DNA of 64,000 bases from Halorhabdus tiamatea SARL4B (GTDB taxonomy: Archaea > Halobacteriota > Halobacteria > Halobacteriales > Haloarculaceae), in the NCBI RefSeq assembly GCF_000470655.1, contig NC_021913.1:124001-188000 (forward strand), written 5' to 3'. The notes under the pieces were generated by a model. The model saw only the letters and a program-made list of their open reading frames with translations, did not search any database and was not told the origin of the DNA. The position numbers were made by a program, and so were the translations under genes. Shown here in pieces: positions 1 through 64,000 of the stretch (position 1 is the first letter of the stretch; every line of letters begins with the position of its first letter).

Positions 1-1648
1 CGTCCCGAATGCACTGGGTGCGGACCGTCGCGTCGAAGACCGCCTCCGTGATGGAATGGCTGTTCGGCAGCGTCGCGGCGGAAAGGGTGTCCGTGTCACC
101 TGTGGCAATCGGCTCTCCCTCCGTCGAGGCCGCCGCATCCGCGTCCGCCGCTTCGTCGAAGCGAGTGAACAACTGGAGTTCCGTGATCGCCAGTCTCGGG
201 TCGACCCTGGCGTCCCGACAATCGACGGCGACGTCGCGGTACTCCTCGCCCAGCTGCGAGGCGAGTCCAGTATGGGCGTTGAACAGCTCCACCGGATCGG
301 TGGTAGCGTCGGCGTGAGCCTCGATCAGGACGTGGTCTGTGAGCCACTCGTCGCCCGCAAGCGTTTCGACAGTCGGGTCGTTCCAGTCGGTCAGCCGGTT
401 GCCCGTCGCCATGAGCTCGATCGAGTCGTCGACAGCAGTCATGGCTGCCCGGAACCGGTCGAATCGATCGGCGTACCCACCTGGCGTCGACCAGGTGATC
501 TGCCACTCGCCGTAGATCTCGTTGCCAATCTCCCAGTAGGTGACGTCGTAGGGTTCGGGATGACCGTGCTCGGCCCGGAGCGCCCCCATCTCCGTGTCGG
601 CCGAGCCGTTGCAGTACTCGACCCACTGTGCAGCTTCCTCCAGAGTCCCGTCGCCGGCGTTAACGCAGATCACCGGTTCGGCGTCGATCGCATCACAGAA
701 CTGGAGGAACTCGTCGGTCCCGAAGAGGTTGGTCTCGATGGCGTCCCACGCCGGGTTCGGCCGCGTCGGTCGGTCCTCGACCGGCCCGACGCCGTCCTTC
801 CAGTCATACCCAGAGGCGAAGTTCCCGCCCGGCCACCGCAACACGGGGAGTCCGTCGAGTAGCTCGACCAGTTCCGGGTCGGCCGTCTCGACGTGGTCGT
901 CCGGATAGACCAGCAGACGATCGAGGACGATGTTTGCCTCGCCGACCGTCGTGACGCTGACGCCGAGGAGCGCGTCGTCGGGCGCCGACGCCGGCACGTC
1001 GAGAGCGAACGGGACCGTTTCGAACTCGGTACCGGCAGTGACGGTCGTCGCCGCGACGGGATCGCCGAGCGTGCCGTCGTCCGCGACCGGGCTGTGGATG
1101 GCGATCCTGACATCAGTCTCGTCTGTCGCCCGGAGCGTCGTCTTCCCCTCGAACGTGCGCGTGCGATGAAGCGGGAAGTGACACCACTGGGCGATCCCAG
1201 CGGGATCGTCCCGGCTCCGGACTTCGATCCGCTGTGCCCGATCCTCGGCCGTGCCGACGTCCGGACTCGTCGTGACGCCGTCTCCGTAGGGGAACCAGAA
1301 GAGCGCGGTCCCGTCGCGGTAGGCCGCCCGGAAGCGATCTGCTTCGGGGAGATCGTGGGTCTCGGCGTAGGTCCCGATCCGGTCGTCGATCTCGGCGGGG
1401 TCGTGGATGCCGCCGCGACCGCCGTCGGCACCGAACCGGCGGTCCTGGAACTTCCAGGAACCCAGGGTCGGGTTGAACAGCGTCTGGGCTTCGAGGATAT
1501 TCGAGACGTTCCGGGGCGAGTAGAGGTGTTCGCCGAACTTGCCGAAGAGTTCGGCGTCGACTGTCCGGTCTACCGTCGTCTCGGGGTCGAGCCGGACCGT
1601 CGCTCGCCGGGCGATATCGCTTTCGGTGTGGGTAAGCAGGCGCGTCAT
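1..1648 (-). CDS. GH51-type alpha-L-arabinofuranosidase, 3' end outside window
   Basis: The frame is open from an ATG at 1648 to the window edge, about 549 codons, so the C-terminus is not seen. Near the N-terminus DAELFGKFGEHLYSP is a typical opening for this barrel family. WEIGNEIYGEW at about residues 370-382 carries the expected acid/base Glu, and ITELQLF near residue 488 offers a candidate nucleophile Glu. No signal peptide is visible, so I infer a cytosolic enzyme releasing arabinose from imported oligosaccharides. It resembles the dockerin enzyme at 5517 (GNE followed by a WGSW/YGEW-like stretch) more than the three roughly 500-aa paralogues (GNENWGCGG), so two subfamilies coexist here. 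It is the last of three same-strand GH51 genes, and a 9-bp-arm palindrome lies directly upstream of its start. Confidence 0.85.
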   Translation of the reverse strand, partial: MTRLLTHTESDIARRATVRLDPETTVDRTVDAELFGKFGEHLYSPRNVSNILEAQTLFNPTLGSWKFQDRRFGADGGRGGIHDPAEIDDRIGTYAETHDLPEADRFRAAYRDGTALFWFPYGDGVTTSPDVGTAEDRAQRIEVRSRDDPAGIAQWCHFPLHRTRTFEGKTTLRATDETDVRIAIHSPVADDGTLGDPVAATTVTAGTEFETVPFALDVPASAPDDALLGVSVTTVGEANIVLDRLLVYPDDHVETADPELVELLDGLPVLRWPGGNFASGYDWKDGVGPVEDRPTRPNPAWDAIETNLFGTDEFLQFCDAIDAEPVICVNAGDGTLEEAAQWVEYCNGSADTEMGALRAEHGHPEPYDVTYWEIGNEIYGEWQITWSTPGGYADRFDRFRAAMTAVDDSIELMATGNRLTDWNDPTVETLAGDEWLTDHVLIEAHADATTDPVELFNAHTGLASQLGEEYRDVAVDCRDARVDPRLAITELQLFTRFDEAADADAAASTEGEPIATGDTDTLSAATLPNSHSITEAVFDATVRTQCIRD

Positions 1649-1649
1649 C

Positions 1650-1669
1650 GACTCACGTAGACGTGAGTC
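1650..1669. promoter_or_regulatory. palindromic operator candidate
   Basis: gactcacgt and acgtgagtc face each other across a 2-bp spacer, one base upstream of the ATG at 1648. A TATA-like stretch (minus strand cacttatgtac, 1677-1687) lies 29-39 bp upstream of that ATG, so the palindrome would cover the transcription start or initial transcribed bases. A repressor site is the simplest reading. I did not see the same palindrome before the other arabinofuranosidase genes. Confidence 0.5.
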
Positions 1670-1699
1670 ACGGGGAGTACATAAGTGTAGGTCCGCTGC

Positions 1700-3241
1700 T
1701 CAACGCTCTACGGTCAGTCCCACTACGGAACTGGCGGGAACGTCAAAGGCGAAAGTTCCGTCACCGTGATTCTCGACGGCAATAGTCGATGGCTCGAAAC
1801 TCTCGGCGTTGTCTTTCGTCGAGTAGTCGTCGGTCTCCTTGCCAGCGAACAACACCTCGCTATCGACGACAGTGGCGTCCGCGACATCCATTGCAACGGT
1901 CGTCGAGCTCACAGCGTCGAGCGCACGATTCGACAGCGTGATTCTCACGCGCTCGTCAGTCTCGGAGGCCGACGCGCTCACGAGCGGTACGTCGTGGGTG
2001 TCCTGTGGGCCGAACTCGTCGCTCCGGCTCTCGACGGTGTGGACGTCTGCCTCGACGGTCGTCCGGAGCGCAGTTCCCCCCATATGGGCCTTGTAGAGAT
2101 CGAACACCTGGTAGGTCGGGGTCGGCCAGGCGTCCTCTTCGTCGGTCTGGACGAGACACTGTAGGACGTTGACCGTCTGGGCGATGTTCGCCATCGCGAC
2201 GACGTCAGCCCGTTCGTTGAGGTCGTCGAGGACGCTCGCGGCGGCGAGTGCGTCCCGGACGGTGTTCTCCTGTTCGAGGCCGTTGGCGAAGACGGCCTCG
2301 GGGTGCCAGACGCCCCACTCGTCGACGATGATACCGGCGTTCGATCCGGGGGCGAACATCTCCAAGGCCTCGGCCGCGCGGTCGACGTCCTCGCCGATCC
2401 GGGCCGCCCGGGCGAGCATACGGTAGTACTGCTCGGTCGAGAAGTCCGTGTCCCCGCCGGCGTAGTAGTATCGATGGACTGAAAGGTGATCGAGGAGGTC
2501 ATAGACGCTGCCCTGGCCGAAGGAGACGCACTTCTCTAAGTGTTCGAGGAACTGGCGGTTCCAGTCGTCGGTCACGTGACCACACGCCACCAGTTCCATC
2601 GAGCCGTCACTCATCACACGGTCGAAGCCCTTGAGGTAGTTCGCGAAGCGGCGGAACTCCTCGGCGTACAGCTGTGGACTGTAGCGCCCGCCACACCCCC
2701 AGTTCTCGTTACCGACGCCCCAGTAGGTGACGTCATGTGGCTCCTCGCTCCCGTTTTCGGCACGCAGCCGGGTCATCTCCGTGTCGCCGTCGTAGTTGCA
2801 GTACTCCGCCCAGTCGACCCCCTCTTCGGGGTCGCCCGAGCCGACGTTGACGGCGAGATACGGTTCAGCGTCGAGGAGGTCACACAACCGCATGAAGCTC
2901 TCAGTCCCGAAGGCGTTGGACTCCTCGGGGCGGTTCTCCCGCCCCTGAGCCCACCACATGTTCCGCTGGCGTGGGCGCTCCTCGCGCGGACCGATCCCGT
3001 CTTTCCAGTGGTAGTCGTCGGCGAAACACCCGCCCGGCCACCGGAGCACGGGGGCGTCGAGGTTCCGGAGCAACTCGACCGTGTCCATCCGAATGCCATC
3101 CTCGGTCGGAACACGGTCGTCCTCGCCGACCCAGACCCCGCCGTAGATACACCGCCCGAGGTGTTCGGTCAGATGACCGTAGACGTTGGGATCGATCCGG
3201 TCGATCGGGGCGTGCCGCGAGACGTAGATCGCTGCGTCCAT
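1700..3241 (-). CDS. alpha-L-arabinofuranosidase, GH51
   Basis: A 513-aa cytosolic glycoside hydrolase of GH51, which removes terminal alpha-L-arabinofuranosyl residues from arabinan and arabinoxylan oligosaccharides with retention. GVGNENWGCGG at about residue 177 contains the acid/base Glu, and VDEWGVWHPEA at about residue 307 contains the nucleophile Glu. The C-terminal 130 residues form the usual beta-sandwich, ending in a SVVGLTVER-like strand. Length is normal for the family. A TATA-like element (3265-3276, minus strand) is 24-35 bp upstream of the ATG, fitting a short or absent leader. It is one of three close paralogues in the window (with 3385-4896 and 10855-12396), which share long identical stretches. 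Its own promoter and the 143-bp gap to the next gene argue against a tight operon. Confidence 0.93.
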   Translation of the reverse strand: MDAAIYVSRHAPIDRIDPNVYGHLTEHLGRCIYGGVWVGEDDRVPTEDGIRMDTVELLRNLDAPVLRWPGGCFADDYHWKDGIGPREERPRQRNMWWAQGRENRPEESNAFGTESFMRLCDLLDAEPYLAVNVGSGDPEEGVDWAEYCNYDGDTEMTRLRAENGSEEPHDVTYWGVGNENWGCGGRYSPQLYAEEFRRFANYLKGFDRVMSDGSMELVACGHVTDDWNRQFLEHLEKCVSFGQGSVYDLLDHLSVHRYYYAGGDTDFSTEQYYRMLARAARIGEDVDRAAEALEMFAPGSNAGIIVDEWGVWHPEAVFANGLEQENTVRDALAAASVLDDLNERADVVAMANIAQTVNVLQCLVQTDEEDAWPTPTYQVFDLYKAHMGGTALRTTVEADVHTVESRSDEFGPQDTHDVPLVSASASETDERVRITLSNRALDAVSSTTVAMDVADATVVDSEVLFAGKETDDYSTKDNAESFEPSTIAVENHGDGTFAFDVPASSVVGLTVER

Positions 3242-3264
3242 ACCTCACGCGTATCGCCAGAGGC

Positions 3265-3276
3265 TCATATAGATAT
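3265..3276 (-). promoter_or_regulatory. TATA box for GH51 gene at 3241
   Basis: An AT-rich stretch (plus strand tcatatagatat) lies 24-35 bp upstream of the ATG, the normal distance for a near-leaderless haloarchaeal promoter. Confidence 0.5.
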
Positions 3277-3384
3277 GGACTCACACCGCCGCAAACCGAC
3301 GGACGCGCCACGCGCGCCGACCGGCAAATCGATGGTAGTAGGCGGCCGGAAAATAGTAGATCCCGTCGAAGCGCCGACGGGCAG

Positions 3385-4896
3385 CTATGCTTCGAACGTG
3401 AGGCCGACGACGGCGCTCTCGGGGACCGCGACCGCAAAGGTCCCGTCGCCGTTGGCCACGACGTCGACGTCGTCGGGCGTGAATTCGTCGGCGTTGTCCT
3501 TCGTCGAGTATTCCTCGACCGCGTTGTCGGCGAACAGTACCTCGCTGTCGACGAGCGACGCGCTCTTGTCTTCCAGGGAGACGGTGACGTCCTCGCTCTC
3601 GAGGGCCCGGTTCGACAGCGTCACGAAGACCTCGTCGCCGTGGGCGGACGCCGACGCGCTCACGAGCGGCACGTCGTAGGGTTCGTCCTCGACCTCGTGC
3701 TCGTCGGTCTCGATGACCGTGTCGAGCGCCGTGCCGCCGGCGTGGTTCTCGTAGAGATCGAACACCTGGTAGGTCGGGGTCGCCCAGGCGTCCTCCTCGT
3801 CGGTCTGGACGAGACACTGTAGGACGTTGACCGTCTGGGCGATGTTCGCCATCGATACGACATCGGCCCGTTCGTGGAGATCGTCGAAGACGCCGGCCGC
3901 GGAGATCGCATCACGGACCGTATTCTCCTGTTCGAGGCCGTTCGTGTTGGTCGCCTCGGGGTGCCAGACGCCCCACTCGTCGACGATGATGCTGATGTCT
4001 GACTCGGGTGCATAGGTCGACAGCGCGTCGACGGCGTCGTCGACGTCTCCCCCGACCTTCCGGGAGCGCGCGAGCAGGCGGAAGTACTCCTCGTCGTCGA
4101 AGTCGGTGTCACCGCCGGCCTCGTAGTAGCGATGGACCGACATGTGATCCATCAGGTCGTAGGGACCCTGGACGAACTCCGCGCAGTCGTCGAGGGCGTC
4201 GAGGAACTTCCGGTTCCAGTCCTCGTTGATGTGGCCGACGGAAACCAGATCGACGTCTCGCTCGCTCAGCATGCCATCGACACTCCGGAGATAGGTAGCG
4301 TAGCGACGGAACTGCTCGGCGTACTCCTCGGGGCTCAGGCGGCCACCACACCCCCAGTTCTCGTTGCCCACGCCCCAGAACTTCACGTCGTGGGGGTCCT
4401 CGCTGCCGTTTTCGGCACGGCGATTCGCGAGTTCGGTGTCGCCGTCGTAGTTGCAGTACTCGAGCCAGTCTGCCGCCTCACCCGGCGACCCGTTGCCGAC
4501 GTTGGCCGCGAGATACGGTTCGGTATCGAGGAGATCACAGACCCGCATGAACTCCTCCGTGCCGAACTCGTTCGGCTCTTCGGGGATGTCCGCACGTCCC
4601 TGTGTCCAGAAGGCGTTGCGGCGGGTCGGCCGCTCCTCGCGCGGGCCAATCCCGTCCTCCCAATGGTAGTCGTCAGCGAAACAGCCACCCGGCCATCGCA
4701 GAACGGGCATCTCCAGGTCCGCGAGGAGTTCGACGGTGTCCATCCGAACCCCGTCCTCGGTCGGGACACGGTCGTCCTCGCCGACCCACAGCCCGCCATA
4801 GATGCACCGCCCGAGGTGCTCGGCGAAGTGGCCGTACACGTTCGGGTTGATTGTATCGATCGGCTCGTGCTGATGGACATAGATCTCTGAGCCCAT
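3385..4896 (-). CDS. alpha-L-arabinofuranosidase, GH51
   Basis: A 503-aa paralogue of the 513-aa enzyme beside it, with the same architecture. The N-terminus begins at the barrel (INPNVYGHFAEHLGRCIYGG), the acid/base motif GVGNENWGCGG is near residue 179, the nucleophile motif VDEWGVWHPEA is near residue 306, and a C-terminal beta-sandwich follows. No signal sequence is present, so it is cytosolic. The ATG at 4896 is preceded at 4921-4930 by a clear TATA element (atttataaat). Paralogous copies of one activity often differ in linkage or side-chain preference; nothing in the sequence tells which substrates are divided between them. Confidence 0.93.
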   Translation of the reverse strand: MGSEIYVHQHEPIDTINPNVYGHFAEHLGRCIYGGLWVGEDDRVPTEDGVRMDTVELLADLEMPVLRWPGGCFADDYHWEDGIGPREERPTRRNAFWTQGRADIPEEPNEFGTEEFMRVCDLLDTEPYLAANVGNGSPGEAADWLEYCNYDGDTELANRRAENGSEDPHDVKFWGVGNENWGCGGRLSPEEYAEQFRRYATYLRSVDGMLSERDVDLVSVGHINEDWNRKFLDALDDCAEFVQGPYDLMDHMSVHRYYEAGGDTDFDDEEYFRLLARSRKVGGDVDDAVDALSTYAPESDISIIVDEWGVWHPEATNTNGLEQENTVRDAISAAGVFDDLHERADVVSMANIAQTVNVLQCLVQTDEEDAWATPTYQVFDLYENHAGGTALDTVIETDEHEVEDEPYDVPLVSASASAHGDEVFVTLSNRALESEDVTVSLEDKSASLVDSEVLFADNAVEEYSTKDNADEFTPDDVDVVANGDGTFAVAVPESAVVGLTFEA

Positions 4897-4920
4897 AGGT
4901 TCACCGAGCGGCTAACAATT

Positions 4921-4930
4921 ATTTATAAAT
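4921..4930 (-). promoter_or_regulatory. TATA box for GH51 gene at 4896
   Basis: atttataaat lies 25-34 bp upstream of the ATG within a short AT-rich tract. It is the best-formed TATA element of the arabinose locus. Confidence 0.6.
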
Positions 4931-5024
4931 TTTGGTCCGTCGGACAATATCACGGGATCAGTTCCCGATGGCGACTCGCCGAAACTCGCAAACGGCCTAC
5001 AGTCGAACGACGCACCCGCCGTGT

Positions 5025-5398
5025 TCAGCGACGGGGACAGCAAGCGTCGGAAGAAATCTCACATTCGTATTCCAGAAGACCCGACCCATCCGCGGCGTCA
5101 GTCGTGACGGTCACCGGCCGCGCGCCGTCGAAGTCGAGGAGGGATACCTCAACCGTCCGGGCGGGCCCGGCGGTGATCGACCCGACAAACCACGCCTCAC
5201 CCCGCCGGCGGGCGAGCGTCGCCTCGCTTCCGAGGTGACCGCCGACGAAAACGGTTGCATCCCACGCGGCCGGAACGGCTTCGGGTACGTCCGCGGCGAG
5301 CAGACGAGGACGCGAGTGCCGTCGCGTTCGAGGACGAGCGTGCCGTTCGGGTTAATCTGGGCAGTGAGTTCGCCAGTCGGACAGATGATCGAAACCAT
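5025..5398 (-). pseudogene. GH97-like glycosidase remnant with large internal deletion
   Basis: The minus strand from the ATG at 5398 reads an N-terminal piece (SIICPTGELTAQINPNGTL, then LERDGTRVLV) like the start of GH97 alpha-glucosidase/galactosidase proteins. In a shifted frame it then continues as VPAAWDATVFVGGHLGSEAT and AWFVGSITAGPARTVEVSL, like the GH97 C-terminal beta-sandwich, to a stop at 5025. A whole GH97 enzyme is over 600 aa, so the catalytic barrel is gone and about 120 codons remain in two frames. The family assignment is from memory of these motifs. It suggests the locus once held a broader set of glycosidases. Confidence 0.5.
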
Positions 5399-5482
5399 AC
5401 CGCTAGTTCACTGCTATCGGTGATCATTGGGGACCCATGACGAAGCACTCGAAACGAATTACACTATCTGAAAGACCCCAAC

Positions 5483-5494
5483 TTATTTATTCTA
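5483..5494 (+). promoter_or_regulatory. TATA box for exported dockerin enzyme
   Basis: ttatttattcta lies 23-34 bp before the ATG at 5517. This spacing supports the ATG start over the in-frame TTG at 5505. Confidence 0.55.
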
Positions 5495-5516
5495 TAAGTG
5501 AGAGTTGTCGAATCGT

Positions 5517-8135
5517 ATGACAACAGATAGCAGTGACAGTGGCAACGAACTGGGCGGGAGCTCCGTCGACGTCTCCCGACGAACGTTTCTCGCAGCGCAG
5601 TCGGCGGTAGCCGCCGGCTCAGTGGTAGGACTCGGGGCAGGAACAGCCGCCGGAAAGTCCGAGGAGATGATCCAAAACACTGTCTCGATCGATACATCAG
5701 AACAGGCCGACCAGGAAGTCCCAGACACGCTGTTCGGTCGGCTCCACGAGTTCTACGGCGACGCGACGATCTATCCGACGGCCTACTCATTGCACGTCAA
5801 GAACCCGACGTTCTACCGGACGGTCGACACGTGGGCCGAGGACTGGGCCGAGGACATGGGGGCGTTCATCAGCGTCGAGCGCGACGATGTCCTGCCGTTT
5901 CCCTGGCAGCAGGTCGGCGGCGACGACGTGCGTTTCGAGCACCGGACCGACGGCGAGCAGGTCGCTGGCGGGCAAGTCCAGGACGAGGGCGTCGGCTACC
6001 CGCGGATCACAGTCGACGGCGGGAACAGGGGAGGTATTCACCAGAAGACCGTCCTCCCGGACTTCCGGACGCTTGAGTACAACCTCGGGCTGTCCGTCCG
6101 CGGGAGCGTGGACGCGGTGAGGGTATCGATCACGACGCTTGACGGCGAGACGCTCGCCTCGACGGATGTCCCTGTCTCCGAGGAGTGGACGCGTCACGAG
6201 CCCACACTCGAACTGAGCGAGGCAAGCGGTGACAAGCACAACGGGCCGCTCGGGCTGATCGAACACGAGCACGTTCCCTACGGGGAGTATGCAGTCGAGT
6301 TCACAGCCGACGCGGACGGTCACTTCGACATCGATTTCATCGAGTTCGCTGCCGCCGACGCAATCGAGGGGCCACAGACCGGTGCGCCGTTCAATCCGAC
6401 GACGATACAGTTACTCCAGGACCAGCACAACACCTGGCTAAAGTGGCCCGGCGGGAACGTCACCAGCCAGTACAACTGGGAGGACGGCATCGGGCCGCTC
6501 GCGGAACGGACGCCGCGATTCAACCACGCCTGGGGCGGCATCCAGCCGAACTACTTCGGGACGGCCGAATACCTCGATCTGTGTGCACTGGCCGATCAGA
6601 CACCCGAAATCACGGTCGGGTGGCACGACAACGCAGCCGAGTGGGCCGCCGAACGGGAGATCCTCCCGGAAGACGCCGCCAACTGGGTCGCGTACGTTAA
6701 CGGCTCGACCGACACCGAGTACGGTGCTCGAAGGGCCGATCACGGCTACGACGACCCCTGGAACGTCGAACACTGGGGCGTGGGCAACGAGGTCTGGGGG
6801 AGCTGGCAGTTCGGCCATACACCGGACCCCTCGGAATACGCGACCGGGTCGAACGATCGGATCGGCTTCGAGACGTACTCCCGGGCGATGCGCGAGGTCG
6901 ACGACTCGATATCAATCATCGCCAGCGGGTGGGACCCCGCCGAGGCCGAGCACAACGAGACACCCTGGAACGAAACGCTGTTCGACGAACTGGACGACGA
7001 CCTGCTGGACGGCGTGAACATCCACCGCTACCAGTGGGGTCTCGATAGCATCGACGCGGTCAAGTCCTGGAAGGACGAGCACGACGCCGACAACATCGAC
7101 TACAACGAAGTGATGGTAATGGCCGCGACCCAGCTTGGCAACCAGCTCGAAGGGGTTGCCGCCATGGCCACGGAACACGGCCAGGACGACTGCTACATCA
7201 ACCTCAGCGAACTCGGCATCTTCCCCCAGGTAGACACCGAGCAAGCAGCGCCGTATCCCGGACCGGAGACGATGCCCGGTGGTGCATACGTCGCCGGCGC
7301 GCTCAACGCGCTTATCCGGCTGAGCGACAGTGTCCGGTGGGCGGCCCAGACCTGGGTGCCAGTCGTCATGGGCCCGACGTCGGAGACGCCGTTGCGTCCG
7401 GACGGAATAGTGACACGGCTGTACGCGACACTGTTCAAAGGTGACGACACCTGGTACTCAGTCGGCGTCAGCTCGAGCGGTGCCAGCCGGGATCTACCCA
7501 ACACAGGACCGCGAGTCAACCCCGCCGAAGACATGCCGTACGTGGACGGCGCAGCAATGCAGAACGGCGACGACGACCTGGCGGTGTTCGTGATCAACCG
7601 CAACCTTCGCACGTCGAGCGACGTCACGGTCGAAGTTGGCGAAGACTACGCCGGCCATGCCGTCGAGGTCGTCAAGCTGGGTCCCGCTTCGAGTGAGCGG
7701 CCGCTCCCGCACAGCTTCCGGAAGTCCTACGAAGCCCCCTCGAACGCGACCGTCAAGCAGATGACGACGAGCGTCGGCGACGACGGAACGATGACGGTCG
7801 AACTCGAACCGGCCGGCGTCGCGCGGCTGTACGTCAGCGCCGACCCGGACACGGTCAAATCCGTGGGCGACCACGGAGCCTGGGGCGGGATGACTTATCC
7901 GGACATCCAACTCCAGACTCTGGCCGGCGGCGACGGACTGCCGAGAGACCCGAACGGTGACGGACTCTTGACCGACGTGAACGGGGACGGCGACGTCGAT
8001 ATTGCCGACGTGCGGGCGCTCCTCTGGAATCGGACCCATCCGGCTGTCACGGACCAGCCCGCGCTCTTCGACTTCGACGACGACGGAACCGTGACTGTGG
8101 ATGACGTCCTCGCGCTGTTGAGGGACATCTACTAG
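5517..8135 (+). CDS. Tat-exported GH51-like arabinofuranosidase with C-terminal dockerin
   Basis: An 872-aa predicted extracellular glycosidase. Residues 1-45 form a twin-arginine signal ([20 protein letters not shown]). A roughly 220-residue beta-rich N-terminal module (carbohydrate-binding-like) precedes the barrel. [13 protein letters not shown] at about residues 418-430 carries the acid/base Glu, and NLSELGIFP at about residue 565 is the likely nucleophile site. The last 60 residues hold two calcium-binding dockerin-type repeats ([13 protein letters not shown] and [13 protein letters not shown]). In haloarchaea such repeats occur without classical cellulosomes, so the cohesin partner, if any, is unknown. 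The ATG at 5517 is preferred for TATA spacing and because the Tat motif then sits normally. It probably cuts extracellular arabinan or arabinoxylan for the cytosolic GH51 enzymes nearby. Confidence 0.88.
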
Positions 8136-8197
8136 AGACCTCACAACGGAAACAAGACCGATCGTTCCAACTGGAAAAAGAAATATTGCGGACGGAA

Positions 8198-8770
8198 TCA
8201 GCTCCGACAGCCGTGAACTCGCTGGGGGGCCGGATCGTCATCGGTGCGATCCTCACTCCCGTCTTGGGATTCCCGGTCCGGCTGGAGGGCTTGATCGGTA
8301 TCCGAACGGTCGGCTGTGCGCCAGGTCACGTCGTTTTCGTGCATGAGTTCCCGGACGTAACTAAGGCTGTATTCAACGTCGAACGTGTCCTCGATGTAGC
8401 GCTGGAGGAGTTTGGGTGTCCACATGACGGCGTCGTACCCGACAACGGTCGGGGACGCGTCCAGAACGGCTTCGAGACGGTCACGCTCGTCGTCGTCCAG
8501 CTTCGACGGGCGACCCGGCCGCTTCTCGTCGTAGATGACGTCCTCGAGCGGTTCCTCCTCGAGACGCTCGAGTCGTTTGAGCCAGTTGTGAATCGTGGTC
8601 CGAGAGACGTCGTACCAGTCAGCGAGCTGGGTCTGTGGAATGCCCTCTTTATGGTTGATCCCGACCATGATCCGCTGGGTCGCAGTCTTGCCATCCACCT
8701 CCGTGAGATACTCCCGCAGTTCCTCGACCGACACGTTTTCTGGTCGGACTGCTCGAGCTGCTTGGGACAT
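8198..8770 (-). CDS. IS630-type helix-turn-helix protein (orfA), stand-alone
   Basis: 190 aa from the ATG at 8770. The N-terminal half has a winged helix-turn-helix of the IS630/Tc1 transposase type ([20 protein letters not shown]), followed by [19 protein letters not shown] and a second HTH-like stretch ending in [18 protein letters not shown]. Full IS630 transposases continue into a DDE domain. Here the frame ends in a charged tail, only 62 bp remain before the next gene, and no DDE half is seen. It is either the truncated left part of an IS630 element or a retained DNA-binding protein. Its place between an arabinofuranosidase gene and araA would fit a local regulator, but that is only a guess. 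Confidence 0.65.
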
Positions 8771-8953
8771 ATTCCCAACCACGGGTCGAATATACAATTA
8801 CTTTTCGATGCCAGAAGTGACTCGGCCGTCCGGCGCCAACGTCACGTGATTCTACGACGACCTCCGAGATCCCACCAGCGGGCCGACTTGCGGACAACAA
8901 CTGAGAGGTCACCGATTGTTTTTTATCCGAAGTCGTCCAATCATTGTGTGTTT

Positions 8954-10441
8954 ATGTCAGCTATCCCTCACGGGACATCGTTCGATGAACTCGAAGTATG
9001 GTTTGTCACCGGGAGCCAGCATCTCTACGGAGACGAAACACTGGAAATCGTCGAGGGCCACGCCAGGGAGATCGCCACCGCGCTCGACGACGCCCCGGAG
9101 ATCCCGGTCAGCGTCGAATGCAAGTCCGTCCTGACGACAGCCGACGCCATCGAATCGGTCGTCAGGGAGGCCAATGCCAGCGAGAACTGCATCGGTCTCG
9201 TCACCTGGATGCACACCTTCTCGCCGGCGAAGATGTGGATCCGCGGGCTGCAAGCGCTGGACGTCCCCTTCGTCCACCTCCACACACAGTTCAACCGCGA
9301 GTTGCCCTGGGACGAGATCGACATGGACTTCATGAACGCCAATCAGTCCGCCCACGGCGGCCGCGAGTTCGGCCACATCGTCTCGCGACTCGACATCGAC
9401 CGGAAGGTCGTCGTCGGCCACTGGGCGGACGACGACGTCCGCGAGCAACTCGACACCTGGGCGCGCGCCGCCGCCGCCCGCCACGAACTCCGGGGCGCGA
9501 AGATCGCCCGCTTCGGCGACAACATGCGCGACGTCGCGGTCACCGAGGGCGACAAAGTGTCCGCCCAGATGGCCTTCGGCGCGAGCGTCGACGGCTACGG
9601 CCTGGGCGACCTCGTCGAATTCGTCGAGGACGTCACCGAGAGCGAGATCGACGACCTCGTGGCGGAGTACGACCAGCAGTACGAACTCGCAGCCGAACTC
9701 CGGGCCGACGGCGATCGACGCGAGTCGCTCAGAGAGGCCGCACGCATCGAACTCGGAATCAGAGCCTTCCTCGAGGACGGCGAGTTCGTCGGCTTCACCA
9801 CCACCTTCGAGAACCTGACTGGCCTGTCCCAGCTCCCCGGCCTCGCGGTCCAGCGGCTGATGGCCGACGGCTACGGCTTCGGCCCGGAGGGCGACTGGAA
9901 GTCCGCGCTCTTGACCCGGGCGATGAAAGTCATGGGCCAGGGCCTCGAGGGCGGCACGTCGCTGATGGAACACTACACCTACGACCTCTCCGTCGGCGAC
10001 GAGAAAGTCCTCGGCTCCCACATGCTGGAGATCTGTGAGTCGATCGCCGGCGAGCAGCCCCGCCTGGAGATCCACCCGCTCGACATCGGCGGGAAGGCCG
10101 ACCCGGTCCGGGCGGTCTTCGATGCGGATACTGGCCCGGCGATCAACGCCTCGCTGGTCGACATGGGCGATCACTTCCGGCTGATCACCAACGACGTCGA
10201 GTCGGTCGGGCCGGACGAACCGCTGCCCGAACTCCCCGTCGCCCGGGCCGTCTGGAAGCCCGAACCCGACTTCGAGACCGCCATCGAAGCGTGGATCAAG
10301 GCCGGCGGTGCGCATCACACGGGCTACAGCCAGGCCGTGACGAACGAGCACCTCACGGACTTCGCGGAAATGGTCGGGATCGAACATCTCCACGTGGGTG
10401 AGGATACCGATATCGCGGACGTCGAGCGGGAACTCACCTGA
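8954..10441 (+). CDS. araA: L-arabinose isomerase
   Basis: 495 aa, the normal length for AraA, which interconverts L-arabinose and L-ribulose with a divalent metal. The N-terminus has the family hallmark [29 protein letters not shown] and the [15 protein letters not shown] stretch follow. [12 protein letters not shown] and [12 protein letters not shown] mark the active-site Glu/His region, and GGAHHTGYS carries the C-terminal metal/substrate His residues. The frame is open far upstream, but homology begins at the ATG at 8954, which follows an AT-rich promoter-like stretch (about 8918-8928). It links the surrounding GH51 enzymes to pentose catabolism; no kinase or dehydrogenase gene for the next step lies in the window. 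Confidence 0.96.
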
Positions 10442-10511
10442 AACAAGACGCAGGACGAACAGTAGGCTCGCTCAGATCTGTTTTCGATACAGAATCGATT
10501 CCTGTTTCGGG

Positions 10512-10754
10512 CTATCGCGGCGGTTCAGCGTCTTCCAGCTGATCGAATTCCTCGAGTGATTCGAGCGGTTCCCAGTCGCGGCGCAACGCCACGACAAGAA
10601 AGAGAATGAACGAAAGCTGGGTCACGAGCGTCAGCACGGACACGACATAGCTCCCGGTCCCCGGTTTCTGGAGCAGAAACAGGAACCCGGTCACGAGTGC
10701 CAGAAACGTCATGATGACCAGCAAGAAGCGAAAGACGGTTTTGCTGAGTGACAT
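10512..10754 (-). CDS. small two-helix membrane protein
   Basis: 80 aa from the ATG at 10754 (a second ATG at 10763 is possible). It is not recognised. Two hydrophobic segments, about residues 6-27 and 35-57, are followed by a short acidic tail (LESLEEFDQLEDAEPPR), a common plan for small haloarchaeal membrane proteins. It is convergent with araA and separated from it by 70 bp. No functional motif is visible. Confidence 0.6.
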   Translation of the reverse strand: MSLSKTVFRFLLVIMTFLALVTGFLFLLQKPGTGSYVVSVLTLVTQLSFILFLVVALRRDWEPLESLEEFDQLEDAEPPR

Positions 10755-10854
10755 GGTACACATTTCAGGGGAGAGCCTAAAAGACGTATCGATACCCTGA
10801 GATTCATTCGTCGACCGACCCGATCACCGGAAGGAGCCAAAAAACGCCGGTCCA

Positions 10855-12396
10855 CTACTGCGGTATCGTGACACCGACAACGGAGGCCGGCGGTATCTCG
10901 ACGACGAAAGTCCCGTCGTCAGTGGCCTCGACAGCGATCGACTCGGGTTCGAACGTCTCTGCGTTGTCCTTCGTCGAGTATGCCCGTGGATCGCTGTCCG
11001 CGAAGAGCACCGTCCCGGATGCCGAAGCGGCTTCGCCGCCGGCTTCGATCTCGAGCGTTCGGGTCTCATCGAGGTGGCGGTTCGACGCTGTCACGTACAG
11101 TTCGTCGTTGTCGGTCACAGAGGCGGAAGCCGAGACTAGCGGCACGTCGTTGTCCTCGTCGTGGAATACCTTCGTCTCCGTCTCGATATCAGTCTCGACA
11201 GCGGTGTTGCCGGCGTGGTCGTTGTACAAATCGAAGACGTGGTAGGTCGGGGTCTTCCAGGCCGCCTCCTCGTCAGTCTCGACAAGACACTGGAGAACGT
11301 TGACGGTCTGGGCGATGTTGGCCATCGAGACGACGTCGGCGCGGTCGTGCATAATATCGAACGCGCCGGCAGCTGTCAGGGCGTCCCGGACCGTGTTGGC
11401 CTGCTCGAGGCCGTTATCGGGGGTGGCTTCCGGATGCCAGACCCCCCACTCGTCGACAATGATACCGACCTCGCCCGTTGGCACGTACTCGGCGAGCGTC
11501 GACGCGGCGCGGTCGATGTCGCCGGCGAGTTGCCGCGCCCGGGCGAAGATCCGATAGTACTGCTCGTCGCTGAACTCGGTATCGCCACCGGCCTGATAAT
11601 AGCGATGGACGGAGAAATGATCCATCAGTTCCGCGGGCGCACCCATCCCGAGGAACGTACCCGGGCCGAACTCCATCCCTGCGTTGAGCTGCTCAAGAAA
11701 CGTCCGATTCCAGTCGTCGGTAAGGTGCCCGCAGGCGATGAACTCAGCGTCAGTCTCCTCAGGCGCGAGATGGTTTCGGAACCCGCGGAGGTAGTTCGCA
11801 AAGCGGCGGTACTCATCACCGTACTCAGCGGGCGCAAAGCGCCCGCCACAGCCCCAGTTCTCGTTGCCGATCCCCCAGTATTTCACGCCGTAGGGCTCTG
11901 AATGGCCGTTCTCGGCGCGACGGCGAGTGAGGTCAGTCTCCTCGTCGAAGTTACAGTACTCGATCCAGTCAAGGGCCTCCTCGGGGGTCGAAGAGCCGAC
12001 GTTGACGGCAAGATAGGGCTCAGTCTCAAGCAACTCACACAGCCGCAGAAACTCGTCGGTACCAAAGTCGTTTGGTTCGATAAAGGCCTCTTCACGCCCC
12101 TGTGCCCACCAGAGGTTCCGCTGGGTGGGTCGCTCCTCACGTGGCCCGATGCCATCCTTCCAATGATAGTCGTCGGCGAAACACCCGCCCGGCCATCGGA
12201 GTACTGGGATGTCAAGTTCTTCGAGGAGTTCCACCGTATCCATCCGGATCCCGTCTTCGGTAGGGACGCGATCGTCCTCTCCAACCCATAGGCCCCCGTA
12301 GATACACCGTCCAAGGTGTTCAGCAAAGTGTCCATAGAGCTGTTCGTCGATTCGATCGATAGAATTCTGTCTCTTAACCGTGACTGTCGAAGACAT
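10855..12396 (-). CDS. alpha-L-arabinofuranosidase, GH51
   Basis: 513 aa, the third member of the short GH51 subfamily here. The acid/base motif GIGNENWGCGG is near residue 179, the nucleophile motif VDEWGVWHPEA near residue 315, and a C-terminal beta-sandwich ends in SVVGVTIPQ. It carries a small insert (FLGMGAPAELMDHFSVHRYY) relative to the other two copies. Its codon usage looks slightly less GC-biased than the copies at 1700 and 3385, which may mean separate acquisition or older divergence. There is no signal peptide. A TATA-like element (12419-12428) is well placed for leaderless expression. Confidence 0.93.
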   Translation of the reverse strand: MSSTVTVKRQNSIDRIDEQLYGHFAEHLGRCIYGGLWVGEDDRVPTEDGIRMDTVELLEELDIPVLRWPGGCFADDYHWKDGIGPREERPTQRNLWWAQGREEAFIEPNDFGTDEFLRLCELLETEPYLAVNVGSSTPEEALDWIEYCNFDEETDLTRRRAENGHSEPYGVKYWGIGNENWGCGGRFAPAEYGDEYRRFANYLRGFRNHLAPEETDAEFIACGHLTDDWNRTFLEQLNAGMEFGPGTFLGMGAPAELMDHFSVHRYYQAGGDTEFSDEQYYRIFARARQLAGDIDRAASTLAEYVPTGEVGIIVDEWGVWHPEATPDNGLEQANTVRDALTAAGAFDIMHDRADVVSMANIAQTVNVLQCLVETDEEAAWKTPTYHVFDLYNDHAGNTAVETDIETETKVFHDEDNDVPLVSASASVTDNDELYVTASNRHLDETRTLEIEAGGEAASASGTVLFADSDPRAYSTKDNAETFEPESIAVEATDDGTFVVEIPPASVVGVTIPQ

Positions 12397-12418
12397 ACGA
12401 GCAAGCTTTCTAATGCAT

Positions 12419-12428
12419 CTATATAACT
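12419..12428 (-). promoter_or_regulatory. TATA box for GH51 gene at 12396
   Basis: The minus-strand sequence contains ttatatag-type bases 23-32 bp upstream of the ATG, in an AT-rich stretch. Confidence 0.55.
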
Positions 12429-13690
12429 ATTACGGTGAAAGCGATAATTTTCGGCCTGAACCAGACAGAGAGTGGCTATTCAACGCCAATCCAAAATAGT
12501 AATTTAACAAGTTCGTCGACCGGCTATCAATCCCCGAACAAGGGAAACGAAGAAGCGCCAGCGGGGAACAAGAGAAAGAAAACTGAGCCGGAACATTCCA
12601 TGACACACTGACTCAATCGCTCCGGGGATCGTGCGGAATATCGGACGGCGGACCGCCAGTTCACGCCAGGAGTGCCGGCACCAGCAGAACCCCAGTCACT
12701 ATGTCCACTCGCGGGGGCAGTAGTAGTCGAAGAGCCAGCACGGGAAACAACGTGAACACAGTCGGGACGATGTGTGTATCGGGTATGCGAGTCAAGAGAC
12801 AAACCCAGTTAGCGATAAAAAATGATTGAACAAGTGGGAGCACAGTCCAACATGGGGTAACGTATCAGCAAGAGTGTAACGTCAGTTTATATGTATAATG
12901 TAAACGTTTGACATAGGTATCGTCGCTATGGTAAGAATCCACGATAGCAGGACTCACATCCCCGCTGACCGGCAAATCTGGTGGCGAAATCACTGTCTCA
13001 GCGGGCGGAGTTCTCAGTGTTTACTTACTTTTTCACGTCGTGAAGAAATAAGTCTTCACGTCATATCCCAATATCGAGATCGTTCGAAATTAACTCCGTA
13101 TCGCCAGGTGTATAATTATTTTTTACCGAAGATATGAGAGGGGCAGCCAGATGAGTAATCGACCGGACTACAGAATTCTAACTTAACACACCGATCGTCG
13201 CTGCGAAGTCGTGCGAACGGCCGCGAAAGCGCGGCATGTGAGGAACCCAAGACAAATCGAAGTGGCCGTCGGTTTGGTCAGAAATGACGTTGAACACGCG
13301 ATACGGACAACCAACCGTGCCCCCATCACTGGTCGGTCCGAATCATTTGATATCGCACCTCTCGTGGACAGGGCTACTGAACACTAATCGAACACGATGT
13401 CCGCAATCTCTCACAGAGCGACCAACGACACAAATGCTATTACATACGTACGAGTGTAAAGGCACCTATTACGGTAATTTCCACCATCATTTGTCGGCGA
13501 TAACCACACGAAGACACGGCAGTAAGAGGATTCAAATGCAGCTGCTACCGCCTCACAGATGTGTTCGAACAACTGAAGGGGAATGCAACAGAATTGACGG
13601 TAGAGATTACACACATATGTCTGTAATGGGAATCGCGGCCAAACACGTTCGACGGGAACACATTTACCCAAGGGAAGCCTGGTCATCCGT
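12429..13690. other. 1.26-kb stretch without a convincing gene
   Basis: Several open frames exist on both strands, but none shows haloarchaeal codon bias or an acidic product. A 60-codon minus frame (12661-12843) encodes a hydrophobic peptide and could be a decayed membrane gene. From about 12880 to 13140 the DNA is AT-richer than its surroundings. The stretch 13039-13060 holds a 7-bp-arm inverted repeat (cgtgaag/cttcacg). I see no RNA gene. Confidence 0.5.
13039..13060. repeat. short inverted repeat
   Basis: cgtgaag and cttcacg are separated by 8 bases in an AT-rich, gene-free region. It could be an operator or weak terminator; no assigned gene is adjacent. Confidence 0.3.
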
Positions 13691-14311
13691 ATGGCCGAGC
13701 ACGGAAGTGACGACCGAACGGCGGACGAGAGGGAGCCACGGAGCAAGGTCGCGCGAGTGATCGACACCTACGACCTCGATATCGGAGGGGAACTGCAACG
13801 CCGGTGGCTCGCCACCGACGAGACCGGGATGAGTCTCCGAGAGCTGGCAGCGTACTTCAACCAGACCGTCCTCGAGGCGGCGATCGAGCAGAGTGACTTG
13901 AGCGCTCTCAACGTAGATATCGAGAGACTCTACGAACAGCTAACTAACGACAACGTAAGCGCAGGGGCCCGGACACGCGCACAGCGACGACTCGAACGGA
14001 ACGGCGTAGACGTCGAATCGCTGAGGAGCAACTTCGTGACTCATCAAGCGATACACACGTATCTCCGGGAGTATCGTGACGTCCAGCAACCGGACCCCAC
14101 GCCCGAGCAACGGCGAGAATCGACAGTCGAACGCATCCAGAAGCTCCAGGACCGAACGGCAGCAGTGACCCAGGATGCGGTCGAAGGGTTACAACGGGCA
14201 GATCTGGTCCCCGACGGCGACGTCGAGGTGATGGTAGACATCCAGGTGATCTTTGCGGACTCCGGCGAACAGTTCGACGTCTTCGATCTCATCGAAAGCG
14301 ACGCCAAATGA
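13691..14311 (+). CDS. rdfA: rod-determining factor RdfA family protein
   Basis: 206 aa, acidic, soluble and mainly helical. The N-terminal part (RVIDTYDLDIGGELQRRWLA, then GMSLRELAAYFNQTVLEAA) and the stretch SAGARTRAQRRLERNGVDVE match my memory of the haloarchaeal RdfA family, named from Haloferax volcanii, where loss affects the rod/disk shape switch. The supporting context is strong: an SMC-related gene of the Sph3 type starts 47 bp downstream on the same strand, the same neighbour pair as in Haloferax. The mechanism is unknown in the family. A ttta-containing promoter-like stretch near 13660 lies about 30 bp upstream of the ATG. Confidence 0.75.
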   Translation: MAEHGSDDRTADEREPRSKVARVIDTYDLDIGGELQRRWLATDETGMSLRELAAYFNQTVLEAAIEQSDLSALNVDIERLYEQLTNDNVSAGARTRAQRRLERNGVDVESLRSNFVTHQAIHTYLREYRDVQQPDPTPEQRRESTVERIQKLQDRTAAVTQDAVEGLQRADLVPDGDVEVMVDIQVIFADSGEQFDVFDLIESDAK

Positions 14312-14357
14312 CACAACTACCAAAACGTATATACGAATACGAACGTGTAACGCATAC

Positions 14358-16292
14358 ATGGTTACGACAGAACAAACGAGAGCCGAGGCGACTGTCTCGG
14401 TGAGAAATATCGGCGGGATCGACGAGGCGATCGTCGATCTGGAGCCCGGCGTGAACATCCTCGCAGGCCGGAACGCGACGAATCGGACATCGTTTCTCCA
14501 AGCGATCATGGCCGCACTCGGGAGCAAAGATGTCACGTTGAAGGGCGACGCCGACGAGGCCGAAGCAACGTTGACGATCGGTGGATCGACCTACCGGCGT
14601 CAGTTACATCGCCGGAACGATGGCGTAGCCTTTGAGGGGGATCCATACCTCGAGGACCCCGAACTCGCCGACCTGTTCGCGTTCCTGCTCGACTCCAACG
14701 AGGCACGTCAGGCGGTGACGACCGAACAGAATCTCCGAGACGTCATCATGCGACCGGTCGACCTCGAAGAGATCAAAGCGGAGATATCCCAGCTCGAATC
14801 TGAGAAGAATGACATCGACGAGGAGATAGAGGCCATCGAAGCACGCAAGCAGACGCTCCCAGAACTCGAGTCCGAGAAGGCGCGTCTGGAAGACGAGATC
14901 GAGGAGACACGCGAGGCCCTCACAGCGAAGGAGGCGGAGATCGACGCGGCGGACGCCGACGTCCAGACGCAACGAGCAGAACAACAGGAACTCGAGGCGA
15001 AACTCGATGAATTGCGGGAGGCGCGTAACACTCTCGAAGACATCCGATACGACTTGGACACCGAACGCGAGAGTGTCGAGTCCCTCAAACAGGATCGTGC
15101 GACGCTCGAGGAGGAACTAGCGGCCCTTCCGGAGACGCCGGACGACGAAATCGATCGCCTCGATGCCGATATCAGTCAGTTGCGCGAACAGCGCCGACGG
15201 CTGGACAGTGAGATCAACTCCTTGCAGAGTACCGTCCGGTTCAACGAGGAGATGCTCGACGGCGAGCGGACGGACGTCTACGAGGCCATGACCGACGACG
15301 GCCACACCACTGACGATCTCCTCACCGACGACGTGGTCTGCTGGACGTGTGGGTCGACGGTCCCTCGTGAACAGATCGAGGCGACCCTTGAGGAACTACG
15401 GGACCTCAGACAGGACAAACTCGAAACGAAGCGGGAGCTCGCCGACGAACTCGACGACCTGAAAGCAGAGAAGGAACGGCTGGAGGGACAACGGACGCAG
15501 CGAAGCGAATACGAGCGCCAACTCTCGGAGATCGAAGACGAACTGGCCCAGCGGGAAGACCGGATCGAGGCGTTACAGGAGCGTCGCACCGAGATGGAAA
15601 CAGAAGTCAAAGAGCTGCAGGTAGCCGTCGAGGACCGCGAGTCCGAGCAGTTCGACGAGATTCTCGAACTCCACCAGGAAGCCAACGAGCTCGAGTACAA
15701 ACTCGGCCGCCTGGAGACCGACCTCGAAGACGTCGAAGACGACATCGAGGCGATCGAATCTCGAATCGACGAACAGTCCGAGCTGGAGGCCGAACGCGAA
15801 CGGATCACCGACGAACTCACCGATCTCCGGACGCGGGTCGACACACTCGAAGAAGACGCCGTCGAGGCGTTCAACGACCACATGGAAGAGGTACTCGGCG
15901 CGCTCGATTACGACAACTTAGACCGGATCTGGATCGAACGGGTAACACGGGAGGTCCGGGAAGGGCGACGGAAAGCGATCAAGACGTTCTTCGAGTTGCA
16001 TGTCGTCCGGTCGACGCCCTCGGGAACGACCTACGAGGACACGGTCGATCACCTCAGCGAGTCCGAGCGCGAAGTGACCGGGTTGGTGTTCGCGCTGGCT
16101 GGCTATCTGGTCCACGAGGTCTACGAGACCGTGCCGTTCATGCTGCTCGATTCCCTGGAAACGATCGACTCCGCGCGGATCGCCGATCTGGTTGAGTACT
16201 TCAGCGAGTTCGCCGACTACCTCGTTGTCGCCTTGCTCGAGGAAGACGCCAACGCTGTCGAGGGCGATCACGCCCGGATCGAGTCGATCTGA
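14358..16292 (+). CDS. archaea-specific SMC-related protein (Sph3-like)
   Basis: 644 aa with Rad50/SMC layout: an N-terminal ATPase half, a coiled coil at about residues 130-320, a CWTCGS zinc-hook-like turn near residue 330, a returning coiled coil, and a C-terminal half with FMLLDSLETIDSA as Walker B. The P-loop is unusual: GRNATNRTS has Arg where Lys is normal, a trait I recall from this archaeal family. The ATG at 14358 fits the family N-terminus; the frame itself extends further upstream into rdfA. It follows rdfA with a 46-bp gap, so co-expression is likely. A role in cell shape or chromosome organisation is inferred from the Haloferax rdfA-sph3 locus. Confidence 0.8.
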   Translation: MVTTEQTRAEATVSVRNIGGIDEAIVDLEPGVNILAGRNATNRTSFLQAIMAALGSKDVTLKGDADEAEATLTIGGSTYRRQLHRRNDGVAFEGDPYLEDPELADLFAFLLDSNEARQAVTTEQNLRDVIMRPVDLEEIKAEISQLESEKNDIDEEIEAIEARKQTLPELESEKARLEDEIEETREALTAKEAEIDAADADVQTQRAEQQELEAKLDELREARNTLEDIRYDLDTERESVESLKQDRATLEEELAALPETPDDEIDRLDADISQLREQRRRLDSEINSLQSTVRFNEEMLDGERTDVYEAMTDDGHTTDDLLTDDVVCWTCGSTVPREQIEATLEELRDLRQDKLETKRELADELDDLKAEKERLEGQRTQRSEYERQLSEIEDELAQREDRIEALQERRTEMETEVKELQVAVEDRESEQFDEILELHQEANELEYKLGRLETDLEDVEDDIEAIESRIDEQSELEAERERITDELTDLRTRVDTLEEDAVEAFNDHMEEVLGALDYDNLDRIWIERVTREVREGRRKAIKTFFELHVVRSTPSGTTYEDTVDHLSESEREVTGLVFALAGYLVHEVYETVPFMLLDSLETIDSARIADLVEYFSEFADYLVVALLEEDANAVEGDHARIESI

Positions 16293-16381
16293 ATGAGCCC
16301 TGCGTCCTAATAGAACCGAGACTCGGCGTCAATACTGACGCAGTCACCTCAACAGTAGTATCGACCAGATCAACTTAGAAT

Positions 16382-16960
16382 TTGTGGAGCGCGAAGCGAC
16401 ACCGCGATTTTGTGATGAAGCTCAGTATTCAACTGTATCTTGCTGAATTATCGCTTTCGAACACTGTTTCGATTATGGAGATATTTGGTATCAAACGCGC
16501 TTGCACAACTGTTCACAACTGGGTTCATAAAGTCTATCTACAGCCCGAAGCTGGACGAAGCTGGATCACGTTGTGGTTGATGAAACCGTAATCTGACTCG
16601 ACGAAGAGAAGTATTGCCTGTACGCCGCCGTCGATTCTGAAACGAACAAATTGCTCCATACAAAGTTTATACTGACCACAAACTCGGCTCTTGCTCACGT
16701 GTTCTTCCACGATATGCATGAAAAACACGATATCGACGACGTGGTGTTTCTCAAGGATATATGGAGATCATTGAAATACGCCTGCAATCGACACGGCGTC
16801 AATTTCAGACACGAACACGCTGGAAATCAGAACAGTATTGAATATATAATAAATTAGGTAAAAAGAAAAATTCCTTCGTTTTCAAACTGTTTCAGCTACG
16901 TCGAACCGGAAACAGCAAAAATTGGCTTCAAGGTCTCGCAACCTCGTTGAACTTTTCGGA
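16382..16960 (+). pseudogene. decayed IS6-family (ISH) transposase
   Basis: Pieces of one haloarchaeal IS6-type transposase appear in order in different frames. They are FVMKLSIQLYLAELSLSNTV and TVHNWVHKVYLQPEAGRS, then VVDETVI, an in-frame TGA and LDEEKYCLYAAVDSE, then NSALAHVFFHDMHEKHDIDD, and a degraded C-terminal piece around 16860-16960. At least one frameshift and one stop break it. The first Asp of the DDE triad is still readable. I did not find paired terminal repeats, so the element is old and immobile. Confidence 0.75.
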
Positions 16961-17134
16961 AAGACGACGGAGAAACACGGACTGACAGAGATGGTGTTCT
17001 GCGGGTAGCTAAAAGAGTCGGAGGGGCGCTGGGGAACTGAGTCCGAAAACCAGAGAACATTTGTCGCCGTCTTCAGGAGAAGTTAACCTTCATTGCGAAA
17101 CACGCTGTAGAGAAGATAAGTCCGCTTCCACCAC

Positions 17135-17521
17135 TCAACTCCAACCGTATCCCCACTCCTCGAGTTTCTCCAGAACAAATTCAGGATGTTCCTGGGCGAC
17201 AGCCATCGCTGCCTCTGTAATGTCTGTCTTGTAGACGTCCTCCCCAAGTTCGTCTTCCATTTGGTCGACTAGATCGTCGATACCGTCTTCGATATGGTCT
17301 CTGAGAAAAATCGGTCGCTGCTTGCGTCCGTCTTTGACACCATCCCGTGAGTGGATGTACGGAAGCGACTGTCGCTGAGTTTGACCTTGTGACAGTTTTG
17401 GTGACTCATCAAGTGTAGAGCTCGTATCTTCCCCCTCATTCTCTTGGAAATCCGCTTTTGCTTCATCGTCATCGGACTCCGCATCGTCAGCGAAGGGATC
17501 GTCGGTCGAACCCTGTTTCAT
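17135..17521 (-). CDS. ParA-linked partner protein, probable partition adaptor
   Basis: 128 aa, not matched to a named family. The first 60 residues are acidic and low-complexity, as in disordered N-termini of small ParB/ParG-type adaptors. The second half (FLRDHIEDGIDDLVDQMED, then DITEAAMAVAQEHPEFVLEK) is helical and could be a ribbon-helix-helix-like DNA-binding or dimerisation unit. Its ATG overlaps the parA stop codon by 4 bp (17518-17521), so the two are translationally coupled. An iteron array upstream of parA is the natural candidate binding site. Function as the centromere-binding partner is inferred from position. Confidence 0.6.
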   Translation of the reverse strand: MKQGSTDDPFADDAESDDDEAKADFQENEGEDTSSTLDESPKLSQGQTQRQSLPYIHSRDGVKDGRKQRPIFLRDHIEDGIDDLVDQMEDELGEDVYKTDITEAAMAVAQEHPEFVLEKLEEWGYGWS

Positions 17522-18357
17522 GCTTCTACCACCTTTGTCTGCCGAATGTGGTTAGCGAGTTCGTCGAGTTTCTCAAGCGTATCGAGTTCATGTTCGCGGT
17601 CACGGTCACGGTACTCATCGATATATCTATATGCGGTGCATTGTTCGGCCCAACAGCCTTCGAGCATTGAAGACCGCTCCCGAAGTCGAATTGGCACGTC
17701 CCATCCGTCGCTCTGCAATTCTTCGAGGAAGCGATCTTGATCATTCATCCCCTTGTATCGATTCGGGACTACTGCGAGGACACCAACCTCGATGCCGAGT
17801 TCGCCTTCGAGGCCACCTACAAGTTGATCGAGGCCCTGAACAGATTCGTATCCTTTCCCGCTCGGCTCGAACGGGATTACCAGATGACGGGTGGCGTGGA
17901 TCGCGTTGTGGAGCTTGACGTCCGCGCTTGCAGGTGGGTCGATGATCAGCGTATCGTATTGCTCGTGGACGCCGGCGTCTCGGAGGACGCGAAGCAGTTG
18001 CTTGTTCGGATTCCAGGATTCTCCGAAGTCCGCAGCCTCTTCTTCACGGCGCCGGAGATGTTTTGATGCATACTCGAGGATGTTATGAGCCGGGATGATG
18101 TCGATCCCCTCGCTAGACTTGATAAGATCTGTAAACTCGCCGCGGGGACGTTCGACCATGTGCCGGAGGAGACTGTCTGCCTGTTCGTCGTTCCGATCGT
18201 TGTCGACGTCGAGCAAATACGATAGCGATGCCTCCTGCGTGTCGAGGTCGATCACGAGGACGTCTCTGCCAGCACGGACGTCCGCCTTCGCGAGATTCGC
18301 GGCGAGCGTCGTCTTCCCCACGCCGCCAGCTTCTGAATACACTGTGTAGGCCAGCAT
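17518..18357 (-). CDS. parA: ParA-family partition ATPase
   Basis: 279 aa, MinD/ParA superfamily. The N-terminus begins directly at the deviant Walker A (EAGGVGKTTLAANLAKA). VLVIDLDTQEASLSYLLD supplies the A' motif and TLIIDPPASADVKLHNAI the Walker B region. With no N-terminal HTH it resembles type Ib ParA proteins, which are usually autoregulated by a small partner. It forms an overlapping pair with the partner gene downstream, and the 13-bp repeat array lies directly upstream. Such pairs segregate plasmids or integrated plasmids, so this part of the window may derive from an extrachromosomal replicon. Confidence 0.85.
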   Translation of the reverse strand: MLAYTVYSEAGGVGKTTLAANLAKADVRAGRDVLVIDLDTQEASLSYLLDVDNDRNDEQADSLLRHMVERPRGEFTDLIKSSEGIDIIPAHNILEYASKHLRRREEEAADFGESWNPNKQLLRVLRDAGVHEQYDTLIIDPPASADVKLHNAIHATRHLVIPFEPSGKGYESVQGLDQLVGGLEGELGIEVGVLAVVPNRYKGMNDQDRFLEELQSDGWDVPIRLRERSSMLEGCWAEQCTAYRYIDEYRDRDREHELDTLEKLDELANHIRQTKVVEA

Positions 18358-18399
18358 AGTTACCCAGTTGAGCTACTCAGCCATAAAGCTCAGTCAGAC

Positions 18400-18527
18400 G
18401 GCATAGCTAATCAGTATAGCTATACCATCCAACTAACTTGAATAGCTAAGCCAGATAGTTAATCTAGATAGTTAACATAACCAAAAAGTATAACTAAACG
18501 AGATAGCTGACTGATCCAGATAGGCGA
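18400..18527. repeat. 13-bp-period iteron array (candidate centromere/operator)
   Basis: Units containing ATAGYTAA begin at 18403, 18416, 18442, 18455 and 18468, with a degenerate unit in phase at 18429. Further copies begin at 18490 and 18503, and a weaker one at 18520. Most spacings are exactly 13 bp or a multiple. The array fills the gap between divergent parA and the AddB-like gene, the expected site for a partition centromere that also acts as operator, or for replication iterons. Confidence 0.7.
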
Positions 18528-18578
18528 TTTGACTTGTGTCGGACTAGGCAAGAGGTGTCCATTTTTGTGGCCCGGGAA

Positions 18579-21176
18579 ATGAATCGGTGTGTGTCATTAC
18601 AACGGGCCCACTCTATCGATGATCTCTTCGATACCGTGGCGGATTACGATCTCGTCCTAACGGTTGACGCGCCGCTCAGTCTTGCACTCAATCGACGCCT
18701 GGACCACCCACGACTCGGCCGGTTCGCGGCCACGCCACAGATGCTCGCGGCTGACGAGTTCCGGCCGCAGGACCAACGACAGCTCTTTCTCGACGTGATC
18801 GACGCGACGGCACTGCCCTGGAAACAGGCCGCCCATCTGGTCGAGTTGATCCTCGGCTGTTGGGAGGAGACCGGAGACCGTCAAGCAATCCTCGAGTTCG
18901 ACCGCTACGATACATCAGCAACACGGGAGGTACTCGAGGTCATCGCATCCGTCGAGAGTGCGCACCGCGATCTTGACGAGTACCAGATCGACGACGACCT
19001 CGACGTCGTCGTCATCGGCGAATCCCAGTTCAGCGCGCTGGACCGGTCGATCCTGCCCGCCGAGTACGACGTGATCGATCCACTCACGAGCGAAGCGTTC
19101 GATCTGCCGGCGTTCCACAGCTTTGCCTCCCGGACGGCGATCGTCGAGGCGATCGTGGACAACGTGACGAGCGAGAACGCCGACGACGTGGCGGTTGTCA
19201 TGGATCGGGGCGGACCGTTCCCCGCGCTGATCGAGTCGGCACTCGAAGCGCGAGATATCCCCTTCTACGGCGGGCCAGGCTTCGCCGACGACGAGGGACT
19301 GCGGACGTTCTTCGAATTACTGAGGCTTGCACACGCAGATTCGAGAGCCCGCGTCGGGGATGTCCGGCCGATCGCTCGCGGGCTCGGAATCGATCTCCCC
19401 GTCACGGACGATCAGAAACTCCTCCGCGAACTCGATGGGCGGGCGGTCGAGCCGATTCAGGCTTTCTGCGAGGACGTCGGCGAGTGGACCTTCGGCGAGG
19501 CGCTCGAGAAGTTCGCGGGGCTGTCGGACCGGTCGCTGGACGCCGTTCGGGACGAACTCGACGTGCTCGGATTAGTGGACAAGCCGGTCACGGACGGCCG
19601 ACTCGACGACCTCGAATTCTACCTCAGTGCGTTCGACGTACCGATCGACCGCGAGGACAGCGGCGTCCTGCTCGCCGACGCGAAAACGTCGGTCTATGTC
19701 GACCGCCCCGCAGTCTTCTATCTCGGCCTCGACGCCGACTGGACCCATCAGGTCGTCGATCGGCCGTGGATCGACACCAAACAGAAGGACCGTGAGCACC
19801 TCCGGCAGTTCCAGTTGCTCCTCCAGAACGGTCGCGAACAGTACTATCTTGTCCAGGAGACCAGCGCCGGCGAGTCGGTCCGGCCGTGTCTGTACTTCCA
19901 CGACCTCCTCGAGGCTGACGTCGAGACGTTCGACGACTTCGGGACCATCCCGCACACGTATCGGCGACAGAGTGGATCAACCGGCTTCGAGCACGAACCC
20001 GTCACCGCAGAGCCCGAGTCGATCGAAACCCTCAGTCAATCGAGTCTTAGCACGTTCGTCAACTGCCCGCGCGATTACTTCTTCGACCAACTCGTCGAGC
20101 AGCCCGATCAGGACTACTTCCGGAAGGGCAATTGCTATCACAACTTCGCCGAGTTCTACGTCAACCATCCCGACGTGGTCGCCGATGCGGATCGAGCGGA
20201 GCTCGTCAATCTCTTGCTCGACGAACTCCGGCCGTTCGTCGATCAGGTGGATCGTGACGTCCTCGAAACGGAGTTCGACGTTGGGATCGACCTGGTCGAG
20301 CGATTTATCGACGAGAACCCACCGGTCAAGCGTGACTACGACGAGTACGAGGTGCTGCCGTTTGGGAATCTCGTCGCCGACTATTTCGATCGGTCGATCG
20401 ACTCGTCAATCACCGAGCAATGGTTCGAAAATCCGGAACTCGGCGGGAAAGGCAAGGTGGATCTCATCCACTCGCCGACGCAACTCCTCGATTACAAGAG
20501 CGGGTCGTCGAACTCCGCGTCAAAGGTCGTAGATCGCTCGTCGATCGAGGAGATTCACGATAAACCCGACTTCCAGGCACTGCTCTATCTCGCCCATCAC
20601 CGTCGGGTTCGTCCCGACGAACCGATCGACTTCGTGTTCTATCACTTCCTCGATCTGGTGGATGACGCCATTACCGGATCCGCCGACGTCGAGGACGCCC
20701 TCGTCCGCGTGACCTACTATCCCGTGGCGTTCGACGAGTGGGCCGGCACACGGACGGCCTTCGACGCACTTTGTGAGGGTGTCGCGGAGAGCAATAGCCG
20801 GCGGAAGACGCTCGAAAAGTTGGGATATGACGCGTATGCCCAGTTCCTCGACGGGCACGCATTCCCCGATGTCGACGAGAAAGAGGAACTCCTCGATACC
20901 GAGTTTGCGGACGCGTTCGTCAGGGACGCTCGCGACCGGGTCGGTGAGTACAAGTACGTCACGTCGGGAATCGAGAGCGCGCTCAAGACACTGTTCGGCC
21001 TGCGTGGAGAGAACTACTTCCGGGACGACATCGACGCGTTCGAAGCGTTCCTCGACGAGCAGATCGATCTGATCAATGACTACCGCGAGTCGTCGTTCCC
21101 AGTCGGCGATCCCAACCTGGATCGCGTAACCCATCGTGACCTGCTGCTGACAGAGGGCGGTGGTTTCGATGACTGA
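18579..21176 (+). CDS. AddB/RecB-like PD-(D/E)XK nuclease protein
   Basis: 865 aa from the ATG at 18579; an upstream in-frame start at 18534 is possible. The N-terminal half resembles an inactivated helicase of the AddB/RexB kind: the P-loop region is degenerate and PSLAL-like motifs remain. The C-terminal quarter holds a PD-(D/E)XK nuclease site, GKVDLIHSPTQLLDYKSG at about residues 625-641, preceded by STFVNCPRDYFFDQL, the pattern seen before RecB-family nuclease domains. I cannot confirm the four-Cys iron-sulphur staple of bacterial AddB. The stop overlaps the start of the helicase gene by 8 bp, so the products very likely form one complex for double-strand-break end resection. Confidence 0.75.
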   Translation: MNRCVSLQRAHSIDDLFDTVADYDLVLTVDAPLSLALNRRLDHPRLGRFAATPQMLAADEFRPQDQRQLFLDVIDATALPWKQAAHLVELILGCWEETGDRQAILEFDRYDTSATREVLEVIASVESAHRDLDEYQIDDDLDVVVIGESQFSALDRSILPAEYDVIDPLTSEAFDLPAFHSFASRTAIVEAIVDNVTSENADDVAVVMDRGGPFPALIESALEARDIPFYGGPGFADDEGLRTFFELLRLAHADSRARVGDVRPIARGLGIDLPVTDDQKLLRELDGRAVEPIQAFCEDVGEWTFGEALEKFAGLSDRSLDAVRDELDVLGLVDKPVTDGRLDDLEFYLSAFDVPIDREDSGVLLADAKTSVYVDRPAVFYLGLDADWTHQVVDRPWIDTKQKDREHLRQFQLLLQNGREQYYLVQETSAGESVRPCLYFHDLLEADVETFDDFGTIPHTYRRQSGSTGFEHEPVTAEPESIETLSQSSLSTFVNCPRDYFFDQLVEQPDQDYFRKGNCYHNFAEFYVNHPDVVADADRAELVNLLLDELRPFVDQVDRDVLETEFDVGIDLVERFIDENPPVKRDYDEYEVLPFGNLVADYFDRSIDSSITEQWFENPELGGKGKVDLIHSPTQLLDYKSGSSNSASKVVDRSSIEEIHDKPDFQALLYLAHHRRVRPDEPIDFVFYHFLDLVDDAITGSADVEDALVRVTYYPVAFDEWAGTRTAFDALCEGVAESNSRRKTLEKLGYDAYAQFLDGHAFPDVDEKEELLDTEFADAFVRDARDRVGEYKYVTSGIESALKTLFGLRGENYFRDDIDAFEAFLDEQIDLINDYRESSFPVGDPNLDRVTHRDLLLTEGGGFDD

Positions 21177-24048
21177 GCCCACGCCGAACGCCCGGCAGCG
21201 TGAGCTGATCGAGGCGACCGAGGGAATTCACGTCGTCGACGCCGGCGCCGGGACTGGCAAGACCTTCGCCATCACGCGCCGGTATGCGAATCTGCTCCGA
21301 GAGGGGTACGAGCCAGAGGACGTACTGTTGGTCACGTTCACGAACAACGCCGCCACCGAGATGAAAGAGCGCGTCGTCGCGCGGTGTGACTACTCCATGT
21401 CTGCGCTCCGGGACGCGCCGATCAGCACGTTCCACAGCTTCTGTCACAACCTGCTCCTCGAATACGGGGCCGACGCGCCGTCGTATCTCGATATCGACGA
21501 CCAGATCACCGGCTCGACGCAGCTACTCGAAAACGAGGTCATCGAGGCCGATCGCTTCCGGACCTTCCTCTCGCAGTTCGTCGACGCGCATCCCGAACAC
21601 GAGGCCGTGTTCCGCGTGCTCAACGACCCGACTGCACTCCTTGAGTTGATCAGAGAGCTTGCCGCGAAGGGCGTCTTCCCGACCGTGAATGGGTGGTATC
21701 GTGACGGCGAGGTCTCTCTGGACGGGGATTTCGAGACCTTCGAGAAGTTGTTCGCCGAGGCGAACGGGCCGAATGAGGGAGCGAACGGGGCCACGCAGTC
21801 GGACCTTCGGGACTCCCTAAGCGGCTTCGAGCGTAATCGCTGCTTCCTCCCGGACGCCCCCAGCGAGGACGAGTTGCGAGACAGCTATCCCTCGATCGAC
21901 GACCGATGGGCGGAGGAAGCGTTCATGGAGGACCGCGAGGCCCTGAAGGAATTCGTCCACGACGTTTACGTCGAGTACATCCAGTTCGCGCTCCGGCGAA
22001 ACTATTTGAACTTCAGCTTCCTCCAGCTGTTCGCGTTCGTCCTCCTCTGTGAGGATCACGCGCTCCGCGAGTCGGTCGCCTTCAAGCAGGTGATGGTCGA
22101 CGAGTTTCAGGATACCAGCGAGATCCAGTTCAAGCTGGCACTCTTACTCGCCGAAACCGACAACTTCTGTGTCGTCGGCGACTGGAAGCAGTCGATCTAC
22201 GGTTTCCAGTACGCCGCCGTCGAGAATATTCGCTCGTTCGAACGCCGGCTGCGGGAGTACAAACGCGAACTCAACGGCGAGCATAAGCGGGTGGACTTCC
22301 CCGTCGAGGAGGTGAACACGATTCCGCTCCGGCGGAACTACCGCTCGACGCAGTCGATCCTAGACCTCTCACGGCACGCGCTGACGGTGTCCGCGACGGG
22401 CAGTGAGTCGGTTGATCGAACTGTTAAAGACATCGACGGACTCGAGGCCGACACCGATCGCGAGCACTCGACGATCGCGGCGTTCACGAGTGAGAGCGAA
22501 CACGAGGCAATCCTCGACCGGATTGAGACGATCGTCGACAACGACGCCTACGCAGTGGAAGACGATAGCGGCGATCTTCGCACGCCGAGCTACGACGATA
22601 TCGCCGTCCTCACCCGGACGCGACGCTTCGGGCGAGAGTTGCAGACCAAGGCTGACGAGTGTGCGGTGCCAGTCGCCTACGAGGGTGGGGTAAAACTCTT
22701 CGAGACCGATCAGGCGATTCTGCTTCTCGCGTGGCTCCGGATTCTCGACGACGAGGACTCGCGACGTGGCTGGGCGGTCGTCCTTGAACAGGCAGGCTAC
22801 ACGCTCGCGGAAGTGGAGCAGATTCTCGAGACAGGTGCCTATCCCGACGCAATGGTCGCGTTCCGTGAGCGACTCACAGCGAGGGAATCGGTCGGTGCGA
22901 TCGCCCGGCAGGTCTTCGACCGCTACGGCTACGACGACGCGTATGCGAGTTCGCTCGTGGCGCTCCTGCAGGACGTTTCGGACGGAACAACGCGCAATTT
23001 CGGCGGGATGATCCGATTCATCGAACGAAGTCTGGACGCCGAGGCGACCCACGAGATCGACGACAACCCTGGTGGGGACTCGATCACTGTTCAGACAATC
23101 CACGCGGCCAAGGGCCTCGAACACCCGATCGTGATCGTCGCGAATGTCAACCGATACAGCTTCCCGCCGTCGGGTGGCGGCGACGACCGTATCCGCTACG
23201 AGGATCCGATCGGCCTCCGCCAGACGAAACTGTCTTCGACAGCCCACGGCCGGCCCCATCTCTACGACAACTGGCGGTATCGCGTCCTCTCGGCGTGTCT
23301 AGGCCGTGACTATGACGAAGAGCGGCGGCTGCTCTACGTCGCGATGACGCGAGCGCAGGATCACCTGCTCTTTTCGGCGGGCGCGGAGCCGAGTCCGCTG
23401 TTCGAGAACCTGCCGCTGGAACCGGAATCTGTCGATCCGGAAATCGAGGCGGCCGGGATCGATCGCACCGAACAGACGCGATTGCAAGTGTCGATTCCCG
23501 AGCCCGACGTGCCAGCGGGCCAGTCGCCCCATGCACTGATGGACGACCGGGTGTTTGAGGACCGCGATGAGGGCCGTGGGATCGAGTTCGGCAATCGCAT
23601 TCACGACTTCGCCGAGCGGTATGCCGCCGGTGAAGGGGTCGAGCCTGCAGGAGAGGACGAACATCGGGTGCGAGACTTCATCGATGAGCTGGAGGGAGAG
23701 CTGCACGTCGAAGAGGACGCGTATCTTCCGGTGTCGGTAGGGGAACAAGAGGTGACGATCTCCGGCGTGATCGACCTCCTCTGTGTCACTGATGAACAGG
23801 TCGAAATCGTGGATTACAAGACTGATCTCACACGGGATGCCGAAGACGAATATCGGAAGCAACTCAGCGTCTACTACCACGTCGTCCAGCGACTCTACCC
23901 GGATCGACCGGTGTCGCCGAGTATCTTCTATACTGCGAGCGGAGAACGCGTGACGGTAGAACCACATTCGATGACGGAGATTTCGGGCCTGATCGAGAGG
24001 AATCGAGACGACACAATTGGTGAAAGAGAAGAGCCGCAAATTCGGTAG
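21169..24048 (+). CDS. UvrD/AddA-like helicase-nuclease
   Basis: 959 aa, SF1A helicase. Residues 1-33 run into the Walker A (VDAGAGTGKTFAITRRYANL), DEFQDTSEIQF near residue 309 is motif II, GDWKQSIYGFQ is motif III, and TIHAAKGLEHPIVIV is motif V, followed by YVAMTRAQDHLLFSA as motif VI. The C-terminus has ISGVIDLLCVTDEQVEIVDYK at about residues 865-885, a RecB-type nuclease site. A helicase fused to a nuclease, coupled to an AddB-like partner, is the AddAB arrangement, used for break processing and degradation of foreign linear DNA. Start chosen at the ATG 21169 (TEPTPNARQRELIEA), inside the end of the preceding gene. Confidence 0.88.
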   Translation: MTEPTPNARQRELIEATEGIHVVDAGAGTGKTFAITRRYANLLREGYEPEDVLLVTFTNNAATEMKERVVARCDYSMSALRDAPISTFHSFCHNLLLEYGADAPSYLDIDDQITGSTQLLENEVIEADRFRTFLSQFVDAHPEHEAVFRVLNDPTALLELIRELAAKGVFPTVNGWYRDGEVSLDGDFETFEKLFAEANGPNEGANGATQSDLRDSLSGFERNRCFLPDAPSEDELRDSYPSIDDRWAEEAFMEDREALKEFVHDVYVEYIQFALRRNYLNFSFLQLFAFVLLCEDHALRESVAFKQVMVDEFQDTSEIQFKLALLLAETDNFCVVGDWKQSIYGFQYAAVENIRSFERRLREYKRELNGEHKRVDFPVEEVNTIPLRRNYRSTQSILDLSRHALTVSATGSESVDRTVKDIDGLEADTDREHSTIAAFTSESEHEAILDRIETIVDNDAYAVEDDSGDLRTPSYDDIAVLTRTRRFGRELQTKADECAVPVAYEGGVKLFETDQAILLLAWLRILDDEDSRRGWAVVLEQAGYTLAEVEQILETGAYPDAMVAFRERLTARESVGAIARQVFDRYGYDDAYASSLVALLQDVSDGTTRNFGGMIRFIERSLDAEATHEIDDNPGGDSITVQTIHAAKGLEHPIVIVANVNRYSFPPSGGGDDRIRYEDPIGLRQTKLSSTAHGRPHLYDNWRYRVLSACLGRDYDEERRLLYVAMTRAQDHLLFSAGAEPSPLFENLPLEPESVDPEIEAAGIDRTEQTRLQVSIPEPDVPAGQSPHALMDDRVFEDRDEGRGIEFGNRIHDFAERYAAGEGVEPAGEDEHRVRDFIDELEGELHVEEDAYLPVSVGEQEVTISGVIDLLCVTDEQVEIVDYKTDLTRDAEDEYRKQLSVYYHVVQRLYPDRPVSPSIFYTASGERVTVEPHSMTEISGLIERNRDDTIGEREEPQIR

Positions 24049-24068
24049 ACGATCGTTGTCAGTTCCCG

Positions 24069-24341
24069 TCAGTCAATGGTTGCAAGCACTCGAATATCCG
24101 TGTCAGAATGTCGTTCTCGTTCCGTTCGTGCCCCGTGTTCTCGAAGGAACGAATCGATTCTGTCAGCTAACGCTTCCGCATCCGGCTTCTCGACGTGTAC
24201 GATCAACGTCGGATACTCCGGATCGCTATCGTCGATGACGATCGAGACTTCCTTGAATTCGTCTGGTTGCCTGTACGCATCGAATTCGTTGGCGACCTGG
24301 TCGGCTAACTCATCAAGCTTATCGGGTGATTTTCCTGTCAT
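24069..24341 (-). CDS. small acidic protein of unknown function
   Basis: 90 aa, not recognised. Composition is acidic and haloarchaeal, with a predicted alpha-beta pattern: a helical N-terminus (DKLDELADQVANEFDAYRQ), a strand region (VSIVIDDSDPEYPTLIVHV), a helix (DAEALADRIDSFLREHG) and a final strand. It could be a small ferredoxin-like fold. It is convergent with the AddA-like gene, only 20 bp away, and has no linked partner. Confidence 0.6.
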   Translation of the reverse strand: MTGKSPDKLDELADQVANEFDAYRQPDEFKEVSIVIDDSDPEYPTLIVHVEKPDAEALADRIDSFLREHGARTERERHSDTDIRVLATID

Positions 24342-24783
24342 AGATGGATTGCTCTAAATTTGGAAATCGATTCGAATGCGTAACGAACTCTACTTCTCCT
24401 GTATTTTGGCACCACCTCTATCTCTAGATAATTTTTACAGAGAGTCAGGACCGTCGTTCTGTGGTTGCTGAGGACAAGAAGTGAGTTATTCCAACTCGAT
24501 GGCTTTGCTTGCAGCATCAAAAGGGACGTATAGAAGACGAGCTGGAGCCGATTCAGGAGTTCGTCGGGGATCTTCGCAAGATCCTCTTTGCTGGCAGCAG
24601 TACTATATTTGGGCCGGAACCGTCTGCCAGTTGCAGTTTATCAAGGGGCTTACCGCGACAAATGTGATCCTTGCGCTGTGTCTTCAGCTGGTCGTTGCCA
24701 TCACCAACTACGAGCGAGGAAACGAACTGGGCTGTGAGAAGCTATGAGATGGATTCTATGACACGCTCTACAAAACTACCCAG
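24342..24783. other. gene-poor 440 bp with a possible gene fragment
   Basis: No complete gene is seen. A plus-strand stretch around 24530-24620 reads RIEDELEPIQEFVGDLRKIL, acidic and haloarchaeal-like, but it lacks a start in frame and soon degenerates. It is probably the remains of a gene cut by insertion-sequence activity. Confidence 0.35.
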
Positions 24784-24999
24784 CTACTGTGGCGACTTTG
24801 TTGACTTCTCTCGGTTATCGAGGAATTGATCACACCACGTCGGAAAGGAATCCATCGGTCCATTTTCAGTTACTGTCCCATCGCCTGCAATCCGGGTAAA
24901 CACGCCGTCCCGCCCCCACGCACACACTACTGACTCTTGGTCTTGATCGGGTCGAGTTTTCGTGAATTCCGCGAAATCGTTCTGAAATGTATCGTTCAT
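24784..24999 (-). CDS. hypothetical 71-aa protein
   Basis: Starts at the ATG 24999 (NDTFQNDFAEFTKTRPDQD); an earlier in-frame ATG at 25032 would extend it into insertion-sequence debris. The body (SVVCAWGRDGVFTRIAGDG) looks like a small beta-rich domain. No motif was recognised. It lies next to the left end of the IS701 element and may be a remnant. Confidence 0.4.
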   Translation of the reverse strand: MNDTFQNDFAEFTKTRPDQDQESVVCAWGRDGVFTRIAGDGTVTENGPMDSFPTWCDQFLDNREKSTKSPQ

Positions 25000-25023
25000 A
25001 ACATGGAGGGAGCCGTGACACCC

Positions 25024-25061
25024 TGAAATCAAGCTACGTCTGGCGATACACCACGGCCGAA
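25024..25061. repeat. 38-bp relic of an IS5-type 3' end
   Basis: This 38-bp stretch matches 43691-43728 at 36 of 38 positions. At 43.7 kb it directly follows the C-terminal codons of an IS5-family transposase, so both copies are most likely terminal relics of the same element. The copy here is cut off on its left and interrupted 20 bp to the right by IS701. Confidence 0.6.
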
Positions 25062-25664
25062 TCAGACGAAACTGGCTGAATTCACACTCAGCTTTGAACG
25101 TTAGCGTCGGCTGTTGAGTGAACGAAAAGGTGATCGATCTCTTTCATAAGGTCATCGACGCCACGATCATCGTTGTCTCGAACCCACGAGAGCAGGTTGT
25201 AAACGGCTTCCTTCAGGGAATGTTCGAGGTTCGCTCGAAGCGATGACGCTTTCGAGCGAACCGTCCCCAAGGCTCTCGAATCGGGATCAAGACGAACGAG
25301 ACTGTAGGCAGCCATCAGAAGGTGCCAGTGCCGACTGGCACCTTCGTCAGTCTGCATCTCGCAGTCTCCCAAGCCGAGATCCTGCTTCGAGTCCTCGAAG
25401 AACGTCTCGATGCGCCACCGCATTCCGTAAGAGCGAATCACGTGCTCGGTCGGTGCGTCGATCTTGTTCGTGGCGAGGTATTTGACCGGGTTCTCTTCGT
25501 CTTCGTCAGTTTCTTTCTCGGCGATGACCAGCTTCACGTCTCCCAGTTGGGAGACGGGAAGCTTCTTCGTCCAGATGTGGTAGGTCTCGTCCTCAACGTT
25601 ACGTTCGACGGTGTCGATGCGCTCTGCCAGCGCATCGACGCTGATCTCTTCGCCGGCGTAGGTT

Positions 25665-27041
25665 CAGTCGATCACATCGGGTTAGAGGAAGTGTCTGCTT
25701 TGGGAGGATGTGCAAGAACCCGAAGCAGACAACGAGATAGAGGAAGAGCACCTGCTTAATTTTGTCGTCAACAGCCTTGACGAGGAGCTTGCGATAGATC
25801 TCGGCGAAAACGTCGAAGTCACCACGGAGAAGCTGTATGAGGTCCTCGCCGGCGCCAGCGCCGGCGGGACCTCGATCAACCACGTCTGCGAAACGACAGA
25901 CGACTCACCGCACGCCAACACTGTCCGGGGACATCTCACCGATCAGTTCGACCTTGACACTGTTGAGGTAGTTGGAGACGCGCTCTTGCAGCGAGATGCA
26001 CTTGAGACACTCCCAGATCGACCGGTGGAGGTCTGCGCAGACCTCCACCTCGATCCCTACTACGGTGATGAGGACGAAACCGAGGCTCTGTACTCGTCGC
26101 AGGCCAAACGCGGAACAACGACGTTTCACGCGTATGCGACGCTCTACGCGCGGGTACGTAACAAGCGGTACACACTAGCGGTTCGCCAGCTCGTCGCTGG
26201 CGAAACCACCAGCGATGTCCTCGCTGAGTTTCTCGAACTCCTCGACGGCCTTGACCTCGGTGTCAAGGCCGTCTACCTCGATCGCGGATTCTACAACAGT
26301 ACCTGCCTCGGACTGCTGTACGCGCACAACTACGCCTACGTCATGCCGATTGTCAAATGGGGTGAGACGATTCAAAACGAACTCAGCAGGGGCTGGAGCC
26401 GCGAGATCGAACACGATCTCGCTGGCGAGGTGACCTTTCCCGTGTTCATCGACTGCGTCTACCAGCAGGGACGATACGACGAACACGGGGTGGCGCGTCA
26501 CGGCTACGCCGCTGACGCGCCGTTTATCGACACGCCGCGGGATGCCCGAGAGCATTACAGCAAGCGCTTCGGCATCGAGTCGAGTTACCGCTTAGCCAAG
26601 CAGAGCCTCGCATTCACCAGCTCTCAGGACGCTGGTCTACGGCTGGTGATGTTTGTCGTAAGCCTGCTGCTCCAGAACAGCTGGCGGTATCTCCACTGGA
26701 AGTACGTGGCGGCGCCCCGCCGCGGGGGGCGCCGCCTCTGGAACTGGTCGTTCACAGAGTTCTGTGAGATGGTGCTGCGGGCCGCCTGGACAGCGCTCGG
26801 TGTGCGCAGGGCTGTTCCAGCGAACCAGTCACTCGACGACCGGTTCTTCCGGTAGCTGTCCACCGGTCCGGAGAGCGGTCGTGAGTGGCGACACTGTCGC
26901 GTCGGCGGCAGTCCGCCGCCGACAGCGACGGTTCATCCCGAAGATTACGCTCACGAGCGCGCTTCGAAGACGCTTCACGACCAGTTCGATCTGATTCACC
27001 GCCATCAGACAAGATTACGCGGCCGCCGATGTGATCGACTG
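25665..27041 (+). mobile_element. ISH3-family element, copy 1 (intact)
   Basis: 1377 bp with 16-bp terminal inverted repeats (cagtcgatcacatcgg) and the 5-bp target duplication aggtt at 25660-25664 and 27042-27046. It is inserted in the IS701 transposase gene. Two further copies lie at 47448 (disrupted by ISH8) and 63164 (leaving the window), both in the opposite orientation. Confidence 0.92.
25710..26855 (+). CDS. ISH3-family transposase
   Basis: 381 aa from a GTG at 25710, full length for ISH3. VEVCADLHLDPYYGDEDETE contains the first catalytic Asp region, KAVYLDRGFYNSTCLGLL the second, and SKRFGIESSYRLAKQSLA the Glu of the DDE triad with the Y-(2)-R-like signature. The coding sequence contains several long hairpins, for example a perfect 26-bp palindrome at 26024-26049 and a 12-bp stem at 26244-26273. 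The gene is intact and presumably active. Confidence 0.92.
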   Translation: MQEPEADNEIEEEHLLNFVVNSLDEELAIDLGENVEVTTEKLYEVLAGASAGGTSINHVCETTDDSPHANTVRGHLTDQFDLDTVEVVGDALLQRDALETLPDRPVEVCADLHLDPYYGDEDETEALYSSQAKRGTTTFHAYATLYARVRNKRYTLAVRQLVAGETTSDVLAEFLELLDGLDLGVKAVYLDRGFYNSTCLGLLYAHNYAYVMPIVKWGETIQNELSRGWSREIEHDLAGEVTFPVFIDCVYQQGRYDEHGVARHGYAADAPFIDTPRDAREHYSKRFGIESSYRLAKQSLAFTSSQDAGLRLVMFVVSLLLQNSWRYLHWKYVAAPRRGGRRLWNWSFTEFCEMVLRAAWTALGVRRAVPANQSLDDRFFR

Positions 27042-27837
27042 AGGTTACCTGTCGGTTGCTCCGGAGCGGGCCGATCCAGTCGTTGCCGTAGGATTCGATG
27101 TGTTCGACGAGGGTAGAATCGTGAGCGAACCACGAGTCGAAGAGGTAGGTGTCCGCCGGGACACCTACCTCGTCTTCGAGTTCGGTGACGATCTCACGGG
27201 CGAGATCGTACTTAGTGTCGTGATTTTGGTCGTTTTCGTCCTGTTTTTCGTAGAGGCGGAAGGTGAGTGGGTAGGCGGTTTTGTCGTCAGCGTAGAAGGC
27301 GTAGATGATGTCTTGGCCCCAGACAGTGTCACCTTCAGCGTGATCGTAGAAGTGGCCGACGCCGGGGACTTCGTCCCCGGCTTTCTCGGTGATCGTGTCG
27401 TCGAGGATGATGTAGCCATTTTTTGACCAGCGTGTTTCACCGTGTTTTTGGAGTTCTTCGAGGCGTTCGTGGTTGAATTGCTGTTCGTCCCAGTTGTACT
27501 CGGTGAGGAACTTGTTGAGAGCGCGTTTGTCTCCAGCTGGAAGGACTTCGCGTGCGATGCCTGCCACGGTCTTGTTGCTGGCTGCAACAAGACCTGTGGC
27601 GTAGGTTTTCGCGTGCTGACGTTGTGCGGGTGACAGCGACTCGAACTCGTCGAATACACGCGTGCACGACAAGAAGTCCGTAATCGGCATCATCCGTGTT
27701 CGCTACTGCCTACGTCACGATCCTACTTCAACGTTCAAAGCTGAGTTCACAGTTAACACCGGCTGAACTTGGGGTCGTTCGGGCACACGCCGAGCTTCGG
27801 CAGTGCTACCAACAACCTGCTTCCCAAGAGTGAAATC

Positions 27838-27848
27838 CAAAATTAAAT
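27838..27848 (+). promoter_or_regulatory. TATA box for GyrA-CTD-like gene
   Basis: ccaaaattaaa lies 24-34 bp upstream of the ATG at 27872, which supports that start as leaderless. A second in-frame ATG at 27890 remains possible. Confidence 0.5.
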
Positions 27849-27871
27849 CCTGCTACCGCAATGAGGGGTTA

Positions 27872-29446
27872 ATGACTCCCCTCCTGACCATGGTCAATCA
27901 AGAGAACGATATTGACGACGTTTTGAATGAGTTGATCCCTGAGACAGAACCCGGATCAGACTCCTCTACTGAGACGACAGCGTTTACTGGTACGGATTTG
28001 GAAACAGCCAAGCAGTCAGATGCAGCTCCTGAACCAGCGGACAACACAGAGGGGTTCACCATCGAGTATATGCGATTTGAAGCCCCAACGTACCATCTCA
28101 CCTATGAGGGTGTTGAGAAAACATTCTGCGGCCGCGACCTGAGCGACATTGAGTACAAGAGTACGACAAACGAACCAGAATTACTCGATCCGTGCGATCT
28201 CTGCCTGCAAATCAAAAACCAACTCTCTGAAGAAGAGCAGATCGAAAAGATCCGTGAAGAACTGAGTGCCCAGATTCCTGCGGTGTCTGAACCGACAGAG
28301 CACCCCCTGCAATTTGAGCGAGACGAGGTAGCGGGACTGATGAAGGCCATACCTACGACGCTCGAGACGGAGACGGGCGACCTAGCTGATCTGCGCGCTC
28401 AACTGAAACTAGCTATTGAGGGGGTTGGTGAGGCCGAAGGCGATCCAGGACAGTTCACTAATGCCGAAATGAGGGCCTTCGAGGCGGCGCTCGACGGGGA
28501 TGGTCTGATCTCCTCGCAAAATAACGTATACATCTATACACGGTCGGGACTATGCAAGCGAACTGAGCTGAGCGAATTCTCTCGACAACGACGGGGTGGA
28601 AAAGGAGTGATCTGTTGTGAAGTGGATGCTGAGGACGCAGTCGAGAAGGTGCAGTTGACTGATCCACGCAAGCAACTATTGGTTCTGACAAACCACGGCC
28701 TCATTCACCAAGTGAAAGCAAACCAGATCGCCCCAAAAGAGCGAACTGAGCCCGGTGAGCAGATCCACGAATTCCTGGATTTCGATCCCGATGAAAGGAT
28801 CCAAGCAATCCTCCCGATCGAGACAATCTCAGAGGGGCTGTTTCTCACACTAGCGACGTCTGACGGTCACGTCAAACGGACGGCGACAACGGAATTCAGC
28901 AATATCCACCGCGGTGGAATTCAGGCTGTTGAATTGGAGGGCGATGATCGGATCTGTGATGTAACTCTGACGAATGGATCGATGGATATCCTCCTTGGCA
29001 CAAACCAGGGACGAGTCATCAGATTCGATGAAACGGAAGCGCGAGAAATGGGGCGACCGGCACGTGGCGTTCATGGCATCGAGTTAGCGGCTGATGACCA
29101 TGTCGTAGGACTGACCACGGTAGAGCCAGGACACGATGAAGAGATTCTGACAGTAACGGCAAATGGCTACGGCAAGCGAACAGCCGTCGATGAGTACAGG
29201 ACCCAGAGTCGGTATGGCTCCGGCTTGCTCGACATAGTGACTGATGATCGGAATGGTCCTGTCGTCGATATCACCCGCGTGCAGCCTACTCACGATATCG
29301 TGCTTGCTAGTGGGGACGGACAGCTCATACGCATCGGCGCGGACGATATCTCACGTCTCGGTCGGAATACGCAAGGTGTTCAGGTGATGGATCTTGATGA
29401 TGGCGATCGTGTGTCAGGAGTTGCGACCTGCGGGGGTACGGAGTAG
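27872..29446 (+). CDS. free-standing GyrA C-terminal beta-pinwheel protein with N-terminal Cys domain
   Basis: 524 aa. From about residue 200 to the end the protein is a GyrA C-terminal domain: it has the GyrA box QRRGGKG (about residue 239), and blade-like repeats follow (LVLTNHGLIHQVKANQI, LATSDGHVKRTATTEF, LLGTNQGRVIRFDETEA, VTANGYGKRTAVDEY, LASGDGQLIRIGADDI). In gyrase this pinwheel wraps DNA. Here no topoisomerase breakage-reunion domain is present. The N-terminal 190 residues are acidic, then carry a CGRD...CDLC cysteine set (about residues 85-111) that could bind zinc. It is not a broken gyrA, because the upstream part is a different intact domain. It sits beside a defence-like operon, is convergent with the HNH-repeat gene (9 bp apart), and may bind or wrap DNA for that system. 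Confidence 0.75.
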   Translation: MTPLLTMVNQENDIDDVLNELIPETEPGSDSSTETTAFTGTDLETAKQSDAAPEPADNTEGFTIEYMRFEAPTYHLTYEGVEKTFCGRDLSDIEYKSTTNEPELLDPCDLCLQIKNQLSEEEQIEKIREELSAQIPAVSEPTEHPLQFERDEVAGLMKAIPTTLETETGDLADLRAQLKLAIEGVGEAEGDPGQFTNAEMRAFEAALDGDGLISSQNNVYIYTRSGLCKRTELSEFSRQRRGGKGVICCEVDAEDAVEKVQLTDPRKQLLVLTNHGLIHQVKANQIAPKERTEPGEQIHEFLDFDPDERIQAILPIETISEGLFLTLATSDGHVKRTATTEFSNIHRGGIQAVELEGDDRICDVTLTNGSMDILLGTNQGRVIRFDETEAREMGRPARGVHGIELAADDHVVGLTTVEPGHDEEILTVTANGYGKRTAVDEYRTQSRYGSGLLDIVTDDRNGPVVDITRVQPTHDIVLASGDGQLIRIGADDISRLGRNTQGVQVMDLDDGDRVSGVATCGGTE

Positions 29447-29455
29447 CGGCGTGAG

Positions 29456-31525
29456 TTAGACGTCGAATTCCGAAAGCAGCTCGTCAATCTCGTCCTGTAG
29501 CTCATCGGACGTCTCTGCAGTGTCCCCGGAGACGCGCTGGCTATCGGACGCTTGATCCGACTCTGTTGTTGTCGCTGACGTGTCGTCTGCGGATTGGGAG
29601 GACTGATCACCCTGGTCATGGCTAGCATCATTGGGCCGGCTCTGACCGTCGGGTTCCTCGTCACCCAGTTCGATCTGTTCACCCAGCTGTCGGACAGCTA
29701 GATCTTTCGTACTGCTGAGCCGTTTCATTGCCTCTCCTGAATCAGTGGTCCACAGTTTTAGGCGGGCCTCCTCGAGTTCGTACCAGTGGCCCGGATCCCA
29801 ATCGACTTCCACGTCGTGAACTTCCCAGATCTGGAGGGCTACCTTTGTATCAGCCACGTCTTGGACTTGTAATTCCGCTTGTTTCCGCGGTCCAGGGGAC
29901 TCGTCACTTGCGATAACTTTGACAAGGATTGGTTCCTCCAGACGCCCCTCTGTCGATACGTCGGCTATCGTGGTCGACACGGTTGGCTGGGGTGTCGAGC
30001 TCTGTTGAGGGGTGGCATCGTTTGACTCCAACCTCGAAGCTGGTGTTGTGTCAAGTACATCGTCTAGTGCCGTCGCAAACGACTCAAAATACTTCGCAAC
30101 AGTTGAGCTGCTAATCTGGGCCCGCGCATCAAATGCGGCCCGTGACGGTCGCTCGCCAACCTTGTCGGCAACGCGCTGGATTTCATCGATAAGCTGTTCT
30201 TTCCGGTCAATCCCGGCCGCCTCAAGTGCGTTCTCCCAGGAACCGAACTCGGCTCTAATCTCTTGCACAGAAAAAGATCCCTCTTGGCGGAATGTGGCGG
30301 CCTTGAACACACCCTCTACCTTGTCGTTCAGCGCTTGCAGTTCTTCGATCATCGCCACCCGTGACAACTGATCTTCATCCGAGTCGGTTTCCAACTCGAT
30401 GTCGCTTAGACACTGTTCTTTCGCTGCCGACCAACTGCCGAAGTAGCTTACGTACGGCGACGGACTACACCGTCCGTGCGAGTGCATCTCTGATTGTGTG
30501 GGTGGGTGGCCCAGTTTTGAGGCGACGCGTTGGAGTTCAGTCGATAGAATCGCTCCCTTATCGATATCCGCCGCTGACAACGCCTCATCCCACGAACCGA
30601 AGGTATCGATGATTTCGCTTGCCGAGTAGGCACCATCAGTATTCATGTCCTGAGCGCGGACGTACAACTGACTCTCTTCTTGCAACCGGGTGAGCTCGTC
30701 AATGTAATTCTTCTTGGTGGTTTCTACTGACCCGCCAGTTGTCTCGTCCGCGTCTGACTTGTCGTCTGTGGACTGATCTTGTGAGGGAGTTGAATCGGGC
30801 TCCGACGTGTCTGTGATCCCTGCCGCTCTTAGTGCATCATCCCAGGATTCAAAATACGTTGTGTGAACCCCTGAAGAATACCGCCCATGGTGTTCCATAT
30901 CCGTCGTCGTCGGTTGGTCTTTGGCCTCTTCAGCGACACGTTGAATATCACGGATCAGCGCTGCTTCTTTATCGATCCCAGCCGCAAGCAGTGCCTCATT
31001 CCACCCACCAAACTCATCATAATACTGGTGAGGCCCATATGAGCCACGCTCGCGCATTTCCGGTGTTAGTGGAACACGCTCTATTTCATTTGTCAATCGA
31101 TATAACTCATACAGGAGTTCGGCGCGAGTGGGCGACTCTGTATTTGTCGCACTTTCAGACTCATTTTCTCTGGCAGTCTCGAATGTGTCTGCAATACTTG
31201 TAATCTGCTGGTTGACAGCGGTATACCGCTCAGATAGTTCTGACGGAAGGTCCGCAGGATCGTCAGTAGCCATCTTCAAATTAAGTCGGGCTTTTTCTAA
31301 GGCTTCGTTTGCAGCAGTCGTCGATTGATTCTCGATTGCATCCTGGGCTGTCTGAAGTGCTGATTCAGCCGCACTCAAGTGGTGGACAGTTTTTGAAACC
31401 GTTCGACTGCCCTGCGAGTCAGTACGACCGTGCTCTCTGACTCCCCGCGTGTGGTCTTCCATCGATTTTTCCTCTTTAGGAGTAGTGACCCCGCTGCGGA
31501 GTTTATCGATCCAATTGTCAGACAT
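29456..31525 (-). CDS. protein with six HNH-associated repeats and a C-terminal OB-like domain
   Basis: 689 aa. Residues 1-120 are charged and helical. Six copies of a roughly 50-residue repeat follow, each ending in a version of FGSWDEALxAAGI, the homing-endonuclease-associated repeat fold, a small helical DNA-binding unit. They alternate in type: copies 2, 4 and 6 carry (L)QRVA, copies 1, 3 and 5 do not, so the array is three dyads. After a Ser/Thr/Gln-rich linker, ILVKVIASDESPG to HDVEVDWDPGHWYELEEARL looks like an OB fold. A long Ser/Asp/Gln tail ends the protein. No nuclease motif is present. It is divergent from the helicase gene with a 227-bp shared promoter region, suggesting a DNA-binding role in the same system. 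Confidence 0.7.
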   Translation of the reverse strand: MSDNWIDKLRSGVTTPKEEKSMEDHTRGVREHGRTDSQGSRTVSKTVHHLSAAESALQTAQDAIENQSTTAANEALEKARLNLKMATDDPADLPSELSERYTAVNQQITSIADTFETARENESESATNTESPTRAELLYELYRLTNEIERVPLTPEMRERGSYGPHQYYDEFGGWNEALLAAGIDKEAALIRDIQRVAEEAKDQPTTTDMEHHGRYSSGVHTTYFESWDDALRAAGITDTSEPDSTPSQDQSTDDKSDADETTGGSVETTKKNYIDELTRLQEESQLYVRAQDMNTDGAYSASEIIDTFGSWDEALSAADIDKGAILSTELQRVASKLGHPPTQSEMHSHGRCSPSPYVSYFGSWSAAKEQCLSDIELETDSDEDQLSRVAMIEELQALNDKVEGVFKAATFRQEGSFSVQEIRAEFGSWENALEAAGIDRKEQLIDEIQRVADKVGERPSRAAFDARAQISSSTVAKYFESFATALDDVLDTTPASRLESNDATPQQSSTPQPTVSTTIADVSTEGRLEEPILVKVIASDESPGPRKQAELQVQDVADTKVALQIWEVHDVEVDWDPGHWYELEEARLKLWTTDSGEAMKRLSSTKDLAVRQLGEQIELGDEEPDGQSRPNDASHDQGDQSSQSADDTSATTTESDQASDSQRVSGDTAETSDELQDEIDELLSEFDV

Positions 31526-31752
31526 CTACACTGAGTATACTAAGTTTGGCAGCACGCCAGTGTAATATGTTTTTATTCGATGCTGACATGACTGGGGATG
31601 GCCATTGCTGTCTTGTGTCTTTGAGGACCATTCACCGTATCTTATGGTCGGAGGGTAGGGCTTCCACGTCGCGTGTCGATGGCAGAGGAGGCGAATCATC
31701 TACGGGTAACACCTTAGTGTGCGGTCGTTCAAGCTATCATAACGGATATGCA

Positions 31753-33186
31753 ATGAGTGCAACCTTGCAGAAGCCGGATTGGGTCGAAGCGAGGGCATAC
31801 CAGCGACGGGCCATCGCCAGCTGGCTAGACAACGGTGGACATGGAATTCTCCAGATGGCGACAGGAACTGGAAAAACGGTTACAGCATTGCAGGCTGCGA
31901 CAGAATTGGCACAAAGGCTGGACAACCGTCTGGCGCTGTTTATTGCAGTACCCTATCAACATCTTGTTGATCAATGGGCAGAGGATCTCGATGATTTTGG
32001 AACTCAACCGGTCTTAGCGTACCAATCGCGGAAACAGTGGCAAGAGCAACTGGAGCGCGAGCTAGTCGAGTTCAACATGGGGTCACGTTCCTCCGTCGTC
32101 GTTATCACCACGCACGATACGTTTGCCATGGAGCCGTTCCAGGCAGCGATAGATCGGGTTTCGGGTGTCGAGCGGATGCTCATCGCTGATGAGGTACACC
32201 ACCTCGGCGCGCCACACCGCCGGGACGCACTGCCGGAATCGATCAAATTGCGGCTGGGTCTCTCGGCGACACCGAAACGGTGGTATGACGATGAGGGCAC
32301 GGCTGACCTCTTTGACTACTTTGGCGGTGTCGTCTTCGAATACGGCCTTGAACAGGCGATCGAGAACGACGATCTGGCCGAGTACTACTACGTTCCCCAC
32401 GTTGTCGAACTCACGCCGGACGAAACAAAGCAGTATATGGCACTGTCTCGGGCGATTGGAAAACTCATCTCGAAAGTCGAGGGCGACTTGAGCGACGCAG
32501 ACCTCCAGGGCCACCAAGAACTGAAGCAATTGCTATTCAAACGCGCCCGGCTGATCGGGACCGCGGCAAACAAACTCGAACGCTTGGAATCGCTCTTGAG
32601 TCAGACAGAACAGGTGAAACATACACTGGTTTACTGTGGGGACGGCTCTGTTGATGACTCAGTCAGTGGTGAAACGAAGCGGCACGTCGATGCGACTGTC
32701 ACCCGTCTCCGTGACAATCTCGATATAAACGCGCACCGGTTCACCGCCCGTGAAAACCAGGCAACGAGAGAGGAACTCCTCACTGAATTTGAGCGTGGCG
32801 ATCTCGACGCCCTCGTTGCTATTAGGTGTCTTGACGAAGGGATCGACGTCCCCGCCACGCAAACGGCCTACATTCTTGCGAGTTCCTCAAACCCGCGCCA
32901 ATTCGTGCAACGCCGGGGACGGATCCTTCGCACACATCCTGGCAAAGAGTATGCTGTTATTCACGATTTTATCACGATCCCCCAAACGGAGATCGATCCC
33001 ACACTGCTTGATGATGATCAGTTCAATGCTGAGCGGAATTTGCTTCGCAAGGAGCTCGAGCGAGTCGCGACGTTCGCTGGCGCGGCACGAAACCATCCGG
33101 ATGCCGATATTCAGGGGATTCCATCCAGTAGCGGTCCGTTTTCGCTACAAGAACTAAAGCGTCAATACAATCTATTACAAATGTGA
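31753..33186 (+). CDS. SF2 DEAD/DEAH helicase of phosphorothioation-restriction type
   Basis: 477 aa from the ATG at 31753; the frame is open upstream, but homology starts at VEARAYQRRAIASWLDNGG. The helicase motifs are complete: MATGTGKT (residues 34-41), VPYQHLVDQW, DEVHH near 145, LSATPKR near 171, and QFVQRRGRILR near 385. The layout (short N-terminus straight into Walker A, YQHLVDQW, DEVHHLGA) agrees with my memory of the family annotated as DNA phosphorothioation system restriction enzyme. It is the first gene of the operon continued at 34845. An IS66 element entered 7 bp after its stop codon. Confidence 0.8.
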   Translation: MSATLQKPDWVEARAYQRRAIASWLDNGGHGILQMATGTGKTVTALQAATELAQRLDNRLALFIAVPYQHLVDQWAEDLDDFGTQPVLAYQSRKQWQEQLERELVEFNMGSRSSVVVITTHDTFAMEPFQAAIDRVSGVERMLIADEVHHLGAPHRRDALPESIKLRLGLSATPKRWYDDEGTADLFDYFGGVVFEYGLEQAIENDDLAEYYYVPHVVELTPDETKQYMALSRAIGKLISKVEGDLSDADLQGHQELKQLLFKRARLIGTAANKLERLESLLSQTEQVKHTLVYCGDGSVDDSVSGETKRHVDATVTRLRDNLDINAHRFTARENQATREELLTEFERGDLDALVAIRCLDEGIDVPATQTAYILASSSNPRQFVQRRGRILRTHPGKEYAVIHDFITIPQTEIDPTLLDDDQFNAERNLLRKELERVATFAGAARNHPDADIQGIPSSSGPFSLQELKRQYNLLQM

Positions 33187-33209
33187 ATGTTTCCTAGAAG
33201 TGTACGTGT

Positions 33210-34655
33210 TTACCCCGAGGTCTCGACAGCCGGCACAGCGTGAGCCCGTGAGATCATTTCATTGTTGCTGACGACTCGACGAAGCTCTTCGTATGGATTG
33301 CGTCCCTGCTGGCGCCACGTCGCCAGCAGGGACAAGACCGTCTCGTGAACGAACATTCCTCGTTCATTACGGAGCGTTCCGATGATTTTCCGGAGAACTA
33401 CTGGCTCCCGAAGCGCGTTCTCTGCGGCATTGTTTGTCGGAGAGACCGCTGGCTCACCGACGAAGGTGAGCCAGTGGTCGAGACCTCCTTCGATCTTCCC
33501 GAGCAGTGTTGCCACTGGTCCGTCGGGTACTGACCGGTCAATCAGCGATTCAAGCTCTCTTCGCGCCACACGCTGGAGGTTTGCTCTCTCACGAGGACTT
33601 GGGTCGCTCTCCAGCCGGGCCTGGAGAGCGACGTATACCTGTCTGAGAGCCTGGTAGATCGGTTCACCTTCCGCCTGCTTTTCCGCGGCGTCTTCAGCCT
33701 CTCGAAGAATGTGCGCCCAGCACCGCTGGAGGTTGCTGCTGAAAGCTGGGTACGCCGTCCACCCGTCACAGACCACCGTTCCCGCGAAGTCCTCGCCGAG
33801 GACTTCCGCGGGAACATCACTTCCACGACTCTCCCTGACCGCGTACAACGTATGTTGGACGGTCTGAAACGTCCAAATCCATGCCTGTTCACCGTCGCGT
33901 TTGATGCCTGTCTCGTCGATGTGAACCACGTCAGCATCCAGAATCTCTTGACGGATCTGCTCGTACTCACAGCGACCGGCGCGTGCAGCGCGCTCGGTCG
34001 CGTGCCACGCGGATGCACCCGAGAGTTCGAGTCCGTGTAGTTGCTCGAAGCGATCAGCGATCTTCCGGTAAGGAAGGCGGTGATCGTACCGTGACAGAGC
34101 TGATTGAGCGATGACGTTCACCCCGAACTGCCCCTCATCGGGGCAGTCGGGGTGAGCCGCAACTGTCTCTGTTCCACAGGAATCGCACTGGTAGTAGTGG
34201 CGGTTGTACCGGGTGATCTCTGGGGGCTGCGGATCAGGGATCTCCTCGACGAGTCGGGGGCTGACGCCCACCGACTCGTCGAAGTGGTCGCCACACTCGG
34301 GACAACGGTCACAGGTGACTTCGATTTCTTCGTCGGGATCAGCTGTAGAACGCCACTCCGGATCGTGACCGTCTTTCCGACCGGGAGTGCCACCGTCAGT
34401 TCGGAGATCGTCGTCTTCGTCATCTTGCGAGGTCGGGGACTCGTCGGTCCCCGACCGTCGCTTGCTGGGTGGAGTGTGCGGATTCTCGTATTTGCGAAGA
34501 CGTGTTTCGAGTTCTTCGATCCGCTCGTCTTTCTCTTGTAACTTCTCTCGAAGCTGTGCGTTCTCTTGTTCAACCTCTTCGACTCGTTGTTCAAGTTGTA
34601 AAAACCGGGAGAACAACTCCTCTTTGGTGAGATTATCTCTGTTCAAAGATCCCAC
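33210..34655 (-). CDS. IS66-family transposase, copy 1
   Basis: 481 aa from a GTG at 34655. A leucine-zipper-like coiled coil (residues 8-60) is followed by a proline/acid linker with NPHTPPSKRRSG. A zinc finger of the CPECGDHF...YYQCDSCGTE type comes next, then the DDE core: VVHIDETGIKRDGEQAWIW, VVCDGWTAYPAFSSNLQRCW with the catalytic Asp and the HILRE helix, and VSPTNNAAENALREPVV with the Glu. The protein is nearly identical to copy 2, with a slightly longer coiled coil. Its coding sequence is rich in hairpins, such as 33778-33815. Confidence 0.92.
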   Translation of the reverse strand: MGSLNRDNLTKEELFSRFLQLEQRVEEVEQENAQLREKLQEKDERIEELETRLRKYENPHTPPSKRRSGTDESPTSQDDEDDDLRTDGGTPGRKDGHDPEWRSTADPDEEIEVTCDRCPECGDHFDESVGVSPRLVEEIPDPQPPEITRYNRHYYQCDSCGTETVAAHPDCPDEGQFGVNVIAQSALSRYDHRLPYRKIADRFEQLHGLELSGASAWHATERAARAGRCEYEQIRQEILDADVVHIDETGIKRDGEQAWIWTFQTVQHTLYAVRESRGSDVPAEVLGEDFAGTVVCDGWTAYPAFSSNLQRCWAHILREAEDAAEKQAEGEPIYQALRQVYVALQARLESDPSPRERANLQRVARRELESLIDRSVPDGPVATLLGKIEGGLDHWLTFVGEPAVSPTNNAAENALREPVVLRKIIGTLRNERGMFVHETVLSLLATWRQQGRNPYEELRRVVSNNEMISRAHAVPAVETSG

Positions 34656-34681
34656 CTTCCAGTACAGACAGCAGAGGCAAC

Positions 34682-34710
34682 GGGATGGGCTCCACGACGG
34701 AGCCCATCCC
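34682..34710. repeat. hairpin upstream of IS66 transposase copy 1
   Basis: A 12-bp perfect stem (gggatgggctcc paired with ggagcccatccc) with a 5-nt loop. The equivalent place in copy 2 (41906-41936) has a hairpin with one compensatory base-pair change, so the structure rather than the sequence is kept. Confidence 0.7.
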
Positions 34711-34844
34711 TGAGGATCATCACGAACCTCTGCTGCCAGTTCATACAGCCCAACTTATGCGCCTCCTATGAGACAGCATCGAAATCAGTTCGGGCTAAAC
34801 ACATACCTAGAAGTTTATTCAGGCTGGTGGTAAAAGGGTTAGAT

Positions 34845-34991
34845 ATGGACGACTCGGTTAATGTTGATGATGAGACTCTAGAGGTGGTGCGGGAACGCGT
34901 TTTGGAGGCAGAAAAAGACCAGCTCCATCTACGAAAGGCACAAGGGATCATTCCCGACATTAAGCAGATTATTGAAGAAGAAGTCCAGTAA
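34845..34991 (+). CDS. 48-aa DNA-modification-system-associated small protein
   Basis: MDDSVNVDDETLEVVRERVL opens a 48-aa acidic, helical protein ending DIKQIIEEEVQ. It is too short for most gene callers. The TAA stop shares its last A with the ATG of the DndD-like gene (34989-34993), so translation is coupled. I recall similar 45-50-aa proteins annotated as DNA modification system-associated small protein in haloarchaea, always next to such ATPases. Before the IS66 insertion it lay about 45 bp after the helicase stop. Confidence 0.75.
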   Translation: MDDSVNVDDETLEVVRERVLEAEKDQLHLRKAQGIIPDIKQIIEEEVQ

Positions 34992-37033
34992 TGAAACTCA
35001 AGACACTCACTTTCGAGAACTTTCGACAGTTCCGTGAGGGACAAATTGAGTTCTCGACCGAAGCCGACAACAACGTAACGGCCATCCACGGCCAAAACGG
35101 TGCTGGGAAATCGACAATACTCAATGCTTTTACCTGGGCTTTGTATGACGAAGTCAACTTCGACACTGGTCATGACCATCTAGTGAACCAAGGGGCGATG
35201 GCTGAAGCTGAGACGGGTGAAACAATCCGTGTCGCGGTCACGCTCGAGTTCGAACACGATGGCCAGGACTACGAAGCGATCCGGTGGGCACAGTACCAGA
35301 AGGAGAACAGTGCGGACCTTCGGGGCAGCCGTATGGATTCGGGGGTAGATGTGACCTGCTGGGACAGCTCTGGGGTACGATCGACGCCAAGTAACCCTGA
35401 AAACCGGCTTCGCCAGATCCTCCCTGAGCGACTCAGCAATCTCTTCTTTTTCGATGGTGAGGATATCGATGAGCTCGCTGGGATCGACAATCAGGAACAA
35501 ATCAAAGAGTCGATCCAGAATATCATGGGCCTCACAATCTTGGAGCGGTCAATCCGCCATCTGGAGGATGTCGAAAGCCGCTTCGAGTCGGAAATGCAGG
35601 AATACGGCAGCGACGAGCTATCCGATTTAATCGATCGGAAACAGGAGCTCAAACAAAAAACCGAGGACAAAGAGCAAAAGCAGTCTGACACGCAGCAGAT
35701 CATCAAAAAGCTCGACGGCGAGATTCGAACCATCGAACAAAAATTATCCAAGTTAGAGGAGACGGCAGCGCTACAAGAGCAGCGTCAGGAATACGAATCC
35801 AAGAAGGAAGATCGAGAAGCAGAAATCGAAGAGATCAATGACAAAATTCGGTCGAAGATCTCTGACTCTGGATTTCTAACCTTCGCAATGCCTGCGATTC
35901 AAGATACAGCGCAGGACATCGATGAGCTCAGAGAGAAAGGGCTCATCCCGTCAGAACTCAGCAACCGGTTCGTCGACGACCTGCTTGATCGGGGCGAGTG
36001 TATCTGCGGGAGGCCGTTGCAACCGAATACTGACCCATACAGTGCCGTCGATTCCTGGAAATCGGAGATGAGTAATGAAGGAGTCGATCAGGCGGCTCTG
36101 CGGCTTATCGCGCATCTTGACCAGATTTCGGAGCAGCGGTCGACGTTCTTCGAGGAGATCGAATCTCTCGTCGATAAGCGAAAGGAAGTCCAGAAGGACG
36201 TCGACCAACTCACAGAGAAAATTGACGAAATCGGTCGCGAACTGGAGGAGATGGACGCACCAACCGGTCGGGACCAAGAAACGCCCCAAGAACTTGAACA
36301 AGCTCGTAAAGAGAAAGAACAAGAGCAGCAGGCGGCGCGTCACGAGGCGGCGAAATTGGAACAGCAAATCGAGGATATTCAGGAGAAAAAAGAAGAAGTC
36401 GAGAGCGAGATCGACGAGGCACGGGAGAAACAGAGTCAGGCCCAGACTGCGCGCCGGCGATGGAAGGCAGCGCAGCTCATCCGGAAGGAACTCGAAGCGT
36501 CATTCGAACAATTACAAGATAAGGTTCGCGAATGGGCCGATCAGTTGATTGACGAGACTTTCACTTCGATCGCGGCACACAAAGACCTCGAAGCTGAAAT
36601 TACCGACGAATTCCACCTCAAAATCTGGAAGGAAGTGGGGAATCAGACGATCGAACTTGAGAAATCAACCGGTGAGCGCCAGATCGCCAGTCTCGCCTTT
36701 ATCGGCAGTCTCGTCAGCATCGCAAAGCAGCGCTATGAATCCGACACCGATTCACCCTATTTCACTGGTGGTATCTACCCGATTGTGATGGACTCCCCGT
36801 TCGGAGCACTCGACAAAGATCACCGTCGCCATGTCGGGCAAATCATCCCGGAGTTGGGAGAGCAAGTTATTGTACTCGTGACCGACTCACAGTGGGACGG
36901 GCCAGTTGCTGAAGAGATGGAACGGATTGCAGGTGCACAGTACCAGCTGGACTTTAATCCTGGCGATGGGACCAAGACGTATCCCGAAACCGAGATCGTT
37001 AACGAGCAAGCTGCCACAGCTACAGGAGAGTGA
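34991..37033 (+). CDS. DndD-like SMC/RecN-type ATPase
   Basis: 680 aa. The Walker A is HGQNGAGKST (residues 33-42). LPERLSNLFFFDGEDIDEL near residue 150 is the phrase typical of DndD. Long coiled coils flank a CICGRPL cysteine turn near residue 337 that could act as a zinc hook. A C-terminal signature (KSTGERQIASLAFIGSLVSI) and Walker B (YPIVMDSPFGALDKDHR) near residue 600 complete the ATPase. DndD works with DndC and DndE in placing phosphorothioate in DNA, and related ATPases occur in the matching restriction modules. No dndA, dndC or dndE is in the window, so a role on the sensing or restriction side is more likely here. The gene sits inside the operon running to mcrC. Confidence 0.8.
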   Translation: MKLKTLTFENFRQFREGQIEFSTEADNNVTAIHGQNGAGKSTILNAFTWALYDEVNFDTGHDHLVNQGAMAEAETGETIRVAVTLEFEHDGQDYEAIRWAQYQKENSADLRGSRMDSGVDVTCWDSSGVRSTPSNPENRLRQILPERLSNLFFFDGEDIDELAGIDNQEQIKESIQNIMGLTILERSIRHLEDVESRFESEMQEYGSDELSDLIDRKQELKQKTEDKEQKQSDTQQIIKKLDGEIRTIEQKLSKLEETAALQEQRQEYESKKEDREAEIEEINDKIRSKISDSGFLTFAMPAIQDTAQDIDELREKGLIPSELSNRFVDDLLDRGECICGRPLQPNTDPYSAVDSWKSEMSNEGVDQAALRLIAHLDQISEQRSTFFEEIESLVDKRKEVQKDVDQLTEKIDEIGRELEEMDAPTGRDQETPQELEQARKEKEQEQQAARHEAAKLEQQIEDIQEKKEEVESEIDEAREKQSQAQTARRRWKAAQLIRKELEASFEQLQDKVREWADQLIDETFTSIAAHKDLEAEITDEFHLKIWKEVGNQTIELEKSTGERQIASLAFIGSLVSIAKQRYESDTDSPYFTGGIYPIVMDSPFGALDKDHRRHVGQIIPELGEQVIVLVTDSQWDGPVAEEMERIAGAQYQLDFNPGDGTKTYPETEIVNEQAATATGE

Positions 37034-37035
37034 GT

Positions 37036-37515
37036 ATGACGAACGCTACCGAAGTCAGAGAGACCTACGAGAAGAAACCAGTCTACGAACAGCTTGTCGA
37101 CGAGCACGATGTCTTTGGCTCGTATGTGGACTTTTTCATGTTCGCAGCGAGTCTGGGATTTGCGCGCGATGAGAAAGAGACCGACTATGGCGGCGATAAC
37201 GAAATGCTTTGGATGCATCTTGGCAATAAAGATCTGTACCGGGCAACGGCCGCAGCTATCGCCTATCAAGACACCGATGATCCGGAGGCGTTGGTCGATC
37301 CCAGCCGGCAACTGGAGATCTTAGCGCAGTACGCAGCTGGTGGGGCCGAAATTGCACAGGAGGAGTTCGGCGACATCAAAGGGGATCCGACTGACACTGT
37401 CCTCAACTTCATTCAGTCGAACCATGATCCGAATACCCAGGAGGAACAGGACTCGGTCCTACAAGAAATCATTAGCAGTTTTGACGAGGAGATGTTGGAT
37501 GCAGAATCCTCGTGA
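37036..37515 (+). CDS. dnd-system-associated protein 4-like
   Basis: 159 aa from the ATG at 37036 (a GTG at 37030 is possible). The pattern FGSYVDFFMFAASLGFARDE, then AAAIAYQDTDDPEALVD, then LEILAQYAAGGAEIAQEEFG agrees with what I remember of the dnd system-associated protein 4 family, which accompanies phosphorothioate modification genes and has no known activity. It is helical and acidic. It starts 2 bp after the DndD-like stop and leads into mcrB 84 bp later. The family call is from pattern memory. Confidence 0.6.
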   Translation: MTNATEVRETYEKKPVYEQLVDEHDVFGSYVDFFMFAASLGFARDEKETDYGGDNEMLWMHLGNKDLYRATAAAIAYQDTDDPEALVDPSRQLEILAQYAAGGAEIAQEEFGDIKGDPTDTVLNFIQSNHDPNTQEEQDSVLQEIISSFDEEMLDAESS

Positions 37516-37599
37516 GATCGCACCACAGTATGTGGTGGCGGCCGAGTCGCGCCGGCAGCGAGCTAGTCTGATTCCCAGCGGCCGTGAGCATACTTAATC

Positions 37600-40377
37600 A
37601 TGTCTCTTGCAGAAACTCTCCGACAAATTCTTTCGGCGTATCCAACCCCGAGTGAACTCGGTGCTGACGAACAAGCCCGAAGTGTCTCGAACTTCCCGGA
37701 ACTGCAGAAATTAATCAGCGAGACGGTTCCTGCTGCGATTCAATCGGCACTCGCTGATCAAGTCGATGGTGAGTTCGAGATCGCTGGCAACTACGGCCAG
37801 GGAACACTCGCACATATCCCGTCTATCGCAATATTTCAGCCCGACGAGACAGACACGACAAAGCGTGGCATCTTTGTGGTGTATCTTTTCGATCCTGTCT
37901 CCGAAACCCTGTACCTTACGTTGAACCAGGGGGCGACCGAAGTGGATCAGATTTCTGGCCAAGGCTTTGACCCTGCACCAAACGATATTCTTGATCGGCA
38001 TGCGCAACTGTATCGCGATCACCTACCGACTGACCGACGGTTTACAGCTGAGGCAGCGACCCTTTCTACGGAGTTGCGTCGCAGCGAGCCATACAACCAT
38101 GGGACGATTTGTTATGCCCGATACGATTTAGACGATCTTACTGACACCAAGCAAGTGGTGACTGATCTCACATGGATTGTCAGCGCATACGAGACGCTTC
38201 TGGACCGTCTCTATAACTGGCCCAATCTCGAACTCGATACCCGTGATGTCGTGTTACTTACGCCACCAAGCGAAGAAGCGTGGTTCGGGTGGCGGACGCA
38301 TGGCGTAGCAACGTTAGAGCCACCAGAGGACGAAACACAGGGAAGTCTGACACAGGAGCAGATTCACACGTTTGAAAAGGTGATCTCTTCGGGTGACGTC
38401 TTGCTCGCTGTGCGGCCAGGCGAGCCGGCGCCAATTCTTTGCGGCATCGGGACAGTGACTGTCGGTCATGGGGGAACCCTCCAATCCGAAGTTCGAGAGC
38501 AGGTCGACGAGCGCTTTGGGCTCACAGAAGACCGGTTCATTCGCTGTCACTGGGCATCCTTGGGTGAGCCCGGGGTACCAATCACAGTCGTCGGGGACGA
38601 ATCACTGCAGCCAACAGCACCACTCCGTCAGCTCTCCCAGTCACTCGGACAGCGGACCCTGGGCGCTGCAGCTCGTCGAATGGCTGTCCTCAAGGGTGAT
38701 GTCACCCCGGAAGATGTCTTAGCAGAATTCCTCGAGACACTTGATCTCCCAACGCCGTCCAAGTACTCGCCCGGGGACGAGCTTGATGATCCGTCAGTGT
38801 CTCCGTCGGCGCCATACTATTGGGTGGACCAGACGGAACAAAGCGAGCCGGATCCGACAGCCATTCTCCAAGCGCCGCGCGATGAGTCACCGGCCCACGA
38901 TTTGATGAAGCTCTCGACAGGTGATACACTCATCCATTATGAGGATGGGGCTATTGTCGGCTATTCGACGGTTGAGGGGGCCGCATACTACCATCGTGAT
39001 GCCCAAGAGCGGGAGTATCGGCGTGTCGAGACCGCATATCAGGCATTCGAACGCCCAATCGATCTCGCCGAGATCTTCAGAACACTGCGTCACCGAGCAC
39101 CATCTGAGAGTGACCTGTACCCAGTGCAACCGAACGGGGTGCCCCACGATGGATATCTCTACAACCTACCCGAAAACGTGGGTACGTTTATTCTCGACCG
39201 TGGCCGTGCTGCGGAAGGTGGGGTCAAACGCCTGCAGAATCGATTGCAGACCCCGTCGATAGAGATTGATCTCAACGCACTCCCACTGTACTTTCCTGGC
39301 GGGGAAGAAGCCCGATTAGAACGGCAAATCGAAGCGGCATTATCCTCAGGCCAGCACCTCATCTTCACTGGCCCCCCAGGAACCGGCAAAAGCCGGCTCG
39401 CTCGGGCTGTCTGCGAAGCCGCACAGGAGCAGGCGACTGAAGAGTGGATGGATGGCTATACCTTCACAACAGCTACTGCTGAGTGGACCACGTTTGATAC
39501 GATTGGTGGATATGTTCCCGATCCCGAGAGCGAGAGCGAACAACTCGTGTTCGACCCGCGACTCTTTTTAGATTGCTTTCGAGCCGAAGATGGAACGCTA
39601 CGGAATCGGTGGCTAATCATTGACGAACTCAATCGGGCTGATATCGACAAGGCGTTTGGACAGCTCTTCTCAGTCCTGGCAGAGGATTCCGTTACGCTCC
39701 CGTACAAACAAAACCGAGAGACTAGCAAGGATCTCAGGATCGAATGGGTCGACGAGACAACTCCCGAGAGTGAACTGGAGGCAATCGCAGTCAATCAGGA
39801 CCGGTATCCTGTCACACCCGCGTGGCGGCTGATCGGGACGATGAACACGTTCGACAAAACCTCGCTGTATGAACTTTCCTTTGCCTTTATGCGGCGGTTT
39901 AGCTTCATCCATATGGGCGTCCCGGAGATATTTATAGACCAAGAAGAGAGAATTGTCGGTGGTGACCTACTCAACCCGGCAATGGGGCCCAATTACGCAA
40001 CTGTCTGGACGGGCGACGACGATGCGCTTTGGGCCGTGCTGAGCGATCATTACGCGGAGCTGGAACTTATCTGGGCTATCGTCAACAAACAGCGATCGAT
40101 CGGCCCAGCCATCATTCGCGATATTGCTGAACATGTCGCTGCCTTCGAGGGGGGCGATCGGTCGGCAGCGCTGACATCGGCTCTGGTTAACCTCGTGTTC
40201 CCACAGCTAGAAGGGCTGCGATTGCCAGATTACCAAGAGTTTCGAGATGATCTTGAAACCGGCGGCTACGTCCAGTTAGAATCCGAAGACTCGCGGGAGC
40301 CAATTGATCTTGCTGTCGATGTCGACTACCTCTGGCGGACTGCCGTCGACATGTTCCAGCTCCAGCCTGACCGGTGA
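37600..40377 (+). CDS. mcrB: McrB-like AAA+ GTPase with MrcB_N and EVE-like domains
   Basis: 925 aa. Residues 10-200 match the MrcB N-terminal (DUF3578) type (EIAGNYGQGTLAHIPSIAIF, then RGIFVVYLFDPVSETLYLTL). Around residues 435-500, STGDTLIHYEDGAIVGYSTV and VETAYQAFERPIDLAEIF resemble an EVE/YTH-like domain, a fold that reads modified bases. The AAA+ core has GPPGTGKSR near residue 590, LIIDELNRADIDKAFGQLFS, and the McrB signature MNTFDKTSLYELSFAFMRRF. In McrBC systems this subunit recognises modified DNA and translocates using GTP. It is followed after 7 bp by mcrC. The sensed modification cannot be told from sequence; the DndD-like neighbours suggest phosphorothioate. Confidence 0.85.
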   Translation: MSLAETLRQILSAYPTPSELGADEQARSVSNFPELQKLISETVPAAIQSALADQVDGEFEIAGNYGQGTLAHIPSIAIFQPDETDTTKRGIFVVYLFDPVSETLYLTLNQGATEVDQISGQGFDPAPNDILDRHAQLYRDHLPTDRRFTAEAATLSTELRRSEPYNHGTICYARYDLDDLTDTKQVVTDLTWIVSAYETLLDRLYNWPNLELDTRDVVLLTPPSEEAWFGWRTHGVATLEPPEDETQGSLTQEQIHTFEKVISSGDVLLAVRPGEPAPILCGIGTVTVGHGGTLQSEVREQVDERFGLTEDRFIRCHWASLGEPGVPITVVGDESLQPTAPLRQLSQSLGQRTLGAAARRMAVLKGDVTPEDVLAEFLETLDLPTPSKYSPGDELDDPSVSPSAPYYWVDQTEQSEPDPTAILQAPRDESPAHDLMKLSTGDTLIHYEDGAIVGYSTVEGAAYYHRDAQEREYRRVETAYQAFERPIDLAEIFRTLRHRAPSESDLYPVQPNGVPHDGYLYNLPENVGTFILDRGRAAEGGVKRLQNRLQTPSIEIDLNALPLYFPGGEEARLERQIEAALSSGQHLIFTGPPGTGKSRLARAVCEAAQEQATEEWMDGYTFTTATAEWTTFDTIGGYVPDPESESEQLVFDPRLFLDCFRAEDGTLRNRWLIIDELNRADIDKAFGQLFSVLAEDSVTLPYKQNRETSKDLRIEWVDETTPESELEAIAVNQDRYPVTPAWRLIGTMNTFDKTSLYELSFAFMRRFSFIHMGVPEIFIDQEERIVGGDLLNPAMGPNYATVWTGDDDALWAVLSDHYAELELIWAIVNKQRSIGPAIIRDIAEHVAAFEGGDRSAALTSALVNLVFPQLEGLRLPDYQEFRDDLETGGYVQLESEDSREPIDLAVDVDYLWRTAVDMFQLQPDR

Positions 40378-40384
40378 TTAAAGC

Positions 40385-41713
40385 ATGTCGAAGACCGCAC
40401 CGGATAAGCTCACATCGCTTGTGGCTGAGGAACTCATCACCTATCTCGGTAGTGGAGAACTCAATCGGTATCGGCTAGCCAAGTCAATTGACTATGGCGA
40501 CCTGAATATCGCCGACCTCAACCAACTCAAAACGCTCCATTTTGTGTTGTCAGATGCTGTCTACAAGTTCGTTCAGAAACTTCCTGAACGACTCCGCCGT
40601 CTCAAAACAGTAAACAAAAGAGAGCAAACGGTAACGCGAAGCGAGGTTCGTGGCCGAGTCGATTGGTCCAAAACGCGACAGCGCCGGTATCGGACAGGAT
40701 ACAATAATCGGACTCTGTTCGTGGTTGATATCCCTGAGGTAGAATACGACATACCTGAGAATCGGGTGTTAAAGAAGTTCCTCGCATCCATTGCAGAGCC
40801 ACTGCGAGAAGATGTCCTTTCACTTGATCAGTCGTGGGCCAGTCACTGGCCCCAGAATCGGATTCTGCGACTTCAGCGTCACCTTCAACAGAACGTGTAT
40901 CTCAAGCGCCTCCCTGATCCAGCCGATATATCGTTATCACGCCGAGATTTGACTGCCGCACGACAGTCGCGACAGACACTGTATTCAGAGGCCGAACGGC
41001 TCTTGCAACTCCACCAAGACTTCCTTGATGATCGAGATCGGCCGGAAGTGCGTGAACTGTTGGAGTCAACTCTTGTAGTTCCAACCAGCGACGCGCGGCT
41101 CTTCGAGTTGTTTTGCGTCTTCGCGATGATACGCCGGCTGCAAGCACGGTTTTCCGGGCTTACGATCCAGCGAATTCAACCTGGCATGGAGGAGCTAGCC
41201 AAACTCGGGAGCAACGAGCAGGAAATTGCAATCTACTACGATCAGGGTGGTCCACTCAGTTTCTTCGAAGAGTACCCACAATCTGAGACGCTTATGCGCG
41301 AGTATGACGTGCCTGAGGCACTCCACCGTCAGGTAACAGCGGTCGAAACACAAGCTGATCAGTTGCAGCACTTCCTGGGACGATCGTCGCAGGAAAGCTT
41401 CTACGGAGGGCGTCCCGACTTCCTCATTCTTCGAACGCCATCGAGCCAGGCGAGTGACTCTCCAGCAGAGGTCGTAATTGGTGAGATTAAGTACACACGG
41501 TCTAGACGAACATTCGCAACTGGACTTCGAGAGTTACTCGAGTACTTGTTTTTCGCTCGGAATGGTGATCACTACCTCCTCGATCGGCACGGCGAGAGTA
41601 CCCTCAACGTGTCGGGGGTATTGTGTACTGACGGCGTGGACACCAATGCAGACCAAACGGATCTAGTGCGCCACCTCTCTACAGACACTCTCTTAGAGGC
41701 GTTTGAAACTTAG
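40385..41713 (+). CDS. mcrC: McrC-like PD-(D/E)XK endonuclease subunit
   Basis: 442 aa. The N-terminal part carries the McrC phrase DIPEVEYDIPENRVLKKFLA, where the subunit touches the AAA+ ring. The C-terminal part holds the nuclease: GGRPDFLILRTPSSQ near residue 340 supplies the Asp, and VVIGEIKYTRSRR near 360 supplies ExK. All catalytic residues are present. It starts 7 bp after mcrB and ends the operon. A second IS66 copy is inserted 95 bp after its stop codon. Confidence 0.85.
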   Translation: MSKTAPDKLTSLVAEELITYLGSGELNRYRLAKSIDYGDLNIADLNQLKTLHFVLSDAVYKFVQKLPERLRRLKTVNKREQTVTRSEVRGRVDWSKTRQRRYRTGYNNRTLFVVDIPEVEYDIPENRVLKKFLASIAEPLREDVLSLDQSWASHWPQNRILRLQRHLQQNVYLKRLPDPADISLSRRDLTAARQSRQTLYSEAERLLQLHQDFLDDRDRPEVRELLESTLVVPTSDARLFELFCVFAMIRRLQARFSGLTIQRIQPGMEELAKLGSNEQEIAIYYDQGGPLSFFEEYPQSETLMREYDVPEALHRQVTAVETQADQLQHFLGRSSQESFYGGRPDFLILRTPSSQASDSPAEVVIGEIKYTRSRRTFATGLRELLEYLFFARNGDHYLLDRHGESTLNVSGVLCTDGVDTNADQTDLVRHLSTDTLLEAFET

Positions 41714-41905
41714 CTCCCTTCCGATGGAAGCACCAGCGACTGCTTGCGAGTTCGTTACTGGCTGGAAAAATAACGGTGCTGGGCCGTCGTGGCTCATTTT
41801 CTGAATCTGTACGTGTTTAGCCTCGGCTGATTTCGCCACTGTCTCATAGATGGCGACACGCGAGTGACACATGGTCCATCAGCAGGGATTGAGTATGCTT
41901 TCTCA

Positions 41906-41936
41906 GGGATGGTCTCCGAGTAGCGGAGACCATCCC
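41906..41936. repeat. hairpin upstream of IS66 transposase copy 2
   Basis: A 13-bp perfect stem (gggatggtctccg with cggagaccatccc) and a 5-nt loop, 27 bp before the GTG start. Compared with copy 1 a G-C pair has become T-A on both sides of the stem. Confidence 0.7.
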
Positions 41937-41962
41937 GTTGGCCCTGCTGTCATCGTTCAGAG

Positions 41963-43387
41963 GTGGGAGCGGTGAACGAGGACGAGTTCACCAAGGACGA
42001 ACTTCTCTCACGGTTTCTCCAGATGGAGGAACGGATCGACGAACTGGAGGAGAAACTTGACCAGAAAGAGGAGCGGATCGAAGAACTCGAAACACGCCTC
42101 CGGAAGTACGAGAATCCACACACTCCACCCAGTAAGCGACGGTCGGGGACCGACGGGTCCCCGACCTCGCAGGACGACGAAGACGACGATGTCCGAACTG
42201 ATGGCGGCACTCCTGGCCGAAAGGATGGTCACGACCCAGAGTGGCGCTCTCCGCCCGATCCTGATGAAGAAATCGAGGTCACCTCTGACTGTTGTCCTGA
42301 GTGTGGCGAACACTTCGACGAGTCGGTGGGCGTCAGCCCCCGACTCGTCGAGGAGATCCCTGATCCACAGCCACCAGAAGTCACCCAGTACAACCGCCAC
42401 CGCTACCAGTGCGACTCCTGTGGAACAGAGACCGTTGCGACTCACCCCGACTGCCCCGATGAGGGGCAGTTCGGGGTGAACGTCATCGCGCAATCAGCTC
42501 TGTCACGGTACGATCACCGCCTTCCCTACCGGAAGATCGCTGACCGCTTCGAGCAACTGCATGGACTCGAACTCTCGGGCGCATCCGCGTGGCACGCGAC
42601 CGAGCGCGCTGCGCGCGCCGGTCGCTGTGAATACGAGCAGATCCGTCAAGAGATCCAAGATGCTGACGTGGTTCACATCGACGAGACAGGCATCAAACGC
42701 GACGGTGAACAAGCGTGGATCTGGACGTTTCGGACCGCCCAGCACACGTTGTACGCGGTCAGAGAGAGTCGTGGGAGTGATGTTCCCGCGGAAGTCCTCG
42801 GCGAGGACTTCGCGGGAACGGTCGTCTGTGACGGGTGGACGGCGTACCCAGCTTTCAGCAGCAACCTCCAGCGGTGTTGGGCACATATTCTTCGAGAGGC
42901 TGAAGACGCCGCCGAAAAGCAGGCAGAAGGTGAACCGATCTACCACGCTCTCAGACAGGTGTACGTCGCTCTCCAGGTGCGGCTGGAGAGCGACTTGACA
43001 GTCCGTGAACGAGCAAACCTCCAGCGGGTAGCGCGAAGAGAGCTTGAATCGCTGATTGAGCGGTCAGTACCCGACGGACCAGTGGCAACACTGCTCGGGA
43101 AGATCGAAGGAGGTCTCGACCACTGGCTCACCTTCGTCGGTGAGCCAGCGGTCTCTCCGACGAACAATGCCGCGGAGAACGCGCTTCGTGAGCCAGTGGT
43201 TCTCCGGAAAATCATCGGAACGCTCCGTAATGACCGAGGAATGTTTGTTCACGAGACGGTCTTGTCCCTGCTGGCGACGTGGCGCCAGCAGGGACGCAAT
43301 CCATACGAAGAGCTTCGTCGAGTCGTCAGCAGCAATGAGATGATCTCACGCGCTCACGCTGTGCCGGCCGTCGAGACTCCGGAGTAA
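41963..43387 (+). CDS. IS66-family transposase, copy 2
   Basis: 474 aa from a GTG at 41963, like copy 1. The coiled coil is seven residues shorter, and the zinc finger (CPECGEHF and YQCDSCGTE) and the DDE residues are all present. Most differences from copy 1 are in the first 100 residues and at synonymous sites; several synonymous or loop changes leave the internal hairpins intact. Probably active. Confidence 0.92.
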   Translation: MGAVNEDEFTKDELLSRFLQMEERIDELEEKLDQKEERIEELETRLRKYENPHTPPSKRRSGTDGSPTSQDDEDDDVRTDGGTPGRKDGHDPEWRSPPDPDEEIEVTSDCCPECGEHFDESVGVSPRLVEEIPDPQPPEVTQYNRHRYQCDSCGTETVATHPDCPDEGQFGVNVIAQSALSRYDHRLPYRKIADRFEQLHGLELSGASAWHATERAARAGRCEYEQIRQEIQDADVVHIDETGIKRDGEQAWIWTFRTAQHTLYAVRESRGSDVPAEVLGEDFAGTVVCDGWTAYPAFSSNLQRCWAHILREAEDAAEKQAEGEPIYHALRQVYVALQVRLESDLTVRERANLQRVARRELESLIERSVPDGPVATLLGKIEGGLDHWLTFVGEPAVSPTNNAAENALREPVVLRKIIGTLRNDRGMFVHETVLSLLATWRQQGRNPYEELRRVVSSNEMISRAHAVPAVETPE

Positions 43388-43562
43388 ACACGTACCTGAA
43401 TCTTTAGGATATTCTTCCAACTCTTGTTTGAAAGCCGATCAGTTTGAAACGATAATATCAGTATCGCCGATATCTGTCCGGCAACTCGCGTCACTAATAA
43501 TGCTTCTTTATCCCTCGATTTTGAAGACCCTGAAACGGCCTCGATACTGCTAACGACCGATA

Positions 43563-43739
43563 TCTGAAACCGTGTTCTCGACGATTAAGCGCACGCTCGG
43601 CGACGCCGTGTGTGCGCGATCCTGGTACGGCGAATTTCGAGAACCCGTCCAGATGTTTGGAGTTCACAACATCAAGCAGGCAGTAAACAGTGAAATCAAG
43701 CTACGTCTGACGATTCACCACGGCCGAAAGAATAATTGA
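43563..43739 (+). pseudogene. C-terminal fragment of an IS5-family transposase
   Basis: 58 codons read SETVFSTIKRTLGDAVCARS, then WYGEFREPVQMFGVHNIKQA, the normal end of a haloarchaeal IS5-type transposase. A one-base deletion near 43687 removes the expected stop, so the frame runs on to 43737. Nothing N-terminal remains. The 38 bp at 43691-43728 recur at 25024-25061. Confidence 0.7.
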
Positions 43740-43881
43740 CCAGAAATACAGAGTCTAGGAACCATCATAAGAACATTTTCAACGCCATGGGGCCCCTCGC
43801 ACTGACGATTCCCTTTAATTAGAATGGACTCATGAGCTGTCAGCTAGTTTTCCTCAAAATTCTGGCGAAAGCAGCGGCATC

Positions 43882-44826
43882 TCAGCGAAAATCTTCGAAC
43901 GTCCGCTGGCTTTCGAAGGGGGAGAAATTCGTGACGATGATGTCCGTCTTTCCGATGTTAGTTCGCTTCGTAGAATCGCTGTTGATCATCCGTTTTCCCC
44001 TAGCCGTTGTCTTACGGAACGACTCCGGGAGGACGTCTTCTGAATACAGCTTCTCAACGTAGTTTTCCTTCTCTATTTCGTTTTCTTTATCATTCGCATT
44101 CGTGATCATGACGTACGCCCCCCGTTCGTCGAGTTCAAATGCTAACTGTTGGAGTTCCTTGTGCCGTTCGTAGTCAAATCCGCCGGGGTGATATTTTTCG
44201 AAACTCCCTGTCTTTCGGACTGACGGGTACGGTGGGTCGAAAAACACGAGATCGCCTTCTTCGACGTGGTCCCGTACGAATGTAAAATCCTTTTTAGTTA
44301 TTTCTGTGTTCTGTAGAATCCGGTGTGCCTCTCTAATCCGCCGTTCAAGCACCGATACTTCTGTCCACTTTGATCCGACAGGCACATTGAAATCGCCTTC
44401 TTGATTCGTCCGATAGAGACCATTGAAACAGGTCCGATTAAGAAACAACAAGAGGCTGGCTTCACGAAGAGGGTCCTTACACTTGTCTGGCCCTTCACGC
44501 AATCCGTTAAAGATGTCGCGTTTGTCGTAGTAGAAATCACTCCCATCGCCCTCACCCTCGCGTCGCTGTTTGTATTTTGCATCAAACTCCTTATTCTGAG
44601 AGATAATTTGCTCAGGATTACGCTTTATTTGGCGGTAGAAGTTTATCAGACGGGGATTGATGTCGTTAATAAACCCATTGGTGGGCTGAAGAGCGAAAAA
44701 GACCGCACCCGCTCCGAAGAAGGGCTCAAAATATCTGTTAAATTGAGAGTTTGATGGGAGGCGACTTAGAATTTCATCTAGCATCGACCGCTTTCCGCCA
44801 GCCCATTTTAGAATCGGTTCGGCCAT
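43882..44826 (-). CDS. dam: Dam-family DNA adenine methyltransferase
   Basis: 314 aa from the ATG at 44826, where the family N-terminus AEPILKWAGGKRSMLDEIL begins; a TTG at 44886 would extend it to overlap the preceding gene. FEPFFGAGAVFFAL (residues 33-46) is the SAM-binding motif and FFDPPYPSVRKTG near residue 195 the catalytic motif, in the alpha-class order. It transfers a methyl group to N6 of adenine; the target site cannot be read from sequence. It lies 52 bp after a MORC-like ATPase gene, and the pair resembles restriction-modification-type operons of that ATPase. Confidence 0.92.
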   Translation of the reverse strand: MAEPILKWAGGKRSMLDEILSRLPSNSQFNRYFEPFFGAGAVFFALQPTNGFINDINPRLINFYRQIKRNPEQIISQNKEFDAKYKQRREGEGDGSDFYYDKRDIFNGLREGPDKCKDPLREASLLLFLNRTCFNGLYRTNQEGDFNVPVGSKWTEVSVLERRIREAHRILQNTEITKKDFTFVRDHVEEGDLVFFDPPYPSVRKTGSFEKYHPGGFDYERHKELQQLAFELDERGAYVMITNANDKENEIEKENYVEKLYSEDVLPESFRKTTARGKRMINSDSTKRTNIGKTDIIVTNFSPFESQRTFEDFR

Positions 44827-44878
44827 ATACTGTTCTTTCGTGGGCTGCCAATAATATGCTTGGAAATCCCGTGGGGAT

Positions 44879-46738
44879 TCACTCAAGTGATGATTCTATG
44901 AGGTGTCGGATTTCTTCCCAAACGAGATCGTCGCCAGCGGTGTGTGGTAAGTTGAGGTTCCCACACAATTGTGATCTTGGTAGATCGAGAATCTTTGCAC
45001 CTCGTTCCTCCTCTTCCTCTTCGTCATTGAATACCAAGAATAACTCGGCAGTCTCCGATTGACTTTGATCCTCAGACACCGTCTGTGATGATTCTGCAAT
45101 CGGCTGCTCAGTCATCCCATCGATTTCCACTTCGTGATCGCCGTTCTTGATATCGGCCGGTGTGCTCGGTAGGTGCTCGGGGAGCTCCTCGACTACCGAC
45201 AGCTTTTGTCCTCCATGGTTTTTGAAATACTTTTGATATCGAGGCTTTTGCCAGGCTTCAAGATCATCTGAATGTCGAAAGGCGTTTTCCATGTGGATCC
45301 GCGCAAGCTCATTGATGCGTCCTGCCACCTTGTGCGCATCTTTTTCGAGGCATTTTGGCGGAGCTTCTTCAATGGCAACCAATTGGTCGAGCCCTCTGTC
45401 GCTCTCTTGTGCCAATTGCGTTCGATACGCCGGGCGTTTCCCTTTTGGCAGGACTTCATCACAACGAATTCGCAAGGTCGCATGAGCCTCGGCTGTTTGC
45501 CGGAGAGCACGTATTTCTGTGAGATCAGTATCTGGTCGGTGAGAAGAGACGATTCGTTGGCGATCTCTATAATCTTGAGTCTTCACATCTCCCCCGTTCG
45601 CCGCTACGGCTGAATCAGCATCATATGGCTCAACAAAGGCGCGTGGAACTTTATCGGCGTCCAGCTCGTAATAAGCCTGAGCAACCCGTCTTAGCCAATT
45701 GTAGACGCCCTTTGTTTCATCTGTCCCCCGCATGATCGGGTTATGTTTATCTATTGATGACTTTTGAGTGTCCCAAGGGAGCTTTTGCCCATCTGCTTCG
45801 GTCTCAAGTTCCACAATAATACGTAACCGGTCATGTCGGGCATTGAATTTCCCAATTCGTTCTTGGCCGTCACCGAAGCCGCCTTGCGCATCACGAGCGC
45901 TCGAAACGACTTTCCGTTTTTGGATATAGATATCGGTTCCTGCAGAGTGTGTGTCTTTCTTGTGCAGTAATCCTACCGTAATGTGGAGTCGGACAGGCGC
46001 TTCAAGATGGTCAAAATCCAATTGGATATCTTTGTAGCGACGCGGGAAGAGACCATCAAACTGTGAAAATGCCCACTCTGGTACGCCATCCGGCGTGACC
46101 GGCTCCCCATCTACCAAAATTGTTAGATCAAAGTCCTCATTGCGCAATTCCTGCATTTCATCGCTCAGGAAGAGATTATACGCTTGTCCTAAACGCGTAC
46201 GTAGTCCAGCCGCTGTCTCTTCACTCCATTCATAATTCAAATCTTCGATACAAATTTCTGTCACACCCGGCTCAATTTCTGCATCGGTATGGAGTGATAC
46301 TGACCAATCATGATCGTCTTCGAACCAGCTTTCATCGATTCGATATCGCCAGCCGTTTTCATCGCTGGGGTGGTGTGATCGGATTGTGAACGGCACACCG
46401 AGATTAACTAAGCTCTTCTTCGCACCGACACCAAATGTCCCGATTGAACCCCCATTTTGTTTGGCGGTTTGGCCGAGACCGAATAACATCGCTGCTTCAT
46501 CACGTGGAACACCACCCGTATCGTCGCGAATCATGAGTTGTGTCCGTGCCTCTTCTTGATCAACAGAGATTTCAATTTTAGCTTCATCAGAGCGATCAGA
46601 CGCTCGCTTCCACGCGTCCAGCGCATTGTCGCATAGTTCGAGTATCGCAGATTCAAGAGTTACGTCTGATTTCAGCGCAGTGAGGGCCTCCTTAGTTGGA
46701 AGCAATTGTGCGCGCTCCTTTCCACGCATTTGAGACAT
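44879..46738 (-). CDS. MORC-like GHKL ATPase
   Basis: 619 aa with a Bergerat-fold ATPase at the N-terminus. Residues 33-42 are the N box (LELCDNALDAW), DDTGGVP at 72-78 is the G1 box, and GSIGTFGVGAKKS at 97-109 is the lid/G2 motif. An S5-like second domain follows, where DIYIQKRKV supplies a candidate catalytic Lys. The C-terminal 250 residues are charged and not recognised, ending in an acidic low-complexity stretch and a short PRSQLCGNLNLPHT motif. MORC-like and MutL-like GHKL ATPases were described in prokaryotic restriction-modification gene neighbourhoods. The adjacent Dam methylase fits that picture. Confidence 0.8.
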   Translation of the reverse strand: MSQMRGKERAQLLPTKEALTALKSDVTLESAILELCDNALDAWKRASDRSDEAKIEISVDQEEARTQLMIRDDTGGVPRDEAAMLFGLGQTAKQNGGSIGTFGVGAKKSLVNLGVPFTIRSHHPSDENGWRYRIDESWFEDDHDWSVSLHTDAEIEPGVTEICIEDLNYEWSEETAAGLRTRLGQAYNLFLSDEMQELRNEDFDLTILVDGEPVTPDGVPEWAFSQFDGLFPRRYKDIQLDFDHLEAPVRLHITVGLLHKKDTHSAGTDIYIQKRKVVSSARDAQGGFGDGQERIGKFNARHDRLRIIVELETEADGQKLPWDTQKSSIDKHNPIMRGTDETKGVYNWLRRVAQAYYELDADKVPRAFVEPYDADSAVAANGGDVKTQDYRDRQRIVSSHRPDTDLTEIRALRQTAEAHATLRIRCDEVLPKGKRPAYRTQLAQESDRGLDQLVAIEEAPPKCLEKDAHKVAGRINELARIHMENAFRHSDDLEAWQKPRYQKYFKNHGGQKLSVVEELPEHLPSTPADIKNGDHEVEIDGMTEQPIAESSQTVSEDQSQSETAELFLVFNDEEEEEERGAKILDLPRSQLCGNLNLPHTAGDDLVWEEIRHLIESSLE

Positions 46739-47272
46739 TATGACTCATACCGAGATCGGAGGTCCATTAAGCTTTCCGTCCTAGTAGATGAAGGGAGCGA
46801 AAATCGCCCATCGTAGGCAGGTCTTATAAAATACGCATCATTAATTTTTAAGCAGATAGTAATTGGACGGGCTCACTCATTTAATATCCCTTATTAAAAA
46901 TACTTATTGCAATGATACAACAGTTCTGGTGGGATACTCACCATTCATGTCATCGGCATCCTTCCCCGAGGGTTCCGAGTCCCCCTATGACCTCCTGTAC
47001 GCGTGCCAGCGCGGCCAGCGGGTGGCAATTTTTGGAAGCTATTCCAACGAAGAAATGTATACTTACGAGACGGTCTCGAGGCAGTCAGTGAGTCCTTCAG
47101 GGAACCGTTGACGGTTCCCCTCGGTGTGACAACGGAGAACGGGCACATCACTATCGATCCACCAAAAGAACACCACGCCTTGCCTTGTTTTACCGCCGAT
47201 TGACGGGAGTCTCAGACGTTCTCACAGGAAGATTCCGTCAAGTTAACCGGGGAATGGACGCCGTCTGGCGAT
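46739..47272. other. 530 bp between MORC-like gene and nested insertion sequences
   Basis: It begins with an AT-rich promoter region for the MORC-like gene. A plus-strand stretch ending at 47203 reads RDGLEAVSESFREPLTVPLG and ends in FTAD plus stop, which looks like the C-terminus of a lost gene of unknown type. A hairpin (gggaaccgt/acggttccc) lies at about 47100-47119 within it. The last part should include the left end of the IS5 element, which I could not define. Confidence 0.35.
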
Positions 47273-48769
47273 ATGGCATCGCTCAGACGGCTCGCTCGAA
47301 TGTGTCGTGATCTTGCCAAACAGCACGCTGACAATCCGGACGTACCCGCCGCGCCGGACGGCGCGGACGGGTACGCCGAGTGGGTGCAGATCGCGTTGAT
47401 TCTGTACCGTGTCGAACTGGAGAAGAGTCTCCGTGAGACTGAAGACTCAGTCGATCACATCGGCGGCCGCGTAATCTTGTCTGATGGCGGTGAATCAGAT
47501 CGAACTGGTCGTGAAGCGTCTTCGAAGCGCGCTCGTGAGCGTAATCTTCGGGATGAACCGTCGCTGTCGGCGGCGGACTGCCGCCGACGCGACAGTGTCG
47601 CCACTCACGACCGCTCTCCGGACCGGTGGACAGCTACCGGAAGAACCGGTCGTCGAGTGACTGGTTCGCTGGAACAGCCCTGCGCACACCGAGCGCTGTC
47701 CAGGCGGCCCGCAGCACCATCTCACAGAACTCTGTGAACGACCAGTTCCAGAGGCGGCGCCCCCCGCGGCGGGGCGCCGCCACGTACTTCCAGTGGAGAT
47801 ACCGCCAGCTGTTCTGGAGCAGCAGGCTTACGACAAACATCACCAGCCGTAGACCAGCGTCCTGAGAGCTGGTGAATGCGAGGCTCTGCTTGGCTAAGCG
47901 GTAACTCGACTCGATGCCGAAGCGCTTGCTGTAATGCTCTCGGGCATCCCGCGGCGTGTCGATAAACGGCGCGTCAGCGGCGTAGCCGTGACGCGCCACC
48001 CCGTGTTCGTCGTATCGTCCCTGCTGGTAGACGCAGTCGATGAACACGGGAAAGGTCACCTCGCCAGCGAGATCGTGTTCGATCTCGCGGCTCCAGCCCC
48101 TGCTGAGTTCGTTTTGAATCGTCTCACCCCATTTGACAATCGGCATGACGTAGGCGTAGTTGTGCGCGTACAGCAGTCCGAGGCAGGTACTGTTGTAGAA
48201 TCCGCGATCGAGGTAGACGGCCTTGACACCGAGGTCAAGGCCGTCGAGGAGTTCGAGAAACTCAGCGAGGACATCGCTGGTGGTTTCGCCAGCGACGAGC
48301 TGGCGAACCGCTAGTGTGTACCGCTTGTTACGTACCCGCGCGTAGAGCGTCGCATACGCGTGAAACGTCGTTGTTCCGCGTTTGGCCTGCGACGAGTACA
48401 GAGCCTCGGTTTCGTCCTCATCACCGTAGTAGGGATCGAGGTGGAGGTCTGCGCAGACCTCCACCGGTCGATCTGGGAGTGTCTCAAGTGCATCTCGCTG
48501 CAAGAGCGCGTCTCCAACTACCTCAACAGTGTCAAGGTCGAACTGATCGGTGAGATGTCCCCGGACAGTGTTGGCGTGCGGTGAGTCGTCTGTCGTTTCG
48601 CAGACGTGGTTGATCGAGGTCCCGCCGGCGCTGGCGCCGGCGAGGACCTCATACAGCTTCTCCGTGGTGACTTCGACGTTTTCGCCGAGATCTATCGCAA
48701 GCTCCTCGTCAAGGCTGTTGACGACAAAATTAAGCAGGTGCTCTTCCTCTATCTCGTTGTCTGCTTCGG

Positions 48770-50172
48770 CATGCGTCTTTAGCTAAGCGAAGAACCGCCT
48801 GACAGCAGCGGCTTATCGAGGTACCTTTGCAGGAGGATTGAGGAGGTTGCGAGTGTGCACAACGCTCCCTCCTCAGATCAGATTGAACGTCGGCTCACTA
48901 CCCTCTTTCCCTCTGCTGCGCTGGAAGATCACGCCGAGGCTGTCGGCGTGATCGAACGAGACGGAAAGCTCCAGATCCCGCCGCTCGTGTGGTCGTTTGC
49001 GTTCGGCTTCGCCACTGGCGAGAGCCGAACGCTCGCAGCCTTCCGTCGGAGCTACAACTCCACAGCTGACAAACCGCTGTCTCCCGGTGGGTACTACCAG
49101 CGATTGACGCCGACGTTGGCAGAGTATCTCCACGACCTCGTCGAGTACGGCCTCGACGAGGTCGCTGTCCCCCACACTGTGACCGACCAGTTCGACCGAT
49201 TCAGAGACGTGATGATTGCTGATGGGACGGTGTTGCGCCTGCACCAGTTCCTCTCCGATGAGTTCGAAGGACGCAACGAGGAGCAGGCTGGAGCACGGCT
49301 CCACCTGCTCCACAACCCGAGCGATCAGATGCTGGAACGATTCAGCATCACCGACGAGAAAGCCCACGACAGCACGGAGTTCAACACCGGCTCGTGGCTC
49401 GAACAGCGGCTGGTACTGTTCGATCAGGCGTATTTCAAATACCGGCGGTTCGCGTTGATCGACGAGAACGATGGCTACTTTGTGAGTCGGCTGAAACCCG
49501 ACGCAAATCCGGTTGTAACGGACGAGTTACGGGAATGGCGTGGCGACGCCATTCCCTTGGAAGGAGAGAAGATCCACGATGTCGTTGAGGATCTCTACCG
49601 GAAATACATCGATGTGGAAGTCGAGGCTGAGTTCAAGCGCGGGCCGTACAACGGAACACGGTCGCTGGACTCCAAGCGGTTCCGCGTCGTCGGCGTCCGC
49701 GACGAGGACGCCGACGACTACCATCTGTACATCACGAATCTGCCGCGTGAGGAGTTTCTCCCGGAAGATTTAGCGACGATCTATCGGTGTCGGTGGGCTG
49801 TCGAGCGGTTGTTTCGGGAGCTCAAGACGCAATACGGACTGGATGAGTTCGACACAACGAAAGAGCACGTTGTGGAGATTCTGGTGTATGCGGCGTTGTT
49901 GTCGCTGTTAGTGAGTCGTGAGTTGCTGTCGCTGGTGACAGAGTGCGCCGATGATGAAGCTGTCTTCCCTCCAGGGCGTTGGGCGGCGACCTTCCGGTCG
50001 CACGCCCAACTCATTCTCAACGATTTGGGTGAATTCCTCGGCTACTCGCCACCTCCGCTGTTGGAACGGCTGATCGAAGATGCACAGAAAATCCATAGCC
50101 AACGACCGATACTACAGGAGACGCTCGCTACCGCTACACAACCGAGGACTGAGGCTTAGCTAAAGACGCATG
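48770..50172 (+). mobile_element. ISH8-type element (IS4 family)
   Basis: 1403 bp with 18-bp perfect terminal repeats (catgcgtctttagctaag) and the 10-bp target duplication tctgcttcgg at 48760-48769 and 50173-50182, as expected for ISH8-group IS4 elements. It is the innermost and therefore latest member of the nest. Confidence 0.92.
48855..50159 (+). CDS. ISH8-type transposase (IS4 family)
   Basis: 434 aa. VMIADGTVLRLHQFLSDEFE has the first catalytic Asp, LVLFDQAYFKYRRFALIDEN the second, and YRCRWAVERLFRELKTQYGL the Y-(2)-R-(3)-E-(6)-K signature with the catalytic Glu. Full length and intact. The coding sequence contains 11-13-bp stems at 49531-49556 and 49686-49718. The GTG at 48855 follows the left end by 85 bp. 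Confidence 0.92.
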   Translation: MHNAPSSDQIERRLTTLFPSAALEDHAEAVGVIERDGKLQIPPLVWSFAFGFATGESRTLAAFRRSYNSTADKPLSPGGYYQRLTPTLAEYLHDLVEYGLDEVAVPHTVTDQFDRFRDVMIADGTVLRLHQFLSDEFEGRNEEQAGARLHLLHNPSDQMLERFSITDEKAHDSTEFNTGSWLEQRLVLFDQAYFKYRRFALIDENDGYFVSRLKPDANPVVTDELREWRGDAIPLEGEKIHDVVEDLYRKYIDVEVEAEFKRGPYNGTRSLDSKRFRVVGVRDEDADDYHLYITNLPREEFLPEDLATIYRCRWAVERLFRELKTQYGLDEFDTTKEHVVEILVYAALLSLLVSRELLSLVTECADDEAVFPPGRWAATFRSHAQLILNDLGEFLGYSPPPLLERLIEDAQKIHSQRPILQETLATATQPRTEA

Positions 50173-51041
50173 TCTGCTTCGGGTTCTTGCACATCCTCCC
50201 AAAGCAGACACTTCCTCTAACCCGATGTGATCGACTGAGACTACCTCAACGAGATGCCCGGTATTCTCGCCGTATTCGACCTCGACGAGGCACCGAACTA
50301 CAGCTCGTTCTGCCGGTGGGAACAGGAGTACCGGATGCGTGAACTCCGCCGCCTGCTCCGCCGAAGCGCGGAGCAGGCGGGCTGGAGTGGTGAAGCCGCG
50401 ATTGATGCGAGTGGCTTCCAGCGTGATCAAACTAGCTACCACTACCGCGACCGCGCGAATTACTCATTCCAGTCGATGAAGACGACGATCTTGATCGACG
50501 TGAACTCGCTAGCTATCAAGGACGTTCACTACACGACGCAGAAGGCTTGGGACGGCCACATCGGGATGCAGGTCTTCCGCCGGAACGCGGAAGACCTGCG
50601 TGTGTTGTCCGCTGACGCGAACTACTCGTGGGGAGAACTTCGTGAGGAGTGTCGTTCCGAGTCAACGCGACCACTGATCAAGCACAGGGAACAGACACCG
50701 TTGCAGAAGGCCCACAACGCCCGAATGAACGAGGACTACAACCAGCGCTGGATGAGTGAAACCGGCTTCTCGCAGTTGAAGGAAGACGACGGCGAGAAGC
50801 TGCGCTCCCGGAGCTGGCACGGCCAGTTCCGGGAGCTGACTCGGAAGTGCATCATCCATAACCTAACGCAGGCGGCGAGTTAAGGGCTCGCCGCCTGCTC
50901 TCCTTCTCCGGACGTATCCGGGAGAGGCATCGCCGTCGTCATCGGAACAACGGAGCAAGGTACCATAATTGTGACCCTTCAGCAACCGCCGTGAGTGACA
51001 GCGACTGCATCTTCTGAGGTCGAAAAGCCGTCTCTAGCGCC

Positions 51042-51789
51042 GTGAAATTGTAGATCAGCAACCCCACCCCGACGCCTTCTTGCGTTCAACAAGGCACCAC
51101 GCCTTCATTGGAGAGGCGACTGAGTCTGGCAAATCGAATTTCCTCGCGACGACGATCTGTAGCTTAGCAGTGGGCTACTCGCCAGCAGAAGTACGATCAT
51201 CTCTCCCCGATCCCCAAGGGATCGACTTTGGTCGATTCGAGTCCTTACCGCACGTGGATACGTACGTGGACGACGCGACAGACTGCTTCGAGAATTTGGA
51301 ATCACTGCTGGAGACAGAGCTCCAAGCACGGAAGGAAAAACTACAACAGAAGGCTGCAACGTCTGTCACCGAGTATAGTACACTCGCCGAATCGCGAGAT
51401 TTCGAACCAGTCCCGTATCGAGTCATCGTCATCGACGAATTCGCAGATCTCGTGATGCCCTTTCAGGTAACCAAGAGGAGTTTGAGGACACTGTCGGTCG
51501 GTTGGCACAGACCGGTCGAGCACTGGGGTACTCGATCTTGCTGGCAACGCAGCGCCCTGATGCAGAGATCGTCTTGGGCAACATCAAGACCAATTTAAAC
51601 TGCCGGATTAGCTTCGAATTATCCTCCAATACGGACTCACAAGTGATTCTAGACCAGCCGGGGGCGGAAGATCTGGAAGGTGTCGGCGATATGATCGCCC
51701 TGACCTCTGGTGGAGACGAATATCACTTGCAATGGTATCTTTTGACGCCAGAAGATGGCGTGACAATCCGGAAGCGAGTTAGTAAATGA
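51042..51789 (+). pseudogene. FtsK/HerA-like DNA translocase fragment with frameshift
   Basis: Only the C-terminal ATPase part survives. It reads HHAFIGEATESGKSNFLATT, with Ala-Thr-Glu in place of the usual Gly in the P-loop, then RVIVIDEFADLVMPFQ, the Walker B. A frameshift near 51467 moves the reading to the next frame, which continues GNQEEFEDTVGRLAQTGRAL, then ILLATQRPDAEIVLG, to a stop at 51789. A stop codon lies just upstream of the readable start. FtsK-type ATPases of this sort occur in plasmid, transfer and phosphorothioate-dependent restriction (DptH-like) proteins; the fragment cannot tell which. Confidence 0.8.
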
Positions 51790-51919
51790 TTGAGGTTTTT
51801 ATCCACACAGTTCACCAAAGCCAGTACTTTAATCGGCATTTTGTGTATAACCACGGCGATGGCAATCATGAAAGAAAGTCCACTCCAGGACAGCACTCAG
51901 GGTCAACCTATATTTCAAG

Positions 51920-54217
51920 CTATTCGTCATCCATCTTTTCGATCTTTTCTTTTAGTTCAGAAATGACGGATTGGAATCTTTCAATAGTCTCGGAGTGTTC
52001 TTCAGGAGAGGTACGTAGCTCCTTTTCTAGCTGATCTTTTACCTCCATAGATAAGTCGTATTTACACAGTTCGCCAGGGTAATATTCGGTTTGCTCTAGA
52101 TACTCTTCTATATAACTGACAATACTACATTCAAACGTGTGGTATGGTGGCTCAAGAGCTTCTTCTGCGTCCAGCTCGTCGTGAACCTCAGCTGCAGCCT
52201 TGATGAGAAATTCTCTGTCGAATAGATCCTCGATTTCGGCCTCGTATTCTCTTGAATCCGGTATCTCTAGATCATTATATCGGACTGTTCGCGCTTCAAT
52301 TTCTGCTTCATACCCATTATTTACGCTATCGTCGTCCATCAATATGACATGGTTTACATCCTCTGCTGAGAGAATTCGCGAAAGAAAGGGGAGTTGGCCG
52401 CCTTTTGAATCGACAAATGTCGGGTCTTTATCCAGATGGGGCTTTCCATCCCACTTAAAATAATCATTGAATAAATTAAGGTACCGTTTGTCACTCGGCC
52501 CCTCAACCAGTACTGTTTGTTCACCTCGAAACAGCGAATCGGAAAGAGTCCAACCGATAGCCTCTCTAGCAGTGGCGAGTGGGTCCACCTGTTCGCCTGG
52601 GGTCCTCGCGTCATCAAGATCGTTAGCAATCCTTGTCCCAATCAGGCTACTATCTTTTTTCTCGGTGATATTTTTAACAATCCGAAGTCGGTCGACTTCT
52701 TTTCGGTCGATGAGTGCAGGAGAGTGTGTTGTATAGATAATCTGTGCTTGGTTAGTAACATTGAAGAACGCTCGAAATAGCTGTTTTTCAGCTTCGGGAT
52801 GAAGGTGAATTCCAGGATCGTCAAGTGTGACCAATGTCTGCCGTCCCCCCGATTGGGCGTATGGTTGGGCTATTATCGTCAACAAAAATGTTATTATCCA
52901 TCGCATGCCGTCGCTTCGCTGTTCAAGCGGCGTAGGAGGGGTTTCGTCTTCAGCAAGCTTCAACGTGATAGTGCCCTCATGTAATTCGTATTCAAACCGA
53001 TAACTGTCCGTTTCTTCTGGTGTGACAGTTTCTATAGGCTGACGTCCTGTTGGATCTGAATCCCAGAACCAGTTGAGATATAGAGAGAGTTGCTCTACGG
53101 CTGTATCTAGGGATTTTCGGAATTCCGGTGAATCTAATGAAGAGTAGTCTTCAAGATTGATATTATTGAGCGCAAAAAGGCCCCGGAGAACTGGGTTGTC
53201 CTCGTCGGCTCTCAAATCGTACTCCGAATCAGCCAAGTTAATTTTCGATTGGTCAACAATATTTGGCAAATCTTCGATCCGATTCGGTGGGCTGTCAATG
53301 TTGCTCAGTGTCCTAAGCAAATCATTAGCTAACTTCTGGATAACGGATATCTTGGGCAGTTCGAATTCTGCTTCACCCTGGGTCTCCACGGGCGGTTCAT
53401 CGATTGGTTCGGCATCGCCGAACGCTTGGGAAATACTTTCGAGTCGGTCAGTGAGTTGAACACGTAGATCTGACTTGTCTGCAACCGCATCACGATTGAG
53501 GGCAGTGATCTCTTCGATTTCCGGGTTTAGGTCAGCCACCTCTACAATATTAGATACAAACCACTGGCATAGCCGCAGGTACTCATCATACCGCTGGGAC
53601 AAGAATTCATCAAGATCCATCGGGAAGCTGATCTGATCACGAATGGAGGAAGTGTCAGAGGAACCGCTAACATCCGTTGAGTCGACGATATCAATAGCAT
53701 GGTCGCCGCTGGCATAATGAACAACTTCGATACGGCCTGTTGCTAAAACTTCACCAAGGGGAAGCACTGCGCCATCGATTGCTTCATCAGCAATACTATT
53801 GTCTTCACTTCGAGAATCGCCACCATCAGCGGGTTGAATTGGCGTCATTTCTTCAAGTGTCTCACGGACCGGGAACCCATCCAGACCTTCACTTCGATAT
53901 GGGCCAAGCAACCAGGGGACCGACTTTACCTGTTCTGAGTTACGATCGAGGGCACCAGAAGAGAGTCTACATCGAAGGATCTCAAGTTCATCTTTTGGAT
54001 CGGGATAATCCCGATAGTTGCTGATTTTGGTGTCAGAAAGAGGGACGGATTTACCGAATTGATTAATTGCATCAAGTACATTCGATTTTCCTGCTTCGTT
54101 CTGCCCAATCAGTGTAGTGATATCCTCTTCGACCTCAAGTCGAACCGGATCACCACTATCATCTGGCCCGCGACCCAAAACAGAGCGAAAATTCAAAACT
54201 TCGACTTGATCAATCAT
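51920..54217 (-). CDS. OLD-family ATP-dependent nuclease (GajA-like)
   Basis: 765 aa from the ATG at 54217 (IDQVEVLNFRSVLGRG); the open frame extends 19 codons further but overlaps the divergent promoter. The Walker A is LIGQNEAGKSNVLDA (residues 37-51). The ABC-like signature region (EQRSDGMRWIITFLLTII) and Walker B (TLVTLDDPGIHLHPEAE) follow, with YTTHSPALIDR after them. The TOPRIM nuclease domain begins at TVLVEGPSDKRYLNLF near residue 567, and ILMDDDSVNNG near 626 gives the acidic metal ligands. This is the OLD plan used by Gabija GajA and related anti-phage nucleases. No UvrD-like GajB partner is adjacent; instead an AIPR gene is divergent from it. Confidence 0.85.
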   Translation of the reverse strand: MIDQVEVLNFRSVLGRGPDDSGDPVRLEVEEDITTLIGQNEAGKSNVLDAINQFGKSVPLSDTKISNYRDYPDPKDELEILRCRLSSGALDRNSEQVKSVPWLLGPYRSEGLDGFPVRETLEEMTPIQPADGGDSRSEDNSIADEAIDGAVLPLGEVLATGRIEVVHYASGDHAIDIVDSTDVSGSSDTSSIRDQISFPMDLDEFLSQRYDEYLRLCQWFVSNIVEVADLNPEIEEITALNRDAVADKSDLRVQLTDRLESISQAFGDAEPIDEPPVETQGEAEFELPKISVIQKLANDLLRTLSNIDSPPNRIEDLPNIVDQSKINLADSEYDLRADEDNPVLRGLFALNNINLEDYSSLDSPEFRKSLDTAVEQLSLYLNWFWDSDPTGRQPIETVTPEETDSYRFEYELHEGTITLKLAEDETPPTPLEQRSDGMRWIITFLLTIIAQPYAQSGGRQTLVTLDDPGIHLHPEAEKQLFRAFFNVTNQAQIIYTTHSPALIDRKEVDRLRIVKNITEKKDSSLIGTRIANDLDDARTPGEQVDPLATAREAIGWTLSDSLFRGEQTVLVEGPSDKRYLNLFNDYFKWDGKPHLDKDPTFVDSKGGQLPFLSRILSAEDVNHVILMDDDSVNNGYEAEIEARTVRYNDLEIPDSREYEAEIEDLFDREFLIKAAAEVHDELDAEEALEPPYHTFECSIVSYIEEYLEQTEYYPGELCKYDLSMEVKDQLEKELRTSPEEHSETIERFQSVISELKEKIEKMDDE

Positions 54218-54322
54218 CCTAGTAATAGTGGGGGTATCGCGGAATGCAATAAAACCCAACGTAACTACTGTCACAAAGAGCCGTACTGTTATGTCGGAGA
54301 GTCTCGAAAGGCCATTAACAAT

Positions 54323-55813
54323 ATGTCGAGCGAAACTGGGACGTCTCCGATCGATGCCATCTCAGCACCTGCAGATAACGTCCAGATCCCTTATCTGGCT
54401 CACGAACAGGCGAAGTCCAATGAATACGGGGGAAAATATACAATCCATCACTTCTATTTTCAATGTCAGGAGGTGGGGGAGACGCCAATCTCGTTCCCCC
54501 TCGACGCCAATCCCCGACATCCCCAGATGAACGTGCAGGTCAGTGCGATGCGTGATACACTTCAAAATGATCCGAAGGATTTTATCAACCGAAATAACGG
54601 GATTGTTGTCTTGGCCTCAGATGTCGAGACCGAAGAAGTCAAACAGAGTACTACTGAAGGCATAGTAACCTTCAATTTCGGAGATGGAGAGGGTGTTTGC
54701 AATGGTGGCCACACACTCTTGGCGATTCAAAAACACGGTGATGTACCGAAAGCAGTAGTCCATGTCGAAGTCATTGAGTTAGGGGATGTTGAAGCGAAGA
54801 GTACATCACGACGACAAGAAATCAGCAAGATTGCAGATGCTCGTAATAATAATAACCAGCTTGAAGAGCGCTCTGAGGCAAATTTCTTGGGTTACTACGA
54901 TCAATACAAACAGGAATTAAATGATTCTCGTGTCGTCGACTGGCACGAAGGAGATCCCAATGCCATTGATGACGCGATTAATGCCTATCAGTTTTTCAGA
55001 CTATTGAAGGCACTTGACGTGAAGAAGTATGGACACCCGCTATATGATGTCCGGGGAAAAAACCACAGCTCACTCGCGACTAGTGTGTCTCGCGTCCATC
55101 GTCGTTGGAAAGAAAACATGGACGATTGGAAGCAGGAGGAAGGTGATCCGGAGACCCGTCCGCTCCGGTATTTGACGCCGCTGACAAACGACGTAATATA
55201 TCTCCGTGAGATGGTGTCTCACCATCTAAAACACTTCAATTATGATTCCGGAATGCGTCGGAGAAAGGTCTTCCAAGAGTACTTCCAAAGTAGCTCACGA
55301 GATCTCCTCATCAATGGTTTTGAAAATACAACAGGATATGATCTCCCGAATCCGGTAGAAGTGTTGTTTTCCGGTCTTTTCAGAACGAATTTGTACCTAT
55401 CAGAGTCCGATATAGGGTCAGTGAAAATTGTTGGGTGGTTCCGTGATCTAGATCAACTCTGGGCTGAACGGAGTAAAGCTATTCTCATGGACCTCCAAGG
55501 AGACTTCAAAGATAACGATAAAGATCCGAAAAACTTCATTCGGGCTAATGCGACATTCACACATGATTTCTACCTCCATGGTATGTCCGATGTCATCGAT
55601 GAACCACCCGAGATTGTGTACACTGTTGATGAAGACGACGAAGCCAGGTATGTTCAGCCCGAAGATCCGCAGGATGCAACACACGAGCTGACAGTACATA
55701 ACGATCCAGATGAGCCAGACAAGTTGGAGCCCGCGACCGGCAATATCGATGAGGTGGCAATGACGCGTGTTGAGTTGGGAGATGTATATGAGTACGCGAT
55801 GCTAAGCGAATAG
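54323..55813 (+). CDS. AIPR-family abortive-infection protein
   Basis: 496 aa from the ATG at 54323, where sequence that is clearly coding begins. DFINRNNGIVVLASDVETEE and then GEGVCNGGHTLLAIQKHGD carry the family hallmarks (RNNGI and the N-G-x-T/H-T motif) of AIPR, the abortive infection phage resistance protein first known from lactococcal AbiV/Abi-type plasmid loci. The biochemical activity is not established in detail. It is divergent from the OLD nuclease with a 105-bp shared promoter region, so the two could form one two-gene defence unit. The C-terminal 60 residues are acidic and disordered. Confidence 0.75.
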   Translation: MSSETGTSPIDAISAPADNVQIPYLAHEQAKSNEYGGKYTIHHFYFQCQEVGETPISFPLDANPRHPQMNVQVSAMRDTLQNDPKDFINRNNGIVVLASDVETEEVKQSTTEGIVTFNFGDGEGVCNGGHTLLAIQKHGDVPKAVVHVEVIELGDVEAKSTSRRQEISKIADARNNNNQLEERSEANFLGYYDQYKQELNDSRVVDWHEGDPNAIDDAINAYQFFRLLKALDVKKYGHPLYDVRGKNHSSLATSVSRVHRRWKENMDDWKQEEGDPETRPLRYLTPLTNDVIYLREMVSHHLKHFNYDSGMRRRKVFQEYFQSSSRDLLINGFENTTGYDLPNPVEVLFSGLFRTNLYLSESDIGSVKIVGWFRDLDQLWAERSKAILMDLQGDFKDNDKDPKNFIRANATFTHDFYLHGMSDVIDEPPEIVYTVDEDDEARYVQPEDPQDATHELTVHNDPDEPDKLEPATGNIDEVAMTRVELGDVYEYAMLSE

Positions 55814-56233
55814 CCGGTATACCGTTCCTATATTCATTTGCCATGACCCTTGTTCTGCAGAGAGTAGTGTGGACACTTCGATGAGTTCGATCGAAAAGGG
55901 CCATAACTGCTAGACACCACCGTAGTATGATCGAGCCATCCGTGGACATGATTCCAATTTGCAAAACATTCGATGGCCCGCTAGGACAACTGATGGCCAT
56001 CACTGTGCGTAAACTCCAGGTCTCGTTTCGGTTTCAATCGGGGGTTGGAAGGACAGCACGTATCGCAACAAAGGCCGACAAATGTATAGGCATGTGCCAC
56101 CGGACGACGACCGTCTCGTGTCCCTACTACGTTCCATAGTTACCAGGAAAGTGTTATAGAATGACCTATGTGCCTTCGTCAATTTTCAGTACCAGCCGTA
56201 ACTGACAGGGCAGAGCAGCAGTAAGACTAACCA
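55814..56233. other. 420 bp without a recognisable gene
   Basis: Short open frames on both strands lack haloarchaeal composition. I see no repeat or RNA gene here. Confidence 0.4.
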
Positions 56234-56461
56234 ATGAGGCGATTTGAGGTCGGCAATCGGGTGCGGATTGATATTCCGGATGAAGGTGATCCCGATCATG
56301 AGCGACTCCATCGAAAACACGGTACAATCGTCAAAATAATCGAGGATGACGCTGACCAAGAAACCGGAGACCCACGTGACTCGCATCTGTTTTGTGTTGA
56401 GATTGATGACAGTACAATCGAACACCTTCGATGGAGAGATCTTCGACCTGCCTCAGACTGA
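56234..56461 (+). CDS. small SH3-like (KOW-type) protein
   Basis: 75 aa. FEVGNRVRIDIPDEGDPDHE, then HGTIVKIIEDDADQETGDP, then HLFCVEIDDSTIEHLRWRDL is the strand pattern of a small SH3-like barrel of the KOW kind: G-x-x-V-R-I at the start, HGTIVKI in the middle, and a terminal L-R-W-R-D-L. Such short proteins are common and uncharacterised in haloarchaea. No operon partner. Confidence 0.65.
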   Translation: MRRFEVGNRVRIDIPDEGDPDHERLHRKHGTIVKIIEDDADQETGDPRDSHLFCVEIDDSTIEHLRWRDLRPASD

Positions 56462-56593
56462 TAGTTGCATGCGTCTACTTATGCGGCGGATAATTTGACT
56501 CGCTCTGAGCAATCCAACCGTTCGATCTGGGTCGATCCTGTCGCATTACGATCACCAATAGTATGAACTGATCCACGCGTAGATCCTCTGTAT

Positions 56594-57449
56594 ATGTGCC
56601 CGCTTTCGTTTGACATCGATGCCACATACCACCGCGTCAAGGACATTCATGAGGAATACGGCGGCAACCGCTATAGCGGGATCGCCCCTTGCGCCGACTA
56701 CCCGTATGTGTTCATCTTCTACGGTGAGTCTGGGGAGTGGCACGGTTACGACGACTAGTTCACCGAAGACGGGCGGTTCCTCTACACGGGAGAAGGACGG
56801 GGGGAGAGATGACGATTGAGGGCGGGAATGCAGCGATTCGGAATTATCACAAACACAATGACGAACACCACGTCTTCGAGATTCAAGACGGAGCGTGGAA
56901 GATTACCTACGTGGGTGAGTACGAGTATGCGGATCATTACTGGGCGCGTCTACCGACCGGAACGGGCGCATTCGGGATGCGATCCGCTTCGAGTTGATGC
57001 CTGTCGGTGGGGTTGAGATGCACGTCGGCAGACAGAGATTGTCTGAGTTATCGGAGGCAGAGTTGCGAGAGGTAGCGGAGGCGAGTGTGATTGGGGATAG
57101 GCGGACGACAACTGAGTCTTCACAGACACAGTACCGTCGGCCGGAGATCGTGAAGCAGTACGCGTTACGGGTTGCCGACGGCGTTTGTCAGGGCGGTGGT
57201 GATGAAGCGCCGTTCTTGGACGAAGATGGGGAGCCCTTTCTGGAGGTGCACTATCTCCATCGGCGCAGTGATGGTGGGGCTGATCACCCCGATAACGTAG
57301 TGGCACTGTGTCCGAACTGCCACCGACGGGTGCACTATGAACAGAATGGCGACGCATTCAATCAGCAGTTGATTGAGGGCGGTGTTCAGATAAGCGCCGA
57401 TCAAAGAGCTACTTTCTGCCGACTAACCAGCCGAATCCTGGTGGATTGA
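56594..57449 (+). pseudogene. decayed HNH endonuclease
   Basis: One gene can be followed across three frames. It starts at the ATG 56594 (SFDIDATYHRVKDIHEEYGG), meets an in-frame TAG at 56756, continues DGRFLYTGEGR, shifts frame, continues HVFEIQDGAWKITYVGEYEY, shifts again near 56970, and ends in an HNH domain (ADGVCQGGGDEAPFL, then EVHYLHRRSDGG, then ALCPNCHRRVHY). Two active-site positions are also lost: the first zinc knuckle reads CQGG where CxxC is expected, and the expected His-His reads His-Tyr. The N-terminal part would be a specificity domain of unknown type. A dead restriction gene inside a defence region. Confidence 0.75.
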
Positions 57450-57450
57450 A

Positions 57451-57969
57451 ATGGCGAGCCATTTTCGGGAACCCCGACGAAGTAAGCACTGCAGGCCGCA
57501 ACGCGACCGAAGCGCGCAACGAGTCGCGGGACCGAAACTGGTGAGGGCTTTCAGGGCAGTCTCACTTGGATCAGATCCATATCTGAACACTGCCGAAGAG
57601 AGTGACCCCGGGAACAACATCACGGAGGGATTCACGTTTGATGGATCTGATGACGAAGAGCTGTATGAGATACTGATGGAGTTCGTCGGTGATGCCTCAA
57701 AGGCGTTCCTCGACCGGATTGATGCCGATGCGAACGAGAGCAATCTCGATCGCTTCGATTTCGCAGTGATGGTGCTGCTCTGTGCTGGCCACAGTTACGA
57801 GGAGATTGCCCGCTGGCTGGATACCGACGAAAAGTACGTCCAGCGGAAGGAGAACGTGATAGCCTGGAGAGCTTCGCAGTTCGAGAAGGATCTGGTTGAG
57901 GAGATCCCCCGCCCAGAGGGCCCAACATGGCCATCGGACACAGTATCAGATGATCAAGATAGGTGCTAG
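57451..57969 (+). CDS. hypothetical protein with possible HTH
   Basis: 172 aa, not recognised. The first 45 residues are Arg-rich and probably out of place, and the convincing part starts near TAEESDPGNNITEGF. LLCAGHSYEEIARWLDTDEK and then YVQRKENVIAWRASQFE resemble a helix-turn-helix of the sigma-region-4/LuxR kind. It could be a transcription regulator or a truncated gene; the true start is uncertain. Confidence 0.4.
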   Translation: MASHFREPRRSKHCRPQRDRSAQRVAGPKLVRAFRAVSLGSDPYLNTAEESDPGNNITEGFTFDGSDDEELYEILMEFVGDASKAFLDRIDADANESNLDRFDFAVMVLLCAGHSYEEIARWLDTDEKYVQRKENVIAWRASQFEKDLVEEIPRPEGPTWPSDTVSDDQDRC

Positions 57970-58230
57970 CCTGATAACAGATGGGTCATCGTCGCATAGT
58001 ACGTGCTGCTCTCTCAGCGGAAGGCACAATTCGATAAGACCGAGCGTGAGCATCTCGAAGACCGCCTCACGGCAGAAGATACCATCCGGGATCAAGAGTA
58101 CTCGCTCGTCGATTCGGCCGCGGCGTCGCCGATGCAGTAACCCCAAAGCAGATTCCCGATCGTGTCGTCGCCGAAGTTACGTTTGCCGTGGGCTCTAGAG
58201 TGAATCGCCGCTACAGGGAATTAGCCCGCG

Positions 58231-58911
58231 TCAACGGGGGACAGTACCGCTCATGATGTAATAGTCGTGGTGAGGTTCTCGGCCCCACAGTGTTGCATCC
58301 ATCAGTGGTTCGTGCGTGACATCGGAGAAACCCTCTTGGACGAGCACGTCGCTCAGTTCGTCGGGCGGCCGGCCGTCGTACATTGGCAGATTATCGTGCA
58401 TGTCTTCGTACTCGTCCCACGGCTCGTCGTGGTTCCAGTACCCCTCGATCAGGAGAATCCGCCCACCTGGCTCGACGACGCGTTGCCACTCCTGCAGTGC
58501 CGCAGTGGGATTGGGGAGCGTCCAGACAAGGTGGCGAGCGGTGACCAGTTCGGTGATGTCATCTGGCAGGGCGAGTCTCTCCGCGTCCCCTTGCTGGAAC
58601 GCAATCGAGTACTCGGTCTGTCGGGCCTTCGCTCGGGCGTGTTCGAGCATCTCCCGGGCGAAGTCGACGCCCACGACATCGTGGTCGAGTTCTGCGAGCA
58701 ACAGCGAGATGACCCCTGTCCCACAACCGACATCGAGTATCCGGTGGGAATCGTTCCCTGTCCATTCCCGCAGTACTGAGAGCCAGCTGTCGTGCTGTTC
58801 GTCGGAATGAATTCCGTGTTGACTCTCCTCGTCAAATGTCGCTGCCCGGCCATTCCAATGTTGCTGGACGAGGTCCTTGACGGTATCATCGCCATGCATT
58901 GGCGGTGTCAT
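58231..58911 (-). CDS. class I SAM-dependent methyltransferase
   Basis: 226 aa. ILDVGCGTGVISLLLAELDH is motif I, VVGVDFAREMLEHARAKA the second strand and adenine-side acid, FQQGDAERLALPDD motif II, and VVEPGGRILLIEGYWNHDEP motif III, in the UbiE/Methyltransf_11 order. The acceptor is unknown; this subgroup acts on small molecules such as quinone or tetrapyrrole precursors as well as on uncharacterised substrates. A second ATG twelve bases in (MHGDDTV) could be the start. No clear operon. Confidence 0.85.
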   Translation of the reverse strand: MTPPMHGDDTVKDLVQQHWNGRAATFDEESQHGIHSDEQHDSWLSVLREWTGNDSHRILDVGCGTGVISLLLAELDHDVVGVDFAREMLEHARAKARQTEYSIAFQQGDAERLALPDDITELVTARHLVWTLPNPTAALQEWQRVVEPGGRILLIEGYWNHDEPWDEYEDMHDNLPMYDGRPPDELSDVLVQEGFSDVTHEPLMDATLWGREPHHDYYIMSGTVPR

Positions 58912-59024
58912 AGCGAGATCCTCTAATCGTGTTCGCTACCGCCCTGAATTATCATAGTCCTACGGATTCGATCGAGATACACACGCTATCTCACAGCTGA
59001 TTTGATAACACGCGCTGTCAACAG

Positions 59025-59711
59025 CTACCCCGAGCTGAATTCACCGAGTCCCGATTGTTCGTGGTCCAGCGGCTCGATGACCTGCGGATCGTCGTTTCCG
59101 GGGTTGTTTACCCGCGTCGAGATTTCGTAGACGTCCAGGTCGTCCTTCGGGTACGGGCGACACAACTCCTTGCGAGCGTTGGGCCCGGCGGAGAGCCATT
59201 CGGACTCGCCATCCCGCGGCAGGACGACCGGCATCCGGTCGTGAATGGGCTTCATCAGGTCGTTCGGATCCGTCGTCAGGATCGTCACGCACGAGATGGT
59301 CTCGTCGTCACCCCCCCAGACGTCCCAGAGTCCAGCCATCGCGATGGCCGGATCATCCTCGCGGTGAATTCGATACGGATGTTTCATCTCGCCGTTCGGT
59401 GATTTCCACTCGTAGAACCCCGACGAGAGGACGAGACAGGGGCGGGATTCCCACGCTTGTTCGAAGACGCGTTTCTCGTCGGCAGTCTCGGAGCGGGCGT
59501 TGATGATGCTCTCTTCGGGCTCGTCCGCCCAGAACGGCAACCCCCAGTGGTAGGCGTCGACCTCGTCTGGAGCCTCGTTCGTGATGATGAAGAGGTCCTC
59601 GCCAGGCGCGATGTTGTATCGGGGTGTATACCCGCCGTCCGTGACGACCTCGGCGTCGAAGCGAGCCTCGAGGTCTCCTTGTTCGACGAAGAGAGAATTG
59701 CGTCCACACAT
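59025..59711 (-). CDS. SRAP-domain protein (YedK/HMCES-like)
   Basis: 228 aa. The start is fixed by chemistry: MCGRNSLF at 59711 places the catalytic Cys at position 2, where it must become the N-terminus after Met removal, so the longer frame from 59741 is rejected. INARSETADEKRVFEQAW carries the Asn/Arg set, SSGFYEWKSPNGE the Glu, and MKPIHDRMPVVLP the His. The family forms a covalent thiazolidine link with abasic sites in single-stranded DNA and shields them during replication. Confidence 0.93.
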   Translation of the reverse strand: MCGRNSLFVEQGDLEARFDAEVVTDGGYTPRYNIAPGEDLFIITNEAPDEVDAYHWGLPFWADEPEESIINARSETADEKRVFEQAWESRPCLVLSSGFYEWKSPNGEMKHPYRIHREDDPAIAMAGLWDVWGGDDETISCVTILTTDPNDLMKPIHDRMPVVLPRDGESEWLSAGPNARKELCRPYPKDDLDVYEISTRVNNPGNDDPQVIEPLDHEQSGLGEFSSG

Positions 59712-59914
59712 ATGCGCGTGTTCGTGGAGGAATGTCTTCAACGTAGTCGCAAAGGAGCATCGTCAACGGCGGCTCTCGTCTTAACCAACACGACTCGGGC
59801 TCATCAGGACAGGATATTGGTTATCGCTATCGACACTAGCCGAGTCCTATATGGCTTGTTTTTCAGTACGCATCAGAAGGCTGAAGCAATTTCTCTGAGG
59901 ATTAAAGATCCAGA

Positions 59915-60556
59915 GTGAGTGTTTCCCAGAAGTCTTCCATCTACCTGTTCGGGGACAACCATCGGGACTCGCGTGGCGAAGTGAAGCAACGGCTGCACTC
60001 CGTAATCCCGGAAAGTGCTGAGGCCTTGGTTATGGAGCACGCTGAGAAGACTGGTGGAGAGGAACCCTCGCAGTGGGTGGTCCTGAAGAACCCGAGTATG
60101 ATCCTGATTCAACTGCTTACGGTGTGGTGGCAGAAGAGGAAGAGATCGGCGTCGGACAGGGTTACGGAAGGGAGTCAAACCTCTGTAGCGGAGGAAGTGG
60201 CGGAGGAGCTCGAGCTCGAAGTGGAATACACGGATCTGTCCTGGCTTCAGCGCTTCGACCAGCAACCGCTGTACTTGACAGCGGCCTCCTGCACCGCCGT
60301 ACTACTGCTTTTCTTCGGCTGGATTCTACACCCCTCACTGAGCTTTCTGTCCATCCTGTTCGTCCCGACCATGGCGCTGTGGACTCACCGGGTACATATG
60401 GGAATGCGAGACCAGAAGATGGCCGAAGACCTGAGGAAGTACGGAGACCAGTACTCCGGGATCGTTTTCTTTGCAGGAGACGACCACATCGACTCGGTAG
60501 GAACTCTTCTCGACGGCGAGTTTGAGATAGTGGAAGACGAGGATTCACGGCCCTAA
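59915..60556 (+). CDS. TraB-like membrane protein
   Basis: 213 aa from a GTG at 59915. SIYLFGDNHRDSRGEVKQRL, then ALVMEHAEK near the N-terminus, and MRDQKMAEDLRKYGDQYSGI followed by FFAGDDHIDSVGTLL near the C-terminus resemble the conserved ends of TraB/TIKI-fold proteins, with acidic and His residues in place of the usual GTAH and GAGH. Two hydrophobic helices (about residues 128-146 and 150-165) lie between. Function is uncertain: relatives act as membrane proteases or pheromone-shutdown proteins. It precedes the HEPN gene by 63 bp on the same strand. Confidence 0.5.
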   Translation: MSVSQKSSIYLFGDNHRDSRGEVKQRLHSVIPESAEALVMEHAEKTGGEEPSQWVVLKNPSMILIQLLTVWWQKRKRSASDRVTEGSQTSVAEEVAEELELEVEYTDLSWLQRFDQQPLYLTAASCTAVLLLFFGWILHPSLSFLSILFVPTMALWTHRVHMGMRDQKMAEDLRKYGDQYSGIVFFAGDDHIDSVGTLLDGEFEIVEDEDSRP

Positions 60557-60619
60557 ATCCTTGATCCTGAAGGCCTGGTTACTGGCCATTTAATTGGGCG
60601 GCACACGACGACTCCGGTA

Positions 60620-61423
60620 ATGAGTCAGTCAAGGGAGGAAGTACAGGACTATATCGATGATTTGGAAGAGGACGCCGAGGAGATCGAGGAGCAGGCCCGG
60701 CAGTTTTTCTCTTCGCTCGATACGGAGAAGAAGCGGGTGAGAGCCAGTATTATGTCAAATAAGAAGAGTCCGAAGACCTTCTGGGTAGACCCTGAAGGCG
60801 CTCTAAGGGATACTCAACGCGATCTGAAGAGGCAGTATGAGTCCTGGTATACCAGGTCGGAGAATTTGGTTGCGGAGTATCTTCCCGGTCGGTTAGACGA
60901 GTTTGAGGAAGCTCGTTCAGAGATCAAGGAGTACTTCGACTTGGACAAGCCGAGTGCGGGACGAGGCTGGGAGAATGCGTTCAACGGGTTCGTGGATCTG
61001 TTCGATGAGCAGAGACACATCCTGAACTCGGTGCCTGGCAGGATCGAATCAGCTACGCTGGAAGCGTGGCAGCAGATCTCCCGCCGAGTGGAGAAGGAAG
61101 AGATCCAGCAGGCCAGGGAACTGTTTGACGAGGATTTCGTCAGGGCCAGTGGTGTAGTCGCTGCAGTAGCCCTGGAACGCCACCTCTTGACTCTTTGCGA
61201 GAACTCAGAAGAGGTCGAGGAGTACGAGCCGAACCACGGGATTTCTCGCCTGGCACAAACCCTTCACGAAGCAGATGTGATTGAGAAGACTACGTGGAAC
61301 GATCTAAAAGCGTTAGCAAGTATCCGGGAGACCTGTGCCCATGCAGAAGAGCCGAAAAAGCCTGCTGTACGCAGGTTGATCAACGACTCTGAAGACTTCA
61401 TCCGGCGAAACCCGCTTCACTGA
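60620..61423 (+). CDS. HEPN-domain protein with N-terminal coiled coil
   Basis: 267 aa. The first 60 residues are a highly acidic coiled coil (DYIDDLEEDAEEIEEQARQF). The C-terminal third (VVAAVALERHLLTLCENSEE, then LKALASIRETCAHAEEP) ends in RETCAH, an RX4H motif at residues 237-242 typical of HEPN nucleases, followed by AVRRLINDSEDFI. HEPN proteins are RNases in many toxin-antitoxin and abortive-infection systems. The ~60-bp link to the TraB-like gene upstream and the convergent nuclease gene downstream (9 bp apart) make a defence role plausible. The active-site call rests on the single RX4H motif. Confidence 0.6.
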   Translation: MSQSREEVQDYIDDLEEDAEEIEEQARQFFSSLDTEKKRVRASIMSNKKSPKTFWVDPEGALRDTQRDLKRQYESWYTRSENLVAEYLPGRLDEFEEARSEIKEYFDLDKPSAGRGWENAFNGFVDLFDEQRHILNSVPGRIESATLEAWQQISRRVEKEEIQQARELFDEDFVRASGVVAAVALERHLLTLCENSEEVEEYEPNHGISRLAQTLHEADVIEKTTWNDLKALASIRETCAHAEEPKKPAVRRLINDSEDFIRRNPLH

Positions 61424-61432
61424 TACCGTCTT

Positions 61433-62938
61433 CTACTCTGTGACCTTCGTATAGACTGTGTTCCCGTATTTGTCCGTTCCGACCTTTCTCACGTTCATCT
61501 GGGTGATTCTTCGGATCAAGGGTCGGTTGCATTCGGGGCAGCGACGGCCACTCATGTCTAATTCTGCAACAGCCTCGCAGGAGGTACACTCGACGAAAGT
61601 GAGGTTTTCCTCAGGATCGTCGTATTCCTCTGCCTGTAAGGCTTCGTCGCTCCAGTCTAAGTCGGAGACATCTCTTTCTGTGGGGTCCGGTCCGTCGTAT
61701 CGGCCTTCCAGGTTTTCCTGATCCCACACCGGTTTCAGACCCTGGTTCTTTTCGAGCCATGCCATTCCCCAGCCGGTTTGGCAGACACTGTGATTGTTCC
61801 GAGAGAGCTCCAACCCAGGGTACTCTAGATCCTGGTCAGAGGGGCGGCGGGCCAGCTGCACCTCATCTTCTTCCCCATCGTAGACGAGCAGGCCTACATC
61901 ACCCAATGTGTCGTGTCGGGTCTCCAAGAAATGAAGGCCGTCCTCTGCGTATTTCAGGGGTAGGCAGAGATAGAGCTCTGTCAGGCCTCCGGAGTCGAGG
62001 TACCGCTTCAGTTGCTCGGCGATGTTCTCCTTGTTGGAGAGATCTGGCTTCACCTCGGTAGCAGTAATCTTGAACTGTTCTCGAGGATTCTCACCGTCAT
62101 CGTCTTCGTCGTCGTCGGTTTCCATTCCTCCGAACCCGTACCGCTTGTCTTGGCGTTCGTGGTAGATCCTGAACGGACTCGCGTGTCCAGAGAAATGCAT
62201 AATATCCGGTTGCTGCGGCTTCCTACTCTCCTTGCTGGGAATCACGGGCTCACGGACAACAGGTCCAGGGGTTTGTTCCATCAAGTGCTTCCACACACCG
62301 TGTGCGATATCAAATTCCCTAGGCTCGCCTTCTCCTCTCTCCGCAGCTTCCACGCAGGGAGGTAGCTCAGGAAAAGTACCGGAGGGCCGGTCGTCGGTCA
62401 ATGCTCTGGGTTGGCGCACGATCTCGATTCCGCAGGGCCTGTCGAAGTCCCGTGGCAGCATTCTCCTTTCGACGTCGCCAGGTGCGAAAGGCGGTGTCCG
62501 GATCGCACCCACGTATTCTGGTGGTTCTCTGTCACCCCATTTGTCGAAGAACAGGCTCCACTTTTCGTCCCAGTTGTCCCTGTCCTCGATCGCCCGAATC
62601 AACGGCTTCGGACCTTGTGTAGCGGCGTACATCGAGTCGCAGTAACCGGACTCAGCGTATCGGTCAAGTTGCTCGGTCAGTCTTCGGATCTCTGTAGGTT
62701 TGATCTCATCCTCAGGATCCGGAACCTCGGTGCCGAGATCTTCGTCGCGTGCTCCCCAGGCCACCATGTTCCAATGGTTCTTGACTTCGATACCCCACCG
62801 CTGTCCGTTCGGTGTGACGACGTAGAGATCGATCCGGCCTGAGTCCGGCAGTGAGACCTCACCGTAGACAGAAAATCCTCGGGACTCCAGTTCGCTCCAG
62901 AGGGTTTCCTGGATCAAGGGTTCGATGATCCTCGCCAT
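61433..62938 (-). CDS. protein with two PD-(D/E)XK-like domains and a zinc ribbon
   Basis: 501 aa, not matched to a named family. Residues 1-56 form a restriction-endonuclease-like core: IQETLWSELESRGFSVYGEV, then GRIDLYVVTPNGQRWGIEVK, giving Asp37, Glu51 and Lys53. A second possible core lies near residues 290-330 (FKITATEVKPDLSNKENIAE, then GGLTELYLCLPLKY) with another ExK. The C-terminus has a four-Cys zinc ribbon (CTSC, then CPEC) near residues 449-470. Tandem nuclease folds with a zinc ribbon suggest a DNA-targeting nuclease. The promoter overlaps an inverted repeat at 62958-62982, so the gene is probably repressed, perhaps by its own product. Confidence 0.65.
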   Translation of the reverse strand: MARIIEPLIQETLWSELESRGFSVYGEVSLPDSGRIDLYVVTPNGQRWGIEVKNHWNMVAWGARDEDLGTEVPDPEDEIKPTEIRRLTEQLDRYAESGYCDSMYAATQGPKPLIRAIEDRDNWDEKWSLFFDKWGDREPPEYVGAIRTPPFAPGDVERRMLPRDFDRPCGIEIVRQPRALTDDRPSGTFPELPPCVEAAERGEGEPREFDIAHGVWKHLMEQTPGPVVREPVIPSKESRKPQQPDIMHFSGHASPFRIYHERQDKRYGFGGMETDDDEDDDGENPREQFKITATEVKPDLSNKENIAEQLKRYLDSGGLTELYLCLPLKYAEDGLHFLETRHDTLGDVGLLVYDGEEDEVQLARRPSDQDLEYPGLELSRNNHSVCQTGWGMAWLEKNQGLKPVWDQENLEGRYDGPDPTERDVSDLDWSDEALQAEEYDDPEENLTFVECTSCEAVAELDMSGRRCPECNRPLIRRITQMNVRKVGTDKYGNTVYTKVTE

Positions 62939-62957
62939 TACCCAGCTGATTGTGGGT

Positions 62958-62982
62958 TAAAGACCTAATAAGTAGGTCTTTA
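62958..62982 (-). promoter_or_regulatory. palindrome overlapping the promoter of the tandem-nuclease gene
   Basis: taaagaccta and taggtcttta are 10-bp perfect arms around a 5-bp AT centre, 20-44 bp upstream of the ATG at 62938. The minus strand contains a TATA-like ttattagg inside it. A regulator bound here would block TBP. A partial copy of the half-site (agacacctaataa) occurs near 63070. Confidence 0.6.
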
Positions 62983-63163
62983 GCCAGTAGCGGCGAAGTC
63001 GAATCTCCTCCAGAAAAAAGTGCTTCTGAGCAGTATCTAATCCTACATAAACAGTAGTTATTTGGTGAGTAGACACCTAATAACAGTTAATAGGAAAATT
63101 ATGGTCAGGAGAGTATTTTTCAGCTTCCACTTCGACCGCGATCACTGGCGAGTCAACCAGGTC

Positions 63164-64000
63164 CAGTCGATCACATCGGCGGCCGCGTAATCTTGTCTGA
63201 TGGCGGTGAATCAGATCGAACTGGTCGTGAAGCGTTTTCGAAGCGCGCTCGTGAGCGTAATCTTCGGGATGAACCGTCGCTGTCGGCGGCGGACTGCCGC
63301 CGACGCGACAGTGTCGCCACTCACGACCGCTGTCCGGACCGGTATACAGCTACCGGAAGAACCGGTCGTCGAGTGACTGGTTCGCTGGAACAGCCCTGCG
63401 CACACCGAGCGCTGTCCAGGCGGCCCGCAGCACCATCTCACAGAACTCCGTGAACGACCAGTTCCAGAGGCGGCGCCCCCCGCGGCGGGGCGCCGCCACG
63501 TACTTCCAGTGGAGATACCGCCAGCTGTTCTGGAGCAGCAGGCTCACGACAAACATCACCAGCCGTAGACCAGCGTCCTGAGAGCTGGTGAATGCGAGGC
63601 TCTGCTTGGCTAAGCGGTAACTCGACTCGATGCCGAAGCGCTTGCTGTAATGCTCTCGGGCATCCCGCGGCGTGTCGATAAACGGCGCGTCAGCGGCGTA
63701 GCCGTGACGCGCCACCCCGTGTTCGTCGTATCGTCCCTGCTGGTAGACGCAGTCGATGAACACGGGAAAGGTCACCTCGCCAGCGAGATCGTGTTCGATC
63801 TCGCGGCTCCAGCCCCTGCTGAGTTCGTTTTGAATCGTCTCGCCCCACTTGACGATCGGCATCACGTAGGCGTAGTTGTGCGCGTACAGCAGTCCGAGAC
63901 AGGTGCTGTTGTAGAATCCACGATCAAGGTAGACGGCCTTGACGCCGAGGTCAAGGCCGTCGAGGAGTTCGAGGAACTCAGCGAGGACATCGCTGGTGGT
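63164..64000 (-). mobile_element. ISH3-family element, copy 3, runs off the window
   Basis: The left end (cagtcgatcacatcgg at 63164) and the following sequence match copy 2 nearly base for base. The bases before it are aggtc, the expected 5-bp duplication, but the other end is outside. A few differences from copies 1 and 2 (for example near 63334) show it is not a direct duplicate of the moment. Confidence 0.9.
63350..64000 (-). CDS. ISH3-family transposase, 5' end outside window
   Basis: The frame runs from the stop at 63350 to the window edge, covering about the C-terminal 217 residues. It includes the second catalytic Asp region (FYNSTCLGLLYAHNYAYVMP) and the Glu helix (FGIESSYRLAKQSL). 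It is practically identical to the copies at 25710 and 47634 and shows no frameshift. Confidence 0.9.
   Translation of the reverse strand, partial: TTSDVLAEFLELLDGLDLGVKAVYLDRGFYNSTCLGLLYAHNYAYVMPIVKWGETIQNELSRGWSREIEHDLAGEVTFPVFIDCVYQQGRYDEHGVARHGYAADAPFIDTPRDAREHYSKRFGIESSYRLAKQSLAFTSSQDAGLRLVMFVVSLLLQNSWRYLHWKYVAAPRRGGRRLWNWSFTEFCEMVLRAAWTALGVRRAVPANQSLDDRFFR

Follow-up and report, generated by a model that had tools for sequence, protein, structure and literature searches.

The window analysed here, a 64-kb stretch of the Halorhabdus tiamatea SARL4B genome, contains a gene for a free-standing gyrase A C-terminal domain (CTD) beside the operon of a Pbe-type defence system. Our preferred reading, to which we give a probability of roughly 0.55, is that a GyrA CTD became detached from a gyrA on a single occasion in Halobacteria and was then recruited by methylation-linked Pbe systems, which it serves as an accessory subunit that binds DNA. 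This reading is carried by the observed fold, the preservation of the GyrA box and of the arginines that contact DNA, the lack of a gyrase catalytic part, a single origin, linkage to Pbe loci in five of five cases, and coupling to a second gene, p200, at three loci. Work on the wrapping domain of gyrase normally treats it as one component of a supercoiling machine.

Domain architecture and relation to gyrase

The gene lies in an open frame at 27803-29446 (+), starting at 27872 (ATG, with GAGGGG 5' of it) or at 27890 (ATG) and ending at 29446. Its product begins with an acidic, probably disordered tail (27890..28060, +, or from 27872 with the earlier start; pLDDT <50; alignment A1), followed by an N-terminal domain (28061..28504, +; alignment A2) in which a zinc-type motif, YH..FCG..LL..C..C, precedes a helical stretch, and by a six-bladed GyrA C-terminal beta-pinwheel with the box QRRGGKG (28505..29446, +), assigned through PF03989 and through PDB sequence and fold matches. 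The cytidine-deaminase-like domain that three relatives carry at the N-terminus is missing. The N-domain matched no Pfam family; it is kept in four relatives, and its H/C/C/C set is invariant in alignment A2, in agreement with the acidic, Cys-bearing and separate N-terminus noted in the preliminary description. The helical half of this domain (A2 columns 60-147) resembles short stand-alone haloarchaeal proteins of unknown function, which make up most of the A2 matches found in 79 of 391 genomes. About 70 weak A2 matches, mostly to the helical half only and in short proteins from unrelated contexts, were set aside as candidate family members, and a search of viral contigs gave no N-domain relatives.

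The relation of the pinwheel to gyrase was examined at the level of sequence, residue and fold. PF03989 matches five stretches of the protein (E 4e-56), and residues 203-511 align with GyrA-CTD crystal chains at E values down to 2.5e-61 in a PDB sequence search. An AlphaFold2 model, confident in the pinwheel alone (pLDDT about 85-97 for residues 211-510) and poor in the N-domain, was matched by Foldseek to solved GyrA CTDs, the best being Borrelia 1suu (TM 0.95, target-normalised; 1.7 A), with the ParC CTD on the MukB hinge (4mn4) also among the fold matches. The GyrA box is intact and fits Q(R/K)RGG(R/K)G, and the equivalents of the DNA-contact blade arginines R612, R712, R716, R766 and R817 are kept, while R667 corresponds to His here and to Leu in most haloarchaeal GyrA examined; the box and the contact arginines are retained as in the host's own GyrA. 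NCBIfam GyrA models were matched just from about position 466 to 797, far below cut-off, and because the match begins only there, the gyrase catalytic part with its active-site Tyr is absent. The box, the blade repeats and the missing catalytic part had all been proposed from the sequence, and they stand; the comparison with solved GyrA CTDs, where a failed fold match would have counted against the proposal, succeeded.

The protein thus shares with the GyrA of DNA gyrase a six-blade beta-pinwheel, the GyrA box and the DNA-contact arginines, but it lacks the winged-helix, tower and catalytic parts and has a zinc-type/helical N-domain of its own. Its gene is separate and adjoins a defence operon on a 330-kb contig, whereas an ordinary full-length gyrA, 38% identical, is found on the 2.8-Mb contig. 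A naturally free GyrA CTD is also known from Borrelia burgdorferi as Gac, whose structure, 1suu, is the closest fold; Gac wraps DNA by 180-220 degrees and acts as a transcriptional repressor (PMC10127594). Gac is produced from an internal start within gyrA (PMC10127594), whereas the haloarchaeal CTD has a gene to itself, which encodes additional domains and lies in a defence setting.

Derivation from GyrA and retention of the wrapping residues raise the question of whether the free CTD modulates gyrase, competing with GyrA for DNA or joining the enzyme, so that altered supercoiling stalls viral replication or transcription. The published PbeABCD system blocks viral DNA replication without cleavage (PMC6459918), which would fit such an effect. 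We nevertheless regard this explanation as improbable, since the protein contains no portion of the interfaces for GyrA dimerisation or for GyrB, as judged by the range of the GyrA model match, and an N-domain of its own together with coupling to a Pbe/methyltransferase operon would be superfluous for a pure gyrase competitor.

Distribution and origin of the free-standing family

As a control for linkage, the CTD alone was used as query against 391 Halobacteria genomes and matches were counted per genome. At least one protein, their gyrA, was matched in 389 of the 391, and a second GyrA-CTD occurred in exactly five: the window genome, G152, G197, G241 and G355. All five second copies belong to the free-standing family (the four relatives being at L013, L014, L015 and L061), and the N-domain as query independently retrieved four further proteins that share the architecture of the window protein. 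Every one of the five lies at a Pbe locus with a PbeA/PbeC/PbeD operon, 631-2301 bp from the nearest pbe gene, and a DNA methyltransferase was found at each. With relatives of the window PbeC (E<=1e-30) in 49 of 391 genomes, the chance of five of five falling in Pbe-bearing genomes is 2.6e-5, a value that considers presence alone, ignores distance and serves as a guide rather than a formal test because the genomes are related. These sequence-level observations suggest that a free CTD became a DNA-gripping part of an antiviral Pbe cluster. The preliminary description had envisaged a wrapping domain recruited into a defence setting, with random scatter of the family as the result that would speak against it; the neighbourhood comparison gave the Pbe operon and a DNA methyltransferase as conserved partners, a linkage kept through exchange between Pbe lineages.

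Beyond these genomes, plasmid and phage protein records gave GyrA/ParC-type matches only, the haloarchaeal ones inspected being full-length gyrA, and a scan of genome contigs returned ordinary GyrA only. An Acidithiobacillus protein annotated as a 'C-terminal beta-propeller' (L012) was rejected as a candidate, as its gene immediately precedes gyrB and appears to be a disrupted gyrA. The CTD is missing at most haloarchaeal Pbe loci (35 others read and the Pbe loci among L062-L070), and therefore it is not essential to the Pbe core.

In the phylogenetic analysis, the five free-standing CTDs formed one clade apart from haloarchaeal and bacterial GyrA, supported at 100/100 when set against the bacterial rows and at 99/96 in the tree as drawn. 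Their five PbeC partners are spread over three or more PbeC lineages and the supported branches force four label changes, in what is a quick tree with long branches, L061 sitting on one of them. Since one CTD clade is set against at least three PbeC lineages, the CTD appears to have moved among Pbe systems while being unseen outside them, and a function within Pbe systems is the best explanation because the CTD swaps partners there and is not found elsewhere. The surroundings of the window gene are IS-rich, as would suit a gyrA fragment carried along in an island without defence function. This bystander explanation is highly improbable, as none of the six blades nor the GyrA box is damaged, at 39-45% identity between family members, and as one clade recurs with several Pbe lineages, its five genomes coming from four genera in two families.

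The Pbe operon and its partner genes

The Pbe core of the window comprises a PbeA-type helicase in a short form without the HKD nuclease part (31747..33186, +; PADLOC PbeA; TIGR04095 E 6e-174, just below cut-off), PbeC, a DndD/SMC-like ABC ATPase with the CxC hook ECICG (34991..37033, +; PADLOC PbeC E 8e-259), and a small PbeD/DndE-like protein (37030..37515, +; TIGR04062 E 5.5e-14, below its cut-off); with PbeA and PbeC strongly matched and PbeD below cut-off, the PbeA/PbeC/PbeD core is present. A transposase-like gene recognised from its ORF translation (33210..34655, -), with a near copy at 41963-43387, lies between pbeA and pbeC. No PbeB small protein was seen there, nor was one evident in most relatives from the same PbeC lineage. 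The window PbeA, at about 479 aa, is helicase only; proteins of similar length occur in L107-L119 and the long form in L013-L015, and by this sequence comparison the short PbeA is the normal form as in relatives, not an IS-truncated one.

Downstream follow an McrB-like protein with MrcB_N and AAA domains (37600..40377, +; PF12102, PF07728), an McrC-like protein (40385..41713, +) assigned by a weak PF10117/McrC match and synteny with L123, a D12-class adenine-N6 DNA methyltransferase (43882..44886, -; PF02086 E 1e-52) and, beside it, a GHKL-type HATPase protein (44879..46738, -; PF13589) with a 54% identical partner in L119. Because methyltransferase, GHKL ATPase, PbeA, PbeC and PbeD are grouped in L119, and the order PbeA-PbeC-PbeD-McrB-McrC of the window is found in L123, the Pbe, Mcr, methyltransferase and GHKL genes are plausibly one system. 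The D12 methyltransferase is likely the modification partner of the Pbe genes, its relative in L119 (55% identity) being contiguous with them. TIGR03183 detected no DndC (phosphorothioation) in any of the five CTD-bearing genomes; hence this is not the phosphorothioation-coupled form studied by Xiong et al. (PMC6459918), and it resembles the methylase-linked forms mentioned in that paper and in Wang et al. 2024 (PMC10853773).

The CTD gene converges on a gene for an HNH_repeat protein with six homing-endonuclease-associated repeats (29456..31525, -; PF18780 E 1.5e-83). The 9-bp contact previously offered as support for co-location is exact, but it says little about the CTD because HNH_repeat genes adjoin many Pbe loci without one (L107, L111, L112, L116, L118, L119, L124, L129, L131, L132, L140, L141). 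These genes next to haloarchaeal Pbe operons, some with helicase-like partners, are independent of the GyrA-CTD; an OB-fold considered for the C-terminus of the window protein was dropped, as no PDB relative was found. Elsewhere in the window, an AAA/SMC-like ATPase gene and a divergent AIPR protein gene (51920-55813) are possibly a further defence pair, and a PD-(D/E)XK nuclease protein and a UvrD helicase-nuclease stand in tandem (18534-24048, AddAB-like) near a ParA-like gene.

The architecture of the relatives bears on the role of the CTD. In L013-L015 the protein (647-671 aa) carries a cytidine-deaminase-like domain, the zinc/helical domain and the CTD, in that order. The first of these aligns with Bacillus cytidine deaminase (profile A4, E 2e-11) and keeps three zinc ligands, and as its catalytic Glu position is Ile/Leu (HA[IL]E vs [CH]AE) it is probably inactive as a deaminase. 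The fusion gene lies at or near the operon end, overlaps the upstream p200 by a conserved 8 bp (ATGAmTGA) and shares its operon with a DNA methyltransferase. At L061 the protein is of the short form, like that of the window, and its gene adjoins a methyltransferase and an MTaX1 gene; this gene and the pbe operon are divergently oriented, and in both L061 and the window the CTD is a separate transcription unit. The divergent arrangement, together with repression of transcription by the free CTD of Borrelia (PMC10127594), would suit a nucleoid or regulatory protein resembling Gac, which would bind the pbe promoters, control them and keep a costly defence operon quiet. We hold this to be unlikely in view of L013-L015, where a terminal or near-terminal operon position, translational coupling to p200 and fusion to the deaminase-like domain argue for the CTD as a structural partner.

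At about nine further Pbe loci and in a plasmid record (L062-L067, L069, L070 and L023, the last being the plasmid record), the same operon encodes the deaminase-like protein alone, with no CTD. A three-gene module of DNA methyltransferase, p200 (a 200-aa protein that matches no Pfam family) and a cytidine-deaminase-like protein, which has zinc ligands but lacks the catalytic Glu at its usual place, is mostly Pbe-attached (module genes at L013 9561-12141, L014 7984-10594, L015 2072-4616 and L023 11992-13054) and occurs without Pbe in L024 (8437-11071) and L068 (9106-11755). No p200 relatives were found in a search of viral contigs. Genome G241 (L015 on contig C44; also G241:C64) holds a full p200 and two partial pieces, which may derive from a second, disrupted system of this kind. 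Near-identical operons of Pbe, methyltransferase, p200 and deaminase-like genes in different genera (L023, which is NZ_MN918441.1, and L062-L066), one of them plasmid-borne, suggest recent horizontal spread. A role in modification, with the CTD reading or installing a mark and presenting DNA to the methyltransferase instead of the restriction part, would draw on the Pbe-free modules and on the methyltransferase that adjoins the CTD in L061 and shares its operon in L013-L015. It appears rather unlikely, since the window methyltransferase lies about 14 kb from the CTD gene and is of another class (D12), and since the CTD itself is found only where Pbe genes occur.

Proposed mechanism and significance

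For an accessory DNA-binding subunit, the pinwheel would wrap a stretch of invading or unmodified DNA, and the zinc/helical N-domain, with the deaminase-like domain in relatives, may dock the CTD on the Pbe complex; docking is a guess because the N-domain model is of low confidence. Once docked, the CTD could keep DNA in place or bent while PbeC loads and PbeA translocates or, alternatively, could present sites to the methyltransferase or a self-check. The hinge of MukB, an SMC ATPase, binds the ParC CTD (PMC3950513), which by analogy offers a precedent for CTD docking on PbeC: in both cases (4mn4 for MukB-topoisomerase IV) a topoisomerase pinwheel would sit on an SMC-like ATPase, but ParC stays in an active topoisomerase, whereas the CTD-PbeC contact is a proposal. 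A bolder and doubtful version has a methylation-linked Pbe complex reading DNA topology, the PbeC-docked pinwheel telling invading DNA (differently supercoiled or replicating circular) from host DNA, or trapping it wrapped and so stopping replication.

The window system shares the PbeA helicase, CxC PbeC ATPase and PbeD/DndE-like protein with the described PbeABCD and CxC ABC-ATPase-DndE systems, of which methylase-linked forms and MTaX1 have been reported (PMC6459918, PMC10853773), and differs in the gyrase domain beside it and in the absence of DndC from the five CTD-bearing genomes. Neither of these Pbe/Dnd papers mentions gyrase, and PMC10853773 (Wang 2024) also describes no propeller or deaminase; a gyrase domain in Pbe systems was likewise not found in the other literature searched, from which subscription papers were largely out of reach. 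The Pbe system type is thus known, and the GyrA-CTD component is new to it within the literature searched. If the preferred reading holds, the free CTD would be the first component of a restriction-like defence system in that literature to derive from a topoisomerase. The way in which Pbe systems, which stop replication without DNA cutting and often without phosphorothioation, engage their target would thereby become testable, and further components that await study come into view: p200, the deaminase-like domain without catalytic Glu, and the DNA methyltransferase.
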